64,000 nucleotides of DNA from Curtanaerobium respiraculi (GTDB lineage: Bacteria > Actinomycetota > Coriobacteriia > Coriobacteriales > Eggerthellaceae), in contig NZ_JANIPD030000003.1 in assembly GCF_024609215.1 (NCBI RefSeq), positions 1 through 64,000 of the forward strand, written 5' to 3'. Both the position numbers and the translations under genes were made by a program. The notes beneath the pieces were generated by a model. The model was not told the origin of the DNA. It made no database searches and saw only the letters and a list, made by a program, of their open reading frames with translations. Below, in pieces: positions 1 to 64,000 of the stretch (position 1 is its first letter; every line of letters starts with the position of its first letter).

Positions 1-134
1 TGCCAGACTCCTTTACGAGAAGCGGGGCTCTCACACGAAATGTCGGCAACCCTGCCCGCCAGAATCTGCATTGCATCCACAAGCATTCGATAATCGGCTC
101 GAAAATGCAACGACTAAAAGATAGGAGCTCGGGA

Positions 135-1901
135 ATGTTTTCGAAGCTGTTGGAGTATGCGGGTGCGTACAGGAAGTACACCATCGCCGCTGCGGCGGTG
201 CTCGTCGTCGCGACCATCGCCAATATCATCCCATTCTACTTCATCTACGAGCTCGTGTGCGCGGTGATGGCGGGCGGGGCCGGCCAAGCGTTGCTCGTCT
301 CGAGGCTCGCGGGCATGGCGGCGTGCGCCGTGGCCTACGCCGTGCTGTACGCGTGGGGGCTCGACCTGTCCCATAAGAGCGCGTACCACACGCTGGAGAA
401 CCTGCGCAGGTCGCTGCAGGGGAAGCTGGAGCAGCAGCCGCTCGGCGCAATCCAGGACAAGGGCACCGGCTCGCTCAAGAAGATGTTCGTCGACGACATC
501 GATTCGCTCGAGACCATGATCGCCCATGCGCTGCCCGAAGGGCTGGCGACGACGCTTGTCCCGGTGATCATCTTTATCGGTCTCTTCTTCGTCGACTGGA
601 AGCTCGCGCTGCTCTCGCTTCTCACATTGCCCATCGGGGCATTCGCCATGAGCAGGATGTACAAGGTGGGCACGGCGCGCATGGGAACGTACTACGCGGC
701 CAGCCAGAAGATGAATGACACCATCATCGAGTACGTCAACGGGATGGAAGTCGTGAAGGTCTTCAACAAAGGTGGTCAGACGTATGAGCGGTACCGCTCG
801 TCGATCGAGGATTACCGCGATTTCACCCTGGCCTGGTACAAGGTGTGCTGGCCGTGGATGGCGGTGTACGGCAGCATCATCCCCTGCGTCTGCCTGTTCA
901 CGCTGCCCGTAGGCGCCTGGTTCTGCACGCTTGGGATATCGACTGTGCCCGATCTGGTGCTGTCGCTGTGCATGTGCATCGCCGCGGGCACGCCGCTCAT
1001 CCGCGCGGTGAACTTCATGGGGAGCATGCCGCAGATCAACTACAAGATCGACGAGCTGGAGAACGCCCTGTCCGCCGAGCCGCTGCAGCAGAGCGATGGT
1101 GCGTTCACGGGCGTCGACGACTCCATCTCGCTTACGAACGTCCGCTTCGCATACGGCGATGCCGAGGTGCTGAAAGGCATCGACCTCGACATCGCCGCCG
1201 GCAGCACCACGGCGATCGTCGGGGAGTCGGGAAGCGGCAAGTCGACGCTTGCCAAGCTCATCGCCCATTACTACGACGTGACCGGCGGCTCGATCGCGAT
1301 CGGGGGGCAGGATGTGCGCGACATGAGCCTCGCCGCGCTCAACGAGCGGATTTCCTACGTATCGCAGGAGCTCTTCCTCTTCAACACGAGCATTCTCGAG
1401 AACATCCGCATCGGCAGGCCGGGCGCAACCGACGAAGAGGTGCTCTCCGCCGCCGGGAAGGCGCAATGCACGGAGTTCCTCGACCGGCTTGATCAGGGGA
1501 TCGACTCTGTTGCGGGGGCCGGCGGGGCCAAGCTTTCCGGCGGGGAGCGTCAGCGCGTCGCCTTGGCCCGCGCCATCCTCAAAGACGCGCCCATCGTGGT
1601 GCTCGACGAGGCGACTGCCTTCATCGACCCGGAAAACGAGCGGGCGATGGACGAGGCGATCGCGAACATCGTGAAGGGCAAGACTGTCGTGATCATCGCG
1701 CACAAGATCCCCTCCATCAAGGAAGCCGACCGCATAGTCGTCATGAGCGACGGGCGCATTGCCGCCCAGGGAACGCATGGTCAGCTGCTTGAGACGAGCG
1801 TCGAATACCGCAAGCTCTGGGATGCGTCCGTGAGAAGCGCCAGCTGGAGCGTGAGCACCGCAAGGCGTTCGGAGGCGCTGCAGGAAGGAGGCTCGCGATG
1901 A
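135..1901 (+). CDS. ABC exporter half-transporter (membrane + ATPase)
   Basis: This is a fused permease-ATPase of the ABCB/MsbA type in the cytoplasmic membrane, acting as one half of a heterodimer with the next gene. The N-terminal half has about six membrane segments (residues 15-300). The ATPase shows Walker A GESGSGKST near residue 363, signature LSGGERQR near 467 and Walker B IVVLDEAT near 487. The frame is open from an ATG at 105, but the ATG at 135 follows GGAG by 8 bases and is preferred. The stop overlaps the next start (ATGA). Paired half-exporters beside an AraC regulator resemble the YbtPQ/IrtAB siderophore-uptake arrangement; that parallel is inference, and peptide or drug export is equally possible. 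Confidence 0.9.
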   Translation: MFSKLLEYAGAYRKYTIAAAAVLVVATIANIIPFYFIYELVCAVMAGGAGQALLVSRLAGMAACAVAYAVLYAWGLDLSHKSAYHTLENLRRSLQGKLEQQPLGAIQDKGTGSLKKMFVDDIDSLETMIAHALPEGLATTLVPVIIFIGLFFVDWKLALLSLLTLPIGAFAMSRMYKVGTARMGTYYAASQKMNDTIIEYVNGMEVVKVFNKGGQTYERYRSSIEDYRDFTLAWYKVCWPWMAVYGSIIPCVCLFTLPVGAWFCTLGISTVPDLVLSLCMCIAAGTPLIRAVNFMGSMPQINYKIDELENALSAEPLQQSDGAFTGVDDSISLTNVRFAYGDAEVLKGIDLDIAAGSTTAIVGESGSGKSTLAKLIAHYYDVTGGSIAIGGQDVRDMSLAALNERISYVSQELFLFNTSILENIRIGRPGATDEEVLSAAGKAQCTEFLDRLDQGIDSVAGAGGAKLSGGERQRVALARAILKDAPIVVLDEATAFIDPENERAMDEAIANIVKGKTVVIIAHKIPSIKEADRIVVMSDGRIAAQGTHGQLLETSVEYRKLWDASVRSASWSVSTARRSEALQEGGSR

Positions 1902-3631
1902 TCTCGCTTATCCGCAGGGTCTTGGACCTTTCCGGCTCGAAGCGCGGCTCGATACGCTTGGCATTCGTGCTCGCCTTCGTGAAATCTATCCTTTCCAAGG
2001 CGCCCATCATCCTGTCATTCATCATCCTTGCGATCTTCTTCGATGAGGCGATCACGGCGGCGCAGTGCCTGTGGGTCGGCATCGCCTTCCTCGTCTGCCT
2101 GGCGTTTCAAATGGTCCTGCAGAACGCGACCGACCGCCTGCAGTCGGGCGCGGGTTACGAGATCTTCGCCCAGAAGCGCCTCGAGCTCGGGCGGCATTTG
2201 CTCAAGCTTCCCATGGGGTTCTTCACCGAGGGCAACATCGGCAAGATCAGCTCGGTACTGTCGGTCGATATGGCGTACGTTGAGCAGAACTGCATGAGCG
2301 ACATCGCGAACATGATGAACTACGTCTTCTCCGAAATCGTCATGATCGTGCTGCTCTGCGCCTTCTCCCCCTACCTCGGGCTTGCAGCCGTCATCGTATC
2401 CGCGCTGGTACTCCTTACTGCACGGGGCATGAAAAGGACTGCCATCGACGAGTCCGTGAAGCGCCAGGAGCAAAGCGAGAAGCTGACGAGCGCGGTGCTC
2501 GACTTCGCCGAGGGTATTGCGGTCGCCAAGACGTACAACCTGCTCGGGGAGCGTGCTCGGGAGCTTACCAGGAACTTCGCGCGGAGCCGCGAGACGAGCA
2601 TCGCGTTCGAGAGGCGCTACAACCCCTGGTTCGTATTGCTGAACCTGCTTTACGGTTTGGGGGCGGTCGCGATCGTCGCCCTGTCGTTCTACCTGAACGC
2701 GCGCGGCATGCTTCAAGCCACAATGCTCATCGGCATGCTGTTGTTCGTGTATGACCTGTTCGGGCCGTTCCGCGCCCTCTACAATCAAAGCGCCCAGCTC
2801 ACCATCATGAGTGCATCCCTCGATCGTATGGACGCGCTGTTCGCCGAGGTCGAGCTTAGCGACGGTGGCGCGGTGCACATCCCGGACAAGGCAAATCCCG
2901 CCATACCCGAGGTTATCTACGATGGCGTGCGCTTCGCCTACTCGGACAAGGAAGTGCTCCACGGCATCTCGTTCGCGATGCCGGGCAACACGATGACGGC
3001 ACTCGTTGGACCGTCGGGCTCGGGCAAGTCGACGGCGGCATCGCTGCTCGCTCGGTTCTGGGACGTGACGGATGGGTCGATACGGGTGCGGGGCGCAGAC
3101 GTGCGGGACGTTCCGCTCGCCGAGTTGATGGACAACCTCAGCATGGTGTTCCAGCGCGTGTACCTTTTCCAGGACACGGTTTTCAACAATATAGCCTTTG
3201 GCAAGCCCGGCGCAACGCGCGAGGAAGTGGTGGAGGCGGCGCGCAAGGCCCGCTGCCTCGACTTCATCGAGGCGTTGCCAGATGGGTTCGACACCATGGT
3301 GGGAGAAGGCGGGGCGAACCTTTCCGGTGGCGAAAAACAGCGCATCTCCATCGCACGATGCATCCTGAAGGATGCGCCCATCGTCATCCTCGACGAGGCG
3401 ACGGCCAGCGTCGATCCCGATAACGAAAGCTACATCCAAGAAGCCATCACCGAGCTCGTGCAGGGCAAGACCCTGCTCGTCATCGCGCACCGATTGGGAA
3501 CCGTCCGGGATGCCGACCAGATTTTGGTGATGAGAGACGGCAAAATTGTAGAGAGCGGAACGGACGGCGAGCTGTTGGAGGCAGGCGGCCTGTACGCGCG
3601 CTACGTGGAGCTGCTCACGAGCCGAATGTGA
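1898..3631 (+). CDS. ABC exporter half-transporter, partner subunit
   Basis: This is the second fused permease-ATPase, translationally coupled to the preceding one by a 4-base overlap and preceded by a GGAGG site inside that gene. About six membrane segments are followed by an ATPase with Walker A GPSGSGKST near residue 371, signature LSGGEKQR near 474 and Walker B IVILDEAT near 495. Both halves therefore keep consensus catalytic motifs, so both ATP sites look usable. The last 17 bases overlap the 3' end of the convergent AraC gene, so transcription of the two could interfere. Substrate is unknown. Confidence 0.9.
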   Translation: MISLIRRVLDLSGSKRGSIRLAFVLAFVKSILSKAPIILSFIILAIFFDEAITAAQCLWVGIAFLVCLAFQMVLQNATDRLQSGAGYEIFAQKRLELGRHLLKLPMGFFTEGNIGKISSVLSVDMAYVEQNCMSDIANMMNYVFSEIVMIVLLCAFSPYLGLAAVIVSALVLLTARGMKRTAIDESVKRQEQSEKLTSAVLDFAEGIAVAKTYNLLGERARELTRNFARSRETSIAFERRYNPWFVLLNLLYGLGAVAIVALSFYLNARGMLQATMLIGMLLFVYDLFGPFRALYNQSAQLTIMSASLDRMDALFAEVELSDGGAVHIPDKANPAIPEVIYDGVRFAYSDKEVLHGISFAMPGNTMTALVGPSGSGKSTAASLLARFWDVTDGSIRVRGADVRDVPLAELMDNLSMVFQRVYLFQDTVFNNIAFGKPGATREEVVEAARKARCLDFIEALPDGFDTMVGEGGANLSGGEKQRISIARCILKDAPIVILDEATASVDPDNESYIQEAITELVQGKTLLVIAHRLGTVRDADQILVMRDGKIVESGTDGELLEAGGLYARYVELLTSRM

Positions 3632-4589
3632 GGTGCTCGTCTGCAGAGGGGTCGAGCATGACGCTCGATCGCATGGAGGTGCGGTATTCCCTGGGCGTCA
3701 TGCCAGACTGTTTGCGGAACGACGTGGCGAAACCGCTTGCGGTCTGAAAGCCCGCCTCCCGTGCGACCTGATAGATGGGTATGGACGTGTCGGACAGAAG
3801 GTGCATCGCCCGGTCCGTCTTACGCTCCAGTACGTACTGCGTAACGGTGAGGCCGGTGAACTGCTTGAACAGGTTCTTGAGCTTGGTGGCGCTCATGCTC
3901 GCGACTTGGACCAGCTCGCTCTGCTCGATCTCCTTCGCGAAGTTCTCGTTGATGTAGGCTATGACGGCGCTCACACGCTCGTAATCGGCGCTCTGTTTCG
4001 GAAGGCGCTCATTCCCCATCTGCAGGAGGGCCGCCATCAGCTCGTACGCTTTGCCGACGCAGAAGAGCTGTGCTGCGGCGCCGGCGAGCGTACAGTTGCG
4101 TACATCGTCGAGCGCTGTCATGACCTGGGTGGACCAGTTGTGCTCGCCGGCGATGCTCCGAAGGACATCCGTCGGGTTGGCAGGGTAACCGCCGAAGCTT
4201 TCCCGCAGATGAGATTCGTAGAACGAAGGCAAATACATGACCTCGGTATACGCCACCCGCAGGCCGCGTTTCATGGTGGCGGGCACGTTTCCGCCGGCCT
4301 CTTCGAGGAAGGCGACGATCTTGCCGGGGGGAAGGTGCTGCGCGTAGTCGAGTCGAAGCGAAATGTAGCGCGTGTCCGCCGGAAAGGCCGCAGCGACGTC
4401 GCTCGTGAACGAGAAGTCGCATTTCGACACGGCGATGTGGCCCGCGTAGGTGATGAACCAGTAATGCCCGCGCGTCTTCCTTCCGTCCCCGGCGAGGTAC
4501 GTTCCGCAGTCGAAGGGATTGCCACTCGATGGTTCCATACCCAGTTGGGAGCAGACCTTCATCAGCACCCCTTCTATGTCTTCCATCAT
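3615..4589 (-). CDS. AraC family transcriptional regulator
   Basis: The C-terminal third (about residues 205-305) is a typical AraC double helix-turn-helix, with the family pattern A-R-E-A-G-F-Q-T-x-S-x-F and ending in TPREYR. The N-terminal ~200 residues are a sensor region I do not recognise. An in-frame ATG at 4625 lacks a ribosome site; the ATG at 4589 follows GGAGCGAGG and is preferred, giving 324 residues. The gene converges on the ABC pair and overlaps its end, which makes it a plausible local regulator of that exporter, as YbtA is for YbtPQ. The regulatory link is inference. Confidence 0.88.
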   Translation of the reverse strand: MMEDIEGVLMKVCSQLGMEPSSGNPFDCGTYLAGDGRKTRGHYWFITYAGHIAVSKCDFSFTSDVAAAFPADTRYISLRLDYAQHLPPGKIVAFLEEAGGNVPATMKRGLRVAYTEVMYLPSFYESHLRESFGGYPANPTDVLRSIAGEHNWSTQVMTALDDVRNCTLAGAAAQLFCVGKAYELMAALLQMGNERLPKQSADYERVSAVIAYINENFAKEIEQSELVQVASMSATKLKNLFKQFTGLTVTQYVLERKTDRAMHLLSDTSIPIYQVAREAGFQTASGFATSFRKQSGMTPREYRTSMRSSVMLDPSADEHLTFGS

Positions 4590-4672
4590 GCCTCGCTCCG
4601 CTTCTCGATTGATGGCTTTCAGCATACCGTAAACGCGTGTTCAATCACGGGTTTTCGGAATACCCGCCTGAG

Positions 4673-4853
4673 CTATGCGTCGATGAGGGCGGGGTCGGTG
4701 AGAAAATCTGTCGACCCGACGATGAGCATTCCCTGTTCGTTGCGCCAGGGCTTTACGCGGTTTCGATGACCGCCCCCATCCGCCTCGATGCGCTCGATCG
4801 CTCCGACGTCCATGTTGTAGCCGCGGCAGACGAGCTCGTTATGGAACGCGTTC
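4673..4853 (-). pseudogene. C-terminal remnant of a DUF4143-type AAA ATPase
   Basis: Read on the minus strand this stretch encodes about 60 residues beginning NAFHNELVCRGYNMDVG and ending in GMLIVGSTDFLTDP before a stop. The pattern N-E-L-x-x-R-G-Y-x-V/M-D-V-G is characteristic of the C-terminal region of AAA_14/DUF4143 ATPases. An in-frame stop lies immediately upstream and there is no start, so only the tail survives. A different intact member of the same broad family lies at 35708-37057. Recognition is from memory of the family, without alignment. Confidence 0.6.
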
Positions 4854-4933
4854 TATTCTCATTCAATCGCCAATCCGAACGATTAGGTAGGTTGATTTTT
4901 TAAACGCACCCCTTTTTTTCGCGTGCAAGGCGG

Positions 4934-5213
4934 GTGCAAAACAATGAAGAAGGGATTGAGATACGCGAATTGAGGAATCTCGAGTTCAAGGAGATTGTCT
5001 CCTCTGGCTCTCTGAAGACCGTCTCCGCATTTGCCAACTACGGTGGTGGTACGATCCTCTTCGGCGTGGATGACGGGGGTTGCAACAAAGCCGCGGAGAT
5101 GCTTGCCGATGTGAACGCTCTGCCGAACGGCATATCGGAGCAGGAGTACCTGAACAACAGCACATCGGTCCGAAGGAATCCCGTTCTCGCAAACGTATTC
5201 TACCGGCTTGGGA
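4934..5213 (+). pseudogene. internally deleted AlbA_2 (Schlafen-like) ATP-binding gene
   Basis: The frame starts at a GTG and reads L-E-F-K-E, then T-V-S-A-F-A-N-Y-G-G-G-T-I-L-F-G-V-D-D, the hallmark of the AlbA_2 DNA-binding domain of putative transcriptional regulators. Directly after this it jumps to ISEQEYLNNSTSVRRNPVLA and then N-V-F-Y-R-L-G, which belongs to the far C-terminal half of the same family. Several hundred residues are therefore missing. The reading then enters a long hairpin (5200-5274) and stops at 5284. It is a decayed remnant. Confidence 0.7.
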
Positions 5214-5274
5214 CATCTTCGGACATTCCCTTGCAAGATGTCCGAAGATGTCCGAAGATGTCCGAAGCCGGTAG
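5200..5274. repeat. 75-bp hairpin with internal 10-bp tandem repeat
   Basis: The left arm (5200-5226) is complementary to the right arm over about 27 bases with one mismatch. The right side contains three tandem copies of the 10-mer TCCGAAGATG-type unit, so the two arms differ by one unit. The hairpin lies exactly where the first AlbA remnant loses homology and before the next remnant begins. A REP-like or terminator-derived element is possible. No T-run follows. Confidence 0.75.
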
Positions 5275-5284
5275 GAGACGATGA

Positions 5285-6531
5285 TGACGCCAGAGAAGTT
5301 CGCCCTCGGTCTACCGCTTCAAGGGCGTTATCTACGATCGCGTCGCCGATGTCGACGTGAAGACGACCAGTGACGACCGCATCTCGCTGATGTACATACG
5401 CAAGAAGGGGTACTACTCCGAGCAAAAGGTATACCCCTTCATGAAGGCGACCGACCTCCGTCCCGATCTCATCGACCGTGCCCGGAAGATGGCCGTCGCC
5501 AACAAGCGAGACCATGCATGGGGAAAGATGGACGACGAGGAACTGCTCAGGACGGCGGGGCTCTACGATCGGGACAGGGAGACGGGCGAAACCGGCTACA
5601 CGCTCGCTGCGGCGCTGCTTCTGGGAACCGACGAGACCATCAGGTCCGTATGCCCGGCGTATATGACCGATGCGGTCGTGCGCCTCGAAAACACCGATCG
5701 CTACGACGACCGTCTCATGATCAGGACGAATCTTATCGACTCCTACGAGCAGCTGAGCGCATTCGCACGCAGGCATCTTCCCGACAGGTTCCTGCTCGAG
5801 GGCGACATCCGAGTAAGCGCACGCGACGTCATTGTGAGGGAACTCGTGTCGAACCTTCTCATTCACCGCGAGTTCCTGAGTTCGATGCCCGCACAGCTGG
5901 TCATCGACGCAGACGGCTTGCATACGAAGAACGCGAGCCGATCCGTGTTCAATGGGCGGATCACGCTCGCCGACTTCTCCCCCCGCCCCAAAAACCCCCT
6001 GATAGCGGATTTCTTCACGCAGATAGGCCTAGGGAACCGCCGATGAATTCCGCCAGCCCGAGAACGGCATGCTGGCGCCGGAGCGGCTCAACCCTCGTTC
6101 ACGCACGTCAGCGCGCTCGCTCGCCTTTCGCCGCCCCGGCACTCAGCCCGCCGTCCCCGGCCAAGGCGGAATTAATCAGTGCTTCCCTAGCGGAAGAGAT
6201 GGGGAGCGGCACGCGGAACCTGTACAAGTACTCGAATGCGTATACGGGGACGGAGCCAGAGCTTGTTGACGGTGATGTGTTCGAGGCCCATGTAACCGTC
6301 GAATCGCCCGGGAGTGTCGAGCGCGACAATCCTGTCTCCGCTCCCATGGCGAATGTGGACCAGGTGATACGAGCGCTTCTCGACTCACGCGGATCTGTTA
6401 CGGCAAGCAGCGTGGCCGCGGTCGCGAGGGTCAGCGCGAGAACGGCGCTCAGACACCTGTCGAAAGCGGTCGAGGCGGGCGAGCTGGTAGCGATCGGTGC
6501 CACATCGTCGCGCGAGTACCGGCGTGCTTGA
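5285..6531 (+). pseudogene. AlbA/HATPase-type ATP-binding protein, interrupted by an insertion
   Basis: From about 5306 the frame encodes the central and C-terminal parts of an ATP-binding putative regulator common in Eggerthellaceae. It contains KKGYYSEQKVYPFM, a segment GYTLAAALLLGTDE, and the ATPase-like VRELVSNLLIHREF. The homology runs to I-G-L at 6023-6031, breaks, and resumes in another frame at 6191 with EEMGSGTRNLYKYSNAY. Joining 6032 to 6191 gives IGLAEEMGSGTRN without a gap. The last 70 residues form a winged-helix-like tail. The N-terminus is missing, so the gene was already broken or also lost its 5' end. Confidence 0.75.
6033..6186. mobile_element. 154-bp MITE-like insertion with CTAG target duplication
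   Basis: The element is flanked by CTAG at 6029-6032 and 6187-6190. Its ends are imperfect inverted repeats: both begin GGAA and share ATTCCGCC about 14 bases in. Removing the element plus one CTAG (158 bases) exactly restores the host reading frame across the IGL-AEEMGSG junction. There is no room for a transposase. GGAA ends and a YTAR-type 4-bp duplication are known for IS5-group elements, so a non-autonomous IS5-like relative is inferred. Confidence 0.75.
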
Positions 6532-6701
6532 TTGACGAAAAGGAGCGATGGGACCATATCCTGATACCCTGACCACGCGATTATCGCTCCTCCTTCAGCA
6601 TCAAAATGAAAGCCCAAAGAGCGAAATGTGGATTAACTTCGATGACACATTGCTTCGCTATACTGTCGAAACGGAGTGTAAATGCCGACGAGAGGGCAGC
6701 C

Positions 6702-8123
6702 ATGGGTGGATTCTTCGGAGCGACTTCGCACCGAGATGTGACGATCGACGTGTTCTTCGGTGTGGATTACCATTCGCACTTGGGAACGAAGTACGGCGGA
6801 TTGGTGTACAAGGATCCCGATAGCGGCTTCCAGCGCGAAATCCACTCGATCGAGAACACCCCCTTCCGCACGCGCTTCGAGGACGACCTGGCCACCATGC
6901 ACGGCTGCTCCGGCATGGGCTGCATCAGCGACTCCGATCCGCAGCCGCTTCTCATGCGCTCCCACCTAGGTGTTTTCGCCGTTGCGACCGTCGGTTTCGT
7001 GCGCAACGCCGAAAGGCTGATCGAGGACTTCTCCAAGAAGGGCGTGCAATTCTCCGTGCGCGGCTCGGGCGAGGTCAATACCACGGAGCTGGTCGCCGCG
7101 CTCATCAACCAGAAGGCCGACCTGGTCGAAGGCATCCGGTTCGCGCAGGAGGTGACCGACGGATCATTGACCATGCTGTTGATGCTGGAGGACGGCTCGT
7201 TCATCGCCGCGCGCGATCGCATGGGGCGCCTGCCCGTGCTCATCGGCAAGGACGACGACGGCTATTCCGTGACATTCGAATCATTCGCCTATGGCAAGCT
7301 GGGCTACGTCGACGAATACGAGCTCGGCAGCGGCGAGATCGTGAAAGTCACGGCGGATGGCTACGAGGTGCTCTCTCCCGCTCGCGACGAGATGCGCATC
7401 TGCGCGTTTTTATGGGTGTACTACGGCTACCCGAACAGCACATACGAAGGTGTGAACGTGGAGACCATGCGGTACCGCAACGGCGCCCTCATGGCCCGCG
7501 ACGAGGCAGCCCGCGGCGTCCTCCCCGATGTGGACAGCGTCGGCGGCGTGCCCGATTCCGGCTTGCCGCATGGCATCGGCTTCGCGTACGAGGCGGGCAA
7601 GCCGTTCGAGCGCCCGTTCGTGAAATACACTCCCACCTGGCCGAGGTCGTTCATGCCCGCGAACCAGAAGGTCCGCAACCGCGTGGCGAAGATGAAGCAG
7701 GTGCCGGTGCCGGAGCTCATAGACGGCAAGAGGCTGCTGCTGGTGGATGACAGCATCGTGCGCGGCACGCAGCTGCGCGAGACGGTTGACTTCCTGTACA
7801 ACGCAGGCGCCTCCGAAGTGCATATGCGCAGCGCCTGCCCGCCGATCATGTACGGATGCAAATATCTCTCGTTCAGCCGCAGCAACAGCGATTACGAGCT
7901 GATCGCGCGGCGCAAGGTGCGCGAGCTCGAAGGCGACGAGGGCGAGCAGCACCTGGACGAGTACGCGGACAACCGCACCGAGCGCGGACAGTGCATGCTC
8001 AAGGCGATTTGCGAGGAGATGGGCTTCAGCAGCCTGTCGTACCAGACGCTCGACGGCATGTTGGAGGCCATCGGCATCGATCCCGCGAAGGTGTGCACCT
8101 ACTGCTGGACGGGCCGGGAGTAG
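6702..8123 (+). CDS. amidophosphoribosyltransferase-like protein (PurF family) lacking Cys1
   Basis: PurF makes phosphoribosylamine from PRPP and glutamine, the first step of purine synthesis. The phosphoribosyltransferase half is intact: LLLVDDSIVRGTQL near residues 346-359 is the PRPP loop. The N-terminal Ntn-glutaminase fold is recognisable, but the chain begins MGGFFGATSHRD where canonical PurF has MCG; no cysteine is available as nucleophile. The frame is open further upstream (from 6606), but that extension does not look like PurF and the ATG at 6702 has a GAGGGCAG site. Length (473 residues) fits PurF. It may be an ammonia-using or regulatory paralogue. Confidence 0.85.
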   Translation: MGGFFGATSHRDVTIDVFFGVDYHSHLGTKYGGLVYKDPDSGFQREIHSIENTPFRTRFEDDLATMHGCSGMGCISDSDPQPLLMRSHLGVFAVATVGFVRNAERLIEDFSKKGVQFSVRGSGEVNTTELVAALINQKADLVEGIRFAQEVTDGSLTMLLMLEDGSFIAARDRMGRLPVLIGKDDDGYSVTFESFAYGKLGYVDEYELGSGEIVKVTADGYEVLSPARDEMRICAFLWVYYGYPNSTYEGVNVETMRYRNGALMARDEAARGVLPDVDSVGGVPDSGLPHGIGFAYEAGKPFERPFVKYTPTWPRSFMPANQKVRNRVAKMKQVPVPELIDGKRLLLVDDSIVRGTQLRETVDFLYNAGASEVHMRSACPPIMYGCKYLSFSRSNSDYELIARRKVRELEGDEGEQHLDEYADNRTERGQCMLKAICEEMGFSSLSYQTLDGMLEAIGIDPAKVCTYCWTGRE

Positions 8124-8534
8124 CCGCCACCCGCCTTTTTCGGGGTCAATCTGGCGCAGGCATCCAGGCATTGCAGTGCAGCGGTCCTATAGGAGCGCGA
8201 AAATGCTCGGGGTGGGATACGGAGTTGCGTTATCTCCGGTGACGATGCGCGGGCTGGCGCTCGTTTCAGACGGCTCTCCGCGTAGACCATGTCTTTGCCA
8301 CGACGTTCGTCCGGCTGGATTCATCCCTCCGGATATCCGGCGCACGCGGGAAATGCGGGTGGAATGGTTTTCGAGTGCAGTCGGAGTCGGTCCATATCGG
8401 CACCGGGATATAGGCTCACGCGATGGCGGAGGATGCGATCGAGTCCGCAAGCCCGCGGGGAGAAGCGTTCTCGCGGTTCGCGACTGCGGCAAAGGATACA
8501 ATCGAACCTGCAAGCATGGTGGAAGGAGCGGAGC
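8124..8534. other. non-coding gap, nothing recognised
   Basis: These 411 bases between the PurF-like gene and tag hold no frame with family resemblance, no strong terminator and no clear repeat. Open frames here run into tag and look accidental. Confidence 0.5.
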
Positions 8535-9107
8535 GTGGGCGAATGCGATGTGGAGCGCTGCTGGGGGAGCGCGACTGTCGAGGAAGCTGCTTATCATGAT
8601 GCGCGTTGGTGCGTGCCCCAGCACGATGACCGTGAGTTGTTCGCTATGCTCGAGCTGGAGGGCATGCAGGCGGGGCTTTCATGGAAGACGATCCTGCTGA
8701 AGGAGCGGGCCATACGCGCTGCGTTCGATGATTTCGATCCGGCGGAGGTGGCCGCCTACGACGATGTGGAGATCGAGCGTGTGCTGGCAGCCCCCGGGGT
8801 GATCCGCAACCGCGCCAAGGTTCGATGCGCGGTCTCGAACGCGCAGGCGTTTTTGGAAGTTCAGCGCGAATGGGGAAGTTTCGACGCGTACATCTGGCAC
8901 TTCACCGACGGCAAGGTGGTGGACCATCGGCTGGGGAGCATGGCGGACATGCCCGCCTGCGACGAGATGTCCGAAATCGTGAGCACAGACCTGAAAAAGC
9001 GCGGGTTCAAGTTCGTAGGGCCGGTGATCGTCTACTCCTATTTGCAGGGCATCGGCGTGTATAACGACCACCTGCTGTCCTGCCCCTATCGGAATCACGC
9101 GGAATAG
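8535..9107 (+). CDS. tag: DNA-3-methyladenine glycosylase I
   Basis: The enzyme excises 3-methyladenine from alkylated DNA in the cytoplasm, starting base-excision repair. The start is a GTG placed 6 bases after GGAAGGAG; longer upstream readings have no family similarity. Family marks are ERCWG near the N-terminus, AAYHDARW, LEGMQAGLSWKTIL and KKRGFKFVGP, with DHLLSC near the end. The Cys and His near the N-terminus and the His and Cys near the C-terminus correspond to the zinc site of E. coli Tag. Length of 190 residues matches the family. It stands alone. Confidence 0.93.
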   Translation: MGECDVERCWGSATVEEAAYHDARWCVPQHDDRELFAMLELEGMQAGLSWKTILLKERAIRAAFDDFDPAEVAAYDDVEIERVLAAPGVIRNRAKVRCAVSNAQAFLEVQREWGSFDAYIWHFTDGKVVDHRLGSMADMPACDEMSEIVSTDLKKRGFKFVGPVIVYSYLQGIGVYNDHLLSCPYRNHAE

Positions 9108-9321
9108 TCCCGGTCGGTACTGCACTCATCGTTACGCTTGGCGGTACGTTCATCGGAGAACCGAGTTTGGACATCCCCGGAAGCAGGAAAGGAAGCCTTA
9201 TTGCGCTTGACCGTGGGTTAATCACAATCATACGGATTTTCACGTTTCGATTCCGCAGCGCAATGCTCCCGTAGTCGGCGGCCGTTGCCTGGAATTCGCC
9301 GGACGGCGATGGTGGATCGGG

Positions 9322-9615
9322 CTACGGGTCCTCGTAATGCGCCCACATGCTCAGCGCCTTGACGGCACCGTCGTACTCGATGCCGTCCTCGGTGAGGGGG
9401 TTCGCGATCACTTCGTAGACGAATCGGTGCTGGATGCTGATTCGGCGGGAATACATGCCCGATAGGTTGCCGACAAGCGCCTCGTATCGAGGGGGATTGC
9501 GGAACGGATCTGCACGGACGATCGCTACGAGCTCCTTCGCCTTGCCGTCGAGCCCGGCCGATTTCAATTTCTTCGCGTCCTTGACGGCACGTTTGGCAAA
9601 CTTCACCAAGTACAT
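9322..9615 (-). CDS. YoeB/Txe family mRNA interferase toxin
   Basis: This is the toxin of a type II toxin-antitoxin pair: a RelE-fold endoribonuclease that cuts mRNA at the ribosome. It starts M-Y-L-V-K-F-A-K-R-A-V-K-D, carries G-M-Y-S-R-R-I and ends in MWAHYEDP, where YoeB homologues have the catalytic HY close to the C-terminus. The 97 residues are slightly longer than E. coli YoeB. It follows its antitoxin after 3 bases on the same strand, so the pair is one operon read leftward. Confidence 0.88.
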   Translation of the reverse strand: MYLVKFAKRAVKDAKKLKSAGLDGKAKELVAIVRADPFRNPPRYEALVGNLSGMYSRRISIQHRFVYEVIANPLTEDGIEYDGAVKALSMWAHYEDP

Positions 9616-9618
9616 GGG

Positions 9619-9870
9619 TTACCAATCCAGCTCGCTCTCGTCGACGCATTCCTCGAGGGATTCCGCGTGGCTTGCCATCAGGGTTTCGACCATGCCGGGA
9701 ATGGAGGCGAGCGCAAGGGTTTCCTCGATGGCGGCCCAGTCGTCTTCTCCGACGAGTACCGCGCCCTTGCCTTTGGTGCTGGTGATGGATACCGGCGTGC
9801 TTTCGGCGTTCACCTGGTCGATGAGCCGATATATGTCCTTGCGAGCCGTCGTAGCGGTAATGGAAGTCAT
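9619..9870 (-). CDS. YefM/Phd family antitoxin
   Basis: This 83-residue protein begins MTSITATTARKDIYRLIDQV, the standard Phd/YefM N-terminal DNA-binding fold, and continues P-V-S-I-T-S-T-K-G-K-G-A-V-L-V. The acidic C-terminal half should wrap the toxin. It is first in the operon, as usual for this class, and it probably represses its own promoter through the inverted repeats at 9890-9938. Confidence 0.9.
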   Translation of the reverse strand: MTSITATTARKDIYRLIDQVNAESTPVSITSTKGKGAVLVGEDDWAAIEETLALASIPGMVETLMASHAESLEECVDESELDW

Positions 9871-9889
9871 GGCGTCTCCAATCCCAAAA

Positions 9890-9938
9890 GCGTACGTTCT
9901 TGTGTACGCTAAAAGATACCGTACGTTCTTGCGTACGT
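9890..9938 (-). promoter_or_regulatory. two GTAC-centred palindromes, likely YefM operator
   Basis: Two near-identical inverted repeats lie just upstream of the antitoxin start: GCGTAC-N8-GTACGC at 9890-9909 and CGTAC-N8-GTACG around 9920-9937, both with the spacer GTTCTTGT/C. E. coli YefM-YoeB binds paired TGTACA-core palindromes, so autoregulation through these sites is a natural inference. Confidence 0.7.
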
Positions 9939-10054
9939 CAATACTGATAGAGACCGGATCGCGAGAGGGCTGGTTGCGGCGAAATGGCTTAGATACCTGT
10001 CAGGGCCCATGCTCGGTTCCATCCATTGAGCTGCAGTTCTTGCTTGTGGCCTTG

Positions 10055-10627
10055 CTACCGCATGAGTCCTTCCACGCCGTGGCAGGTCACGTTGCCGAGC
10101 AGGCGAGCCGCGTCGTCGATCGGGACCTTCTTGCCGTTGCGCACCCATTCGCGGTACCAATCGAACGCCGTCATGCGTATGAAATGCAGCACCAGATCCT
10201 GCTGGTCCACGGGCATCCACCCGAACGGATTCCCTGCATCCCGGTATCGAAGCATTTGCGTTTCGTAGAGCTTGCGTCCGAATCCGTAGTAATTGCGCTT
10301 GAATATAAGCCTTTCGATGTGGGGCGGCAGCTGCGCAAGATAGCGGAAGAAGCGCTGCGCGTGGCCGTCGATATCCTCGGGTGTTTCGGGAGTTTCCTCA
10401 TGGTTTTTGAAATATTCATCGAGGACCCCATTCAGCACCTCGTCGAAAAGCGCGTCGAGCGTCTCGTAATGCAGATAGAAGGTTTTGCGGTTTATTTCCG
10501 CGCGATCCGAAATCGCTTTCACCGTTATCTTGCTCGCGTCCGTCTCGAGTAGCAGCTCCGTGAATGCCCGCCTGATCGCATGCCGCGTGCGTTGCGCCCG
10601 CAGGTCGTTTTTATTCGATTCGCCCAT
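10055..10627 (-). CDS. TetR/AcrR family transcriptional regulator
   Basis: The N-terminal 60 residues contain the TetR helix-turn-helix: TRHAIRRAFTELLLET, ITVKAISDRAEINRKTFYLH. The rest is an all-helical ligand domain of unknown specificity, with DWYREWVRNGKKVP near the end. A longer reading to 10687 exists, but the ATG at 10627 follows GGAGAGG and gives a normal length of 190 residues. It is divergent from oxidoreductase operon 1 (start 10865), separated by 237 bases, so control of that operon is plausible. Confidence 0.9.
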   Translation of the reverse strand: MGESNKNDLRAQRTRHAIRRAFTELLLETDASKITVKAISDRAEINRKTFYLHYETLDALFDEVLNGVLDEYFKNHEETPETPEDIDGHAQRFFRYLAQLPPHIERLIFKRNYYGFGRKLYETQMLRYRDAGNPFGWMPVDQQDLVLHFIRMTAFDWYREWVRNGKKVPIDDAARLLGNVTCHGVEGLMR

Positions 10628-10864
10628 CAGCCTTTCCTCTCCAAAATGCCCACTTCCTCGAAAGCGTGGCGTAAGCCCCTGTCGCAAAAAACTGGGCAGT
10701 GAATGCGGATGCGCACGCTTTTACCCTTCAAGCAGGCGCAACGCCGTCGGGGCAATTCCGTGGGAGAACCCGATAAACATCGCGGAGATTTTACCATCGG
10801 CGGCAGCGCGCGTGAGTGAAAGGTTGGGGGGGAGCGCCCCAAAGGCGAGAATGGGGGAGAAGCG

Positions 10865-13273
10865 ATGCGAGAGAACGTGCAATCGCCTATGACCAGCCGT
10901 CGAGGCTTTGTCAAAGGCATCGCGGCAGGCGCGGCGGGCTTGGCTGCCGCAGGAGCGATGGCCAGTGCATCAGGATGGCTTGCGCCCGCGAAGGCGCATG
11001 CCGAGGCGGAGGAGAAGGTTGCGTACACGTACCATAACGAGCACTGCCTCTGCAACTGCATGCTCGAATGCACGGTGCGCGATGGGCGTCTGATTAAGTT
11101 GGAGCCTCGGCCCAACGAGGACAAGCGGTTCCACAACATCTGCTTGAAGGGCATTTCCGAAATCCAGCACATCTACGGCGAAGCACGCCTGCAACGGCCC
11201 ATGAAGCGCGTGGGAGAGCGCGGCAGCGGCGAGTTCGAAGCGATAACCTGGGACGAGGCATTCCAGATGATCGCCGACAACTTCAAGGGCGCCCAGGAGA
11301 AGTATGGCCGGGAAAGCCTGTGGATCCAATACTCCACCGAGGCGCAGCAGCGGTTCACCCCGCTGCTTTCGAGCGTCCTCGGCGCGCATGCGGGCGGTTT
11401 GAACGGCTACGATATGGGCCAGGGCAACGGCCAGGGCCAGGGCATGGGCTTTTCTGGGATGTTCGCCATGAACACCGTGTGGGAATGGCCGCAGGCGAAG
11501 GTCGTGCTGATGGTGAACCACAACATGGTCGAGACGAGCATGATGTGGTCGCGGGCCATGCTGGACGCCAAGGAAGCCGGCACGAAGATCATCTGCATCG
11601 ACCCCCGCTTCAGCCAGACAGCGGGCAAGGCGAGCCAGTGGGTGAACCTGCGTCCCGGCACCGATCCGGCGTTCTTCCTGGGCATGATCCGCTACATCTT
11701 GGACAAGAAGCTCTACTCAGAGGCGCACTTGCTCGCGCACACGAGCTTCCCCTTCTTGGTGGACGCGGAAACGGGGGAGGTCCTGGGCGACGTCGCGCAG
11801 GCGGAGAACCCGATCTCGGGCCAGATGATGCCGGTCAAGCCCGCTCCGTATGTGTGGGATACGGCTTCCAACGCCGCCGTCCCGTGCAACACACCGGGCG
11901 CTTCGCCTGCATTGCAAGGCACGTTCGCGGTGAACGGCCGCACCTACGTCACCGAATTCACGCGCTTGCTGGAAGAGACGCGGATGTACACGCTCGATTG
12001 GGCGGAAAAAACGTGCGGGGTCGGCGCAGATGTCATCGCGCAGGTCGCCACGGAGTATGCGGAAGGCCCCAGCATCATCGACAACGGCGTCGGCGGCATC
12101 GACAAGTTCGGCAACAACGACATCGCCGGCCACTGCTACGCGCTCATCGCCTCGCTAACGGACAACTACGGCAAGCGCGGAACGGGCATCGGCATATACG
12201 GCTACCATGTGACTCCGTACTCGGTGAACATGGGGCCGTGGCTCCCCACGGCGAATAGGGAGCCCGCCAAGAGCCCGATGGGCTTCTACGATATGGTGCA
12301 GAAGGACGACTCCATTCATGCGGCCATGTTCTTCGGCGACATCCCCACGCAGAAGGCGGCGAACTGGAGCAAGACGCTGGAATGGATCGATTCGCTCGAT
12401 TTCATCTGCCTAGCCGACATCTACCAGAGCAGCGTGACGGATTACGTCGACCTGGTGCTCCCGGTATGCAGCAAGTTCGAATGCGCCGACGAGGTAGGCG
12501 GCGTGAAGTGCGCCAACGGGTACATCCTCGAGAACCAGAAGGTGCTCGACCCGCTGTTCGAGGCGAAGAGCGATTTCTATATCGAAAAAGGCATCGCGGA
12601 AGCGATGGGGCTCGGCGACCTGTATCCCGCCGATGGCGAAGAGTTCGCGCGGGCGATGCTGCAGAGCGGCGATCCCATGACCGAGGGCTTCACTTTGGAG
12701 AAACTCGCCGAAGCGAAGGGCGCCTTGAAGCTGTTGGGCACGGACGATCCGTTAGGTCCCGAGGTGGGGTATACGCTGGGAACGCCGTCCACGCGCCAAG
12801 AGCCGTACTACGAAAACCTGCTTTCATGGGGCCAGGCGTTTCCCGCGTGGGAGGCGCCCAACGAGGCGTATCCCGAGAATCCGCTGCGCGAGAAGTATCC
12901 TCTTGCGTTCACGCAAAGCCGCACCCGCTTCCGCGTTCACTCCGCGTATTCCGGAGCTAACTGGGTGCAGCAGATATTCGAGCCGCATATCGAGATGAAC
13001 CCCGCCGACGCAAAGGCGCGCGGTTTGGAATCCGGCGACAAGGTGGAGGTTTTCAACGACCGCGGCAGTTTCAAGACGAAGCTCCTGGTGAACAACGCGG
13101 TGCGCCCGGAAACCGCCTTCATGGCGGAAAGCACGTATCGGCAGTACCTCGACGGGACGCTCATGCAGAGCGTGACCAACGACACACTGAACCCGCGCGG
13201 CTACGCGTTGAACTTCGGCCCCATGATCCCCTTCAACGATACCCTCATCGATATTAAAAAGGCTGGTGAATAG
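10865..13273 (+). CDS. Tat-exported molybdopterin oxidoreductase, operon 1 catalytic subunit
   Basis: This is a DMSO reductase-family catalytic subunit of 802 residues that should bind bis-MGD and one 4Fe-4S cluster. The N-terminus carries the twin-arginine signal SRRGFVKG followed by an Ala/Gly-rich stretch ending near AHA. The cluster motif is HCLCNCMLEC with a further Cys in ICLKG. The region where family members place the molybdenum ligand reads G-Y-D-M-G-Q-G-N-G, without the Ser of DmsA or the Cys of PsrA, and operon 3 has the same D-M-G-x-G-N-G. It heads a three-gene operon with ferredoxin and NrfD subunits 2 and 12 bases apart. Substrate is unknown. Confidence 0.92.
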   Translation: MRENVQSPMTSRRGFVKGIAAGAAGLAAAGAMASASGWLAPAKAHAEAEEKVAYTYHNEHCLCNCMLECTVRDGRLIKLEPRPNEDKRFHNICLKGISEIQHIYGEARLQRPMKRVGERGSGEFEAITWDEAFQMIADNFKGAQEKYGRESLWIQYSTEAQQRFTPLLSSVLGAHAGGLNGYDMGQGNGQGQGMGFSGMFAMNTVWEWPQAKVVLMVNHNMVETSMMWSRAMLDAKEAGTKIICIDPRFSQTAGKASQWVNLRPGTDPAFFLGMIRYILDKKLYSEAHLLAHTSFPFLVDAETGEVLGDVAQAENPISGQMMPVKPAPYVWDTASNAAVPCNTPGASPALQGTFAVNGRTYVTEFTRLLEETRMYTLDWAEKTCGVGADVIAQVATEYAEGPSIIDNGVGGIDKFGNNDIAGHCYALIASLTDNYGKRGTGIGIYGYHVTPYSVNMGPWLPTANREPAKSPMGFYDMVQKDDSIHAAMFFGDIPTQKAANWSKTLEWIDSLDFICLADIYQSSVTDYVDLVLPVCSKFECADEVGGVKCANGYILENQKVLDPLFEAKSDFYIEKGIAEAMGLGDLYPADGEEFARAMLQSGDPMTEGFTLEKLAEAKGALKLLGTDDPLGPEVGYTLGTPSTRQEPYYENLLSWGQAFPAWEAPNEAYPENPLREKYPLAFTQSRTRFRVHSAYSGANWVQQIFEPHIEMNPADAKARGLESGDKVEVFNDRGSFKTKLLVNNAVRPETAFMAESTYRQYLDGTLMQSVTNDTLNPRGYALNFGPMIPFNDTLIDIKKAGE

Positions 13274-13275
13274 CA

Positions 13276-13893
13276 ATGACGAAACTAGCCATCGTCATCA
13301 AGCAGACGCGCTGCATCGGATGCCATACCTGCTCCCTCGCCTGCAAGATGCAGAATAACGTTCCCGACAACATGCTGTGGAACCGCGTTTTGACCGAGGG
13401 TGCCGACGTGCTGGACGGTGCCGTGGGCACGTACCCGAATCTGTCCCGCTCGTACCTGCCGCTGGCGTGCCAGCACTGCGAGAACCCGGCCTGCCAGAAG
13501 GTGTGCCCGACCGGTGCCACCTACAAGGATGCCTTGGGCCGCGTGGAGATCGACTACGACAAGTGCATCGGCTGCCGCATGTGCATGGCCGCCTGTCCGT
13601 ACAACGCCCGCACGTTCAACTGGAACGAGCCGGTGCGCTCGACCGGGTTCAACTACGGTGATGCGGATGTCCCGGTCCGTATCAAGGGCGTGATGGAGAA
13701 GTGCACGTTGTGCGCCGAGCGAACCGATAAGGGGCTCCAGCCCATGTGTGTCGAATGTTGCCCGGCGGATGCGCGCATATTCGGCGATTTGGACGATCCG
13801 GAGTCCGACGTGTCCCAACTGCTGCGCGAGGACGGCTGTTATCAACTTCTCGCCGAGAAGCAGACGAACCCGCAAGTCCACTACATCCGCTAG
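13276..13893 (+). CDS. four-cluster 4Fe-4S ferredoxin subunit (DmsB/NrfC type), operon 1
   Basis: The protein passes electrons between the membrane anchor and the catalytic subunit. Four cysteine groups are visible: CIGCHTCSLAC, CQHCENPACQKVCP, CIGCRMCMAACP and CTLCAERTDKG followed by CVECCP. With 205 residues and no signal peptide it probably rides out with its Tat-exported partner. Its start lies 2 bases after the catalytic gene's stop. The segment around the third cluster is almost base-for-base identical to the matching part of the operon 3 ferredoxin gene. Confidence 0.95.
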   Translation: MTKLAIVIKQTRCIGCHTCSLACKMQNNVPDNMLWNRVLTEGADVLDGAVGTYPNLSRSYLPLACQHCENPACQKVCPTGATYKDALGRVEIDYDKCIGCRMCMAACPYNARTFNWNEPVRSTGFNYGDADVPVRIKGVMEKCTLCAERTDKGLQPMCVECCPADARIFGDLDDPESDVSQLLREDGCYQLLAEKQTNPQVHYIR

Positions 13894-13905
13894 GAGGTGC
13901 CGAAA

Positions 13906-15078
13906 ATGAATCAAACAAGTTCCAGGGCAGCCAAGCCCGTCATGGTCGTATGTGGGGCGCTTGCCGCCGTCGCTTTCGGATGCTGGGTGTATCAGCAGGT
14001 CATGGGCCTTTCGATCACCGGGATGAGCAATCTTGTCTCATGGGGAACGTACATTTGCATGTTCATGTTCTTCGTGGGGCTTTCCGCGGGAGGGCTGATC
14101 GTGGCGAGCAGCGCGAGCGTGTTCAACATCAAACCATTCAAGGCGATCGCCAAACCCGCCATCCTGCTTTCCACGGTGTGCATCTGCGCCGCCGGTGCGT
14201 TCATCCTGCTCGACCTGGGCGGCATCGTGCGCATCTGGCGCATCCTCACCGGCCCGAACCCCAGCAGCCCGCTGGTGTGGGATATGACGGTCATCACAAT
14301 CTACCTGGTCATGAATCTGGTGTACATCTATCTGTACACGCGCAAGAACCCCGATCATCGCAAGCAGAAGATCGCCAGCTTCATCGCGCTGCCCGTCGCC
14401 ATCCTCGTGCACAGCGTGACCGCTTGGATCTTCGGTCTGCAGATCGGCCGCGAATGGTACAGCTCCATCATGGCGCCGCTGTTCGTCGCGAGCGCTTTGG
14501 ATAGCGGGCTTGCCTTGCTGCTCATCGTGATGGCCTTGCTGGAAAAATTCGATGTGTTCAAGGTGGACGGGGATCTGATCGCTGACCTGGCCGGCCTGCT
14601 GTGCGTGTTCATCGCCGTCGACGGGTACATGGTGGGATGCGAGATCCTTACCATGGCGTATCCGGGCGGCAGCTATGGCGACTACCTCGCCATGTTGGCG
14701 ACCGGTCCCACCGCGCCGTTCTTCTGGTTCGAGATCATCGCCGGCGTCATCATCCCCTTCGTGATGCTCGCGCCGCGCGCGAACCGGCGGAGGACCGGGC
14801 TGATGATCGTCGCCTGCGCCCTTAACGTGCTGGGCGTGTTCTGCAAGCGCGTGTGGCTTCTGTTCACCGGTTTCCAGGTGCCCAACGTGCAGGGGGCGGA
14901 AGGCGTGACCGTCGGCAACGTTAACTTGGTCGGCGACACCGCTTATGCGCAGTTCGGCAGCTACATGCCGACGCTGCCCGAGATCATGATCGTCGTGGGC
15001 GTCATCGCCGCCTGCGTATTGGCATACATGCTGCTCGCCCGCCGCGTGTGCGATGCGGGAGCGCCTGCGGAAGGGTAG
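13906..15078 (+). CDS. NrfD/PsrC-type membrane anchor, operon 1
   Basis: This is a polytopic quinone-reactive membrane subunit of 390 residues with roughly nine to ten hydrophobic segments. Typical motifs are GLSAGGLIVAS near residue 60 and VHSVTAWIFGLQIGREWY in the middle. It ends the operon. A GTG at 13897 is in frame, but the ATG at 13906 follows AGGAGG by 9 bases and is preferred. Its closest relative in this window is the anchor of operon 3. Confidence 0.93.
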   Translation: MNQTSSRAAKPVMVVCGALAAVAFGCWVYQQVMGLSITGMSNLVSWGTYICMFMFFVGLSAGGLIVASSASVFNIKPFKAIAKPAILLSTVCICAAGAFILLDLGGIVRIWRILTGPNPSSPLVWDMTVITIYLVMNLVYIYLYTRKNPDHRKQKIASFIALPVAILVHSVTAWIFGLQIGREWYSSIMAPLFVASALDSGLALLLIVMALLEKFDVFKVDGDLIADLAGLLCVFIAVDGYMVGCEILTMAYPGGSYGDYLAMLATGPTAPFFWFEIIAGVIIPFVMLAPRANRRRTGLMIVACALNVLGVFCKRVWLLFTGFQVPNVQGAEGVTVGNVNLVGDTAYAQFGSYMPTLPEIMIVVGVIAACVLAYMLLARRVCDAGAPAEG

Positions 15079-15135
15079 GGGCCTACGGGCCGGTCCGGGA
15101 GCTCCTGGCGTCCCTTGGGACGCCCCGTTCCGCTT

Positions 15136-15172
15136 GTTGCCCCTGGAAGATAATCAATCTTCCAGGGGCAAC
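15136..15172. repeat. 16-bp perfect inverted repeat, 5-nt loop
   Basis: GTTGCCCCTGGAAGAT and its exact complement are separated by AATCA, 58 bases after the end of operon 1. No T-run follows on either side, so it is a strong stem-loop at the operon end (a 3' stabiliser or a protein site) rather than a typical intrinsic terminator. Confidence 0.75.
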
Positions 15173-15220
15173 TGCGTTCCACTGCTTCAAAAGCGTTCAC
15201 TTGATTTTTTCGCATACAGC

Positions 15221-15249
15221 AAAAAAATGGGCCAGACGGGCTGGCCCAT
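15221..15249 (-). terminator. intrinsic terminator for the GH30 gene
   Basis: On the minus strand ATGGGCCAG-CCCGT-CTGGCCCAT is followed by seven T. It is downstream of the minus-strand glycosidase gene and fits rho-independent termination. Confidence 0.8.
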
Positions 15250-15429
15250 GTACATAAGGTGTTCAGAGGGTCCCAAGGAGCGTCAGCGGCTCCCGGACTC
15301 TTCTGCGTTGGTTTGTGCTGCAGCCGGATCGAGTCCGGCGCTCGCGGTGCGCCGCGTGCTTGGATCCTGCTTCCGATCGGATGGCTTCGATTCGAGCCGA
15401 TCGCAGGCGTTTCGCGTCCTATTCCCACG

Positions 15430-15527
15430 TGGCGGACAGTATGCTGTGTGCGGGAAGGTTCGGTTCTCTTCCCTCATGCGCCTTTCCATCCCTACTTCCA
15501 CATGGCGGACAGTATGCTGTGTGCGGG
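15430..15527. repeat. 25-bp direct repeat duplicating the GH30 3' end
   Basis: The 25-mer TGGCGGACAGTATGCTGTGT followed by GCGGG occurs at 15430-15454 and 15503-15527, 73 bases apart. The second copy encodes the final residues PAHSILSAM of the glycosidase; the first lies just past its stop. The remaining gap 15079-15491 holds no recognisable gene. Confidence 0.8.
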
Positions 15528-16820
15528 GGATGCGATCTGCCACAGGCGATCTCCGTCGGTGAGGCCGAAATCGATGTCGTCGCCGGTGCGGTTGAGCGCG
15601 ACGAAACCGCGTGTGTCATCGGGATTGATGACGGCGAGCGTCTCCAAGCGGGATGTGAAGCTGCTGCATGCGCACACGCGGGCGCGCGGCTGGATGAAGC
15701 GCGTCAGATGGCGTAGGTACGAGAACGCAAGCGCGTCGCGCAATTCGCCCGATCGGCGATCGAGCATCAACGGCGCATCGCAGAAATTCCCCACGTAGGT
15801 GGGCCCGCCCGTCTCGTCGAGGAGGATGTTCCAATCCAGGCAGGCATTGGCACCAGCCCGGATATCCCCCAGCCATTCATGCGCGTACTTTTCCGCATGG
15901 ACGAGCGCACGCGACTCGTCGAAATCGCTGTACTCCATACACCCTTCGGTGAGGATCAAATCGGCGGCGGGATAGCAGCGTCGCACCTCGCGCACTGCCT
16001 CGAAATGGTCGCCCGAATAGATGTGGAACGCCATGCCCGCGAAGGCGTGCGATCCCTTCGGGCTTCCCAGGTAGGCATCCGCCCGGTCAAGCAAGCGCTC
16101 TTTGTTATGATCCCAGCCCAGGATGCGCACGTGCTCCAAGCCGGCGGCATCCAATACCGGGCGTAGGAACCGCGCCGCAAAGGCGAGCTCGGATTCGGCG
16201 GTGTAGCGGCACGAGTCCCACGGTGCGGAGAAGTGCGGTTCATTTTGCACGGTCACGCGGCCGATGTCGATGCCGTGGTCGCGAAAGCCCAGCAGCGCCA
16301 GCGCCACCATCATCGCCCAGTTCTGGTAATGCTTTTTGCGCAGGCTTCCGCCGGCTTGGCGAATGCGGGTGCTTTTCATGAATGCGGGAGGGCTCCAGGG
16401 GCTGGCGATGAATTGCACGGCCGGATTGACCTGCTGAATGCGTTTGAGCAGGGGGATCACGTATTCAAGTTCGTGGGCGATGGTGAACTTCGCGAAGCCT
16501 GTGTCCGCCGGGTCGCTTTCGTATTCATAGGGTGCCAACGTGAAATCGCAGCTTTGCAACGCGATGCGCACCATGTTGTAGCGGCTGCCTTGTTCGCTGA
16601 AGCATTGCTGCAAGAACTCATTTTGCCGCGAAGCGTCCATACGGGCGAACGTGACGGCGGATGCTTCCGTGATCGCCCCGCCGAATCCCCAGACCATGTG
16701 CCGCTGGTGGTGCGGGTACACGCGGACAAGTTCGCCCTCGCGCCCGCCCAGCTTGACGAAATGCGCCGTCTTCTCCGCCATTCGCTCGGTTTCGCTGCTC
16801 AGGAAATAGAGCATCGGCAT
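15492..16820 (-). CDS. glycoside hydrolase family 30 (glucosylceramidase-like)
   Basis: This 442-residue enzyme resembles GH30 beta-glycosidases with a TIM barrel and a C-terminal beta-domain. It shows WGFGGAITEASA near residue 43, FIASPWSPPAFMK, the acid/base glutamate in VTVQNEPHFSAPWDSC near residue 194 and the nucleophile in LILTEGCMEYS near 289. The C-terminus PAHSILSAMWK resembles the usual family end. No signal peptide is seen, so it is probably cytoplasmic. No sugar transporter or other carbohydrate gene is nearby, and Eggerthellaceae are generally described as asaccharolytic, so its role is unclear. A terminator lies at 15221-15249. Confidence 0.88.
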   Translation of the reverse strand: MPMLYFLSSETERMAEKTAHFVKLGGREGELVRVYPHHQRHMVWGFGGAITEASAVTFARMDASRQNEFLQQCFSEQGSRYNMVRIALQSCDFTLAPYEYESDPADTGFAKFTIAHELEYVIPLLKRIQQVNPAVQFIASPWSPPAFMKSTRIRQAGGSLRKKHYQNWAMMVALALLGFRDHGIDIGRVTVQNEPHFSAPWDSCRYTAESELAFAARFLRPVLDAAGLEHVRILGWDHNKERLLDRADAYLGSPKGSHAFAGMAFHIYSGDHFEAVREVRRCYPAADLILTEGCMEYSDFDESRALVHAEKYAHEWLGDIRAGANACLDWNILLDETGGPTYVGNFCDAPLMLDRRSGELRDALAFSYLRHLTRFIQPRARVCACSSFTSRLETLAVINPDDTRGFVALNRTGDDIDFGLTDGDRLWQIASPAHSILSAMWK

Positions 16821-16933
16821 CCTCCGCCCCGATCCGTGACCTCGTGTATATATTCGCCGCCCTCTTGCTCGCAGAAAAAGGCACGTGTGCTTTGCAGTTG
16901 CTGCAAGATGCGGGAATGCGACATGTACGGGGC

Positions 16934-17530
16934 TTACAGAGCGTCGAGCGCCGATGCCATTTTAGACATGGTCAGGCGGCCCGGCGTGTAGCTGATCATC
17001 GAGCCGTCGGCCCCGATGATGGCGGTGGTGGGAAGACCGCTCACCTGATAGTCGGCCAACCCGTTGTGGTCGGTATCGTAGTAGACGGGGAAGGTGTAGC
17101 CGTGCTCGGAGATGTAGGCGGCGCCCGATTCCGCTTCGCCGTTCTTGTCCGCTACGTTGACGATGGCAAATTGGACCTTGCCTCCGTATTCCTCGTAGAG
17201 CTTTTGCAGGTCGTCCATTTCGTCCAGGCAGTACGGGCACCATGTTGCCCAGAAATTCACCACCATCGGCTTGCCGTCTGCAATGTTCTTCAGGGTGGTC
17301 TGCGTGCCATCTGCTGCGTACACCGTGCTGCTGGGGGCGGTGACGGTTTTCGACGAGCTTGATTTCGCGGCGGTGCCCGATTGGCTGCCCGCGGTCGAGG
17401 ATGTGCTCGAAGGCGCCATTTGCGGGGAGGCGTTCTGCTGGGAGAGCGCGGAATACGCTGTGGCGGCAAGCGCAATGACGACGACGAATACCGCGATGAT
17501 TATGAGCGCTTTCTTCTTACTCGTATTCAT
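16934..17530 (-). CDS. membrane-anchored TlpA-like thiol-disulfide oxidoreductase
   Basis: The N-terminus has one membrane anchor (about residues 8-28), then a Ser/Thr/Ala-rich linker to about residue 65, then a thioredoxin fold with the redox motif WATWCPYCLDEM and the cis-proline loop GLPTTAIIG. It should reduce disulfides outside the membrane, for example apocytochrome or exported enzymes. It lies 25 bases downstream of ccdA on the same strand; CcdA would supply its electrons. Length of 198 residues is normal. Confidence 0.93.
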   Translation of the reverse strand: MNTSKKKALIIIAVFVVVIALAATAYSALSQQNASPQMAPSSTSSTAGSQSGTAAKSSSSKTVTAPSSTVYAADGTQTTLKNIADGKPMVVNFWATWCPYCLDEMDDLQKLYEEYGGKVQFAIVNVADKNGEAESGAAYISEHGYTFPVYYDTDHNGLADYQVSGLPTTAIIGADGSMISYTPGRLTMSKMASALDAL

Positions 17531-17555
17531 GGGGAATCTCCTTGACGGGGGGTGG

Positions 17556-18233
17556 TTACACGGGGATGATCGTTGCCAGCATCGTCATCTGGCCGGTCAT
17601 CATCATGATACCGACGATGACGAGCAGGCCGCCGCAAATGCGGTTGATGGCGGTGTAATGCCGTTTGATGAAATCGAAGGCGCCGGACAGCGCATCGATT
17701 GCCAGCGCGCAGATGACGAAGGGGATTCCCAGACCGGCGGAGTAGGCCAGCAGCAGGGCGGCGCCATGGAGCGCTTCGCCCGACGTGCCGGCCAAAAGCA
17801 ATGCCGAGCCTAGGTACACGCCCACGCAGGGGGTCCAGCCGATGGCGAAGACGATGCCGAACAGCACGGCGGGGAAGAACCCCGTCGGCGCGATGCGGCT
17901 GCGAGGTTTCAGCGTGCGGTTCAGCAGGTCGATCTTCAACACGCCCATGAACGAGAGTCCGAATAGGATGACGATTGCCCCGCAGACGATGTTCACGACA
18001 AGGGCGTGGCGTGCCACGAGCCCGCCGAGCAGCCCCGCGGAGATGCCAAGAATTTCAAACACGATGGTGAATCCGAGCACGAAGCCGAGCGCGCAGATGA
18101 GGGTTCGCTTGCCGGAGCCGCCGTGCTCTTCGGCCGTCCCGGCGAAGTATGCCAGATAGGCCGGCAGCATGGGCAGCAGGCACGGGCTGATGAAGGTGAT
18201 GATGCCCTCGAGGAATGTGATCAAGTAATCCAT
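17556..18233 (-). CDS. ccdA: CcdA-type thiol-disulfide transporter
   Basis: This six-helix membrane protein carries reducing equivalents from cytoplasmic thioredoxin to extracytoplasmic TlpA-like proteins. The two reactive cysteines are visible in FISPCLLPMLPAYLAYF and FAIGWTPCVGVYLGS. The start at 18233 gives 225 residues, the normal size. The frame stays open to 18440, but the extra N-terminal part reads as repeated W-P-P-L-A-S-P translated from the low-complexity repeat and is rejected. It forms an operon with the TlpA gene. Confidence 0.93.
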   Translation of the reverse strand: MDYLITFLEGIITFISPCLLPMLPAYLAYFAGTAEEHGGSGKRTLICALGFVLGFTIVFEILGISAGLLGGLVARHALVVNIVCGAIVILFGLSFMGVLKIDLLNRTLKPRSRIAPTGFFPAVLFGIVFAIGWTPCVGVYLGSALLLAGTSGEALHGAALLLAYSAGLGIPFVICALAIDALSGAFDFIKRHYTAINRICGGLLVIVGIMMMTGQMTMLATIIPV

Positions 18234-18312
18234 GGCTGGGAGTATAGCGTCCCTGCGCGGGAAGTCCCGAGCGTTTACCGTTTCGTTTCCCTCCGAAGAG
18301 CACGCTGGAGCT

Positions 18313-18414
18313 AGGGGAATCCAGGGGAAGCAAGGGGAGGCCAGGGGAGGCCAGGGGAAGCCAGGGGGAAGCCAGAGGAGATCAGGGGAGGCCAGGGGAG
18401 GCCAGGGGGAAGCC
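18313..18414. repeat. low-complexity GGGGAGGCCA-type tandem repeat
   Basis: About nine degenerate copies of a 10-11 base unit (GGGGAGGCCA, GGGGAAGCCA, GGGGGAAGCCA) stand in a row 80 bases upstream of ccdA. Copy number is likely to vary by slippage. Confidence 0.85.
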
Positions 18415-18603
18415 CGACAACGAGGGATCCACCCTGCCATTCACGCGTGGCCGACATTACGGACCGTTCACGCTCCGTTTCATCGGAGCTTTCATAGGGC
18501 GTGGATAGGTTCGCGCCTCGCCTTGCCGTGCAAAATGTGTCGAGCATTGGCCGCATGCGCTTCGTCACATCGGTATGCTCGCTGAGCGTTGGAGTGAAGC
18601 ATC

Positions 18604-18692
18604 CCGACGCGCCAAGCTTACGCTGAACCATGCGCGCCATTCCGACACGCCAAGCCTACATCGAGCCATGCGCGCCATTCCGATGCGCCAAA
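18604..18692. repeat. 38-bp tandem repeat, 2.3 copies
   Basis: Units at 18604-18641 and 18642-18679 share CCATGCGCGCCATT and CGCCAAGC with a few changes, and a partial third unit runs into the 265-bp repeat. No gene is seen between 18234 and 19246. Confidence 0.75.
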
Positions 18693-18949
18693 AATTGCGG
18701 GTTCTAGCTTTTCCGGAAGCTGGACGCCCGAATATCGCGGTCGGCGCGCCAACTTAGGGGGTTTCTAATCTTTTTCGCAGCTTGCGCTCTGGTTGTGAAA
18801 TTCCCCACGCCAATTTGAGCTGGGATTATGTGAATTCAAATGCAAGAGTCAACTCTCAAAAAAGTTGGAAACCCTCAAAGTTGGCCCCGAAAGGCCTGTT
18901 TTTCTCCGTTCAGCTTTCCAAAAGGCTAGAAACCCTCAAAGTTGGCGCA
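18685..18949. repeat. 265-bp dispersed repeat, copy 1
   Basis: This stretch matches 27220-27484 along its whole length with scattered substitutions and in the same orientation. It contains inward- and outward-facing copies of a motif like CCAACTTCGAGGGTTTCTA, so it can fold on itself. Copy 1 is more diverged at its left arm. Short frames inside it are not conserved as proteins would be and are taken as non-coding. Confidence 0.85.
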
Positions 18950-19107
18950 ACCTCCTTCATTTCGAATGCAGAAGGTTAAGGCTGCTGCATTGGTTCCCGT
19001 TTCGCGTCACCCGCGCGACGGATCCCTGTCGGATGCAATGAATTGAGTGCTTCGAAAATAGCTGTGGCAGATCCCCCTCCGATCTCGTCGGCGCTCAATG
19101 TGCAGTG

Positions 19108-19136
19108 CACCGCGAAATGGGAACGCGGTGGTTTTT
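19108..19136 (+). terminator. orphan intrinsic terminator, plus strand
   Basis: CACCGCG, a 9-base loop, CGCGGTG and GTTTTT form a plus-strand terminator. No plus-strand gene precedes it, only the repeat region, so it may end a small RNA or be a relic. Confidence 0.55.
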
Positions 19137-19246
19137 CGCCTCTTGCATGGCTGGTCCTCATGTTCTTCCAGCCTGCACCACGAGGTCACTCGAAGCGGTT
19201 TGCTCACCCGAGTTATAGCGGCACCGTCGAGATACGCTGATGGGAT

Positions 19247-20191
19247 CTAGGATATTTGATCGCTTTTCCCTTGGTTGAAGCCTTCGGCGTAGGGGCTGGG
19301 AACGACGATGGTTCCATTCGAGTCTTTTACTCCCTCGTTGAGAAGATGAAGTTTGCGGAGTTCGAATGCCGTTGCATCTTTCGAATAAATGCTGCTTGCT
19401 TGATGCAGCATCGACGCGATGTCCCTTTCGACATCTGCGAGCACGATTCGCGCTTCTTTTTCGCGCGCGGCGGTTGCTTCTGCCGCCATAGCGGATTGCA
19501 GGTCTTTGGGAATGACCACATCACGGATTTCCACGGAGATGACCGAGATTCCCCAGGCGGCCGCTTTCTCGTCGATTGCATCCTGCAACTCCTCGTCAAG
19601 TTGCACACGGCTCGTGGCTACTTCGGAGAGCTCGCGTCGGCCGATCGCGTCGCGAAGCGCGGTCTGGGCCGCTAAAGCTACCGAATCATAATAGTCTTCT
19701 ACTTCGATGCAGGCCCGTTGCGGGTCGAATACCGTCCAAAAAAGAACCGCGTCGACGTTCACGGGAACGAGGTCGGCGGTGAGCGTTTCCTCCGCGTTGA
19801 ATCCGGTGAGCATGACTCGTTGATCTGCCCAGAGCGCTACGTGGTCGATGAAGGGAATAGTGAAGAACACCCCCGGACCGGCAGTGCGGGAGTAGCCGCC
19901 GAGCCTTAGCACCACAGCTTTCTCCCACTCGGCCGCTATACGGATGGTGGAGGATGCAAGCATGCCAAGCAGCATTCCGGCGGACAATGCAAAAATGTCC
20001 ACCGTTCCCGTGGACAAATACGCTGCCCCGCAGACCGCAATCAAGACCACCACGAATAGAAACGAAGAGAAGATCGGGCGGGTATTGCGGCTGGCGCGGC
20101 GAATATGGGGGGTGTTGTACGCCTCGATCGCCGTGGCTTCTCGCCGTTCGCTTCGGCGCGAACCCGAGGGTTTCCTATCTCGATTCTTCAT
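19247..20191 (-). CDS. SPFH/band-7 (slipin-like) membrane protein, triad A
   Basis: Two adjacent hydrophobic segments (about residues 37-85) are followed by an SPFH domain: AEWEKAVVLRLGGYSRTAGP, GVFFTIPFIDHV, VNVDAVLFWTVFDP, ALRDAIGRRELSEV and ISVISVEIRDVVIP. A short helical tail ends in VVPSPYAEGF. Such proteins form membrane microdomain rings; their specific task here is unknown. It is last in an NrfD-GntR-SPFH operon and overlaps the GntR gene by 17 bases. The paralogue at 29432-30418 has the same neighbours. Confidence 0.9.
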   Translation of the reverse strand: MKNRDRKPSGSRRSERREATAIEAYNTPHIRRASRNTRPIFSSFLFVVVLIAVCGAAYLSTGTVDIFALSAGMLLGMLASSTIRIAAEWEKAVVLRLGGYSRTAGPGVFFTIPFIDHVALWADQRVMLTGFNAEETLTADLVPVNVDAVLFWTVFDPQRACIEVEDYYDSVALAAQTALRDAIGRRELSEVATSRVQLDEELQDAIDEKAAAWGISVISVEIRDVVIPKDLQSAMAAEATAAREKEARIVLADVERDIASMLHQASSIYSKDATAFELRKLHLLNEGVKDSNGTIVVPSPYAEGFNQGKSDQIS

Positions 20192-20663
20192 AGTAGATCA
20201 CGTTCTCCTGGGCTGGACTTTCGGGTGCGGTATCCATCTTGCCGATAATGCCTTCGATACGATTGCGAATGTCGTTAAAGGACATTCCTTGCGATCGATA
20301 GCGTTTGATGCATGTTTCCTGCAATGCATCGATGGACGTTGCAGGATCTTCGCGGTTGATAATGATGTTTTGAACGTACATACCGCGTCCCCGCACTGAG
20401 ACGATGAGTCCGCTTCTTTCCAGGTCCTTATACGCGCGGGTGACTGTGCTGTAGTTGATGCCGGCGGCGGCAGATAGGCTCCGCACGCTTGGCACCTGCT
20501 CCCCCGGCTCGAAATAGCCCGTACGAATCAGATAGGAGATACGGTTGCGCAATTGCACCCAGATGGGAAGGTCCGAGCTCTCGTCGACCGTGAAAATTTC
20601 CCGTAAGCCGGCTGCGCTGGCCTTCACCTGGTCGTTGTTTCCTGGACTGTATTTCGTCGGCAA
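20175..20663 (-). CDS. GntR family regulator (YtrA type), triad A
   Basis: The 162-residue protein has an N-terminal winged helix (LPIWVQLRNRISYLIRTGYF, PGEQVPSVRSLSAAAGINYS, TVTRAYKDLERSGLI) and a short C-terminal dimerisation segment, which marks the YtrA subfamily. YtrA regulators usually control the operon they sit in, commonly membrane transport genes. It lies one base from the NrfD-like gene upstream and overlaps the SPFH gene downstream. The paralogue is at 28935-29429. Confidence 0.9.
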   Translation of the reverse strand: MPTKYSPGNNDQVKASAAGLREIFTVDESSDLPIWVQLRNRISYLIRTGYFEPGEQVPSVRSLSAAAGINYSTVTRAYKDLERSGLIVSVRGRGMYVQNIIINREDPATSIDALQETCIKRYRSQGMSFNDIRNRIEGIIGKMDTAPESPAQENVIYYEESR

Positions 20664-20664
20664 T

Positions 20665-21537
20665 TCAATGCACCCCGCAGACTATGACGCAGTAACGAAG
20701 CAGAAATCCTCCTACCAAGCAGGCGAAATCGGAAAAGGGGACTGCCCGCCCCTCTTCTGCGAAAGCAAGCGTCCGAATCTCGCTGCCGAAGGGGATGAGG
20801 ATTCCCATACCTAGGGCTCCTATGATGCCCGTCTGAAGTATCGATGGGCTGAGGAGAAGGGCAAGAGATTCGCTTGCTGCCGCTGTGGTGAAAGCATGGT
20901 TGAGGAATGCTGCGAGAAAGACGGTTTCAAAGGCAAGGCCTGCGCAGTGTATGGCGCTCATGGGCCGGATGACATTGGCATGCCGCGCATCATCTGGGTT
21001 GAAATAATCAAGCAACATGACGACAGCGCTTCCCGATGAGAATGATGAGAAGAAGAACAGCGCGACAAGCGTCCATGTTGACCAGAGCGGAACCGATTTG
21101 TTTGCAGCAAGGAAGACACCCGTGTAGATGATCACTCCGCAAGAAAAAACTGCGCAGCAATATTCCAGCACGCGGCGCGCATTGCCGCCTATTGCGTGAA
21201 AGTCGAAGAAGGTCGCAAGGGCCAGCGCACCAGCAAGGATTGCTTCGAGCGACAAAATGAAGGAGCCGATGGACAAAATCGAGAGATGGGGATGGAGAAA
21301 TAGATTGAGGGCGCGCTCGGGCGATCCCAAATCCCAGAGCAAGCAGGCGATGGAGAAAATCAAGAGGACGAATGCCGTCGCATAGCAATTGCTGCGCAGG
21401 GTGTTGAATCCTGCAATTTCGCGGGAGGGGCGTCGGATGCGATGCGCATGGAACAATATGCTCCAAGTGCACGTAACCAAAAGCGCGCCAGCAGCAGCGC
21501 CGCCCAAAAACAGGTATGTGATGATCAGTATTCCGAA
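20665..21537 (-). CDS. NrfD/PsrC-like membrane protein without own catalytic subunit, triad A
   Basis: This protein has about eight to nine hydrophobic segments, beginning LFGILIITYLFLGGAAAGAL, typical of NrfD family quinone-reactive anchors. The TTG start at 21537 is chosen because it follows GAGGAA and matches the GTG start of the triad B paralogue; an ATG at 21612 is an alternative without a ribosome site. No catalytic or ferredoxin gene precedes it on its own strand; instead it is divergent from oxidoreductase operon 2. It heads the triad A operon. Confidence 0.82.
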   Translation of the reverse strand, partial: FGILIITYLFLGGAAAGALLVTCTWSILFHAHRIRRPSREIAGFNTLRSNCYATAFVLLIFSIACLLWDLGSPERALNLFLHPHLSILSIGSFILSLEAILAGALALATFFDFHAIGGNARRVLEYCCAVFSCGVIIYTGVFLAANKSVPLWSTWTLVALFFFSSFSSGSAVVMLLDYFNPDDARHANVIRPMSAIHCAGLAFETVFLAAFLNHAFTTAAASESLALLLSPSILQTGIIGALGMGILIPFGSEIRTLAFAEEGRAVPFSDFACLVGGFLLRYCVIVCGVH

Positions 21538-21679
21538 CAAATCCGCTTGTTCCTCTTCGATTCCGCATGCGATTTTATCCGAGGGGAGGAAATAGTGCAA
21601 TGGTACTTGCATGAACCGGTGAATCGATTTATCATATCACCATATCGGATTGGTCGTGAAGAGACGAGGAGAGAACGAC

Positions 21680-24337
21680 ATGGGGAAGAGAACCGTCAGG
21701 TGTGAACCGCACGGCGTTACGCGGCGCAACTTCCTAAAAGCCTCCGCAGTTTTGGCTGCGGCGGGCGTGAGCGGAGGGTCGCTTGTCGGATGCGGCGAAA
21801 CATCATTGGTGGACACAAACGGCAGGGCAATCGACACCGAAAAAGGGGAGTGGCGCACCGCGGCATGCTGGCATAATTGCGGCGGACGCTGCTTGAACAA
21901 GGTGTTCGTGCAAGATGGCGTGGTCATTCGTCAAAAAACCGACGATACGCACGAAGACAGCGCCGATTGCCCCCAGCAGCGCGGCTGCTTGCGTGGGCGA
22001 GCGCAACGCAAGCAGGTGTTTTCCGAGGATCGGCTCCGCTATCCGATGAAACGCAAGAACTGGAGCCCTGATGATCCCCATGGGGACCTCCGGGGAATCG
22101 ATGAATGGGAGCGAATCAGTTGGGATGAGGCGCTCGATTACGTTGCTGCTGGCTTGAAGAGGGCGAAAGAGCAGTATGGAAATCGCTCTATCATGCTTAT
22201 GGACGGGTGGAGCAGCGAAATCCACGAGATGTCCCGTACATTGGGGTTGTATGGCGGCTATTGCGAATATTGGGACACCAATTCATTCGGCAGCTGGTGC
22301 AAGACCCCCTTTGTCGTGGGATTCGACCATGATGGGGTATGGGATCAGACCGTGAACGATCGGTACGATCTTCGCGAATGCGAGACGATCATCATGATGT
22401 CGATGAACCCCGCATGGAGCGCGACCGGCAGCCAGATGTGGGGCTATTGGCAGGCGAAACTCGCCGGAGCAGAGTTCATTTGCATCGATCCCGCCTATAC
22501 GGACACCTGTTCTGCGCTTGGTGCGGAATGGCTGCCCGTGCGCCCGGCGACCGATACCGCCTTGCTGCTGGGCGTTGCGCACGCGATGCTCGAGCTCGAT
22601 GGAGAATACGATCTCATCGACTGGGATTTTCTCGATCGGTGCACTGTGGGATTCGATGCCGATCATATGCCTGTAGACGCGCGTGAGAACATCAACTTTA
22701 AAGATTATGTGCTGGGTGCTTACGACAACGAGCCGAAAACCCCCGAATGGGCGAGTGAGATCTGCGGCGTTGAAGCGACGAGGATACGCCAGCTCGCTTT
22801 GAAGATGGGCAAGCACAACAAAGTCGCATTCTTGTGCGGGATGGCGTCTGCTCGCGCGAACAACGTTGACAACCTTCCCCAGCTCGTGATGACGATAGGG
22901 GCCATGGGAGGTCATATGGGTAAGTCAGGCCATATGACGGGATCGACCATGCATGCAACTTCGGGGAATGGAGGGCCTGCCCTTATTATGGCCGGCTCGG
23001 ACGGGCTTCCCGCCATCGCCAATCCGGTGGATGATTCCATCAATGCGAACGAAGCGTGGGATGCCGTACTCGAAGGGTCTTACACATGGACCGGTCCTGG
23101 CTCGATGGTGGGGAAGAACCAGTTCGGCCCTGGGGAAAAGCGCGACATCGACATCCATGTCCTCTACCATTGCGGCGGTGCCGGCCTGCAGACCACCAAC
23201 GGCATGGCGCGCGGTATAGAGGCGCATCGTAAAGTCGATATGGTTGTCACGCATGCCCAGTTCTACACGACGAATGCACGGTATTCCGATATTGTCCTGC
23301 CTGTGACCACCGAATGGGAAAAGTTCGGCGGCTTCTCCGGCGGCTCGCTCGTGCATTCCTCTAACCGCGAGATGATGATTGCGTACGAACAGGTGGTCGA
23401 GCCTCTTTTCGAATGCAAGTCGGATCAAGAGATCGCAATGCTCATCGGCGAGCGCCTGGGTATCGATGGATCGAAGATCTACCCCTTCGATGCGAAGCAG
23501 CAGTACTTCAACGCCCTTTCCTCGATGACGACCATCGATGAAGATGGGAAAACCAAGGTGAATGCCGTCGCCATAACGGCGGACGATATCGAAGAGATGG
23601 GCGTGAAGGGGGATCCCCAGGAGGGCAAGCTGGCTTATGAGGAGCTGAAGAAGCGAGGGGTGTACCAGGTGATGCGCCATCAAGGCGATAATTACGGATA
23701 CATCGCATTCAAGGATTTCCGCGAAAACCCCTTTGGCAACCCCCTGAAGACTCCATCGGGTAAGTTGGAGATCTATAGCCAGACCTTGGCGGACATGATC
23801 AATCAAATGGGATACAGCCGCATCAAGCCCATTCCCACGTACATCACCGTGACGAACGGCTATGAAGATACGTTCAGCAATTGGGACTCGCAGGACAAGG
23901 GCGAATATCCCCTTCAGCTCATCAACCAGCATTATCTGCGCCGCGCGCACACTGTGTTCGACAACGTAGGCTGGTTGCGCGAGGCTTGGACCAATCCGGT
24001 GTTCGTAAGCGCGAAAGACGCTCAGGCCATTAACGTGAAAGACGGAGATACCGTCTTAGTGTCCAGCCCGTATGGGAAAACCATCCGGAATGCCTGCGTA
24101 ACGCAGCGAATGAGGCCCGGCGTAGTCGGTCTGCCCCATGGGGCATGGGTCGACGTGGATGAAAAATCCGGCATCGACCAGGCAGGAGCCGATAATTTCC
24201 TCACCGGCCTCGTGCCGAACGGTCAAGGAGTTTCCGGGTTCAACTCCAATATATGCAAAATCGAGAAATATACGGGAGAGCAGCTTAAGGCCGACGCGGA
24301 TATGCCGGCCCGCATCCCCCTGAAGGACGGTGAGTAA
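21680..24337 (+). CDS. Tat-exported molybdopterin oxidoreductase (DmsA-like), operon 2
   Basis: This 885-residue catalytic subunit starts with a twin-arginine signal TRRNFLKAS; the following LVGC resembles a lipobox. The 4Fe-4S motif is CWHNCGGRC, completed by a Cys in QQRGCLRGRAQRK. The molybdenum-ligand region reads GGYCEYWDTNSFGSW, where the Ser aligns with the ligand Ser of DmsA (G-T-Y-S). RPGTD-type and GTPS-type pterin-binding segments appear as VRPATDTALLLG and KTPSGKLEIYS. The ATG at 21680 follows AGGAGAG. Downstream in order are ferredoxin, DmsC anchor, TorD and a second ferredoxin. Substrate is unknown but DMSO/TMAO-like N- or S-oxides are conceivable. Confidence 0.92.
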   Translation: MGKRTVRCEPHGVTRRNFLKASAVLAAAGVSGGSLVGCGETSLVDTNGRAIDTEKGEWRTAACWHNCGGRCLNKVFVQDGVVIRQKTDDTHEDSADCPQQRGCLRGRAQRKQVFSEDRLRYPMKRKNWSPDDPHGDLRGIDEWERISWDEALDYVAAGLKRAKEQYGNRSIMLMDGWSSEIHEMSRTLGLYGGYCEYWDTNSFGSWCKTPFVVGFDHDGVWDQTVNDRYDLRECETIIMMSMNPAWSATGSQMWGYWQAKLAGAEFICIDPAYTDTCSALGAEWLPVRPATDTALLLGVAHAMLELDGEYDLIDWDFLDRCTVGFDADHMPVDARENINFKDYVLGAYDNEPKTPEWASEICGVEATRIRQLALKMGKHNKVAFLCGMASARANNVDNLPQLVMTIGAMGGHMGKSGHMTGSTMHATSGNGGPALIMAGSDGLPAIANPVDDSINANEAWDAVLEGSYTWTGPGSMVGKNQFGPGEKRDIDIHVLYHCGGAGLQTTNGMARGIEAHRKVDMVVTHAQFYTTNARYSDIVLPVTTEWEKFGGFSGGSLVHSSNREMMIAYEQVVEPLFECKSDQEIAMLIGERLGIDGSKIYPFDAKQQYFNALSSMTTIDEDGKTKVNAVAITADDIEEMGVKGDPQEGKLAYEELKKRGVYQVMRHQGDNYGYIAFKDFRENPFGNPLKTPSGKLEIYSQTLADMINQMGYSRIKPIPTYITVTNGYEDTFSNWDSQDKGEYPLQLINQHYLRRAHTVFDNVGWLREAWTNPVFVSAKDAQAINVKDGDTVLVSSPYGKTIRNACVTQRMRPGVVGLPHGAWVDVDEKSGIDQAGADNFLTGLVPNGQGVSGFNSNICKIEKYTGEQLKADADMPARIPLKDGE

Positions 24338-24339
24338 TC

Positions 24340-24939
24340 ATGCCGAGCGTCTCGAATTTCAGCCGGTTGGGCTTTTACTTCAATCAGAATGCGTGCATCG
24401 GATGCCGGACCTGCCAAATAGCGTGCAAGGATAAAAACGACCTGCCCGTAGGTACCGTTTATCGCCGCGTTCACAGCTTCGAGGCGGGGTCGTTCCCCGT
24501 TCCGGCCGTCTACCATTACTCGGCGACTTGCAACCACTGTGAGCATCCTGCCTGTGTTGCCGGTTGCCCGACCGGTGCTATGCACGTCTCCGAGGACGGT
24601 ACGGTGCAGCACGACGACGAGCGGTGCATCGGATGCAGATATTGCGTTTGGAATTGCCCTTACGACGTGCCGCAGTACCATCCGGAATCAGGCATCGTGG
24701 GCAAGTGCGATGCGTGTGCGGATCTGAGGGCCGCCGGAGGGGACCCCGCCTGCGTCGACGCGTGTGTGATGCGGTGCTTGGAGTTCGGACCTCTCGATAC
24801 GCTCCTTGCCGAGCATGCAGGTGAGGATTTGACCGACAAGCTTGTTATCTTGCCTGATCCAACGAAAACCAATCCTTCCATACTTATCGATCCGCGTCCC
24901 GCAGCCCTTGCGGGTGATTTTGCGGAAAAGGAGATGTAG
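24340..24939 (+). CDS. four-cluster ferredoxin subunit (DmsB), operon 2
   Basis: Four cysteine clusters are present: CIGCRTCQIACKDKND, CNHCEHPACVAGCP, CIGCRYCVWNCP and CDACADLRAAG with CVDACVMRC. The last group has the DmsB-like spacing. It starts 2 bases after the catalytic gene and 2 bases before the anchor gene. It is 199 residues long and strongly similar to the second ferredoxin at 26591-27172. Confidence 0.95.
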   Translation: MPSVSNFSRLGFYFNQNACIGCRTCQIACKDKNDLPVGTVYRRVHSFEAGSFPVPAVYHYSATCNHCEHPACVAGCPTGAMHVSEDGTVQHDDERCIGCRYCVWNCPYDVPQYHPESGIVGKCDACADLRAAGGDPACVDACVMRCLEFGPLDTLLAEHAGEDLTDKLVILPDPTKTNPSILIDPRPAALAGDFAEKEM

Positions 24940-24941
24940 CC

Positions 24942-25772
24942 ATGCACGATATTCCCCTGCTTGCATTCACCTGCGGTCTTGAAGTCGCCGTCGGCGTGCT
25001 TGCCATCGTTACCATCGCGTCATTCGTCGATGATCGGGAAGGCTACAAGACCGCTGCTTGCGTTTCCGCGGCATGCGCTCTTGCGGCTATGCTTGCTTCC
25101 CTCTTCCATCTGGGCGTTCCCACTCGCGCCATTCTTGCCATCACCGGGTTCGGATCATCTCCTCTCAGCAATGAAATCGTTCTCGTGGGCGCCTTCGCCG
25201 CGCTTGCGGTGCTCTATGCGGTTCTTGGGTTCCTGCCCAAGGTTGATACGCGCATCAAGAAGGTTGTCGCGGTGCTCGGTTCGTGCGTCGGTTTCGCCTC
25301 TTTGATCGCCGTTGGCATCGCATATGCGAATGCCGAGGTTCCTCTTTGGGATAGCATGAGCACGTATATCGAGCCCATTACCGCAGCGCTGTCTTGCGGC
25401 GCTGTTATTTTCCTCGCACTCTATTTCAAAAAGATAAACAGCACCATGATGCGCATCGCGGGCACGATAGCGATAGCCGCGGTTGTGCTGCAGGTTGCTT
25501 ACGCCGTGCCTGATTATGCGGGATTGGCTTTAGGCGCAGGAGCGGCCGCCTCGTCCGCACAGGTCATTGCCTCTTCGAGCTCCGCGCTCGCCGCTGGCTG
25601 GGTTCTTGTGGGCGCCGGAGTGTCATTGTCGGCGTGGCAAGTTGCGCACGGCGACAATGTCGGGGGCGTCGGTATGGCATGGGGGGCTGCGGGCGCTCTC
25701 ACCATCGGACAGATCATCGTCCGATTCTTCTTCTACGCAGCAATGGTCACCACTGCTGTCGGGTTGCTCTAA
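24942..25772 (+). CDS. DmsC-type membrane anchor, operon 2
   Basis: This 276-residue protein has eight hydrophobic segments and DmsC family features: a Leu-rich first segment, SLFHLGVPTRAILAITGF, and GSSPLSNEIVLVGAF, the conserved SPLSxE segment. It would oxidise menaquinol and pass electrons to the ferredoxin. AAGGAG precedes the start. It is followed by a hairpin at 25782-25821. Confidence 0.93.
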   Translation: MHDIPLLAFTCGLEVAVGVLAIVTIASFVDDREGYKTAACVSAACALAAMLASLFHLGVPTRAILAITGFGSSPLSNEIVLVGAFAALAVLYAVLGFLPKVDTRIKKVVAVLGSCVGFASLIAVGIAYANAEVPLWDSMSTYIEPITAALSCGAVIFLALYFKKINSTMMRIAGTIAIAAVVLQVAYAVPDYAGLALGAGAAASSAQVIASSSSALAAGWVLVGAGVSLSAWQVAHGDNVGGVGMAWGAAGALTIGQIIVRFFFYAAMVTTAVGLL

Positions 25773-25781
25773 ATTGCATGT

Positions 25782-25821
25782 GCGGGGCGTTTTTTTCGGA
25801 CAATTTGCCAAAACGCCCCGC
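25782..25821 (+). terminator. 12-bp stem-loop between dmsC and torD of operon 2
   Basis: GCGGGGCGTTTT pairs with AAAACGCCCCGC around a 16-base loop that begins TTT. It lies between the anchor gene and the chaperone gene. It may act as a partial terminator or a processing site that lowers chaperone expression. Confidence 0.6.
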
Positions 25822-25855
25822 ATCTGTTGTCGCTGTGCATTTCAGGAGGGCTCCG

Positions 25856-26545
25856 ATGAATTACGACGATATGGGAATGTTGTTGGAGGCAAGGGCGTTT
25901 GCCTACCATGCAATGCATGCTATTTTCGGCATGGAACCCTCTGAAGATTCATTGAAGGTATATCAAGAGGGAGTTTTTTCCGATTTGGGGGCGATTCTCG
26001 ACGATGAAGGCTTCGAGGATGCTTCAAGCGCGATGATCGATCTGGAGCAAGCCGCTCGGTTTGCTGCAGATGTCGACATGCTCGTTTCAGCCTATACGCT
26101 GATGCTTATCGGACCGGGCGAGCTGCCTGCCTCACCCTGGGAATCTACGTATCGGTCCAACGAGCGAGTACTTTTTCAGGAAAGCACCCTCGATGTGCGC
26201 AAGGCATATGTTTCCCAGGGACTCATTCCCGCAGGCTACCCGCACGTGGCGGATGATCATATTTCGATCGAATGCGACTTCCTTGCAAAAATGGGAGACC
26301 GGATATCCGAAGCGTACGGAATGAAGGATGGCTTGAAATTAGCAGAGCATGCGAAGACGTCGAAGATTTTTCTCGACAAACATCTGCTCACCTGGGTCGG
26401 GCGATTTAGAAACGGCCTTTGTGCGTGTGATGTTCCTTCCCGGAATCCGGCAGGAACATTCTACGTGAGAGCCGCTACTGCATTGGCGCAGTTTGCTGCA
26501 GCGGACAGCGTGCTTCTCGAGCGTCTGCCCCGTATGACTGCATAG
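25856..26545 (+). CDS. TorD/DmsD family chaperone, operon 2
   Basis: This all-helical cytoplasmic protein of 229 residues should bind the Tat signal of the operon's catalytic subunit and hold it until cofactor loading. Family marks are ASPWESTYRSNERVLFQEST and DDHISIECDFLAKM, which correspond to the conserved P-x-x-S-x-Y and D-H-x-x-x-E-x-x-F segments. The ATG at 25856 follows AGGAGGG, and longer upstream readings are not used. Confidence 0.93.
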   Translation: MNYDDMGMLLEARAFAYHAMHAIFGMEPSEDSLKVYQEGVFSDLGAILDDEGFEDASSAMIDLEQAARFAADVDMLVSAYTLMLIGPGELPASPWESTYRSNERVLFQESTLDVRKAYVSQGLIPAGYPHVADDHISIECDFLAKMGDRISEAYGMKDGLKLAEHAKTSKIFLDKHLLTWVGRFRNGLCACDVPSRNPAGTFYVRAATALAQFAAADSVLLERLPRMTA

Positions 26546-26590
26546 CTTGCGGCTGTTCCGCTATACTCCCGTACCGGGGAGGTGCTGGAT

Positions 26591-27172
26591 ATGGGATGCC
26601 TGGGGTTTTATTTCAATATGCAAGCATGCATCGGATGTCGCACATGCCAAATAGCGTGCAAGGACAAAAACGATCTGCCCCTTGGAATTTTCTATTGCCG
26701 CGTTCGCTCTTTCGAAGCGGGCTGCTTTCCTGAACCCAGTGTTTTCAATTTTTCAGCCGCATGCAATCATTGTAAGAGTCCAGGGTGCGTCCGCGCGTGT
26801 CCGACAGGTGCGATGTCCATTGCCGTCGACGGCACCATCCAGCATGACGATGAACTTTGCATAGGATGTCGATCTTGCGTGAGCATGTGCCCTTATGACG
26901 TGCCACAGTTCTTCGAAAGGGCGGGCATCGTGGGGAAGTGCAATGCCTGCATAGATTTACGCGAGGTGGGAGAAAATCCCGCTTGCGTGGATGCGTGTGT
27001 CATGCGTTGCCTGGAATTCGGCGATATCGAAGAACTGCGGCGGCGGCATGCGAACGAAAATCCCGTTGCGGAACTACCGTTTTTGCCCGATCCGGAAATC
27101 ACGAGCCCTTCGCTGCTCGTGAACCCGTCCCCAGATGTGAATCGCGGCGAAGTCGTAGAGAAGACCCTGTAA
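26591..27172 (+). CDS. second DmsB-like ferredoxin subunit, operon 2
   Basis: This is a 193-residue paralogue of the ferredoxin at 24340-24939, with CIGCRTCQIACKDKND, CNHCKSPGCVRACP, CIGCRSCVSMCP and CNACIDLREVG. All sixteen ligand cysteines seem present. It follows the chaperone by 45 bases with its own GGGGAGG site and has no matching catalytic gene after it. It could replace the first subunit, serve an orphan catalytic subunit elsewhere, or serve the orphan NrfD at 27987. A GTG at 26582 is in frame but overlaps the ribosome site. Confidence 0.9.
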   Translation: MGCLGFYFNMQACIGCRTCQIACKDKNDLPLGIFYCRVRSFEAGCFPEPSVFNFSAACNHCKSPGCVRACPTGAMSIAVDGTIQHDDELCIGCRSCVSMCPYDVPQFFERAGIVGKCNACIDLREVGENPACVDACVMRCLEFGDIEELRRRHANENPVAELPFLPDPEITSPSLLVNPSPDVNRGEVVEKTL

Positions 27173-27219
27173 GTTTCGTTCATTGCCTATTCATTGTGAT
27201 TTTCTCAATGTTGACTAAT

Positions 27220-27484
27220 GAGCCAACTTCGAGGGTTTCTAGCATTTGTGGAAGCTGGACGCCCGAATATCGCGGTTGGCGCGCCAACTTCGCGGGTTTC
27301 TAATCTTTTTTGCAGCTTGCACTCTGGTTGTGAAATTCCCCACGCAAATTTGAGCTGGGGTTATGTGGATTCGAACGCGAGAGTCAGCTCTCCAAAAAGT
27401 TGGAAACCCTCGAAGTTGGCTCCGAAGGGCCTGTTTTTCTCCGTTCAGCTTCCGGAAAGGCTAGAAACCCTCAAAGTTGGCGCA
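27220..27484. repeat. 265-bp dispersed repeat, copy 2
   Basis: This is the direct counterpart of 18685-18949. Motif positions are clear here: direct arms at 27222-27241 and 27283-27302, inverted arms at 27402-27420 and 27461-27481, all versions of CCAACTTCGAGGGTTTCTA or its complement. The outer pair and the inner pair can form nested stems. The gap 27173-27562 holds nothing else recognisable. Confidence 0.88.
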
Positions 27485-27562
27485 GCGCCCCCGTTTCAAA
27501 CGCAAGGAATCTGAAATTCTGCAGGGGGGTTTCCGCTTTAAGGAGACCAATGCAGCCGATGC

Positions 27563-27831
27563 TTAGCAGGGGGCCCGCTGCGGGACAAGTGCGAGAACGT
27601 GGACCTTGTCGGCCTCGGGAAGATATTCGCAGATGATATCGAATGGGTCGATGACGAATTTCCGTACGTTCTTCCCATACGTCAACTGAATTGGATTCGG
27701 CAGGTTCCGCGAGCCAAGTTCGGGGGGCCTGATAGCAGATCGATGGCGAAGAAGATCTCATCCCTCTTGCTTTCAGGTCGAATGCCGGTCATATCTTCGA
27801 TGAATTGCTCGGTGTAAATGAGCTTAGGCAT
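27563..27831 (-). pseudogene. frameshifted RelE/ParE-type toxin
   Basis: On the minus strand MPKLIYTEQFIEDMTGI and the next ~30 residues lead into a run of six C, after which the homology continues one frame over with NPIQLTYGKNVRKF, IDPFDIICEYLP and VHVLALVPQRAPC before a stop. Adding one base restores an 89-residue toxin. Upstream, a short frame ending in ARDEVERRIHHA overlaps the start and looks like the tail of a truncated antitoxin. The module is dead unless the frameshift is a sequencing error in the homopolymer. Confidence 0.7.
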
Positions 27832-27941
27832 GGTGGATGCGCCGTTCAACCTCGTCGCGGGCGGACGCCGTACCTTCGTAGATGTTGCCGGCGGCCGACT
27901 CCGTGGCGAGCAGCCTCCAGAAGCCTCTAGTACTTGCGGCG

Positions 27942-27968
27942 TGTCATATGATATTTTGTCGTATGACA
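27942..27968 (+). promoter_or_regulatory. palindromic operator upstream of triad B
   Basis: TGTCATA and TATGACA bracket a 27-base inverted repeat ending 18 bases before the NrfD start. It contains TTGTC-GTAT-GACA and a weaker TGTC-ATAT-GATA, the same box type found twice upstream of operon 3 (31066-31101). It could bind the triad's GntR protein or a CRP/FNR-type factor. Confidence 0.6.
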
Positions 27969-27986
27969 GCATAGGGAAGGCGGGGT

Positions 27987-28922
27987 GTGTTCGGCGAGCT
28001 GGTCATAGCGTATTTGTTCCTTGGCGGCATGGGGGCGGGCGCCCTTGCCATCGGCTCGTTGGGAACCCTGCTTGTTCCCCGCGACGAAGTGGCGGTGCGG
28101 CGCTCGACCATCAACGGGCGGGCAACCCGAACGGTGCTTTACGTTCCTGCGCCCTACCAGAAGCTGTTCGGCCCGACGCTCGCCGCCTCGTTTATAGCCC
28201 TTGCCATCGGATCGATCGCCCTCTCCGTCGATTTGGGCCAGACGAATCGCGCGGAGCTTCTGTTCCTGTTGCCGCAACCGACATTCATGACATTGGGGGC
28301 GTATTCCCTCGCACTCGCCCTCGCGCTGTGCGCGCCGCTCGCTGCCGCTTGGGCTTTGCCCCACTTGCATCTGCGCTATTGGGTCGTCCGCACGCTCGCA
28401 GTACTCGCCGTCGCCGACGGTGTTGTCGTGATGCTGTATACGGGCCTTCTCCTATCCGACATGCAGGCTATTCCCTTGTGGAACACGCCTTGGCTGCCCC
28501 CGCTGTTCGTTGCGAGCGCGCTTTCGTGCGGCAGCGCGCTTATGCTGGGGACGTCCGTTTTCACAGGGGCCATAGGCCTTTTCGAGTCGTCGATCCGCAG
28601 GCTCATGAAGCTCGACATCGTTTTGCTGGTGGTCGAGGCGGTTCTCGCCGCCTGCTTCATTGCTGCGTCGTGGAAAGCCCCTTTTGCGGTGGCGGCGGTT
28701 GGCTCAGCAAGCCTGCTCCACGGGGAACTCGCCCCGGTGTTCCTGGCCGGTTTCGTCGGATGCGGAATCGGCATACCCGTGCTTGCGGAAGGGTACGAGC
28801 TTGCGGCCAGAGGCCACTACCAGGTTGCCTCCCTCATCGCCTCCACGGCTGTTTTCGTGGGTGGGATCGCGTTGCGGTATTCGATCGTGATGGCGGGCAT
28901 ACGCCCGGAAGTTTGGATATAA
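27987..28922 (+). CDS. NrfD/PsrC-like membrane protein, triad B
   Basis: This 311-residue protein begins at GTG with MFGELVIAYLFLGGMGAGAL, matching the triad A protein's LFGILIITYLFLGGAAAGAL. About eight hydrophobic segments follow. It heads a plus-strand operon with a GntR gene (12 bases on) and an SPFH gene. No catalytic subunit is adjacent; the nearest ferredoxin is the spare one at 26591. Its electron partner is therefore unknown. Confidence 0.88.
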   Translation: MFGELVIAYLFLGGMGAGALAIGSLGTLLVPRDEVAVRRSTINGRATRTVLYVPAPYQKLFGPTLAASFIALAIGSIALSVDLGQTNRAELLFLLPQPTFMTLGAYSLALALALCAPLAAAWALPHLHLRYWVVRTLAVLAVADGVVVMLYTGLLLSDMQAIPLWNTPWLPPLFVASALSCGSALMLGTSVFTGAIGLFESSIRRLMKLDIVLLVVEAVLAACFIAASWKAPFAVAAVGSASLLHGELAPVFLAGFVGCGIGIPVLAEGYELAARGHYQVASLIASTAVFVGGIALRYSIVMAGIRPEVWI

Positions 28923-28934
28923 GGAGAGATGCGC

Positions 28935-29429
28935 ATGGCGCGCGATGATGCAAAGACGTTCAAGTTCGAAGTCGATCCAAAGAGCGACCTGCCCCTGTGG
29001 GTTCAGCTGCGCAACCGCCTTGCCCATCTGATAACCAACGGGTTCTACAAGCCGGGCGACCAGCTTCCGACGGTGCGGGCTTTGGCGGCGGACATATCCA
29101 TCAACTACAACACGGTGAACAAAGCCTATTTGGATCTGAAATCGCAGGGGTATATCGAATCGAGTCGAGGACGGGGCGCCTTCGTGCGCGAGGTGGACGT
29201 CGAGGTCGACAAGGAGTACTCGCAGCAGGTCGGCATGATCATGGATGAGTGCGTGGCATCGTGCCGCGAATTGGGAATGTCGCTCGACGACATCGCCAAA
29301 TGCATGGATGCGAAGATATTGCAGATCAAGCGCGGCGAAGGGCTTGCGAACCCCGAAGACGGATCCGGCGGTCGCATCATCACCATCGAAATCGGAGGAA
29401 GCGAGCATGCATCGGAAGCGGGAGCGTAG
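28935..29429 (+). CDS. GntR family regulator (YtrA type), triad B
   Basis: The winged-helix domain (LPLWVQLRNRLAHLITNGFY, PGDQLPTVRALAADISINYN, TVNKAYLDLKSQGYI) is followed by a short helical tail with CRELGMSLDDIAKCMD. It is close in layout to the triad A GntR, whose tail has R-S-Q-G-M-S-F-N-D-I. The ATG at 28935 sits 8 bases after AAGGAG; an ATG at 28929 is too close. The SPFH gene starts 2 bases after its stop. Confidence 0.9.
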   Translation: MARDDAKTFKFEVDPKSDLPLWVQLRNRLAHLITNGFYKPGDQLPTVRALAADISINYNTVNKAYLDLKSQGYIESSRGRGAFVREVDVEVDKEYSQQVGMIMDECVASCRELGMSLDDIAKCMDAKILQIKRGEGLANPEDGSGGRIITIEIGGSEHASEAGA

Positions 29430-29431
29430 CC

Positions 29432-30418
29432 ATGGGGTTGCATCGGAGGAATGACTTGAGGCCGGATGAGGGCGGGCGACGTGCGCATCCGAGGCGCTTG
29501 CAGGTGAAGCCCGACATCGCGACGGAGATCGTGGGGGAGCGGGCGTCGAATACCGGGGTCGTGCTGTTCTCCACCGTCGTGTTCGCGGTGGTGGCGGGGC
29601 TGGTCATGCTCGCGTTCAAGTTCGCATCGCCTGCGGGAATTAATCTGACGGCGATCATCATCGCCGTTGTCATCGCGTCGCTCGCAACCCTGTCCGTGCA
29701 TATCGCGGAGCAGTGGGAGAAGGTCGTCGTTCTGCGGCTGGGGAAGTTCGACCGGGTGGCGGGTCCCGGATTGTTCTTCACCATCCCCGTGATCGAAAGC
29801 CCCACGATCCGCATCGACAGCCGCGTGCGCGTGACCACGTTCGGGGCGGAGGAGACGCTGACAAGCGATTTGGTGCCACTCTATGTTGACGCCGTGCTGT
29901 TCTGGATGGTGTACGACGCGAAAGCCGCCTGCACCGAGGTGGGCGATTTCACTCGGGCGGTGGAGATGGCGGCGCAGACCGCCCTGCGCGATGCCATCGG
30001 CCGCGGCGAGGTGGCGCAGGTTGCCATCAGGCGCGACCAGCTCGATCGCGAACTGAAGCAGGCGCTCGAGGACAAGGCGTCGGAGTGGGGCGTGACCATC
30101 CTTTCCGTGGAGGTTCGCGACATCGTGCTGCCCGAGAAACTGCAGGATGCGATGTCGTTGGAGGCTCAGGCCGAGCAGCGCAAGAAGGCGCGCATCATTC
30201 TGATGGAAGCCGAGCAGGACATCGAGGAGATGCTTTCCGAGACAGGCCGGGGCTATGCGGAGAACGAGGAGGCTTTACGCCTACGCGCCATGCACCTTCT
30301 GTACGAGAGCATCCGAGAAACCGGCGGGACCGTGGTGGTGCCCAGCAGCTTCAGCGAGGGTTTCGGCGATGTTCTTCCGAAGGATGCTGCCGATGCTTTG
30401 GGTAAGATAGCGAAATAA
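29432..30418 (+). CDS. SPFH/band-7 (slipin-like) membrane protein, triad B
   Basis: Two N-terminal hydrophobic segments (about residues 40-90) precede an SPFH domain with AEQWEKVVVLRLGKFDRVAG, PGLFFTIPVIES, YVDAVLFWMVYDAK, ALRDAIGRGEVAQV and VTILSVEVRDIVLPEKLQ. The tail ends in VVPSSFSEGFGDVLPKD, comparable with the triad A ending. The N-terminal 35 residues are basic and differ from triad A. GGAG precedes the ATG at 29432. Confidence 0.9.
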   Translation: MGLHRRNDLRPDEGGRRAHPRRLQVKPDIATEIVGERASNTGVVLFSTVVFAVVAGLVMLAFKFASPAGINLTAIIIAVVIASLATLSVHIAEQWEKVVVLRLGKFDRVAGPGLFFTIPVIESPTIRIDSRVRVTTFGAEETLTSDLVPLYVDAVLFWMVYDAKAACTEVGDFTRAVEMAAQTALRDAIGRGEVAQVAIRRDQLDRELKQALEDKASEWGVTILSVEVRDIVLPEKLQDAMSLEAQAEQRKKARIILMEAEQDIEEMLSETGRGYAENEEALRLRAMHLLYESIRETGGTVVVPSSFSEGFGDVLPKDAADALGKIAK

Positions 30419-30451
30419 TGGTAAAATACTCCTGGAATTAAGGGGGTAAAA

Positions 30452-30721
30452 ATGCCAAAATGCGTACCAGTGAGCGATTTAAAGGACACCGTTTCATTTT
30501 GCGAAAAGGTTGAAACCGCTGGAGAACCGGTGATTGTAACGAAAAACGGGTACGAGCGGTTTGTCGCCATCGATGCGGAGCTCTTCCGATCCTATCGCAA
30601 GGAGACGCCTGAAGAACATCTGGAACGTCTCCTGCAGGAACCCGATCGTGACATTCGCGCGAGGCGTGTTTCCGATATGAACGTGGGACTCTCTGAGCTC
30701 AGGGCGCAGTATGGCCTATAA
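30452..30721 (+). CDS. Phd/YefM family antitoxin
   Basis: This 89-residue protein has the Phd fold: MPKCVPVSDLKDT, then GEPVIVTKNGYERFVAID. The C-terminal half is charged and probably binds the toxin. Its last 11 bases overlap the start of the ParE-like toxin gene. A good site (AAGGGGG) precedes the ATG. Confidence 0.9.
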   Translation: MPKCVPVSDLKDTVSFCEKVETAGEPVIVTKNGYERFVAIDAELFRSYRKETPEEHLERLLQEPDRDIRARRVSDMNVGLSELRAQYGL

Positions 30722-31022
30722 GGTTATTTGGACGAACAGCGCACGTGCGGATGCCGAGTCGATCATCCGCTATATAGCGGTGGATTTAGACAGCCCGAGT
30801 GCCGCGGTAGAGCATCTTGATGCATTCGAGGATGCTGCACGGGAGATGGGTGAGAATCCGCTGCTGCATGCTGTTTCGGCCTTGCCTTCATTAGAGTTGC
30901 GTGCTTTGCGTCCCTGCTTCGTCAAGCGATATGTGGTGCTCTATTCCTTCGACGGCGACCAGGTGACTGTGCATCGCATCTTTCACATGCTTCAGGACTA
31001 TGCGAAGATCATCGAAAGATAG
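30711..31022 (+). CDS. RelE/ParE family toxin
   Basis: This 103-residue protein starts MAYKVIWTNSARADAESIIR, continues YIAVDLDSPSAAVEHLD and ends with YVVLYSFDGDQVTVHRIFHM, the standard ParE/RelE layout. Whether it attacks gyrase or mRNA cannot be told from sequence. It is coupled to the antitoxin by overlap. Confidence 0.9.
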   Translation: MAYKVIWTNSARADAESIIRYIAVDLDSPSAAVEHLDAFEDAAREMGENPLLHAVSALPSLELRALRPCFVKRYVVLYSFDGDQVTVHRIFHMLQDYAKIIER

Positions 31023-31065
31023 CGTTTCGGAATTATCCTTAAAATAGAGTAATAATTACGAAAAA

Positions 31066-31101
31066 TGTCCTATGACAACTCTTGTTTGTCATAGGACAAA
31101 T
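31066..31101 (+). promoter_or_regulatory. tandem TTGTC-N4-GACAA boxes upstream of operon 3
   Basis: TGTCCTATGACAA (31066-31078) and TTGTCATAGGACA (31086-31098) are exact reverse complements. Each half is itself a TGTC-N4-GACA palindrome; the second extends to TTTGTC-ATAG-GACAAA. The layout resembles paired CRP/FNR-family sites. They lie 110-145 bases before the catalytic gene and just after the toxin-antitoxin pair. Confidence 0.7.
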
Positions 31102-31210
31102 TGGTATCATCGCCCTAACAAGATTTTGGCCGGATCTTACAGACGAGAGAATGCCGCGCCGGGGCATGCGCAAACCTTCGCGAGCGGCGATTCGAACATC
31201 GGGAGGAAAG

Positions 31211-33646
31211 ATGTCGAAGAAAAGCTTGGACGCCTCGATTTCGCGCCGTGGCTTTCTAAAAGCGGCAGGTGTAGCCGGGGCATTGGGCTTGGCCGGGGCA
31301 GGTGCGATGACCACCGCCGACGGATGGCTGGCACCTGCGAGTGCCGCGGCAGAGCCGGAGGAAAAAGTATCATATCTTTATCACAGGGACCACTGCGGTT
31401 GCCACTGCTCGCTCAAATGCACAGTGCGCGACGGCAGAGTTTGCTTTATGGAGCCAAATGATGCCTATCCTGATCCAAAATATCGTAGGATTTGCGCTAA
31501 AGGAATCGCAGAGATTCAGCATATCTATAGCGCAGACAGGATTCAGACCCCCCTTAAACGCATTGGTGATCGCGGAGAGGGAAAATTTGAATCTATTAGT
31601 TGGGATGAAGCCTACGATATCCTAAAAACGAAAATCGAAGATACGTGGAATGCCTACGGTCACGAGGCAGTATTCGTAAATTGCGCATCCGAGCCAAGGC
31701 CAATGTACCCATTTCTACCTGCAGTGTTGGGTGCAGCTACACAAGGGGCTGTTGGAATTGATATGGGCTTGGGAAATGGTGTGGATGATGCCTATGGCTC
31801 AAGCAAGGGAACGACGGATTCGCCTGGTGAGTATCTGCAGTGTGGGGCTGGATGGAACAGGCCCACTAATGAGCCAAGAGATTTGATTAACTCAAAATTT
31901 ATCCTAATGGTGGGGAATAATGTATTAACGAGTGTTCTCTGCCACGGATACAAGTTTTTCGATGCTCAAGACGCTGGAGCTCATACAGTTGCTGTCGACC
32001 CCCAGTACTCTTTAGTTGCCTCTAAATGCGACGAATGGGTTCCTATTGAACCAGGTACGGATGCTGCTCTCTACCTGGGAATGGCTTCAGTAATTATTGA
32101 CAAGAAACTGTATGACGAAGCCTTTATGAAAGCCCGAACGGCATTTCCGTTTTTGGTGAACCGGGAAACGGGAGAGCAACTCACCTTGGGTGAGTCGGTT
32201 CCGGAAGGGAAAAATCACGCAGGCGATTATGTGGTTTGGGATAATTCGATCCAATCTGCGGTTAGGCATAACCTTGCGGTCGATCCTGCGCTGTCTGGAA
32301 CATTTATAATTGATGGGGTTAGCTATCAAACGGTTTTCGATCTTTTCGTTGAAAGCGAAAAAACTTACAACGTCGAGTGGGCTGCAAAGAAAACAGCTAT
32401 CCCTGCTGAGAAAATCACTAGCATAGCCGAGGAATATGCGAAGAGTGGGGCATCGGCGATCGTTACCGGTTACGGTGGCAACGATAAAATGTCGAATGCT
32501 GACGTGGTCGGTCATGCTCTCGTTATGCTTCCCGCCCTTACGGGTAATATCGGGAAGCCAGGTGCTCTTATCGGGAGTTTCGCTGATGGGTTCCATGGCT
32601 ATGCCGCATCTCTCGGGTCTTGGAAGTTCCCCGACGGAATGAAAGCCGCAACGCCGAAAGTCAAGGTTTTTGAAATGCCGCGTAAGGAAAGCGGTATTCA
32701 TACAGTAATCGGTGTAGGCGATTTCGTTTTGAATAGGATGCCAAACTTCAACAGTTCGGTGGAATGGATACAGGGTCTCGATTTCTTCTGTGCAATTGAT
32801 ATGTACCACACAACATACGTTGACTATGCAGATTTGGTTTTGCCCGCATGTACTCCTTTCGAAAACGAAGAGCCTTATGCGGGTCTTGAGGCCTATGGAG
32901 GACATGTCCTTCTGCGCGAGAAGGCGCTGGATCCTATGTTTGAGAGCAAATCCGATTATCGTATTCAAATCGAGATATCTGAGCTATTTGGGAAACGAGA
33001 AGCTCTTCCGAGAACGCAAGAAGAATACATCAGGTATTGCCTTGACACTTCGACCGACGAAACGATAAAAGGAATTTCGCTCGATACCCTCGTGCAGCAC
33101 CAAGGCGTGCAGCCTCAATCTTGCCAAGAAACATTCCGCAGGTCATTTGTCAACCGATTTGGAACACCGAGCGAAAAGCTCGAGGTCTATTATCAGAAAC
33201 TGCTTCCCTATAAATTGGCTCTTCCTGTTTGGGTTGCGCCCAATGAAATAGAAAACGAAGAGCTGAAGAAGCGGTATCCCCTCAAGATGTGCTATTACAA
33301 ATCAAAACTTCGAGTTCACAATCAATTTTGGGATGCAACATGGTTGAACCAGTACGAAGAAGCACACTGCGAGATGAATCCATTTGAGATGAAGTCCAGA
33401 AACATGAGTGCAGGTGACGAAGTCCGAATCTTTAACGATCGAGGAGATTGTGTCACGCGAGTGTTTCCCAATGATGGAGTAAGGACAGGAAGCATTCGCA
33501 TGTTTTCAGGGGTATGGAATAGGTGTTTCAAATCCGGAGGATTTCAGAGCTTATCTAACGACCATGAAGAAGACCGCGCGGCTGTTTTGAAGATGGGGCC
33601 TAACATTCCATTTAACGACACCCTTGTTGAAGTTGAGAGAGTGTAG
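31211..33646 (+). CDS. Tat-exported molybdopterin oxidoreductase, operon 3 catalytic subunit
   Basis: This 811-residue subunit has the signal SRRGFLKAAG, the 4Fe-4S motif HCGCHCSLKC with a Cys in RICAKG, and an overall layout like operon 1. The ligand region reads G-I-D-M-G-L-G-N-G, shared with operon 1. The ATG at 31211 follows GGAGGAAAG; the frame is open upstream to 31082 without coding character. The first ~150 bases and the regions outside the gene are GC-rich, but from about 31365 onward codons are markedly A/T-rich until about 33850, inside the next gene. A segmental replacement by DNA from a lower-GC relative is inferred. Substrate is unknown. Confidence 0.92.
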   Translation: MSKKSLDASISRRGFLKAAGVAGALGLAGAGAMTTADGWLAPASAAAEPEEKVSYLYHRDHCGCHCSLKCTVRDGRVCFMEPNDAYPDPKYRRICAKGIAEIQHIYSADRIQTPLKRIGDRGEGKFESISWDEAYDILKTKIEDTWNAYGHEAVFVNCASEPRPMYPFLPAVLGAATQGAVGIDMGLGNGVDDAYGSSKGTTDSPGEYLQCGAGWNRPTNEPRDLINSKFILMVGNNVLTSVLCHGYKFFDAQDAGAHTVAVDPQYSLVASKCDEWVPIEPGTDAALYLGMASVIIDKKLYDEAFMKARTAFPFLVNRETGEQLTLGESVPEGKNHAGDYVVWDNSIQSAVRHNLAVDPALSGTFIIDGVSYQTVFDLFVESEKTYNVEWAAKKTAIPAEKITSIAEEYAKSGASAIVTGYGGNDKMSNADVVGHALVMLPALTGNIGKPGALIGSFADGFHGYAASLGSWKFPDGMKAATPKVKVFEMPRKESGIHTVIGVGDFVLNRMPNFNSSVEWIQGLDFFCAIDMYHTTYVDYADLVLPACTPFENEEPYAGLEAYGGHVLLREKALDPMFESKSDYRIQIEISELFGKREALPRTQEEYIRYCLDTSTDETIKGISLDTLVQHQGVQPQSCQETFRRSFVNRFGTPSEKLEVYYQKLLPYKLALPVWVAPNEIENEELKKRYPLKMCYYKSKLRVHNQFWDATWLNQYEEAHCEMNPFEMKSRNMSAGDEVRIFNDRGDCVTRVFPNDGVRTGSIRMFSGVWNRCFKSGGFQSLSNDHEEDRAAVLKMGPNIPFNDTLVEVERV

Positions 33647-33655
33647 GTGATTTTG

Positions 33656-34273
33656 ATGACTAAACTCGCAATTGCTATCAACTTGCATCGATGCGTAGGG
33701 TGCAATACATGTGCTAATGCATGCAAAATGGAAAATAACGTCCCGATGGGGATGCTTTGGAACAGAGTTATAACTGAAGGATCAGATATTCCCGATCAAT
33801 CTGTTGGATCCTATCCAAACCTGTCTCTGACGAATATACCCATCGCCTGCCAGCATTGCGAAAACCCCGCTTGCATGAAGGTGTGCCCGACCGGAGCAAC
33901 CTTCAAGGACGACAAGGGACGCGTGGAGATCGACTACGACAAGTGCATCGGCTGCCGCATGTGCATGGCCGCCTGCCCGTACAACGTTCGCGTGTTCAAC
34001 TGGAACGAGCCGGTGCGGGATCCTGATTTCAATTACGGGGACAAGGATGTTCCCGTTCGCCCCAAGGGCGTGATGGAGAAGTGCACGCTGTGCAAGGAGC
34101 GCACCGATCGCGGCGAGGAGCCCATGTGCGTGGTGTGCTGCCCCTTTGACGCCCGCGTGTACGGCGACCTGGACGACCCGGACTCCGAGATCTCGAAGCT
34201 GCGCAGCAAGCAGAACGTCCGCATCCTCCTCGAAGATATGGGCACCAAGCCCCAGGTCTTCTACCTGCAATAG
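33656..34273 (+). CDS. four-cluster ferredoxin subunit (NrfC/DmsB type), operon 3
   Basis: The 205-residue protein shows CVGCNTCANACKMENN, CQHCENPACMKVCP, CIGCRMCMAACP, and CTLCKERTDRG with CVVCCP. The first ~190 bases are A/T-rich like the preceding gene; from about 33850 the sequence turns GC-rich and becomes nearly identical to the operon 1 ferredoxin gene around the third cluster. The composition break falls in the middle of one gene, which marks a recombination joint. Confidence 0.95.
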   Translation: MTKLAIAINLHRCVGCNTCANACKMENNVPMGMLWNRVITEGSDIPDQSVGSYPNLSLTNIPIACQHCENPACMKVCPTGATFKDDKGRVEIDYDKCIGCRMCMAACPYNVRVFNWNEPVRDPDFNYGDKDVPVRPKGVMEKCTLCKERTDRGEEPMCVVCCPFDARVYGDLDDPDSEISKLRSKQNVRILLEDMGTKPQVFYLQ

Positions 34274-34285
34274 GAAGTGATTGAA

Positions 34286-35461
34286 ATGACTTTTTCTACT
34301 CGCGGAAAGACCGCGTTGGGCGTCTGCGCCGTCCTGGCCGCCGTCGCGCTGGGATGCTGGATCTACCAGCTGGCTGGCGGCTTGGGCGTCACGGGCATGA
34401 ACAACTCCACCAGCTGGGGCGCCTACATCATGATGTTCATGTTCATGGTGGGCCTGTCCGCCGGCGGCCTGATCGTGGCCAGCTCCGCCTCCGTCTTCCA
34501 CATCGAGAGGTACGAGCGCGTGGCGATACCCGCCATCATCTGCTCGCTCGTGTGCATCTGCCTGGCGGGCGCCTTTATCCTCATCGATCTCGGCGGAATC
34601 CAGCGCATCTGGCGCATGCTCACCGGCCCGAACTTCGCGAGCCCGCTCGTGTGGGACATGTGCGTGATCACCCTGTACTTGGTGATCAACATCCTGGATC
34701 TCCGTTTCCTGGTACGCGGCGACCACAGGGCGGTCGAGATCCTGTCCCGCTTCGCCCTGCCCTGCGCCATCCTGGTCCATTCCGTGACCGCCTGGATCTT
34801 CGGCCTGCAGATCGCCCGCGAGGGGTGGCACTCCGCCATCATGGCCCCCATCTTCGTGGCGAGCGCCTGCGACTCCGGCCTCGCCCTGCTGCTCGTTAGC
34901 CTGATCGGCCTGCAGAAGGCCAAGCTCTTCGACGCGGGGGACAAGCTGATCGCCAACCTTGCCGGCCTGCTCGCCGTGTTCGTGTCGGTCGACGCGTTCT
35001 TCATCGGATGCGAGCTGCTGACGACCGCGTACTCCGGCACCGACGCGGGCAATTTCGTGCTGGGGCAGATGTTCTCCGGCGCCACCGCCCCGTTCTTCTG
35101 GTTCGAGATGGTGTGCGGCCTGCTGATCCCGTTCCTGATCCTGGTGTTCGCGAAGAACCGTTCCCGCAAGGGCATGGTGCTCGCGGCGAGCATCCTCGTC
35201 GTGCTCGGCGTGCTCTGCAAGCGCGCGTGGCTCCTGTTCACCAGTTTCCTGATGCCCAACGTCTACGGCGGCCCCGGCATCACGCTGGGCACGAAGTCCG
35301 CGCAGGCGGATCCCGCCGCCGTGTGGTCCGCCATGGGAGTCTACGCGCCCACCCCCGTGGAGGTCGCCATCATCGTCGGCGCCCTGGCCGGCGGCTTCGC
35401 GATCTGGCTGCTGCTGTCCAAGAGGTTCCTGCCCGCCTGGGAGCCGGCGCGGGAAGCCTAG
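34286..35461 (+). CDS. NrfD/PsrC-type membrane anchor, operon 3
   Basis: This 391-residue protein has about ten hydrophobic segments and the motifs GLSAGGLIVASSASVFHIER and VHSVTAWIFGLQIAREGW. It is clearly the paralogue of the operon 1 anchor. A GTG at 34277 is in frame, but the ATG at 34286 follows AGGAAG at a normal distance. A terminator follows at 35487-35520. Confidence 0.93.
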   Translation: MTFSTRGKTALGVCAVLAAVALGCWIYQLAGGLGVTGMNNSTSWGAYIMMFMFMVGLSAGGLIVASSASVFHIERYERVAIPAIICSLVCICLAGAFILIDLGGIQRIWRMLTGPNFASPLVWDMCVITLYLVINILDLRFLVRGDHRAVEILSRFALPCAILVHSVTAWIFGLQIAREGWHSAIMAPIFVASACDSGLALLLVSLIGLQKAKLFDAGDKLIANLAGLLAVFVSVDAFFIGCELLTTAYSGTDAGNFVLGQMFSGATAPFFWFEMVCGLLIPFLILVFAKNRSRKGMVLAASILVVLGVLCKRAWLLFTSFLMPNVYGGPGITLGTKSAQADPAAVWSAMGVYAPTPVEVAIIVGALAGGFAIWLLLSKRFLPAWEPAREA

Positions 35462-35486
35462 CCTTCGTTCTCCCTCTCTTCCCAAA

Positions 35487-35520
35487 CGCGCCCCGCAGGT
35501 ACATACGGGGCGCGATTTTA
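35487..35520 (+). terminator. intrinsic terminator of operon 3
   Basis: CGCGCCCCG and CGGGGCGCG form a 9-bp stem with a 10-base loop, followed by ATTTTA. It lies 26 bases after the anchor gene's stop. Confidence 0.82.
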
Positions 35521-35707
35521 CTGCGGTCTTGCCGAGGCCCTCGTTTCAGAAGCCTGCCGCGCGGTTTTCGGATAGTAAGAAATAAATATACAACCTTCAA
35601 AATGCACATTCCGTATTTCGGGTCCTAGTCAGCTTTTTAAAATATTTAAATTGCGTCAAAATCTTTTATATGAAATACTCATTTTGCGATAGAAGCGAGG
35701 TGGGGAT

Positions 35708-37057
35708 ATGGGTGGCATATTCAGACGCAAGATATATGATCGCCTTGTCGAATGGAAGCGAATTTCGAATGGTAGGACTGCCGCGCTCATCGAGGGGACA
35801 CGTCGTGTGGGGAAGAGCACGGTGGCGGAACAGTTCGCGAAAGATTCCTATGCAGACTATCTCCTAATCGATTTTTCCAAGGAGAGCAACGACGTCAAGC
35901 AGCTCTTCTCAGATGCTATCGGCGACCTCGACACGCTGTTTCGCAACCTTTTCCTGCTCAAGGGCAAGGGTCTCCCCGCAGGCGACGCTGTCATCATCCT
36001 CGACGAGGTCCAGTTGTGCCCACCTGCCCGGCAAGCTGTGAAAGCGCTCGTCGCCGACGGCAGGTACCACTACATCGAAACAGGCTCGCTCATTTCCATC
36101 AAGCAGAACACGCGCGATATCCTCATCCCCTCCGAAGAGCGCAAGATGCTCATGTTCCCCATGGATTTCGAGGAGTTCTGCTGGGCCAGGGGCGATATGG
36201 TGACAGCGGATGCCATACGCGACGCGTTCGATGCGAGAAAGCCGCTCGGCAACGCGGTGCATCGCAAGATCATGCGCATGTTTCGCGAATACATGGCTGT
36301 CGGCGGCATGCCGCAGGCCGTAGAGGTCTTCGTTAAGGGCGGAACGTATGCGGAAATCGACTACGCGAAGCGGAGCATCCTTGATCTTTATGGAGATGAC
36401 CTGCATAAATACGATAGCGATGAAAACGGGCACGTGAGTGCGATCTTTAAGTCGCTGTCCGCACAACTCGGCAATCGCGGAGGTAGATTCAAATATTCCG
36501 TTATAGGTAAAGGGCAGCGCTACAACCGGTTGAAAAAATCGCTTGGATTCCTCGACGAGTCGATGATGGTCAACTTCTGCACCAACGTGACCGATCCCGA
36601 CGTGCTGATGGAGATGTATGAAGATCGTGGCAACTTCAAGCTGTTCATGGGCGATACCGGTCTTCTGGTGACACAGGCTTCGGGCAGGGCAAACGATTCC
36701 CTTTACAAGAGCCTGGTGGTCGGCACGTCCGGTGCGAATATGGGCATGATCTTCGAAAATGCAGTGGCGCAGATGCTGGTTACTTCGGGGCATGCAGCTC
36801 ATTTTCACGAGTTCGAACTCGAAGACCCCGCAACGGGAAGGGTCCGACCCTATGAGATAGACTTTCTTATCGTGCGGGGGAGGCGAATATGCCCCGTTGA
36901 GGTAAAGTCTTCTGGATACAAGACGCATAAGTCAATTGACAAGTTCTACGAGAAGTACGACGTAAAAGCACCCGAACGCTACGTTTTGTACGGCAAAGAC
37001 GTGGCGCGGGACGGTGAGATTCTATATTTGCCCGTCTACATGGCGATGTGCCTATGA
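35708..37057 (+). CDS. DUF4143-type AAA+ ATPase
   Basis: This 449-residue ATPase has Walker A EGTRRVGKSTVAEQF near residue 33 and Walker B AVIILDEVQ near residue 97, followed by YIETGSLISIK and a C-terminal restriction-endonuclease-like segment with YEIDFLIVRGRRICPVEVKS (E-I-D...E-V-K). Members of this family are common orphan accessory genes in gut anaerobes and their job is not established. The promoter region 35560-35700 is strikingly A/T-rich compared with its surroundings, which suggests acquisition. A GAGGTGGGG site precedes the ATG. Confidence 0.9.
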   Translation: MGGIFRRKIYDRLVEWKRISNGRTAALIEGTRRVGKSTVAEQFAKDSYADYLLIDFSKESNDVKQLFSDAIGDLDTLFRNLFLLKGKGLPAGDAVIILDEVQLCPPARQAVKALVADGRYHYIETGSLISIKQNTRDILIPSEERKMLMFPMDFEEFCWARGDMVTADAIRDAFDARKPLGNAVHRKIMRMFREYMAVGGMPQAVEVFVKGGTYAEIDYAKRSILDLYGDDLHKYDSDENGHVSAIFKSLSAQLGNRGGRFKYSVIGKGQRYNRLKKSLGFLDESMMVNFCTNVTDPDVLMEMYEDRGNFKLFMGDTGLLVTQASGRANDSLYKSLVVGTSGANMGMIFENAVAQMLVTSGHAAHFHEFELEDPATGRVRPYEIDFLIVRGRRICPVEVKSSGYKTHKSIDKFYEKYDVKAPERYVLYGKDVARDGEILYLPVYMAMCL

Positions 37058-37181
37058 GCGATGCTTCTGCGCAGTTCGTGCGGTGCTGTGCGGGGTTTTC
37101 TTTCCCCCGCCGACGTTGCCGCGGCAAGACGGCAAATAAAAGATGGTATGCTTTCCTCCGTTGACTTTTTAAGGTGGTCCC

Positions 37182-37823
37182 ATGATCGAATTTGATTCCG
37201 AAACCCTGAACGCATATTCGCAGGAGCTTGCCTTCTGCGGTAACAGCCTGCTCGACACCGTGCACCACACCGGCGACACCGGCCTGCTGCATGAGTTTTG
37301 GGACGTGTTCCCCACGTTCGGGGATGAGCCCCTCGCCGAAGCGGCCGCCGCCTGCAAAGCGTTTGCGGATGATGCCGAGAGGCGCGAGGAGGCGGGGGAG
37401 GACCCCGCGACCGAGGTGTCCGTGGAATTCACCAAGCTGTTCGTCGGGCCGCCCCGTCCCGCCGCCGCGCCGTGGGAGACATTCTACCGCGGTGGGGGCG
37501 ACCGGCAGGACGGACCAAAAGTCGGGTTCGGTGAGGCGACCTTCGAGATGCGGCAGCAGCTGCGCGATGCCGGCCTGGAGCTGAGCAACGAGAACAACCA
37601 GTACGCCGACCACATGGGCATCGAGCTCCTCCTCGCGAGCATCTACGCCGACCGTGCTTCGAAGGGCGACGAGGCATCCGCCGAATCGCTGAAATCGTTC
37701 GTTGCCGCGCATCCGCTGAAGTGGATCGGCGCGTTCCGCGCGGCTGTGGATGCGGCTGCCCCCGGAGGGTATTACTCCCACATCGTGGCGCTCGCCGAAG
37801 CGCTGCTGAACCTTGCCCGCTAG
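37182..37823 (+). CDS. TorD/DmsD family chaperone
   Basis: This 213-residue helical protein carries FTKLFVGPPRPAAAPWETFY and YADHMGIELLLASIY, the conserved chaperone segments. It has its own short upstream region with AAGGTGG before the ATG. It is separated from operon 3 by the DUF4143 gene; with no other oxidoreductase on this side before 42037, operon 3's catalytic subunit is the likely client. The alkyltransferase-like gene follows after 5 bases. Confidence 0.92.
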   Translation: MIEFDSETLNAYSQELAFCGNSLLDTVHHTGDTGLLHEFWDVFPTFGDEPLAEAAAACKAFADDAERREEAGEDPATEVSVEFTKLFVGPPRPAAAPWETFYRGGGDRQDGPKVGFGEATFEMRQQLRDAGLELSNENNQYADHMGIELLLASIYADRASKGDEASAESLKSFVAAHPLKWIGAFRAAVDAAAPGGYYSHIVALAEALLNLAR

Positions 37824-37828
37824 CTTCC

Positions 37829-38161
37829 ATGGGCGAGTTTTCCGACCAGGTGTTCGCCATCGTGGCGCACATCCCGCGCGGCCGCGTGTGCAGTTACGGG
37901 CAGGTCGCCCGTCTGATGGGCCGGCCGCGATCAGGGCGCTACGTGGGATATGCGCTGCGCGGCAACCCGTCGCCCGGTGCGGAAGGCGCCTACCCCTGCC
38001 ATCGCGTCGTGCATAAGGACGGCGAGCTTGCCGGCGCCTTCGCGTTCGGCGGACCAGGGGTGCAGCGCGCGCTGCTGGAGGCGGAAGGCGTCGCGTTCCT
38101 GTCGGACGGACGCGTCGACATGGACGCCTGCGCATGGTTCGGCGACGTTTCCTCACTATAG
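37829..38161 (+). CDS. short MGMT/alkyltransferase-like protein with PCHRV
   Basis: The 110-residue protein equals only the C-terminal DNA-binding domain of O6-methylguanine methyltransferases: IPRGRVCSYGQVARLMGRPR, then AYPCHRVVHKDGELAG. Alkyltransferase-like proteins of this size (Atl/YbaZ) usually have Trp or Ala instead of the reactive Cys, but here the PCHRV cysteine is kept. It may therefore be a minimal suicide methyltransferase or a lesion-flagging protein. It is cotranscribed with the TorD gene, 5 bases upstream. Confidence 0.88.
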   Translation: MGEFSDQVFAIVAHIPRGRVCSYGQVARLMGRPRSGRYVGYALRGNPSPGAEGAYPCHRVVHKDGELAGAFAFGGPGVQRALLEAEGVAFLSDGRVDMDACAWFGDVSSL

Positions 38162-38284
38162 CCCTGTTCCGAACGGTTACCGGCCGCTTCCGCACCGTTG
38201 GCTGGGCAATTTGATCCACCCCGCATCGAATCGTATATCATTCAACACATAATCATATACTGAATTCGGTATAGGAGGATTGCC

Positions 38285-38596
38285 ATGCCGGTTCCTTCCG
38301 CCCCTCTTCCCCTTATTCGTCCCATCACCGACTTACGGACGCATCTGAATGACGTATGCGCACAAGCGTCGGAGGCGCATGAGCCCATCGTTCTGACTAA
38401 AAACGGAGTGGCGTCGTATGTGCTCATGGACAGTCCGACGTATGAGTCCCAGGTTCGCAGCAGCAGGATGTTCCTTGCCTTGCGAGAAGCGGAAATCGAG
38501 GAAAAATACCGCCCTGATCCGGTAAGCGCAAAGGAATCGGATGATCGCATGCGCGAGATCTTTGCCACGTGGGGACTCGAGTATGCTCGCGATTAA
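38285..38596 (+). CDS. Phd/YefM-like antitoxin
   Basis: This 103-residue protein has a Phd-like N-terminus: PLIRPITDLRTHLNDV, then EPIVLTKNGVASYVLMD. AGGAGG precedes the ATG. The upstream sequence GTATATCATT...AATCATATAC (about 38231-38258) is an imperfect inverted repeat and a likely operator. The gene overlaps the toxin by 14 bases. Confidence 0.9.
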   Translation: MPVPSAPLPLIRPITDLRTHLNDVCAQASEAHEPIVLTKNGVASYVLMDSPTYESQVRSSRMFLALREAEIEEKYRPDPVSAKESDDRMREIFATWGLEYARD

Positions 38597-38894
38597 CTGG
38601 CGTCCGCGGGCTCATCTCGATCGGGAATCGATCGCTATGTACCTCGGCATTGAATGCGCTGCTCCTCAGGCGGCCCTCAAAACCATCAAGGCAATCGACA
38701 GGGCGATTGCTCGCACGCAGATGTTGCCCGACTCGGGCGGGCACTGGAGCCAAAAGGGACTGGACGGGGAATTCCGAACGGTTTCCGCCGGTTCCTACAC
38801 GGTGTTCTACCGGTACGATGAAGCGACGCTCACCGTGTACCGCATTCTTCACCAACGTCGGGATGTCGATACGTACACCTTGGTCGAGCTATAG
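38583..38894 (+). CDS. RelE/ParE family toxin
   Basis: The 103-residue protein starts MLAINWRPRAHLDRESIAMY and includes GLDGEFRTVSAGSYTVFYRY followed by LTVYRILHQRRD, the typical ParE/RelE core. The ATG at 38583 lies inside the antitoxin gene, giving the usual coupling. Target is unknown. Confidence 0.9.
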   Translation: MLAINWRPRAHLDRESIAMYLGIECAAPQAALKTIKAIDRAIARTQMLPDSGGHWSQKGLDGEFRTVSAGSYTVFYRYDEATLTVYRILHQRRDVDTYTLVEL

Positions 38895-38993
38895 CGCCAT
38901 CTGCGTGATCAGAAACGTGTTGCCGACGGCAGGGGTGAAGCTAGCAAAGTTGATGGCGGGGTTCACGTGCAGTTCGGAGGGGAAATTGGCGCG

Positions 38994-39359
38994 TTAAAGC
39001 GTCGACGCGTGCTTTTCGAGGCTCCGCGCTAGTTTGGGAAGGTCGCCGACGATGACGTTCCAGGCTATGCGTCGGTCGATTTCACCATAACCATGTGCGA
39101 TAAAATTACGGAACCCCCTCATCTCGTGCCATGCGAGTTCCGGACAAGCGGAGATAACCTCTTCCGAGAGATGTGCAGCATCTTCAACGATGCGGTAGAC
39201 GGGATTCATTATGGCATCGTATGCGATTTCGCCTTCGAAAGTATGATCATTGCAGAATGAATCCTTCGTGAGGCTGAAATGCCCGATTCTCTTCTCGACG
39301 GTTTCACAGTCTTCGATGATTCTTTCGATAAGCGATCGGTCGCGAGCACTACGCTCCAT
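38994..39359 (-). CDS. hepT: HepT-like ribonuclease toxin (DUF86)
   Basis: This 121-residue helical protein carries RNFIAHGY, matching the RX4HXY active site of HEPN ribonucleases. It is the second gene of a HepT/MntA module and overlaps the nucleotidyltransferase gene by 11 bases. HepT cleaves RNA and is silenced when MntA adenylylates the tyrosine of this motif; that mechanism is known from other species. Confidence 0.9.
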   Translation of the reverse strand: MERSARDRSLIERIIEDCETVEKRIGHFSLTKDSFCNDHTFEGEIAYDAIMNPVYRIVEDAAHLSEEVISACPELAWHEMRGFRNFIAHGYGEIDRRIAWNVIVGDLPKLARSLEKHASTL

Positions 39360-39645
39360 AGAGTAGCACCTGGTCTTTTTTTATATGATTCCAGAATGAC
39401 TGCCTCATCTGCTCGGGTGGGGCGGTGACTATGTCGAGAGGTTGCCCGATGCGCTTCTCGAGCTGTTGTTGGATGTCGTAAAGTTCAGCGAATCCGATGT
39501 GGTCGCCGCAGAGGAAGCGCAGATCCACGTCGCTTCCGTCCGCCTGATCCCCTCGTGCGTAGGAGCCGTAAAGCCATACCTCGCGAATGTCGTGACCGGG
39601 CACAACTTCGTTCACGGCTTTTCCTATGGCTTCTTTTTCAACCAC
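39349..39645 (-). CDS. mntA: MntA-type nucleotidyltransferase antitoxin
   Basis: The minimal nucleotidyltransferase motif is clear: VWLYGSYARGDQADGSDVDL, that is GSX10-11DXD, with a third acidic residue in PLDIVTA. A GTG at 39645 lies 5 bases after AAAAGGAG and is preferred over an open extension to 39669. The product has 98 residues. It precedes and overlaps hepT. Confidence 0.9.
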   Translation of the reverse strand: MVEKEAIGKAVNEVVPGHDIREVWLYGSYARGDQADGSDVDLRFLCGDHIGFAELYDIQQQLEKRIGQPLDIVTAPPEQMRQSFWNHIKKDQVLLYGA

Positions 39646-39830
39646 GGCGTCTCCTTTTCCGTTTCGCACAGTATATCAACTCATGCCGGATCGAATAGGG
39701 CACTGGTACAGAGATTCAGCTTGCGCTTCTGCACAGCGGGAAGTGCCGTCCATGGCACTGGTTTCCTTTTCGCCTTGGTTTCCGGCAAGACAGGGAGGAC
39801 GATCCTCGGCCCGCAAAAACTCTTGCCTAC

Positions 39831-40352
39831 TCACGTCCATCCGTGCAGCACGGGTCGCTTTGAGAAGATCCGCGAGGCGATGAGGGCGCCAAGGAGGGCA
39901 AGCCCGCATCCGATAAGCGCCATGGGTATGATCGAGGAGAGGGCGTTTGGGCCGCAGGCATATGATCCGAATGCGATTCCCGCGAAGAGCGCGCAAGGGT
40001 AATCGAGCGCGCCGAACAGGAAGGCGGTCGCGAATACCCGGGTGCTTGCCCTCGCCTTCGAGAATGCGAACCACACGATAACCGTCAGTGCGGCAAGCGT
40101 CCCGAAGCTCATGCCCATCACGGGGCTCATCATTCCCAAAACGAGCGCGAGCAACGCCGTCGCGAGAAACAACGGCAAGGCGCTGTCTTCGCGTCTGAGG
40201 CTCCAATATGCCGCAGCGGCGCAGAACGGCGCGGCGAGCACCCCGTGCAACGCGTAGAGCTGCGGGAACTGCAGCGCAGGGAACCTGGTTGCCATGCCGA
40301 TGGCAAGCAGTATGGCGAAGAGGGCGAGCGTGCGGATCAGACGAGATCTCAT
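39831..40352 (-). CDS. small polytopic membrane protein, function unknown
   Basis: From the ATG at 40352 (after GAAAGGA) this encodes 173 residues with five or six hydrophobic segments, from LALFAILLAIGMATRF to IGCGLALLGALIAS. Size and helix number resemble substrate-binding S-components of ECF vitamin transporters, but I see no diagnostic motif, so no substrate is offered. It lies 91 bases downstream of the MocR regulator on the same strand and may be its target. Confidence 0.7.
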   Translation of the reverse strand: MRSRLIRTLALFAILLAIGMATRFPALQFPQLYALHGVLAAPFCAAAAYWSLRREDSALPLFLATALLALVLGMMSPVMGMSFGTLAALTVIVWFAFSKARASTRVFATAFLFGALDYPCALFAGIAFGSYACGPNALSSIIPMALIGCGLALLGALIASRIFSKRPVLHGWT

Positions 40353-40443
40353 GGCGGTCCTTTCCCGAGAGCGGATGGTGATATTCTCTCGTAAGGAAAG
40401 CCTAATTAATAGGGGCAGATCGAGCATATCCGATGTGGTCAGA

Positions 40444-41919
40444 TCAACGGTCGCTGGAAGGAAACCATGCGCGCCGCAGGGCCGCGACGCCTGGAGCAAT
40501 GTCTTCGATCGCGATGGCGGAGAACCCGATCAGCAGTTTGTTTTCGGGGGCGGGCCGGCTGAACCACATGCGCTTCGTCCCGTACACCGCGGCGCCTTGC
40601 CGGGCGGCGCTTTCCAAAAGCCCGTCCTGCGACATCGAATTCTTCACGGTGGCGAACAGGTGCATACCCGAGTTGATGCCCGCGAGCTCGATGCGATCGC
40701 CGAGTTCGCTTTCGAGGGAGGAAAGCAGGGCGTCGTGGCGCTTCCTGTTGCCCGTTGCCGTGCGTCGGAGGAGCTGCTCCCAGTACCCCTCCGATATGAA
40801 CCGTGCCAGCACTTCCTGCTGCAGGGCGGAGACGGGCGGGTGCGCGTAAGCGAACGTGCGCAGGTAGCGGTTCAGCAGCTTGGGCGGCAGCACGAGGTAG
40901 GCGATGCGCAGCGCGGGGGAGAGCACCTTGGAGACGTTGTTCAGATACACCACGCGTCGCTGGGCGTCAAGCGATTGCAGGCTGGGGATGGGGCTCGTTC
41001 CGTATCGATACTCGTTGCAGCTGTCGTCCTCGATGATGTAGGCGTAATTCTTCTCCGCCCACTTCAGCAGCCGGATTCGCATATCGAGCCCCATGACCCG
41101 GCCCGTGGGGAACTGATGCGACGGCGTGGCGAAAACGATCTTGGGCTTGCGTTCCTCGAGCGCAGCGAAGTAGGCATCGACGCCTTGGTCGACGGGAAGG
41201 CCTGCGATGCGATACCCCATCCGCTTGGCCACTTCGTGCACGGTCGCATAGCCGGGCTCCTCCATCGCGATGAGGTGCTGCTCGTGGTCGAACAGCTGGA
41301 ACACGGTCGCCAGCGCCCCGTCGGTTCCCGCCTGCGGAAGGACTTGCTCGGGGATGCAGGACACGCCTCGCGCTTGGGCGAGGTAGCGCGCCAGGACAAC
41401 CGACAGAGTGCCCGGCTTGTCGGTGAAGCCGTACCGTGCGAGCCAGGGCGCGGTGCTTGCATACAGCGCGTCATCGGTGAGCTTGCGCCATGTTCTGACG
41501 GGGAAGCTGTCGGGTTGGAGGTTCGCGTAGCTGAAATCGTACCGTGCGCTTTGCGCGCGGGTGTTCTCCTGCGTGAACGCATCGCGTTGACGCGGGGCGA
41601 GTGCGGCGTGCAGGTCGTTTGCCGTGTCGACGGGGGAGGTGCGGAGGAAGGACGCGTCGAAGTGCTCGACCCGGTATCCGCTTCGGGGCACGTTTCGCAC
41701 GTACCCTTCGAGCGCGAGCTGCAGATACGCCTGCTCGACGGTGGTGTGTGCCACGCCTGCGTCGGCGCTCGCACGGCGGATGCTGGGCAGGCGATCGCCT
41801 TCCACGAGCGTCCCCGATAGGATAGCCCGACGCACCTGATCGTAGATCTGTCGGTACAGCGGCGTTTTGCTCTGGGAGTCCAATTGGAAGAGCAATGTGC
41901 GATTGCGGTGGACGGCCAT
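40444..41919 (-). CDS. MocR/PdxR-type GntR regulator with aminotransferase domain
   Basis: The N-terminal 75 residues are a GntR winged helix (PLYRQIYDQVRRAILSGTLV, RLPSIRRASADAGVAHTTV). Residues 110-490 are a class I aminotransferase-like fold with the PLP lysine in YLNNVSKVLSPALRIAYL. MocR proteins sense PLP or an amino compound and usually regulate a neighbouring gene. This one is divergent from oxidoreductase operon 4 across 117 bases and upstream of a small membrane protein, so either may be its target. Confidence 0.92.
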   Translation of the reverse strand: MAVHRNRTLLFQLDSQSKTPLYRQIYDQVRRAILSGTLVEGDRLPSIRRASADAGVAHTTVEQAYLQLALEGYVRNVPRSGYRVEHFDASFLRTSPVDTANDLHAALAPRQRDAFTQENTRAQSARYDFSYANLQPDSFPVRTWRKLTDDALYASTAPWLARYGFTDKPGTLSVVLARYLAQARGVSCIPEQVLPQAGTDGALATVFQLFDHEQHLIAMEEPGYATVHEVAKRMGYRIAGLPVDQGVDAYFAALEERKPKIVFATPSHQFPTGRVMGLDMRIRLLKWAEKNYAYIIEDDSCNEYRYGTSPIPSLQSLDAQRRVVYLNNVSKVLSPALRIAYLVLPPKLLNRYLRTFAYAHPPVSALQQEVLARFISEGYWEQLLRRTATGNRKRHDALLSSLESELGDRIELAGINSGMHLFATVKNSMSQDGLLESAARQGAAVYGTKRMWFSRPAPENKLLIGFSAIAIEDIAPGVAALRRAWFPSSDR

Positions 41920-42036
41920 CCGATTACCCTATCTGACCATGTCTATTACACTCATAACTGTCCATTTTACCCATTGCAGATCGAAAGTACACTTCAAGCA
42001 TCCCGTTCAGGGGGCATCCAGGGAAAAGGAGAAGGA

Positions 42037-44295
42037 ATGGCGCAGACACGTCGTGGATTCCTGAAGGCTTCGGCGCTTGCCGCATTGGGAATCGGGGCAG
42101 CGGGCGCGGGGTTGACGGCGTTCACCCCCAAGCCGGCGAACACGGGCATCAAAGCCGAGAAGGTCAAAACCGCCGGATATCAGTACGAGCACGAATACTC
42201 CGAGGGCGAATGGCATTATTGCGCCTGCCAGCGCAACTGCTTCGACACCTGCTCGATCAAATGCAAGGTGGTGGACGGTCGCCTGGTGGAGGTGCGCGGG
42301 GCCGACAACCCCTTCACCAAAGGGGGGCTGTGCGTGAAAACGCAGAGTTACGTGGACTGGTGCTACCGGGAGGACCGCATACTGTACCCCTTGCACCGCA
42401 CGAGCGCGAAGGGCCCGGGTGCCACATTCGAGCGCATCAGCTGGGATGATGCTATCGACGAAATCGTCACGCGGTGGAAGGGCCTCATTGCGCAGTACGG
42501 GGGCGAGGCCATCACCTGGTCGCGGTACCAGGGGAACCAAGGCAGCCTGAACCGCCGCGTGCTCGAGCCCCTCTTCTACAAGATGGGCGCCACCTACAAC
42601 GAGGGGAGCATGTGCAACAACGGCTACGTGTACTCGCTTCCGTACACGACCGGCACGGTGCCCGTCATGCGTACCGAGGACATCGCCAACGTGGACCAGT
42701 ATCTGTCGTGGGGGCATAACCCCGCCGCCGCGTCGCTGCACACGATGAAGTTCATCAAGGAGATGCGCAAGAAAGGCGGCCGCATCATCGTGGTGAACCC
42801 GGTGAAGACGGTCGAGTGCATGTGGGCCGATTTGCACGTGCAGCTGCGGCCCGGCACCGATGTGGCGTTGGCGCTGGGCGTGGGCAACTACTTGATCCAG
42901 CACGGCATGTACGATCGGGAATGGGTCGAGCAGTGGAGCATCGGCTTCGACGATTACCGCGCGAACTGCGCCGAGTGGACGCCGGAGAAGGTCGCCGAGA
43001 CCTGCGGCATCCCTGCGGAGCAAGTGGGCCAGATGGCGGAGATGCTGTGGGAGCGCCGTGCGAACATGTGCCTGAAGACCGGCCTTCAGATCGGTCGCCG
43101 CCGCAATGGCGGGATGACCCATATTTCCGTGAAATGCTTGACCGGCCTGGTCGGGCATCCCGAAATGTACTACAACATGACTACGAGCGGAGGCTTGCAG
43201 CTGTTCAGCAACGCGGCGCCCGCCATGCAGAAGCAGTATATGCAGGGCAAGGCCCCCACCGAAGCGGAGCCCGTAGGCACCATCCGCAACTACAGCAGCC
43301 CCAGCCTGGGCAAGGTGCTCAACGGCGAGAACTTCGGTCCCGATCACAACTTCGCGGATAACCCTATCCGCAGCTTGTTCATCTTCGGGAACAACCCGCT
43401 GGTCTCGCATCCCAACCGCAATTACGTGGAGCAGGGCCTTCTGCGCGACGATCTGTTCACCATCGTGCATGACATGTTCATGACCGAGGCGTGCAACTAC
43501 GCCGATATCATCCTGCCCGCGCCGAGCAACTTCGAATACGAGGAGTTCAACGGCGGGTACGGGCACAACTACGCCGTCCACAACGAGGCGATCATCGCGC
43601 CGCTGGGCGAGAGCATGGCGAATTGGGAGCTGTGCAACAAGCTGGGCCGCGCCATGGGCTACACCGACGAGGCGTTCTTCCGCGACGAGGAATGGTTCCG
43701 CGACCTGTTCATGAAGGACAAGGACTTCACCTACGACGAATTCGTCGAGAAGGGCTGGATCAGCGTTGACCCCAAGGGCTGGGACACCGTGTACGAAAGC
43801 GGGTTCCCCACGCCCAGCAAGAAATTCCAGTTCGCCAGCGACGAGCTGGAACACGACCACGGGACGCGCGCACCGCGCTACATCCCCGATCCCGAGAGCC
43901 TGACCGGCGATAAGGGCACGTTGAAGAAGTACCCGATCGCGTTGGTGAACCCGTCGGCGAAGGAGTTTTTGAACGGCTGCTTCGGCAACCTGCCGGACAA
44001 CAACATCCTCTTCCACGAGAACTACCTGTACATGAACCCGCAGGATGCTGCCGAGCGGGGGATTCAAGAGGGCGATGAGGTGCGCGTGTTCAACGATCGC
44101 GGCGAGGTCCATCGCGTCGCGCGCGTCATCGAGGGCATCACCGGCGAGCACGTGATGCTGACGTACAAGAGCACGTGGGAATCGGTGCGCGGGAAGAACC
44201 GCGAGAACATCAACCGCGTGACGGGCGACGCCCAGGCCGACATGGGCCGCGGCGTGACGTTCATGAGCCTGCTGGTTGAAGTAGAGAAAGCGTAA
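42037..44295 (+). CDS. Tat-exported molybdopterin oxidoreductase (PsrA/PhsA-like), operon 4
   Basis: This 752-residue catalytic subunit has the signal TRRGFLKAS and a cysteine-rich cluster motif CACQRNCFDTC with further cysteines in SIKC and GLCVKTQ. The molybdenum-ligand region reads Y-N-E-G-S-M-C-N-N-G, where the Cys aligns with the ligand Cys of polysulfide and thiosulfate reductases (S-T-C-P). A sulfur-oxyanion or arsenate-like substrate is therefore more likely than an N-oxide, as inference. The ATG at 42037 follows AAAAGGAGAAGG; upstream readings to 41884 overlap the MocR gene. The operon continues with ferredoxin, TorD and DmsC. Confidence 0.92.
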   Translation: MAQTRRGFLKASALAALGIGAAGAGLTAFTPKPANTGIKAEKVKTAGYQYEHEYSEGEWHYCACQRNCFDTCSIKCKVVDGRLVEVRGADNPFTKGGLCVKTQSYVDWCYREDRILYPLHRTSAKGPGATFERISWDDAIDEIVTRWKGLIAQYGGEAITWSRYQGNQGSLNRRVLEPLFYKMGATYNEGSMCNNGYVYSLPYTTGTVPVMRTEDIANVDQYLSWGHNPAAASLHTMKFIKEMRKKGGRIIVVNPVKTVECMWADLHVQLRPGTDVALALGVGNYLIQHGMYDREWVEQWSIGFDDYRANCAEWTPEKVAETCGIPAEQVGQMAEMLWERRANMCLKTGLQIGRRRNGGMTHISVKCLTGLVGHPEMYYNMTTSGGLQLFSNAAPAMQKQYMQGKAPTEAEPVGTIRNYSSPSLGKVLNGENFGPDHNFADNPIRSLFIFGNNPLVSHPNRNYVEQGLLRDDLFTIVHDMFMTEACNYADIILPAPSNFEYEEFNGGYGHNYAVHNEAIIAPLGESMANWELCNKLGRAMGYTDEAFFRDEEWFRDLFMKDKDFTYDEFVEKGWISVDPKGWDTVYESGFPTPSKKFQFASDELEHDHGTRAPRYIPDPESLTGDKGTLKKYPIALVNPSAKEFLNGCFGNLPDNNILFHENYLYMNPQDAAERGIQEGDEVRVFNDRGEVHRVARVIEGITGEHVMLTYKSTWESVRGKNRENINRVTGDAQADMGRGVTFMSLLVEVEKA

Positions 44296-44310
44296 GCTGG
44301 GGAGATGGCA

Positions 44311-44829
44311 ATGACTCAGATGGGATTTCTTTTCGACCAAACGTATTGCATCGGTTGCCAGACCTGCGTGCATGCCTGCCGCGCGCGTCATGGCACGGAG
44401 CCGGGCACCTATCCGCGCAAGGCGACCAGCAGCCAGGTGCAGGTGGTGGGTCCGTTCCTATCAATGAGCTGCAACCACTGCGATAACCCCGCATGCGTGT
44501 CCGCATGCCCGACCACCGCACTGCAGAAGCGCGAGGATGGCATCGTGGTGCACGATCCCAGCGTGTGCATCGGCTGCTTCATGTGCAAGATGGCCTGCCC
44601 CTACGATGCCCCCCAGAAGAACCTGCTGACGGGGACCATGGTGAAGTGCGACATGTGCGCCGCACGGCTGGATGCGGGCGACGAACCCGCCTGCGTGGCA
44701 GCGTGCCCGACGAAGGTCCTCACCTACGGCGAGGTCCACGAGCTCGAAGCGGCCGGCGGCGTGTGCGACGGCGACGCCTACCCGTTCGAGGCGATCGGGC
44801 CCAACTTCTACGTTATTCCCACGAACTAG
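44311..44829 (+). CDS. ferredoxin subunit, operon 4
   Basis: The 172-residue protein has CIGCQTCVHACRARH, CNHCDNPACVSACP, CIGCFMCKMACP and CDMCAARLDAG with CVAACP, so four 4Fe-4S clusters. It is shorter than the other ferredoxins in the window because it lacks a long C-terminal tail. An ATG at 44305 directly abuts GGGGAG; the ATG at 44311 has proper spacing and is used. Confidence 0.93.
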   Translation: MTQMGFLFDQTYCIGCQTCVHACRARHGTEPGTYPRKATSSQVQVVGPFLSMSCNHCDNPACVSACPTTALQKREDGIVVHDPSVCIGCFMCKMACPYDAPQKNLLTGTMVKCDMCAARLDAGDEPACVAACPTKVLTYGEVHELEAAGGVCDGDAYPFEAIGPNFYVIPTN

Positions 44830-44853
44830 CGGAACGCGATGGAAGGGGCTGCG

Positions 44854-45507
44854 ATGGGCGATTTAGAGCTGGCGGGCGAGATGGCACGGTATCGCGCGAG
44901 CATCTACCGTACGATCTCGGCGCTGTTCTTGGACAATCCGGATGCACGGACGTTGGAGGGGCTGATCGAAGCGGGCCGTGCTGCGGCGGACGCGGAACCC
45001 CCCTGCGCGAGCGAGCGGGACTTCATGGCTGCGCTGGCTGCCGTCGATATCGGCGATCCGGAGGACCTGCGCACGCGGGTGGCAACCGAATACGCCGAGC
45101 TGTTCGTGGGACCCCGCAAGCCTTTGGCGAGCCCGTACGAATCCATCTATCTGGGCGGCGACCGCCATCTGCTGAACGCCACCACCATGGCGGTGCGCTC
45201 GGTGTACGAGGATCAGGGATACCATGTGGCCAGGCGGAATCAGCTTCCCGACGACCACATCGGCCTCGAGATGGAGTTCTTGGCGCATCTCTGCGACCGG
45301 GAAGCCGCTTGCTGCGAGGCGGGCGATGAGGGCGGCGCGCGTGGCGCCCAAAAGGCGGAAGCCGCGTTCATAACCGCGCATCCGGGCCGCTGGGCCTCGC
45401 TGCTCGCCGACCGTATTGCGGCAACGTGGTGCGGGAACTTCTACGCGCTGCTGGCCCGCTTCGCCGTCGCCTTCCTGGCCGAAGACGCCGACTACCTGCA
45501 ACGATAA
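44854..45507 (+). CDS. TorD/DmsD family chaperone, operon 4
   Basis: This 217-residue helical protein contains YAELFVGPRKPLASPYESIY and LPDDHIGLEMEFLAHL, which are strong TorD family marks. It stands between the ferredoxin and anchor genes of the operon, an order not seen in the other operons here. The start at 44854 follows GGAAGGGG; an ATG at 44839 overlaps that site. Confidence 0.93.
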   Translation: MGDLELAGEMARYRASIYRTISALFLDNPDARTLEGLIEAGRAAADAEPPCASERDFMAALAAVDIGDPEDLRTRVATEYAELFVGPRKPLASPYESIYLGGDRHLLNATTMAVRSVYEDQGYHVARRNQLPDDHIGLEMEFLAHLCDREAACCEAGDEGGARGAQKAEAAFITAHPGRWASLLADRIAATWCGNFYALLARFAVAFLAEDADYLQR

Positions 45508-45524
45508 TCAAGAAAGGGTTCATC

Positions 45525-46313
45525 ATGATCTCCGAATTTCCCCTGCTCGTCTTCACGATGCTCGCGGGCATCGCGGCGGGAGCGTATTTTCTGAATGCAT
45601 TCGACCTTCTCCCCGTGGGGGCGACGAAGGACGTGAACGGCGATGGAGTCGAGCGCGCGTGGGTGGCCCCGCTCGTGCTGCTGATCCTCGTCGCCGCGGG
45701 CGGCCTGGCAAGTGCAACCCATATCTTGCATCCCGAACGCATATTGAATGCGATGAGCAATCCGATTTCGCCTATCACCCAGGAAAGCCTCTGGCTCGGC
45801 GGCCTTGCCGTCGTCATGCTCGTCGATCTGCTGCTGGCCGCGTTTCGCGCGCAGGGCACGCCCCGTTGGCTGCGCCTCGTGGGGGCGGTGTTCGCGGGTG
45901 GCCTGATGGCGGTGACCGGGTTCGCCTACGCTTCGAATTTCGGCGTGGCGGGATGGCGCGGCGCGGCAACGTTCCCGCTCTTCTTCCTCGGCGATATCGC
46001 CATGGGCGCGGCGCTGCTCTGCGTGTTCGATAATGCACTTGTGACGGATAAGAACTTCTCCGTGGCGAACGGAGCGATCCAGGCTGGGATGGTGTGCGTT
46101 TTGATCGGGCTTGCGTTTCAATTCGCCTCTGCGGGTGCGGACGCGGCTTTGGCGATTGCCGGGGCGATCGTCGGTCCCGCCGTGGCGCTGGTCGTGCAAT
46201 TGTTCGCGCGGAGCGGGAAAATCATCCCACGCGCAGCTGCGTGGATCATGCTGGCGGCTGTGGTTGCTGGCATGTGCATCGCACGGTACGGTTTTTACAG
46301 CCTGTTCGCATAA
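45525..46313 (+). CDS. DmsC-type membrane anchor, operon 4
   Basis: This 262-residue protein has about eight hydrophobic segments, starting MISEFPLLVFTMLAGIAAGA. DmsC features are ATHILHPERILNAMSNP and ITQESLWLGGLAVVM, the counterparts of the conserved H-L-x-x-P and S-x-L-x-x-E segments. It closes operon 4. A hairpin at 46327-46353 follows. Confidence 0.9.
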   Translation: MISEFPLLVFTMLAGIAAGAYFLNAFDLLPVGATKDVNGDGVERAWVAPLVLLILVAAGGLASATHILHPERILNAMSNPISPITQESLWLGGLAVVMLVDLLLAAFRAQGTPRWLRLVGAVFAGGLMAVTGFAYASNFGVAGWRGAATFPLFFLGDIAMGAALLCVFDNALVTDKNFSVANGAIQAGMVCVLIGLAFQFASAGADAALAIAGAIVGPAVALVVQLFARSGKIIPRAAAWIMLAAVVAGMCIARYGFYSLFA

Positions 46314-46326
46314 ACTATACACCGGA

Positions 46327-46353
46327 TGCGCCGGTTCCCGACGAGCCGGCGCA
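46327..46353 (+). terminator. stem-loop after operon 4
   Basis: TGCGCCGG and CCGGCGCA form an 8-bp stem with an 11-base loop 14 bases after the anchor gene. No T-run follows, so termination is uncertain. Confidence 0.45.
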
Positions 46354-46416
46354 CGACCGGCATCGCGCCCGCATGCCGGATGGGGATCGATTGTTTTCGG
46401 AAGGCTGGTTGGAGCG

Positions 46417-46893
46417 ATGGAGATGCGCAAGGCCGAACGGCAAACCTCGGACGAAGAAGCCCGGTCCCTGCTTGAGGGCGGTCTGTACTGCATCTTGTCG
46501 ATGGTGGCACCCGACGGCGGCGCCTACGCCGTCCCGATGAGCTACGCGGTCCGCGGCGATACGCTCTACGTGCATTGCGCGAGGGGCGCGGGATTCAAAT
46601 ACGAATGCCTAACCGCGCATCCGCGGGCGGCGGCGGTCGTCGTGCGCGACGACGTCGAGACGATCCCCGGCAAGTTCAGCACCTATTACGAGAGCGCCAT
46701 AGCGCGCGGTCCGGTGCGTCTGGTGGAAGACGAAGCCGAGCGGCAGATCGTCCTGAACGCCCTGGTGGGGAAATACGATGCGCCGCATGCCAAGCAGGGC
46801 AGGAAGTACGCCCGCGCAGCCAGCCCGCGCGTGGACGTGTTCGCATTGGAGATCGAAGAACTCACCGGAAAGGCCCGCCGCCGCCCGCATTAG
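46417..46893 (+). CDS. pyridoxamine 5'-phosphate oxidase-like flavoprotein
   Basis: This 158-residue protein belongs to the PNPOx-like split-barrel family, near the NimA nitroimidazole-resistance type: GGLYCILSMVAPDGGAYAVP, MSYAVRGDTLYVHCARGAGF and KYECL. Members bind FMN or heme and reduce small molecules. ATGs at 46417 and 46423 are both possible; the first is close to GGAG. It converges on the TorD gene of operon 5 with an 18-base gap. Confidence 0.88.
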   Translation: MEMRKAERQTSDEEARSLLEGGLYCILSMVAPDGGAYAVPMSYAVRGDTLYVHCARGAGFKYECLTAHPRAAAVVVRDDVETIPGKFSTYYESAIARGPVRLVEDEAERQIVLNALVGKYDAPHAKQGRKYARAASPRVDVFALEIEELTGKARRRPH

Positions 46894-46911
46894 GAGCGGG
46901 CCTGTTCGCAG

Positions 46912-47535
46912 CTATCGCGAAAGCGGTCGATCCTCCGGGATCAGGTCGTGCCGTCCTTGCCAGTCGGAAAGAGTTGCAAGTGCGACATCCGCCAGCGCCT
47001 CGTAGAACGCATCCTGCGCGCCCTCGCGGAACAGCTGTAGGAAATGCGGGGCCCACGGCAGCAGGTGCTTCTCGAGGAGGCAGCGGATGTCTTCGTCCGA
47101 CACGTCGTTCTGCACGCTCCAGGCGAGCATCATCAGCATCAGGCCGAATTGGTCCTCGGGCTCCTTGACCTTAAGCGTCATCTTCACCCCGCATGCGCGC
47201 ATCCAGTCGCGCAGCTCCAGCGTTTCGTTGCCGAAGATCACGCTTTCGGGATCGAGGTACACCGAGGCCCACGGTGGCGCAGGAAGCCGGTACGGCCCTA
47301 TGAACAGGCGGTTGTACGCCTTGTGCACCGCATCTATGCCTTCGTTCGACAGCGCTTCGCGTGCTCGTTCCAGCGCCTTCCCCGCATCAGGCTGACCGAA
47401 GGGCCACTCGCTGGCAGACTCGGGGGCCTTCAGCCATGCAATAGCGGCGGCGATGCTTTCCGATGCGGGATCATGGTAGAAGAGCGACCCCAGCACCGAA
47501 GGCCAGATTGCGAGATCCGAGTACGTTTCGTTCAT
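46912..47535 (-). CDS. TorD/DmsD family chaperone, operon 5
   Basis: This 207-residue helical protein has YNRLFIGPYRLPAPPWASVY and PEDQFGLMLMMLAWS, resembling DmsD in the proline-rich segment. It is the last gene of the minus-strand operon 5, after a 299-base gap (47536-47834) in which I see no gene or clear signal. Its client is probably the DmsA-like subunit at 49312-51744. Confidence 0.92.
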   Translation of the reverse strand: MNETYSDLAIWPSVLGSLFYHDPASESIAAAIAWLKAPESASEWPFGQPDAGKALERAREALSNEGIDAVHKAYNRLFIGPYRLPAPPWASVYLDPESVIFGNETLELRDWMRACGVKMTLKVKEPEDQFGLMLMMLAWSVQNDVSDEDIRCLLEKHLLPWAPHFLQLFREGAQDAFYEALADVALATLSDWQGRHDLIPEDRPLSR

Positions 47536-47834
47536 GAGGCGGGCCTTTCTTCGGTTTGATAGGCGGACGTTGGGCTTCCACAGCCCTTTGGCCGAACCAT
47601 GCCTCCCGCAGGATATGGTAGCGCGTGGTCGCGTGGGCGAGATGGTGAGGGTGAGGGGCGGCGATTGGGCGATTCAAATCCGGCAGGCATGCAGGAAATG
47701 GCGAATATATCGCGCGTGGGCGCCGGATAGGCGCCGCTTTCCGCGTCCGCCCCATCGGAGGACGGCCGCGGAAAGGACAGGGCAGCGGGGCGGTTCCCGT
47801 TTTCGTCGGGGACCTCGCTGCCGTACGGGGAAGC

Positions 47835-48671
47835 CTACATCGTCAACCCGACGTTGCTATAGCTTCCATAGAAGACCATGCGTGCGAGGCACAGGCCGAT
47901 GAGGACGCAGACGAACCCTGCCCACAGCATGCCCGAACTCCCCTTCCTCGCACCCATGAACTGCAGGACCGCACCGGCTGCGATGAGCACGATGGCCCCT
48001 CCGACGAAGCCCGCGGCACCGTCCATATCGATCATCATGCCGCTTGAGGGCACTGCGGCTCCCGCGGCGGCGAACAGGCCGATTACCGCGATGATTGCGA
48101 GCGCGGCGCCGACGATGGCGACGATGGAGAGCTTCCTCGCGTCGATCTTGCCGGATGCCAACACGGCGGATGCCAAGGACGCGCCGCCCGCCAGGCCGAT
48201 GCCCAGCTCCAGGCAGATCCCCCAGGGGCCATTCCATGTGGGGACGGTGGGAATCATATAGGCGACGCCCACCATGATGGCGGTCAGCACGCCCAAGGCG
48301 ATGACGACGATGCCCCAGATCTTGCGCTGGGCAGCCGCCGGGTGCTTCGCCATGGCGAAGATCCAGTATGCGGCAGCGGCCACGATGGCAACGCCGGCGA
48401 CGGCGATCTCGTTGGTCAGCGGGCTGCGTCCGAGGCCATCGACCATGCCGAACACATGCCCCAGGCTGCTGAGATGGAAAAATGATGCGATGAGGCCGAT
48501 TGCCAGCACGATGATGGGGACGACCATCTGCGAGTCGGTCTTCTTGAGCGCGTCTTCGTCGGCTGCGGTGCTCTGAGCAAGCGCTTGGACGCCGATGGCG
48601 CACAATGCCAAGGGTACGAGCAGGGTGAAGATGAGCAGGGGCATCTCCGAAGTGGCATTCGCGGTAAACAT
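47835..48671 (-). CDS. DmsC-type membrane anchor, operon 5
   Basis: The 278-residue protein begins MFTANATSEMPLLIFTLLVP and has eight hydrophobic segments. The conserved parts are ASFFHLSSLGHVFGMVDGL and RSPLTNEIAVAGVA. It would pass electrons from menaquinol to the ferredoxin, whose stop codon directly precedes its start (no gap). Confidence 0.93.
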   Translation of the reverse strand: MFTANATSEMPLLIFTLLVPLALCAIGVQALAQSTAADEDALKKTDSQMVVPIIVLAIGLIASFFHLSSLGHVFGMVDGLGRSPLTNEIAVAGVAIVAAAAYWIFAMAKHPAAAQRKIWGIVVIALGVLTAIMVGVAYMIPTVPTWNGPWGICLELGIGLAGGASLASAVLASGKIDARKLSIVAIVGAALAIIAVIGLFAAAGAAVPSSGMMIDMDGAAGFVGGAIVLIAAGAVLQFMGARKGSSGMLWAGFVCVLIGLCLARMVFYGSYSNVGLTM

Positions 48672-49295
48672 TTACTCCACCTCTTTCGGATTCAGAACCT
48701 CGCCCGTGGAGGTGCCGCCCTGAGGCGCCACCGAACATCCCTTGAAGATGGTGGTCGGGCTGGTGTAGCTGGGGTCGGGGAGCGGCGCGAACCATTCGCT
48801 CTCGCCGTGCTTCTTCTTCATTTCATCGATGGGGCCAAAGTCCAGCGCGTACAGCGGGCAAGCGTCCACGCAGATGGGGTTCTCGCCCTTGGCAACCCGG
48901 CTTTCGCAGGCATCGCACTTGCGCATCTGGCCTATTTCCGCATCGAAGGCGGGGACGTTGTAGGGGCATGCGAGCTCGCAGTACTTGCAGCCGACGCATT
49001 TGTCATGATCGACGGACACGAATCCCATCTCGTCCTTGTGCATGGCGCCCGTGGGGCACACGTACACACAGGCGGGATCTTCGCAATGGTTGCAGTTCAT
49101 GGATGTGTAGGTGGTCCATACGTTGTTCGAGCGGACGACGCCCGCCTCGTCGACGTCGATGCCGCCGCCCACATACTCGTACACCTTGCGGAATGCGACT
49201 TTGGGCGAAAGGTCATGGTAATCCTTGCATGCCAGCTCGCAGGTTTTGCAGCCGGTGCAGCGAGAGGCGTCGAAATAGAAAGCATATCGGTTCAT
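48672..49295 (-). CDS. four-cluster ferredoxin subunit (DmsB), operon 5
   Basis: This 207-residue protein has CTGCKTCELACKDYHD, CNHCEDPACVYVCP, CVGCKYCELACP and CDACESRVAKG with CVDACP. The first motif with K-D-Y-H-D is characteristic of genuine DmsB. It lies between the catalytic and anchor genes with gaps of 16 and 0 bases. Confidence 0.95.
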   Translation of the reverse strand: MNRYAFYFDASRCTGCKTCELACKDYHDLSPKVAFRKVYEYVGGGIDVDEAGVVRSNNVWTTYTSMNCNHCEDPACVYVCPTGAMHKDEMGFVSVDHDKCVGCKYCELACPYNVPAFDAEIGQMRKCDACESRVAKGENPICVDACPLYALDFGPIDEMKKKHGESEWFAPLPDPSYTSPTTIFKGCSVAPQGGTSTGEVLNPKEVE

Positions 49296-49311
49296 GGTAG
49301 CTCACCCCTCC

Positions 49312-51744
49312 TTAGGAAATCTTGCGTACGCCAGCGACGTTGGAATGCTGGGGGTTGCCCTTCGCGAACGGCGAAGGATGGTCGCGGGTCAGCGTGTTGA
49401 TGCATCCGCCATGGTCGATGCGGTCTCCATGCATATCGGCGTCGCGCCATGCGCCTTGCGGGATGGCGAGGCTGCCGGGGATGATGCGCGGCGTGACCTT
49501 CGCCTGGATGTACATCTCGCCGAATTCGCTGAAGACGCTGACGGTCTCGCCGTTTTCGATGCCGAGCTTCTTGGCGTCCATGGTGTTGATCCACACCTCT
49601 TGGGGGGTCGCCTGCTTCAAGACCTCGACGTTGCCCCAGTTGGTGTGCGTGCGGGCCTTATAGTGGAAGCCGATGAGCGTGAAGGGGTACTCGTCGGTGC
49701 AGTCCTCGTAGCTGTCCATGCCCGGCGTGTACAAGGGGATGGCGGCGACGACGTCGCGGGGATCGTCGAACTGCCACTTCTCGACGATCGTGGTCTGCAG
49801 CTTCTCGGAGAAGATCTCTATCTTGCCCGAGGGGGTCTTCAACGGGTTGGCGACGGGGTCGTTGACGAACGCCTTGAACGCGGGGGTGTAGCCCTGTGGG
49901 TCGCGGTAATGGAATTCTCCCACCTTGTAGCCCTCTTCGTAGCTGGGCATGCGGGGGTCCTTGGCTGCAGCGGCCTCGTAGATCTGTCTCGTCCAGCCCT
50001 CCTGGTCCTTGCCGTCCAGGTACTCATCGCGCTTGCCGGCGGCTTCGCACAGGTCGGCGCACACGTCGAAGGAGCTGCGGCGCTCGAACTTCTCACCGGT
50101 GGTTGCGGCATCGGCGAAGGTGATGGATGCGACATCGCCCGACCAACCGTCGTTGATGATGCCCTTCTGCTCGGCGCGCATGATATCGGGAAGCAGGATG
50201 TCGGCATATTTCGCCGCATCGTTCATCAGCGTTTCGAACACGAGGATGAACTCGCACTTGCTCTCATCCACCAGGATGTCGTGGGCGCGGTTGCTTTGGG
50301 AATGCTGATTGGTGAAGCAGTTTCCGCCGTATTCCACGAGGAACTTGATGTCGGTGGAAAGCTTGTCGGTACCCTGGACGCCGTCGTGGAGCGCGGTCAT
50401 CTCGTGGCCGTGGTCGATGGCGTCGGCCCAGCTGAAGATGGAGATCTTGGACTTGCAGGGGTTCGTGCCGCTGATCCAGGGGATGGTGAAGGAATACGAT
50501 CCCACGCTCAGGCCGCTGCTCGTTCCGGGCTTGCCCAGGGCGCCCACCATCAGGGGCAGCAGACTGTAGGCAAGGTAGTTGAGCTCGCCGTTGGAATGGC
50601 GCTGAACGCCCAGGTACTGGCCGACGAACGGAGCCTTCGCGTCGGCCAGCTCGTGCGCGAGCTGGATGATGCGCTCCGCGGGGATGAGCGTGATCGGCTC
50701 GGCCCATGCAGGGGTCTTCTTCACCATGTCATAGCCGGTGCCCATGACGTAAGCCTCGTAGGACATGTTCTTGCCCTTGTACGCTTCGGGCATGGTTTCC
50801 TCGTCGAAGCCGATGCAATACGTGTGCAGAAAGTCGCGGGCGACCAGGTTCTCCTCGATGAGCACGTGGGCGATTGCGGCGACCAGGGCCGCATCGGTGC
50901 CGGGGCGGATGGGAAGCCATTCGTCATCGTTGTTGCACTTGGTGTCGCTCATGCGCGGGTCGATGTGGATGTACTTGGCATCGGGGTTCATGCGGCGGGC
51001 CCAGTTCCAACCGTGCTTCGCCTCGCCCGTGCTGCCCATCATGCTGTCGGACGGTGCCCAACCGGCAAGGATGACCAAGTCGGAATCGATGATGGCGGCA
51101 GGGGTCGAACCCGTGTTCGCGCCCCACATGTACGGGGCGATGAATGTGGACTGCGCGGCGGAATAGGTCCCATAGTAGCTCAGATAACCGCCGGTGGTGG
51201 CAAGCCAGCGCCCGATGGGACGGCCGGTCAGGCTGTACACGCCGGAGCCCAGCGTCCAATACACGGCTTCGGGACCGTAGTTCTTGTATGTGCGCTGAAG
51301 GGCGTCGTTGATGGTGGTGATTGCCTCGTCCCAGCTGATACGCTCGAATTCGCCGTCGCCGCGCTTGCCCACGCGCTTCATGGGGTACTTCAGGCGGTCG
51401 GGATCGTTGATCCAGCGGCGCACCGAGCGGCCGCGCAGGCAGGCGCGCTGCTTGCTGGTCTCGTCATCATCCCATGCCTTGGTCTCGGACTGGATCCACT
51501 GGATCTCGTCGTCCTTCACATGCATCCAGAGCGGGCAGCGGCTTGCGCAGTTGCACGAGCAGTGGCTCTGCACGACCTTCTCCTCGCTGCTCTCCTGATT
51601 CATCTCGCTGCCGTACGCGGGTTCGACTTTGTCGAACATCGTGTCGAGCAGCACGCCGCCCGCGGCCAGTGCCGCTGTTGCCGCGGCGCCGCCCTTGAGG
51701 AACGTTCTGCGCGATACGTCCGTGGTGAGCATCGTCTCGTCCAT
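49312..51744 (-). CDS. DmsA-like Tat-exported molybdopterin oxidoreductase, operon 5
   Basis: This 810-residue catalytic subunit has the signal SRRTFLKGG and the 4Fe-4S motif HCSCNCASRC with a Cys in QRACLRGRSVRR. The ligand region reads GGYLSYYGTYSAAQST, nearly the same as E. coli DmsA (Y-G-T-Y-S-T-A-Q), so serine ligation is nearly certain. YGSNTG-like GANTGSTPAAI, RPGTDAALVAAIAHVL and KTPSGKIEIFSEKL follow. Of the five operons it is the best candidate for a true DMSO or N-oxide reductase. The ATG at 51744 follows GAGGGAGGAAG; the open extension to 51813 is not used. Confidence 0.93.
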   Translation of the reverse strand: MDETMLTTDVSRRTFLKGGAAATAALAAGGVLLDTMFDKVEPAYGSEMNQESSEEKVVQSHCSCNCASRCPLWMHVKDDEIQWIQSETKAWDDDETSKQRACLRGRSVRRWINDPDRLKYPMKRVGKRGDGEFERISWDEAITTINDALQRTYKNYGPEAVYWTLGSGVYSLTGRPIGRWLATTGGYLSYYGTYSAAQSTFIAPYMWGANTGSTPAAIIDSDLVILAGWAPSDSMMGSTGEAKHGWNWARRMNPDAKYIHIDPRMSDTKCNNDDEWLPIRPGTDAALVAAIAHVLIEENLVARDFLHTYCIGFDEETMPEAYKGKNMSYEAYVMGTGYDMVKKTPAWAEPITLIPAERIIQLAHELADAKAPFVGQYLGVQRHSNGELNYLAYSLLPLMVGALGKPGTSSGLSVGSYSFTIPWISGTNPCKSKISIFSWADAIDHGHEMTALHDGVQGTDKLSTDIKFLVEYGGNCFTNQHSQSNRAHDILVDESKCEFILVFETLMNDAAKYADILLPDIMRAEQKGIINDGWSGDVASITFADAATTGEKFERRSSFDVCADLCEAAGKRDEYLDGKDQEGWTRQIYEAAAAKDPRMPSYEEGYKVGEFHYRDPQGYTPAFKAFVNDPVANPLKTPSGKIEIFSEKLQTTIVEKWQFDDPRDVVAAIPLYTPGMDSYEDCTDEYPFTLIGFHYKARTHTNWGNVEVLKQATPQEVWINTMDAKKLGIENGETVSVFSEFGEMYIQAKVTPRIIPGSLAIPQGAWRDADMHGDRIDHGGCINTLTRDHPSPFAKGNPQHSNVAGVRKIS

Positions 51745-51857
51745 GAGCTCTTCCTCCCTCTCGTCTTGAGTGCTCTCCGAACTCTGAAATCTGGCTTTGC
51801 GGGCTCTTCCCAACGCCCGTCTGCGAAGGAAATATAGCAGCCTCGTGAATGGGCCAC

Positions 51858-51876
51858 ATCACATGGGGTATGTGAT
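51858..51876. promoter_or_regulatory. palindrome in the divergent operon 5 / radical SAM promoter
   Basis: ATCACAT-GGGGT-ATGTGAT is a perfect 7-bp inverted repeat 114 bases upstream of the operon 5 catalytic gene and 200 bases before the divergent radical SAM gene, next to an A/T-rich stretch. It could be an operator for either. Otherwise the 332-base gap is featureless. Confidence 0.5.
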
Positions 51877-52076
51877 ATTTGCTATCTATATCGATAAAAG
51901 GCCAGGTCAGAGATAGGTGAGTATCAGGCCTGAAGGCTTGTCCGCCTTCTTTCTCCGAAAAAAACACCGCATCGTCCCGATTGCAATCCGTTTGCGGTTT
52001 CTGCTAGGTTAGCAGCTGCTTGCCGGCAAGGCGACGCGTCGTGTTCGGACGCGTTTTGGGGAAGGGGGAATCGCGT

Positions 52077-53414
52077 ATGAGGCCGCTTGACGAAATCGAC
52101 GTGCGCGCGTTGCCCAGCGAGGCCTATCGTCCGTACGCCTCGCTTTTCGTGGATCAGCGTTCCGCCCTCGCCGAGCGCATAGCCTCGTTCGGGCTCCCGA
52201 CGGTTCCCCGCTCCCGCGATGCCGCTCAGATCGCGCGCATCCGCCGAGGTCTGGAGGAGAGCGGATGCTCGCTCGGAAACGGCGGGAAGTCCCTCGCATG
52301 GAACCGCATGTCGCCGGCGTGCGAGCGGTGCCGCACGGGGGAGAAGAGCGTGTCGTTCTTCCTCTCCCTGGCGTGTGACAGGAAATGCTGGTTCTGCTTC
52401 AATGAGAACCAATGCGATTGGGATGCGTATCGAAACGCGAAGACCGATTGGCGTTCGGACATGGATTCCCGGTTCCAGCAGATGGGCGGTCTTGATTTCG
52501 TCGCGCTCACCGGAGGCGAGCCGATGCTCTACCCCGAGGAGGCGTGCGCGTTCTTCGCGCACGCGAAGCAGCTCGACCCCGCCGTCCACTGCCGTCTGTA
52601 CACGGCGGGGCTGAACGTCGACGCGAAGCGGTTGGAAGAGCTTGCCGCCAGCGGGCTCGACGAGATCCGCTTCAGCTGCAAATTGGACGATCCGCCTGCA
52701 CGCAAGCGGGAACTGGTCGAAAGGATCGAATCTGCGTGCGGCGTCGTCCCCACCGTGATGGTGGAGATGCCCGTCATACCCGGCTCCCATGACGAGATGC
52801 TGCAATTGCTCGATCATTTGGAAGACGCCGGTGCGTTCGGGATCAATCTGCTGGAGTTCTGCTTTCCCCTGCATCATGCTGACGAATACCGGCGCCGCGG
52901 CATGCAGCTGGTGGAAGACCCGTACCGTGTCGTGTACGATTACGGATACGCCGGCGCGATTCCCGTGGCGGGAAGCGAGCTCCTCTCCCTGCAGTTGATG
53001 GCGGAGAAGGTGGCGCAGGGGACGCGCTTGAGCCTGCACTACTGCTCCCTGGAGAACAAGAACACCGCTCAGATCTTCGAGCAGAACCATGGCGGTGCGC
53101 TCTCCATCCCGGGGTACCGCTTCTCCAAGGCAGACTTCTTCTACCGCACCGTGCGCGTATTCGGGGAGGATGCTGCTACGGCAGCGCGGGCGCTTGAGGG
53201 CGAGGGCGCCTTCGTCTCCTACGATGCAGAGGGGCGCATGGCGTCGTTCTCCCCCGATCACCTGGCCATGGTCGCATCCGCCCTTCCGAAGGCCGCACGG
53301 TTCCATGCCTCGTCCGCTGTGATCGAGCGCGGGGAGGATGGCCGCGAGCGTTTCCGCGAAGTCGATCTCCATGTGCTCGAACCGGCGGATGTGGAACGGC
53401 CGGAGGAAGTATGA
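52077..53414 (+). CDS. radical SAM protein, unknown substrate
   Basis: The 445-residue protein has the radical SAM cluster motif LACDRKCWFCFNENQCDWDA (CX3CX2C) near residue 101 and the SAM-binding GGEP in FVALTGGEPMLY. An N-terminal region of about 100 residues contains CERCRTGEKSVSFFLS, two more cysteines before the core. The C-terminal part lacks an obvious SPASM cysteine cluster; I see HYCSLENKNTAQIFEQN. It is translationally coupled (ATGA overlap) to a DmsC-type gene and then a LuxR regulator, so it may mature or sense something linked to this respiration. Its start at 52077 follows GAAGGGGGAA. Confidence 0.85.
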   Translation: MRPLDEIDVRALPSEAYRPYASLFVDQRSALAERIASFGLPTVPRSRDAAQIARIRRGLEESGCSLGNGGKSLAWNRMSPACERCRTGEKSVSFFLSLACDRKCWFCFNENQCDWDAYRNAKTDWRSDMDSRFQQMGGLDFVALTGGEPMLYPEEACAFFAHAKQLDPAVHCRLYTAGLNVDAKRLEELAASGLDEIRFSCKLDDPPARKRELVERIESACGVVPTVMVEMPVIPGSHDEMLQLLDHLEDAGAFGINLLEFCFPLHHADEYRRRGMQLVEDPYRVVYDYGYAGAIPVAGSELLSLQLMAEKVAQGTRLSLHYCSLENKNTAQIFEQNHGGALSIPGYRFSKADFFYRTVRVFGEDAATAARALEGEGAFVSYDAEGRMASFSPDHLAMVASALPKAARFHASSAVIERGEDGRERFREVDLHVLEPADVERPEEV

Positions 53415-54286
53415 ACGCCTTGCAGACCGGCATAGGGCAGGGAATAGAATTCTTCGCCCTCGCCTTGTTCACCGCGTTCACGACGTCGGGGATCTGCGCT
53501 TTCGCGGTCATGGCGGCGCGTATCGGCTTCGGCGGCGAAAGCGGGGATGCGCGGATGCGTTTGGAGAGGTTCCTCGTCATCCCCCTCGGCTTCGCCGTGT
53601 TCGGACTGATAGCCGCCGCGGCGCACCTGGGGCGTCCGAGCAATGTGCTGTTCGTTCTCACGGGGGCGGGCAGGTCGCCCCTTTCGAACGAGATCGTGGA
53701 GGCGGTCGCGTTCTTCGCAATCGCCGGTCTGGTGTGGTACGCCAGCTTCAGCGAGCGCATATCCGATCATATTCGCTTGGGGCTGCTCGGCGCGGCATGC
53801 GTAGCGGGGGCATTGTTCATGGCGGGCACCGCCAATGCCTACTCCATCGCCACCATCGTCACATGGAACCTTCCCTACACCCAGGTGAACATGGTGTGCG
53901 CGGGCATCATGGGGGCTATCCCCATTTCCCTGCTCGCCTTTTCCGCGTCCGGCATTCCGCTGCCGCGCGCATGGGCCCGCGGGCTTCTCGTGATGGGGGC
54001 GGTCGCCTCGCTTACGGCTTTCGGCACCCAGATGATGCAGTACGGCGCATTCGCCTCTTTGCGGGATGCCACCTCGGGCGCGCTCGACCTCGTTCCGTTC
54101 TGCTACGCTGCCTCGGCAGGGTCTTTGGCGCTGGCCGCCCTCTCGCTGGGAATCGACGCTTCCCGCGTGGCGAAGGGGCAGGGCCTGGGCGTTGCCCGCG
54201 CGTCGTTTTCGTGTGCGATCATGATGGGGGCGATCGTGATGGTCCGCTTCGTGTTCTACGCAGTCCATATGACGGTGGGATTCTGA
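53411..54286 (+). CDS. orphan DmsC-type membrane anchor
   Basis: This 291-residue protein has about eight hydrophobic segments and the DmsC marks AAAAHLGRPSNVLFVLTGAG and RSPLSNEIVEAV. No catalytic or ferredoxin gene accompanies it on this strand; upstream is the radical SAM gene (4-base overlap) and downstream the LuxR gene (2 bases). It could share the divergent operon 5 proteins or act in signalling to the LuxR membrane protein. Confidence 0.88.
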   Translation: MNALQTGIGQGIEFFALALFTAFTTSGICAFAVMAARIGFGGESGDARMRLERFLVIPLGFAVFGLIAAAAHLGRPSNVLFVLTGAGRSPLSNEIVEAVAFFAIAGLVWYASFSERISDHIRLGLLGAACVAGALFMAGTANAYSIATIVTWNLPYTQVNMVCAGIMGAIPISLLAFSASGIPLPRAWARGLLVMGAVASLTAFGTQMMQYGAFASLRDATSGALDLVPFCYAASAGSLALAALSLGIDASRVAKGQGLGVARASFSCAIMMGAIVMVRFVFYAVHMTVGF

Positions 54287-54288
54287 TC

Positions 54289-55923
54289 ATGGCCGAGGTG
54301 CGGGAGGAAAATGCGGTCGGCGCCGATTACCTGCGCGGGTCGGCGGCTCTGCGCGAACGCGTCGCATCGGGCGGGCGCCTGCCCCGTGCGAACGTCTCGG
54401 TCATAGGGTACGCCCTGCTTCTGACCATCAACGCTCTTTCGCTGTGGGGCGGTTTCTTCCCGTTCTTCCCCATGAGCATACATACCCCCGAGATCACCCA
54501 GGCGTTTTTCCTATCCCAGTCGCTGGCGTACGCCACCATGCTCCTGGGGACTGCCGTCGTCGTCTACTTCCGGCCGGGTATGATTCGCCACGCCCTTATC
54601 TTCGCAGGCGGGGTACCGTTGGCGGCGGGATCTTGCTGCCTTATCGCCCTCATGTACGTTCCAGGTCACACCATTGCGTTGGCGGTGGTTTCGGGGCTGC
54701 TCATGGGGGCGGGCTCGGCGGGATTCTCCATGGCGTGGCAGCGCTACTTCAGCGCGGAATCGCCCGAGCGGGGGAACTATTTTCTGCTGATGGGGACGAT
54801 ATGCGCCCCGCTCCTCTTCTTCGCACTGTATCTGCTTCCCGAATCGGTCCCCGTGTTCGTGACGCCTCTGCTCCTGGTCCCGCTGTGCGGGCTTTGCGCG
54901 ATCCTCGCCACGCGCACCATCGATTTCGACCAGGCGTCCCTCACCGATATCCCGCGCGACCACCCGGCGGTGTACCGCAAGTTCCGCTCCGATTACTGGC
55001 GAAGCGCTCTCGCGATCGGCGCGCTGGGGTTCTGCGCCGGTGCGATTCGCGCGGTGGCGTTGGGCAATCCGGCAGGCGGAGGGGGCATCAACGCCATGTC
55101 CATGGTGGGTGCGGGGGCCGCGGCGCTGATCCTGCTTGCCGTTTGGCGCCGCGGATCGTTTCGCATCGACGTGGCAACCGTCTTCAAATTGCTGCTTCCC
55201 GCCATGTTCGCCATCGTCGTCGTGCTCCCGCTGTCTTCCGGCATGTTCGTCGATCAGGCTGCCGGCATTGCATATCTGCTGTTCAGCCTTGCGAACCTCA
55301 CCATGCTCCTGCAATGCGCCCAAGCCTCGCGCGACCGCGGCATCAGCCCCGCGTACACTTTCGGGCTGTTCGGCGGATTGGTGTACGCGTTGCAGGATGG
55401 AGGGTTTTCGTTCGGGTACTGGACCAACACGATGGGGTGGGAAAGTCCCATGCAGCTGTACATCGTCGCCTTCGCCGCCTTGGTTTCCATCGTGGTCGTC
55501 CTGTACTCGCTTGCCGTGGACAAGGACCTTCTCGGAGGCGCGCGGGCATCGTCCCCCTCGAATCCCGATAGCGTCGAGTTCCTTATCGCGGCGGCGGAGG
55601 AGGATGGGGCGGTTCGCGGTTTCGGCCAGAGGAGGACGGTTCCGCGTTCCGATGGAGCAGATGCGGCGGCTTCGGATGACTCGGATGCCGAACATCTGCG
55701 CGACCGGCTCTCCAAACGCTGCCTCGAGCTGAAGGCGGCCTATGGGCTCACCAAGCGCGAGGCCGAGATCCTCGAGCATATCGCCCGCGGGTACAGCGTC
55801 TCCCATATCGCTGAGGAACTGGTGATCTCCGAGAACACCGTGCGCACGCATTCGAAGCATATCTACACGAAGCTCGACGTGCACAAACGCCAGGAGATAC
55901 TGGACATCATCGACGCGTTGTAG
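54289..55923 (+). CDS. LuxR-type regulator with ~12 membrane segments
   Basis: The first ~420 residues form about twelve hydrophobic segments arranged like a transporter; the C-terminal ~65 residues are a LuxR helix-turn-helix (YGLTKREAEILEHIARGYSV, SHIAEELVISENTVRTHSKH). A charged linker of about 70 residues joins them. Such membrane LuxR proteins are strikingly numerous in Eggerthellaceae and are thought to sense small molecules and control adjacent respiratory genes. Here the adjacent genes are the radical SAM and DmsC genes and, across the promoter, operon 5. Confidence 0.9.
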   Translation: MAEVREENAVGADYLRGSAALRERVASGGRLPRANVSVIGYALLLTINALSLWGGFFPFFPMSIHTPEITQAFFLSQSLAYATMLLGTAVVVYFRPGMIRHALIFAGGVPLAAGSCCLIALMYVPGHTIALAVVSGLLMGAGSAGFSMAWQRYFSAESPERGNYFLLMGTICAPLLFFALYLLPESVPVFVTPLLLVPLCGLCAILATRTIDFDQASLTDIPRDHPAVYRKFRSDYWRSALAIGALGFCAGAIRAVALGNPAGGGGINAMSMVGAGAAALILLAVWRRGSFRIDVATVFKLLLPAMFAIVVVLPLSSGMFVDQAAGIAYLLFSLANLTMLLQCAQASRDRGISPAYTFGLFGGLVYALQDGGFSFGYWTNTMGWESPMQLYIVAFAALVSIVVVLYSLAVDKDLLGGARASSPSNPDSVEFLIAAAEEDGAVRGFGQRRTVPRSDGADAAASDDSDAEHLRDRLSKRCLELKAAYGLTKREAEILEHIARGYSVSHIAEELVISENTVRTHSKHIYTKLDVHKRQEILDIIDAL

Positions 55924-56053
55924 GGAGGCGCCGCTCGAAGCGGGGCGGAGCCGCGATCGCGTCCCGCCCGCCGCCGCCCGCGTGATCTCGTCGGGATCGC
56001 CTGCGGGGAAGAATGGTAGGATGATCGTGTCGGCCCATACGAAGGAGGCTCCC

Positions 56054-56392
56054 ATGAAGATCAATTTCAATGCTTTCGAGGAGAAGCACCACGATCGGTT
56101 CAAGGGCGGGGAAGGCGTGTTCCACCAGCGCATGGTGGAAGATGATGCCTGCAAGATCATGCGCGGCATGTTGCAGGCGGGATCTTCGCTGGGCGAGCAC
56201 ACGCACGAGGGGGATTACGAAGTCGTCTACATCGTGTCGGGTGCGGCGACCATGATCTTCGACGGTGTTCCCGAAGAGCTTTCCGCCGGCGATTGCAGCT
56301 ATTGCCCCGAGGGGCATACGCATCGCCTTATGAACACGGGCGATGAGGACCTGATCTTCTTCGCGGTGGTTCCCAAGACGGCCGGCATGTGA
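56054..56392 (+). CDS. small cupin-domain protein
   Basis: The 112-residue single cupin shows the metal-site motif G-E-H-T-H-E-G-D-Y-E in motif 1 and CPEGHTHRLMNTGDEDLIFF in motif 2. It could be an isomerase, dioxygenase-like or sensor protein. AAGGAGG precedes the ATG. It is not clearly part of an operon, being 130 bases after the LuxR gene. Confidence 0.9.
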   Translation: MKINFNAFEEKHHDRFKGGEGVFHQRMVEDDACKIMRGMLQAGSSLGEHTHEGDYEVVYIVSGAATMIFDGVPEELSAGDCSYCPEGHTHRLMNTGDEDLIFFAVVPKTAGM

Positions 56393-56522
56393 GCGTCGGG
56401 ATGGATGCATCGTAACGTTTCTCTGAATTGTACACGGCGAGACCGCCGGTCGCATGATGCTTGGTCATACTGGGACGCGTACGATTGCAGAGCCGTCGCG
56501 GGCGGCTGGAAGGAACAGGGCG

Positions 56523-56798
56523 ATGATCGAGAAGGAATTCCGCACCAAGGGCACGTGCTCCCGTGCGATTTACGTCAAAATCGATGACGGGGGGATCATC
56601 CGGGATGCCGAGTTCGAGGGAGGTTGCCCGGGCAACCTTTCGGGTATCGGCAAGCTGGTGCTGGGCAGGCGCGCCGAGGAGGTTGCGGATCTGCTGCGCG
56701 GCATGCCGTGCGGGCCGCGGGCCACGTCGTGCCCCGATCAGCTTTCCCGCGCGCTCGACGAGATGCTGGCGGAAAGCAGGCGGGCGAGAAGCGCGTAG
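56523..56798 (+). CDS. TSCPD-domain protein (TIGR03905-like)
   Basis: This 91-residue protein has TKGTCSRAIYVKIDDG, EFEGGCPGNLSGIGKLV and ends TSCPDQLSRAL, which defines the TSCPD domain also found at the end of some class II ribonucleotide reductases. The four cysteines probably bind zinc. Function of the stand-alone form is unknown. GGAAGGAACAGGG precedes the ATG. Confidence 0.88.
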   Translation: MIEKEFRTKGTCSRAIYVKIDDGGIIRDAEFEGGCPGNLSGIGKLVLGRRAEEVADLLRGMPCGPRATSCPDQLSRALDEMLAESRRARSA

Positions 56799-56924
56799 GG
56801 TTCCCCCGTCCGCTACCGGGTCGGAGGTCTCGTTTCGAAGCCTGCCTCCCGCCATCGGCGCGTTCGGGCGCGGCGCACGGATCTCCTCGCTTGAGGGGTT
56901 CCATGCGCCATCGCGTGCTCCTGC

Positions 56925-58859
56925 CTACGAGGCGGCACGTTGCGCGGCGCCGCTATCCGGTTCCTTATTCGGCCTGTTCAGATAAAACTCCAGCGCATAT
57001 GCCGTCACGTCCGAGCGGTCGATGATGCCGCAGATCTTCCCATTGTCCAACACCGGCACGCGCCGCATGCTGTTCTCGCTGAGGATGCGGTACATGTCGT
57101 GCACGGTCGCGTGAGCGTCGATGCCGACCAGGCGGTTGCTGGCGATGGAGGTCACGGGAAGCTCCATGATGCGGCCGATCCAGCGCTCGACATCGGGATC
57201 GATACGGTTGCCGCCGTCGGCGACCGCGTAGAAATCCACCGCGGTCCCATCGCGCCGGGGCGAGAGCGCGCGCATCAGGTCACCGTCGGACACATATCCG
57301 GCGGGCTTGCCATCCTCGTCGATCAGCGGCATGCCGTCGACGCGGCGCTCGGCGAAGAGCCGCGCGGCGTCCGCTACGGTGGAGCTTGCGGGCAGCGTGA
57401 GGAAATCGTGCGTCATGATGGACTCGAGGGTGCGGCGCCGCTCGCCGTGCGGATCTTCCTGGGCGGCATCCTCCACCCGGTCGCGAACGGCGATGACGGC
57501 TATGGCCAGAGCCGCCGCGATCAGCACCGCTTGAAGCCCGAACGAGAAGTTGGTTCCGGCGATCTGCGCTTCCACGGTTCCCATGGTCTGCTGGCACAGC
57601 GCGGTCCATAATGCGTAGGCGGAGATGACGATAGCGGTGCCCAGGGATCCGGCCACCTGGCGCAGCGTGTTGTTCACGGCGTTGCCGTGGTTGACAACCT
57701 TGTTGTCCAGTGCGTTGATACCCCAGGTGGTGACCGGCATGTTCACCATGGACATGCCGAGCAAGCGGACGGCCATGACGATGGCGACGAACACCATGGT
57801 CGTTTCAAGCGTGAGCTGGGTCATGATGAGCGTCCCCGCGAGCAGCGTGCCCAGTCCGGCGATGGCGAGCCCGCGCGGCCCGCGTTTGTCGAATATACGC
57901 CCCGCGACCGGGCCCATAACGCCCATGATGATGCTGCCCGGCAGCATCACGAGAGCGGCGGTGGTGGCGGTCTGCCCCATGATGGTCTGCACGTAGATGG
58001 GGATGATGACCATGTTGGCCATGGTGGCGCCCTGCGAGACCATGCAGATGATGGTGCCGATGAGGAACTTGCGGTTCTTCAGCACGTCGACGCGCAGCAT
58101 GGGGCGCTCCAGCCTGTTCTGCCGGATGAAGAAGAGCACGACGATGATGCTGCCGCCGATCATGCTCGCCGCCGCCAGGGGAGATAGGCCGCTGTTGCCC
58201 ACCTCAGAGAAACCGTACAGCATGCCGCCGAAGCCGAAGGTCGAAAGCAGGACCGAGAGCTTGTCGACGCCCTTGACCGTCGGGTCGCCGCCCTCCCCGC
58301 GCTCGAGAAAGAAGGCGGCGAGGACGACGTCGACCGCTCCCAGCACCGCGACGGCGAGGAAGATGATGTTCCATCCCGCGTGGTCCACGACGACGCCGGC
58401 CACCACGGGTCCGATGGTGGGGGCGAAGGCGATGATGACGCTGAACACGCCCATCGCCATGCCGCGCCGCTCGACGGGGAATGTCAGCAGAAGCACGGTC
58501 ATCACCATGGGCATGAGCACGCCGGCGCCCGCCGCCTGCAGCAGGCGGGCGGCCAAAAGCACGGGGAACGCGGTGGAAAGGCCCGCTGCCAACGTGCCCG
58601 CCGTGAACACGCCCATCGCGGCGATGAAGAGCGTTTTCACGCTGAAGCGGTCGGTCAGGTACGCCGAGATGGGGATCATCACGGCGTTCACCATGGTGAA
58701 TCCCGTGGTGAGCCACTGCACGGTGGCGGCGCTCACCTGCATGTCGCGCATGATGGTGGGCAGCGCCGGTCCGAGGATGGTTTGATTGAGGATTGCGATG
58801 AACGTGCCCGATATGAGCACCGCCAACGTCATGGCCTGCTTGCGTGTGATTCCCAGCAT
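56925..58859 (-). CDS. MFS drug-efflux-type transporter fused to a CBS domain pair
   Basis: Residues 1-465 are a 14-segment DHA2/EmrB-type MFS transporter: LNQTILGPALPTIMRDMQVS, VQWLTTGFTMVNAVMIPISA, and the antiporter motif G-P-V-V-A-G-V-V-V. Residues 480-620 are two CBS motifs: IMTHDFLTLPASSTVADAAR, VDGMPLIDEDGKPAGYVSDG, then RVPVLDNGKICGIIDRSDVT. CBS pairs bind adenine nucleotides or SAM and often gate transporters, but they are unusual on MFS proteins. The frame is continuous, so the fusion looks real. Confidence 0.92.
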   Translation of the reverse strand: MLGITRKQAMTLAVLISGTFIAILNQTILGPALPTIMRDMQVSAATVQWLTTGFTMVNAVMIPISAYLTDRFSVKTLFIAAMGVFTAGTLAAGLSTAFPVLLAARLLQAAGAGVLMPMVMTVLLLTFPVERRGMAMGVFSVIIAFAPTIGPVVAGVVVDHAGWNIIFLAVAVLGAVDVVLAAFFLERGEGGDPTVKGVDKLSVLLSTFGFGGMLYGFSEVGNSGLSPLAAASMIGGSIIVVLFFIRQNRLERPMLRVDVLKNRKFLIGTIICMVSQGATMANMVIIPIYVQTIMGQTATTAALVMLPGSIIMGVMGPVAGRIFDKRGPRGLAIAGLGTLLAGTLIMTQLTLETTMVFVAIVMAVRLLGMSMVNMPVTTWGINALDNKVVNHGNAVNNTLRQVAGSLGTAIVISAYALWTALCQQTMGTVEAQIAGTNFSFGLQAVLIAAALAIAVIAVRDRVEDAAQEDPHGERRRTLESIMTHDFLTLPASSTVADAARLFAERRVDGMPLIDEDGKPAGYVSDGDLMRALSPRRDGTAVDFYAVADGGNRIDPDVERWIGRIMELPVTSIASNRLVGIDAHATVHDMYRILSENSMRRVPVLDNGKICGIIDRSDVTAYALEFYLNRPNKEPDSGAAQRAAS

Positions 58860-58977
58860 GGGGCGCCTTCTTCAACATACTTCCGTTTTTCGCTGAAGTA
58901 TTGTGCGCCTCGTCGCGGGGAATGTCCACCAACATGCTGGTTTTGTGAGGCAATGTTGTAGGGGAGAAGTCGGGCCT

Positions 58978-60234
58978 TTACTCCCCGTGTGCGGAGCATG
59001 CTTCCTTGAAGGCCGAGTACCCCTGATCGTCCATCTCTGCGTAGGGGATGAAACGCAGCGCGGCGCTGTCGATGCAGTAATGCAGGCCGCCCGCGCCCGC
59101 GGGTCCGTCGTTGAACACGTGGCCCAAGTGGCTGTTGCCCACGCGGCTGCGAACTTCGGTGCGCACCATGCCATGGCTGGTATCTTGGCTGGTGACGATT
59201 ACTTCCGGCGCGATGGGCTTGGTGAAGGCGGGCCATCCGGTGCCAGCATCGTATTTGTCATCTGAGGAGAACAGCGGTTCGCCCGTTGCCACATCCACGT
59301 ACAAGCCGGGGTCGTCGGTTTTCAGGTATGCTCCCGTATAGGGCGCCTCCGTGCCGGCTTGCTGGGTGACGCGGTATTGAACGTCGCTCAGCGCTGAGCG
59401 GAGCTCCTGGTCGGATGGTTTGGAGTATCGGCTCGCATCCACTGAGACGCCGGCGGGATCGCCTTCCGTCACCGCGTTGCCGTCAGCGGCCGGCGTGCCG
59501 CACATCTGGCCCGAATCATCGACCGCGCAGGTGCCGCCGTCCTCGCCGCGTTCCAACTTCACGTTATCCAGCGTGCTGAAATCGATGGGGCAGTAGCCGT
59601 TCGGGTTCTTCCGCAGGTAATCTTGGTGATAGTCCTCCGCCAAAGCGAACGTGGCGAGTGGCTGGAGCTCGGTGGCGAGGGGTGCGTCGTACCCGCTCTG
59701 CACCTCGTCGAAGACTTCCTGCAACACGGGCAAGTCCGCTTCGTCGGTGTAGTACACGCCCGTGCGGTACTGGCTGCCCACGTCGTTGTGCTGCCTGTTC
59801 ACGCTGGTGGGGTCGATGACCTGGAAAAACTGCCGCGTAAGCGTTTCCAAGCTGACGATGGAAGGATCGTATGCGATGCGAGCGGTTTCCGCATAGCCCG
59901 TGGTGCCCGTGCAGACCTGCTCGTAGCTGGGATCCTCGGTGATGCCGTTCGCGTAGCCCACTTGCACATCGGCCACACCCGGAATGCGGCTGAAGTATTC
60001 CTCGATGCCCCAGAAGCATCCACCTGCGAAGTATATCTCGTGCACGCTGCCATAATCGATGTTCACGGATGCCTCCTGCGAACTGCCGCCGGAATCGCCT
60101 TGCGCGCCGTTCGAGGGGGAAGCGGAGCATGCGGCCAGGGCTATCAAGCACACGAGCAGGGCGATTAGAGGCGCCGCTGCACTGAAGATAGCGGCCGATC
60201 CCCTCGCTGCGTGCTGGATGTCATGCATTCCCAT
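58978..60234 (-). CDS. msrAB: methionine sulfoxide reductase MsrA-MsrB fusion lipoprotein
   Basis: The N-terminus has a hydrophobic segment ending in the lipobox LIALAAC, so the mature protein is probably anchored outside the membrane. MsrA follows with FAGGCFWGIEEYFSRIPGV near residue 70, then a linker with two cysteines (GGTCAVDDSGQMCG), then MsrB from about residue 265: TGWPAFTKPI, VGNSHLGHVFNDGP and HYCIDSAALRFIP with the catalytic Cys. It repairs both sulfoxide isomers of exported proteins. The TlpA/CcdA system at 16.9-18.2 kb could supply reductant. The 418-residue length fits fused family members. Confidence 0.94.
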   Translation of the reverse strand: MGMHDIQHAARGSAAIFSAAAPLIALLVCLIALAACSASPSNGAQGDSGGSSQEASVNIDYGSVHEIYFAGGCFWGIEEYFSRIPGVADVQVGYANGITEDPSYEQVCTGTTGYAETARIAYDPSIVSLETLTRQFFQVIDPTSVNRQHNDVGSQYRTGVYYTDEADLPVLQEVFDEVQSGYDAPLATELQPLATFALAEDYHQDYLRKNPNGYCPIDFSTLDNVKLERGEDGGTCAVDDSGQMCGTPAADGNAVTEGDPAGVSVDASRYSKPSDQELRSALSDVQYRVTQQAGTEAPYTGAYLKTDDPGLYVDVATGEPLFSSDDKYDAGTGWPAFTKPIAPEVIVTSQDTSHGMVRTEVRSRVGNSHLGHVFNDGPAGAGGLHYCIDSAALRFIPYAEMDDQGYSAFKEACSAHGE

Positions 60235-60531
60235 GGCAACCCCCCCCTTGCGTCCCCGCTTATTTTACCGCGAGGAAGTCGCATATGGAAAGAGGGGCAG
60301 CACGGCGGGCGAGGCCAGGTTGGATGCACGTTGGATGCAGGGACGCCGATTCCCAGCTCGTGGCAAACCGCGCTGGAGGAGTTCGATTCCCCCAGCGCGA
60401 GCGGCGCCTCGTGCAGGTTGGGAAGCGTGATGTTCTGCACCATGCAGTCCGGTTCCACATTGTTGAGCAGGCCGATCTCCTTGAGGATGGACCTTTCCAG
60501 CGGCTCGCTGAAACGCAGCACGATGCGAGCG
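60235..60531 (-). other. non-coding gap with an unexplained open minus-strand stretch
   Basis: Between the LuxR and MsrAB genes a minus-strand frame from 60521 reads LRFSEPLERSILKEIGLL and then MVQNITLPNLHEAPLALG. It is vaguely like the NIL domain found at the end of MetN ABC ATPases. There is no ribosome site and it runs into non-protein-like sequence, so it is at most a gene fragment. Confidence 0.3.
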
Positions 60532-62088
60532 CTATTCGCGCTTGTCGGGCTCCTTCTCCCAGGCGAGGTCGATGAGGCCCTGCTGCGAGTGCACGTCGCA
60601 CTTCGCCATGATGTTGCGCGCGTGGGCGTGCACGGTGTTCAGCGATATGAAAAGCGCATCGCGGATATACGGGCGGCTGCGGCCCGCGATAAGGAGTTCG
60701 GCGACCTGCAACTCGCGCTTGGTGAGGCCGTAGCGCTCCGCCATCTCCTGCGCGCGTTCCTCGACGGCAGCCTCCAGGTCGCTTTCGGAGGTGTCATCGG
60801 TTTCCCGGGGCTCCTCTTCCGGCTCGTCCTCCCCAACATCGCCCAACGGGGCGTCGGCGATGCTGAAATGCCATCGGGGGTTGAAGCCGCCGACCATGCA
60901 CACGGTGAGGGCGGCGGAGACGATTGCAAGGGTAGCGAATGTACCCCATTCCGGCCAGATGCCGGCGCTCCGCAGATACATTCCGCCTTCCGCCCCCGCG
61001 AAGATCCCGATGCCTTCCGCGACCATGAGCATGGCGAACACGATATCAGCCCGGTGGCCCGTTCGACGCAGATATTTGGGAAGCGTGGTCCAATAGACGA
61101 ATTGCAGGCCGATCATGCCGATGAGGTTGACGGTGTAGGCGAGGGCGCGGTAGACGGCCTCGCTCTGCCCCGAGCAGAGGATGGTGGCGCTGAACAGCCC
61201 GAAGGGCAGGGTCCAGCGGATTGCGAGCGTGAAGTCGATGAGCCGTGACGTTGCGGAGAACACGCGGCACAGGATGAGGGCGACCACTCCCGCGATGGTG
61301 AAGGGGATGAGGAGATGCAGGTAGCTGTTCTCTGCGAACGACGGCGCGGAGACCGTGCGCAGGTAGGCCGACATGATCCAGAGGGTGGCGATCAGGATGA
61401 AGAATTTGCCGTAGCGCGCGGCGGCGCTTCGGTAGGAATGCACGGGATGCTCTTCAACGGAGGGAGGCTGATCCTCGGCCCGCAGGACATTCTGGAAGGC
61501 GAATGCCGCAGAGGCCAGGGGCATGGCGACGATGAGCAGCGTGACGAAGATCGTGGACGCGTTGGCGAGGTGCATGACGGCGAAGAACGACCACGCTATT
61601 CCGAAGGAGAGCGCGATGTAGAGCTCGATCGTGCCCCCTTCGATCTCCGTGAACTTCGCACCCCAGATGATGCCCAAGAACGTGCAGCCGACGCCGCAGA
61701 GGAGCGCGCCGGCGGGGAAGATGGTCTGATACTGCTCGACCGAGGAGAATGCGAAGAAGATAACGACCGTGCCGGCGGCGGCGCAGAGGGCGCCGATGGC
61801 ACCGAACACCTTGCTGCGCGCGAGAGCCCTCTTCAGGGCCAGGGCGAGGTACGCCAAGCCCGCGAAGCATTCGAAAAGCGCAGCAAACATCCAGATCTCC
61901 TCCTGGCTGCCTGCAAATCCGTATTCCACAATGAGGATACTCGAGTACAGCGTGCCGTAATTCCAAATCAGGAACAGGGCGAAGCCCAGGAATTGCCTGA
62001 GGTAGACATCGGCCGATTCGCTTCGTTCGAGAAGCCTCTTGCGGAAATAAGCGCCCGCGGCTTCCCCTATTGCTGGAATCGTCGCCAT
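60532..62088 (-). CDS. LuxR-type regulator with ~12 membrane segments
   Basis: The first ~420 residues have about twelve hydrophobic segments, beginning FLGFALFLIWNYGTLYSSIL. An acidic linker follows, and the last ~65 residues are a LuxR helix-turn-helix: YGLTKRELQVAELLIAGRSR, PYIRDALFISLNTVHAHARN. GAGGGG precedes the start at 62088. It is divergent from the YeiH-type exporter gene (62380) across 291 A/T-rich bases, so that gene is its likely target. Confidence 0.92.
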   Translation of the reverse strand: MATIPAIGEAAGAYFRKRLLERSESADVYLRQFLGFALFLIWNYGTLYSSILIVEYGFAGSQEEIWMFAALFECFAGLAYLALALKRALARSKVFGAIGALCAAAGTVVIFFAFSSVEQYQTIFPAGALLCGVGCTFLGIIWGAKFTEIEGGTIELYIALSFGIAWSFFAVMHLANASTIFVTLLIVAMPLASAAFAFQNVLRAEDQPPSVEEHPVHSYRSAAARYGKFFILIATLWIMSAYLRTVSAPSFAENSYLHLLIPFTIAGVVALILCRVFSATSRLIDFTLAIRWTLPFGLFSATILCSGQSEAVYRALAYTVNLIGMIGLQFVYWTTLPKYLRRTGHRADIVFAMLMVAEGIGIFAGAEGGMYLRSAGIWPEWGTFATLAIVSAALTVCMVGGFNPRWHFSIADAPLGDVGEDEPEEEPRETDDTSESDLEAAVEERAQEMAERYGLTKRELQVAELLIAGRSRPYIRDALFISLNTVHAHARNIMAKCDVHSQQGLIDLAWEKEPDKRE

Positions 62089-62291
62089 TTCCCCTCTTTT
62101 CGCTCGGGAAACAGTTTACCATGAGCGCGAGGGGTTGTGTGAGGCTAACCCCTAAGTATTACCTGTTCAGAATTATTCTATAAATAAATAGTAACAATAT
62201 GATGAGGAAGGCTTCGGAAGTGGATTCGCCTAATCTCACCATGTCGTTACGATGGCAGGGGCGGGAAAGAACGGTAAACCTATGGGACGAG

Positions 62292-62335
62292 CTGGTGCCA
62301 CCCGTCTGTTTCGAGGTGGGTGGAGGAGGCACCAG
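62292..62335 (+). ncRNA. possible structured leader upstream of the YeiH gene
   Basis: CTGGTGCC and GGCACCAG form an outer 8-bp stem, and ACCC/GGGT can pair inside it. The structure ends 44 bases before the start codon. It may be a 5' UTR regulatory fold; no known riboswitch class was recognised. Confidence 0.35.
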
Positions 62336-62379
62336 GCTAGAGAGGGTATTGGTACGAAAACGGAAAGGAGCTGATGCTG

Positions 62380-63771
62380 ATGGCAGCAGAGGCCGCCTTG
62401 GATGCTTCCAAGGCTAACAATACCAAGACAAATGGAGGAGGCTTGAAGAGCCTTTTCACGAAGGAGGACTGGTGGGCCGTATGGATCGGCCTGGGCGTGG
62501 TTATCCTCGCCCTCATCCTGTACGCCGCAGGCGGAAGCCTGAACGGCATCATCGTGAAGTTCAAGGCTTACGATAACTTCGCGGATCTCCCGGGAATCGT
62601 TGCGGGACAGCTTCCCAAGATGCTCGGATTGTATCTGTCGATGGCCGTGGTCTTCACGCTTGCAATCGGTGTCATGGGGCGCAATGTCGGTAAATTCCTT
62701 GCCGGTTTCACCCTGTTGTTCGTCATGGCCATCCTCACGCAGATCTTCGCTGCATGGAACGTTGCCAAGACGCTCAACCTGGAAGCCCCGGTCATGGCGC
62801 TTATCGTCGGCATGATCCTCGGCAACTTCATCAAGATCCCCGAGTGGTTCGACGCCGGCATGCGCACCGAGTTCTATGTGAAGACCGGTATCGTGCTCTT
62901 CGGCGCCACCCTGCCGTTCACGGTTATCCTGCAGTCCGGCCCCATCGCCTTCCTCCAGGCAACCGTCGTCGCGGTCTCCACGTTCGTGACCATCTACTTC
63001 GTCGCCTCCAAGGCATTCGGCCTTGAGAAGCCCTTCGCGGCTACGCTGGGCGCCGGCGGATCCATCTGCGGCGTGTCCGCATCGATCGCCATCGGCAGCT
63101 CCGTCAACGCCAAGAAAGACCACGTCTCCATCGCCATCTCGATGGTCGTCGTGTGGGCCACCATCATGGTCTTCCTGCTCCCCGTCGTTTGCCGTGCCAT
63201 CGGCCTGTCCGACGGCGCTTCCGGTGCCCTGATCGGCACCTCCGAGTTCGCCGACGCCGCCGGCATCGCCGCGGCTGCCCAGTTCGGCGACGGTGGCCTG
63301 GCCACCTTCTCCCTGATGAAGGTCGTCGGCCGCGATATCTTCGTCGGCGTGTGGGCCCTCGTCATGGCCATCATCTCCGTGACCATGTGGGAAGCCAAGA
63401 AGGTTGACGGCGCTCGCCAGAAGCCCGGCGCAGGCGTTATCTGGGAGCGCTTCCCGAAGTTCGTTCTCGGCTTCTTCATCGCTTCCATCATCGTGACGCT
63501 CGTCATCATGGCCTCCAGCCCCGAAATGGGCGCGGGCATCAACAAAGACGTCCTCGGCTGGATCAAGAACCTCCGCGGCTGGTGCTTCGTCCTTTGCTTC
63601 CTGTGCATCGGTCTGACCACCCGCTTCAAGGAGCTTGCCGCTGTCGGTTGGAAGCCCTTCGCCGCTTTCACCATCGGCGTTGCCATGAACGTCTGCCTCG
63701 GCTTCCTGTTCTCGACCGTCATCCTGAACGACTACTGGACGGCCGTCGGCGCCGCCACCATGGCTGCCTAA
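62380..63771 (+). CDS. YeiH/UPF0324 family putative sulfate or anion exporter
   Basis: The 463-residue protein has about ten to twelve hydrophobic segments and YeiH family features: EAPVMALIVGMILGNFI, VKTGIVLFGATLPFTVI, LGAGGSICGVSASIAIGSSV and FADAAGIAAAAQFGDG. Family members are annotated as putative sulfate exporters, on limited evidence. Codon use is very biased to C-ending codons, suggesting high expression. ATGs at 62374 and 62380 are both possible; the second has better spacing from AAAGGAG. It is divergent from a LuxR regulator. Confidence 0.88.
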   Translation: MAAEAALDASKANNTKTNGGGLKSLFTKEDWWAVWIGLGVVILALILYAAGGSLNGIIVKFKAYDNFADLPGIVAGQLPKMLGLYLSMAVVFTLAIGVMGRNVGKFLAGFTLLFVMAILTQIFAAWNVAKTLNLEAPVMALIVGMILGNFIKIPEWFDAGMRTEFYVKTGIVLFGATLPFTVILQSGPIAFLQATVVAVSTFVTIYFVASKAFGLEKPFAATLGAGGSICGVSASIAIGSSVNAKKDHVSIAISMVVVWATIMVFLLPVVCRAIGLSDGASGALIGTSEFADAAGIAAAAQFGDGGLATFSLMKVVGRDIFVGVWALVMAIISVTMWEAKKVDGARQKPGAGVIWERFPKFVLGFFIASIIVTLVIMASSPEMGAGINKDVLGWIKNLRGWCFVLCFLCIGLTTRFKELAAVGWKPFAAFTIGVAMNVCLGFLFSTVILNDYWTAVGAATMAA

Positions 63772-63906
63772 GGCGCTATCGTGGCCGAAAATGCTCCAGT
63801 GAAGGAAACCTGCATCCAGGCGGCGTGCTTCTTCCTCCCGTTCTTCGAAGCGGGGGAGTGGCGCACCAGGGATAAGTCTCCCTGGAAGAAGCTGAGGAAG
63901 CGGCAG

Positions 63907-64000
63907 ATGAATGCGAGGGAGATCCGCAAACTGGCCGAATACACCGGCAATCGCATCGCGCGGTGCGCCGAGGTCATGGAATTCCTTCAAGCCATTCACG
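63907..64000 (+). CDS. unknown protein, truncated by the window end
   Basis: A frame starting at the ATG at 63907 (6 bases after GAGGAAG) reads MNAREIRKLAEYTGNRIARC and continues past the window. The same frame is open back to a GTG at 63781, directly after the YeiH-type gene, but that segment contains a CCAGGGA/TCCCTGG hairpin and looks less protein-like. I do not recognise the family. Confidence 0.5.
   Translation, partial: MNAREIRKLAEYTGNRIARCAEVMEFLQAIH

Follow-up and report, generated by a model that had tools for sequence, protein, structure and literature searches.

Why does a bacterial genome keep an NrfD membrane protein, a GntR regulator and an SPFH protein together, and carry the set more than once? 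The question is raised by a window of 64,000 nucleotides (the whole stretch of DNA that was analysed) from Curtanaerobium respiraculi, in which a preliminary description had noted two NrfD-GntR-SPFH triads. All six genes were confirmed at these places by Pfam matches above the gathering cut-off, and a third triad, copy C, was found elsewhere in the genome. The triad is probably a portable control cassette of the Eggerthellaceae, one for each oxidoreductase operon that carries it, with the GntR protein as repressor and SPFH (and NrfD) as its membrane partner.

Genes and proteins of the triads

Cassette A lies on the reverse strand and comprises an SPFH/slipin protein (19247..20191; PF01145, 122 bits), a YtrA-type GntR with a short C-terminal tail (20175..20663; PF00392, 52 bits; cassette-type score 172 bits with profile A1) and an NrfD membrane protein (20665..21540; PF03916, 84 bits). 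There is a 1-base gap between NrfD and GntR and a 17-base overlap between GntR and SPFH. Judged by eye from the sequence, the probable start of NrfD_A is the TTG at 21540, and the ATG at 21612 is also possible. Cassette B, on the forward strand, consists of an NrfD membrane protein with 8 long helices (27987..28922; PF03916, 76 bits), a YtrA-type GntR (28929..29429; PF00392, 54 bits) and an SPFH/slipin protein (29432..30418, a later start being possible; PF01145, 125 bits; stomatin, its best PDB match, E 2e-33). The gaps are 6 bases between NrfD and GntR and, with the ATG at 29432, 2 bases between GntR and SPFH. Identities between A and B are 30% for NrfD, 38% for GntR and 44% for SPFH; the copies had been described as paralogous but well diverged. 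The copies were also expected to be each other's relatives in trees, which holds for GntR and SPFH in all three copies and for NrfD in A and B, while the NrfD of the third copy falls elsewhere. Only three Band_7 genes were found in the whole genome, all inside NrfD-GntR-SPFH triads.

What kinds of proteins are these? GntR_A and GntR_B have 162 and 166 aa, with an N-terminal GntR winged helix (PF00392 over its cut-off) followed by 65 and 80 residues without another domain, the last part being variable. Both thus have the reduced C-terminal domain (about 50 residues) of the YtrA subfamily, and the long palindromic operator that the subfamily has upstream of its own or a neighbouring operon would correspond to the predicted palindromes of 33 bp (B) and 24 bp (A). 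The ABC transporter genes usual, though not universal, in YtrA operons are absent from the cassettes, where the partners are NrfD and SPFH. Relatives of GntR_B with solved structures are 6sbs, 4ham and 3neu, which we take to be of the YtrA type. A LuxR HTH fused to 10-12 helices was not found in these proteins of 162-166 aa, whose HTH is of the GntR type. NrfD has both the PF03916 domain and the eight-helix NrfD fold; the model of NrfD_B (pLDDT 92) matches alternative complex III subunit C and PsrC best, while a PDB sequence search with NrfD_B or its profile gave no matches. An alignment of 19 NrfD sequences has 18 invariant columns, including Y150 and E216. The SPFH proteins of A and B combine PF01145 with an N-terminal hydrophobic segment (recognised by eye), as slipins and stomatins do. 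Where some slipins have the gene of an NfeD protease partner beside them, the two SPFH genes of the window are flanked by genes for GntR, a DsbD-like protein and a toxin-antitoxin pair.

The enzyme genes near the triads are all on the forward strand. Operon 2, between A and B, has the order MoA-DmsB-DmsC-TorD-ferredoxin. It encodes a DmsA-like molybdopterin subunit with a Tat signal, the partner reductase A (21680..24337; PF00384, 112 bits; best NCBIfam model dmsA_ynfE, 505 bits, under the cut-off of 778), a DmsB-like 4Fe-4S subunit (24340..24939; TIGR02951, 199 bits, cut-off 214), a DmsC-type anchor (24942..25772; PF04976, 71 bits) and a TorD/DmsD-type chaperone (25634..26545, the true start lying downstream of 25634; PF02613, 81 bits). 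A second DmsB-like ferredoxin (26582..27172; TIGR02951, 183 bits, cut-off 214) probably closes this operon rather than belonging to cassette B. As the orphan ferredoxin at 26591 it had been offered as a possible partner of the triad; no evidence ties it to triad B, and the pairing was rejected on account of its position 36 bp behind torD of operon 2. Behind cassette B, and before its predicted operator, come a Phd/YefM antitoxin (30452..30721; PF02604, 31 bits) and its partner, a ParE-type toxin (30711..31022; PF05016, 50 bits). Operon 3 follows with reductase B, a Tat-exported catalytic subunit of the DMSO-reductase superfamily (31211..33646, start from sequence; PF00384, 132 bits; no NCBIfam model above its cut-off among the matches listed), a 4Fe-4S subunit (33647..34273; DsrO model, 185 bits, cut-off 200) and its own NrfD/DsrP/PsrC-type anchor (34277..35461; PF03916, 152 bits; DsrP model, 152 bits, cut-off 350). 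What had been pointed out as a mirror image around an operon is most simply read as two adjacent modules: triad A is divergent from its partner operon (21680 onward), and triad B runs towards its own (31211 onward).

The cassette recurs as a unit, co-evolves and is linked to respiratory enzymes

Is the set peculiar to one strain? In 119 Coriobacteriia genomes there are 71 cassette-type GntR genes, the next score being 40 bits lower. They belong to 15 genomes (14 Eggerthellaceae and one other), with up to 11 copies per genome. SPFH adjoins all 71 (68/68 fetched and 3/3 of the host's own), and 65 of the 71 have NrfD within 2.3 kb (62/68 fetched and the three own). Of 136 oriented loci, 126 remained once identical GntR stretches had been taken out, and SPFH lies within 1.6 kb in every one of them. 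As a control, lower-scoring GntRs were considered: SPFH is near none of 10 in the phylum and near one, weakly, of 15 in the class. Coriobacteriia records contribute 65 of 67 loci, and 59 of the 65 keep the order NrfD-GntR-SPFH. The six exceptions have a fragmentary NrfD (L014), NrfD in last place (L057, L061) or no NrfD (L062, L065), or are cut by a contig end (L066). Two weak Firmicutes matches (L067, L068), with GntR scores that stay under 100 bits, were excluded from the counts on that account. A strain-specific local duplication is ruled out by this distribution and the mostly constant order. The set has been kept as a unit, as had been supposed, and its proposed recurrence above expectation beside molybdoenzymes is seen widely in Eggerthellaceae.

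The most constant pair is GntR and SPFH, and NrfD is exchangeable. The cassette NrfD is of another NrfD lineage in 6 of 116 cases, including the host's own third copy; this, together with its absence within 2.3 kb in 6 of the 68 fetched loci, makes a general sensing role for NrfD weak. Mirror trees were calculated for the 100 of 126 loci that have all four proteins. The correlations are 0.74 for GntR-SPFH, 0.73 for SPFH-NrfD and 0.62 for GntR-NrfD, against 0.32-0.46 for each cassette protein with MoA, and all permutations stay below 0.18. The three proteins therefore co-evolve more among themselves than with the enzyme.

Which enzymes stand beside the cassettes? A DMSO-reductase-type catalytic gene lies within 7 kb of 61 of the 68 fetched cassettes (63/71 with the own ones), compared with about 10/71 by chance. 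Four of the remaining seven have sulfite-oxidase-type genes (L118, L119, L120, L126), one (L123) adjoins a Tat-exported flavoprotein, and two, both cut by contig ends, are without a visible oxidoreductase gene. The linkage might instead be put down to clutter of reductase-rich regions and recent duplication without any functional unit, given how many such enzymes Eggerthellaceae encode (across the 15 cassette genomes, PF00384 has at least 398 matches). The census already refutes this: the count is far above chance, the A and B proteins are 30-44% alike, the order is conserved across genera and the permuted mirror trees fall well below the real ones. The earlier suggestion that a regulator and a scaffold take the place of catalytic and ferredoxin subunits is wrong as well, because these partners are encoded next door.

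Are SPFH and NrfD then simply parts of the respiratory complex? If so, GntR would control the reductase, and SPFH, as an HflK/C-like chaperone or scaffold for assembly or protection, would be co-expressed under the repressor with NrfD as anchor. We regard this as rather unlikely. In its favour, 12 of 68 loci have the cassette NrfD in the position of a usual anchor, after the catalytic and Fe-S genes and without an intervening NrfD; fdhD, not an anchor, comes after the Fe-S subunit gene in L104 and L155; and SPFH proteins form domed membrane rings (PMC12624060). However, SPFH accompanies GntR in all 71 cases, even where NrfD is absent or swapped or the enzyme is wholly different, and its distances correlate with those of GntR at 0.74 and with those of the enzyme at 0.38. 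In spite of fdhD, a formate dehydrogenase label for L104 and L155 was rejected: among NCBIfam models PhsA scores highest with the catalytic subunit of L155 (249 bits, cut-off 694), and Fdh-alpha reaches 132 bits.

Predicted operators

The clearest function of the cassette would be transcriptional control, which had no place in the preliminary description. What is new here is predicted operator B, a 33-bp palindrome TGTCCTATGACAA-N7-TTGTCATAGGACA at 31066..31098 behind triad B, which overlies the promoter-like TTGTTT (31082), 17 bp, TATCAT of the reductase operon 3. Its motif occurs in 37 of 41 core-B orthologous loci versus 0.0 in shuffles, and is absent as written from the other four (L019, L022, L032, L041); a first, stricter pattern had matched 26 of 56 loci and was widened after the sites had been viewed. 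The arms of 44 sites covary symmetrically, with G/G in 25, A/A in 18 and a mixed pair in 1 at position 1, and C/C in 19, A/A in 18 and mixed pairs in 7 at position 4. TTGnnn-16..18-TAnnnT lies within or abuts 40 of the 44 sites versus 4.5 expected in shuffles. Genome-wide, the pattern is found at one place in 7 of the 15 cassette genomes, including the host, and at none in 8 (reversed control 0); some genomes without a match (G033, G107) have a group-B cassette whose site deviates or differs in spacing. The site keeps beside the enzyme even when it is 0.02-2.7 kb away from SPFH. A second, putatively autoregulatory site of cassette B is TGTCATATGA-N7-TCGTATGACA (27942..27968), symmetric at 9/10 arm positions. 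Of the 44 core-B loci, 31 have a related site upstream of NrfD, versus 0.1 in shuffles, with a pattern chosen after viewing the sites.

Predicted operator A is GGTG-N16-CACC, a 24-bp palindrome at 21618..21641. It falls between the divergent genes of NrfD_A and MoA2 and is the sole match in the window (0.05 expected). A related GGTGA-N14-TCAC[CT] occurs upstream of NrfD in L106, L152 and L165 only, of 124 loci (0.25 in shuffles). Strong predictions of operator and target can be made for groups B and A, and an operator was partly found for one more group; dyads in other paralog groups are weaker, few or absent. The B motif occurs in 6 of 15 loci scoring between 163 and 181 bits and in only 1 of 30 below 163 bits, which rules out a single universal operator for all paralogs. 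A palindrome search locus by locus gave many unrelated hairpins outside group B. The 16-mer TGTTTCACGTGAAACA, presumably the parS sequence, stands upstream of some reductase operons and was rejected as a cassette operator on account of more than 100 occurrences in three of six genomes. The surroundings of the best-studied copies suggest that each switch controls its own neighbour, and since the palindromes differ between paralogous cassettes, each would answer to its own enzyme.

The predicted operators also bear on the module proposed at first, in which NrfD, SPFH and an orphan ferredoxin would serve quinone-linked respiration independently of neighbouring enzymes. Ferredoxin and NrfD are indeed adjacent in copy C (ferredoxin-NrfD-GntR-SPFH) and its relatives, and the NrfD fold with its 8 helices is intact. 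However, an oxidoreductase gene is missing from just two of the 68 fetched cassettes, those cut by contig ends, and in groups B and A the operator predictions fall on the enzyme operons; we find such a module very improbable. The link to quinone-linked respiration is likely to stand; the module on its own, with a regulator and a scaffold as constant partners, does not.

A possible switch and its known relatives

How might a control cassette work? The YtrA-type GntR would act as a dimeric repressor. It would bind the long palindrome on the promoter of the reductase operon next to it and, in copy B at any rate, a further site close to the cassette's own promoter. Triad A would control the divergent operon 2 (21680-26545) and triad B operon 3 (31211-35461). 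Since YtrA-type tails would leave too little room for a ligand pocket, the most likely route for the signal is contact. SPFH, always encoded beside GntR, would be its membrane-side partner, and the repressor, held at or freed from the membrane, would set the expression level. NrfD would be the quinone or electron-transfer link, either by anchoring the enzyme or by sensing its state or the quinol pool. Among the 44 cassettes that have the enzyme downstream, 25 show a second NrfD there, and the one in the cassette is therefore in many cases not the only anchor. We infer that GntR represses and does not activate, that it makes contact with SPFH, what is sensed, and that the scheme extends to other paralog groups; for the contact, the argument is that the two genes are always neighbours and co-evolve, as they also might in a shared operon with no contact, and another regulator may act on the same promoters. 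We only tentatively suggest the fuller scheme, in which the respiratory complex itself or a quinone-binding NrfD would inform an SPFH ring, and the ring would capture and release the dedicated GntR repressor, so that each enzyme would report its own state and set its own expression.

Is anything similar known? The YtrA subfamily (B. subtilis YtrA; YtrASa of Sulfolobus, PMC6746942) shares with the cassette a short GntR that has no evident effector domain and is encoded together with membrane proteins in one operon, a long inverted repeat and few targets, namely the own operon and one locus. YtrASa acts through a 32-bp inverted repeat as repressor of two targets, its own operon and a single membrane-protein locus, and the GGTG-N16-CACC of a Xanthomonas YtrA-like protein, quoted in the same paper, is the exact form of predicted operator A. 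Known YtrA operons carry mostly ABC transporters (PMC4494728) or a putative membrane protein, whereas the cassette partners are SPFH and NrfD. The cassette also differs in its predicted target, a respiratory reductase, and in its many paralogous copies. Psr/Phs/Nrf-type complexes, with their NrfD anchors, resemble the cassette loci in the NrfD fold (PsrC, alternative complex III) and in having catalytic and 4Fe-4S subunits close by, and to our knowledge such units have no dedicated GntR-SPFH pair. PspA is not known as a DNA-binding repressor, and the YdjG/H-YdjI-PspA system of Bacillus subtilis is not known to involve a respiratory enzyme. The resemblance to the cassette is that, in this system, an SPFH protein and its membrane partners bring a stress-response protein to the membrane (PMC8581546). 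Cac6 of the E. lenta cgr cluster is likened to the cassette by description: an SPFH protein beside a reductase operon, with interaction suggested. It is a single case, the regulator named there is of the LuxR type, and GntR does not occur (PMC5953540).

Drugs as well as compounds of diet and host are transformed by Eggerthellaceae, which have a very large number of respiratory reductases for the purpose. How some of these are switched on is explained by the 12-TM LuxR regulators DadR, CadR and HcdR of Eggerthella lenta, which like the cassette are locus-specific, expanded in Coriobacteriia and placed beside molybdenum-dependent enzymes (PMC9734109, in whose main text GntR, SPFH, band 7 and NrfD do not occur). 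These activators fuse membrane and DNA-binding domains, whereas the cassette, with a soluble GntR and separate membrane proteins, would form a second class of such dedicated switches. The class, with 71 loci in 15 sampled genomes, is not described in the literature searched, where no work joining SPFH, NrfD, GntR and molybdopterin genes in an operon was found. If the proposal is true, the widespread, ill-understood SPFH proteins gain a concrete, testable partner in a transcription factor. The fuller scheme would amount to a new kind of membrane-to-DNA signalling, by a unit present in as many as 11 copies in one genome, every copy with an operator code and an enzyme of its own. The predicted operators could be tested in E. 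lenta, where genetic tools exist (PMC9734109). The gene at 40444-41919 was rejected as a membrane-bound GntR relative; by eye it seems to be of the MocR type with an aminotransferase-like part, and Pfam gave the GntR domain only.

Triads in the genome and in related bacteria

The preliminary description proposed two NrfD-GntR-SPFH triads, and both lie where it placed them. Copy A runs leftward, with SPFH at 19247-20191, the YtrA-type GntR at 20175-20663 and NrfD reaching up to about 21540; copy B runs rightward, with NrfD at 27987-28922, GntR at 28929-29429 and SPFH at about 29432-30418. A third copy (L001) on a different contig has a ferredoxin, NrfD, GntR and SPFH preceded by two sulfite-oxidase-type genes, and the SPFHs of the three triads are the only matches to the SPFH domain Band_7 in this genome. 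Amid the redox operons of the window there is also a glycoside hydrolase family 30 gene (15492-16820), adjoined by thioredoxin-like and DsbD-like genes (16934-18440). Further on, a long GntR-type regulator of 491 aa, probably MocR-type (40444-41919), is divergent from another molybdopterin enzyme at 42040.

How widely is this cassette distributed? When genome contigs were scanned with the GntR of copy B, 67 loci came up; all but two belong to Coriobacteriia records, and 59 of these 65 have the order NrfD-GntR-SPFH. In 119 Coriobacteriia genomes, a GntR profile matched 71 times at 131 bits or higher, and the next score was 91 bits. These cassette-type GntRs are spread over 14 Eggerthellaceae genomes and one genome of another family, with 11, 8, 7, 6, 6, 6, 5, 5, 4, 4, 3, 3, 1, 1 and 1 copies per genome; in the same 119 genomes, two further Eggerthellaceae members had none. 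The highest-scoring GntR match outside Eggerthellaceae in 396 genomes sampled across the phylum had 99 bits (E up to 1e-24). The genome from another family of the class (G022) carries a lone complete cassette with a reductase (L154), possibly transferred or ancestral. Band_7 has 95 matches in 17 genomes, one protein being counted as two pieces, and cassette SPFHs make up 70 of them by position; an extra match at the start of contig G047:C46 may be the remainder of the 71st, cut by the contig end.

In all 68 cassettes outside the genome studied here, SPFH adjoins GntR, and NrfD lies within 2.3 kb in 62. The same-strand order is NrfD-GntR-SPFH in 54, NrfD-SPFH-GntR in 7 and GntR-SPFH in 7. As a control, lower-scoring GntRs were taken from the phylum, with SPFH nearby in 0 of 10 (stretches of 7-13 kb), and from the class, with SPFH nearby in 1 of 15 (stretches of 3.3-3.4 kb), a weak case (L097, 71 bits).

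Co-inheritance and enzyme partners

Over 100 loci, the distances of GntR, SPFH and NrfD correlate among themselves at 0.62-0.74 and with the enzyme at 0.32-0.46, permutation maxima being below 0.18. In trees with outgroups, all 126 cassette SPFHs and two additional cassette-type SPFHs make up one clade (support 0.95), and all 126 cassette GntRs form one with a single outsider (support 0.92). For NrfD, a pure clade holds 110 of 116 (support 0.96), and the other six, including that of the third copy, fall elsewhere. GntR and SPFH are thus the core, and NrfD is exchangeable. An extra cassette-type SPFH at L195:7029-8439 is preceded by a stretch matching only the C-terminal part of GntR; thus L195 is probably a decayed cassette.

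Of the 68 cassettes, 61 have a DMSO-reductase-type catalytic gene no more than 7 kb away, compared with about 10 of 71 expected by chance from PF00384 counts, which in two genomes are at-least values. As for the other seven, four (L118, L119, L120 and L126) have sulfite-oxidase-type genes between SPFH and ferredoxin-NrfD, assigned by Pfam for L118 and by homology for the rest; L123 has a Tat-exported FAD_binding_2 protein; and in L130 and L133 the stretch stops at contig ends. The 104 DMSO-reductase-type enzymes fall into 36 clusters (single linkage, 50% identity). The gene fdhD comes after the enzymes of L104 and L155, and for the latter the PhsA model scores above formate dehydrogenase models, all below cut-off. 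The cassette thus accompanies respiratory enzymes generally and not one enzyme.

Predicted operators

A palindromic site, TGTCCTATGACAA-N7-TTGTCATAGGACA (31066-31098), is predicted as operator B between the SPFH of copy B and the reductase operon behind it. The palindrome is present in 37 of 41 loci orthologous to triad B (core-B loci) that have the enzyme downstream (shuffles 0.0), in 6 of 15 loci of the next group and in 1 of 30 of the remainder (shuffles 0.0). Its symmetric positions change in pairs, as would be expected of a dimer site: position 1 is G/G in 25, A/A in 18 and mixed in 1, and position 4 is C/C in 19, A/A in 18 and mixed in 7. Both arms in the window have the form GT-N6-AC, in agreement with the general GntR consensus quoted in PMC4494728. 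Related sites stand before NrfD in 31 of 44 core-B loci, against 0.1 in shuffles, with a pattern chosen post hoc.

Between SPFH and operator B lie anywhere from 24 to about 2,700 bp, a spread caused by inserted DNA, yet the site remains at most a few hundred bases from the enzyme. In the window the insertion is a Phd/YefM-ParE toxin-antitoxin pair (30452-31022); in relatives as much as 2.7 kb of other DNA occupies this gap. Across the 15 cassette genomes, the pattern (up to 2 mismatches) occurs at a single place in seven and nowhere in eight (reversed control 0). The hit is less than 3 kb from the group-B GntR in six of the seven, and in G049 it lies on another contig, immediately before a PF00384 gene (C56:5118). 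Genomes with no hit include G033, whose group-B site differs in spacing, and G107, whose site is not recognisable. At about 31130-31140, 3' of operator B, the window has GATTTTGGCCG; a GGAATTTGGCCAA-like stretch recurs in many of the related loci listed, perhaps as a second regulatory element or leader.

For copy A, GGTG-N16-CACC at 21618-21641 (0.05 expected by chance in the window) stands between the cassette and the divergent operon 2 and is predicted as operator A. In L106, L152 and L165 the form GGTGA-N14-TCAC[CT] is conserved upstream of NrfD (shuffles 0.25), and it is absent there from all others of 124 loci; in these three the enzyme operon is divergent too, with about 1.1-1.3 kb of other sequence separating its catalytic gene from NrfD. 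Another group has a TATGAC-N5-GTCATA dyad before the cassette in 8 of 12 loci.

The exact 16-mer TGTTTCACGTGAAACA, which we take to be parS, occurs 130 times in G065, 109 in G049, 108 in G029, 25 in G069, 7 in G097 and 3 in G000 (complete counts; reversed control 0). Bacteria usually have from a few to about 20 parS sites, far below the counts over 100. Among the matches listed for G065, many are near coordinate 0 and others are scattered; some places are also before reductase operons.

Possible mechanism

What could the cassette do? Most likely GntR would repress the neighbouring enzyme operon, and in group B also itself. Promoter-like boxes (TTGnnn-16..18-TAnnnT) lie inside or abut 40 of 44 operator B sites, against 4.5 expected in the same stretches shuffled, so a repressor bound there would cover the promoter; the predicted position over a -35-like box argues for repression. 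The tail of YtrA proteins probably lacks a ligand pocket, a view quoted in PMC6746942; this makes the constant partner SPFH the best candidate to pass a signal. An SPFH protein recruiting PspA to the membrane is known (PMC8581546). No description of the cassette was seen in the literature searched, which covered few subscription journals; the nearest remarks concern an SPFH protein encoded next to the cgr operon (PMC5953540) and LuxR regulators (PMC9734109). The predicted structure of the copy B NrfD is that of an NrfD protein with eight helices (pLDDT 92) and resembles PsrC and alternative complex III subunit C; with such a fold it may report the quinone state or merely anchor the enzyme.
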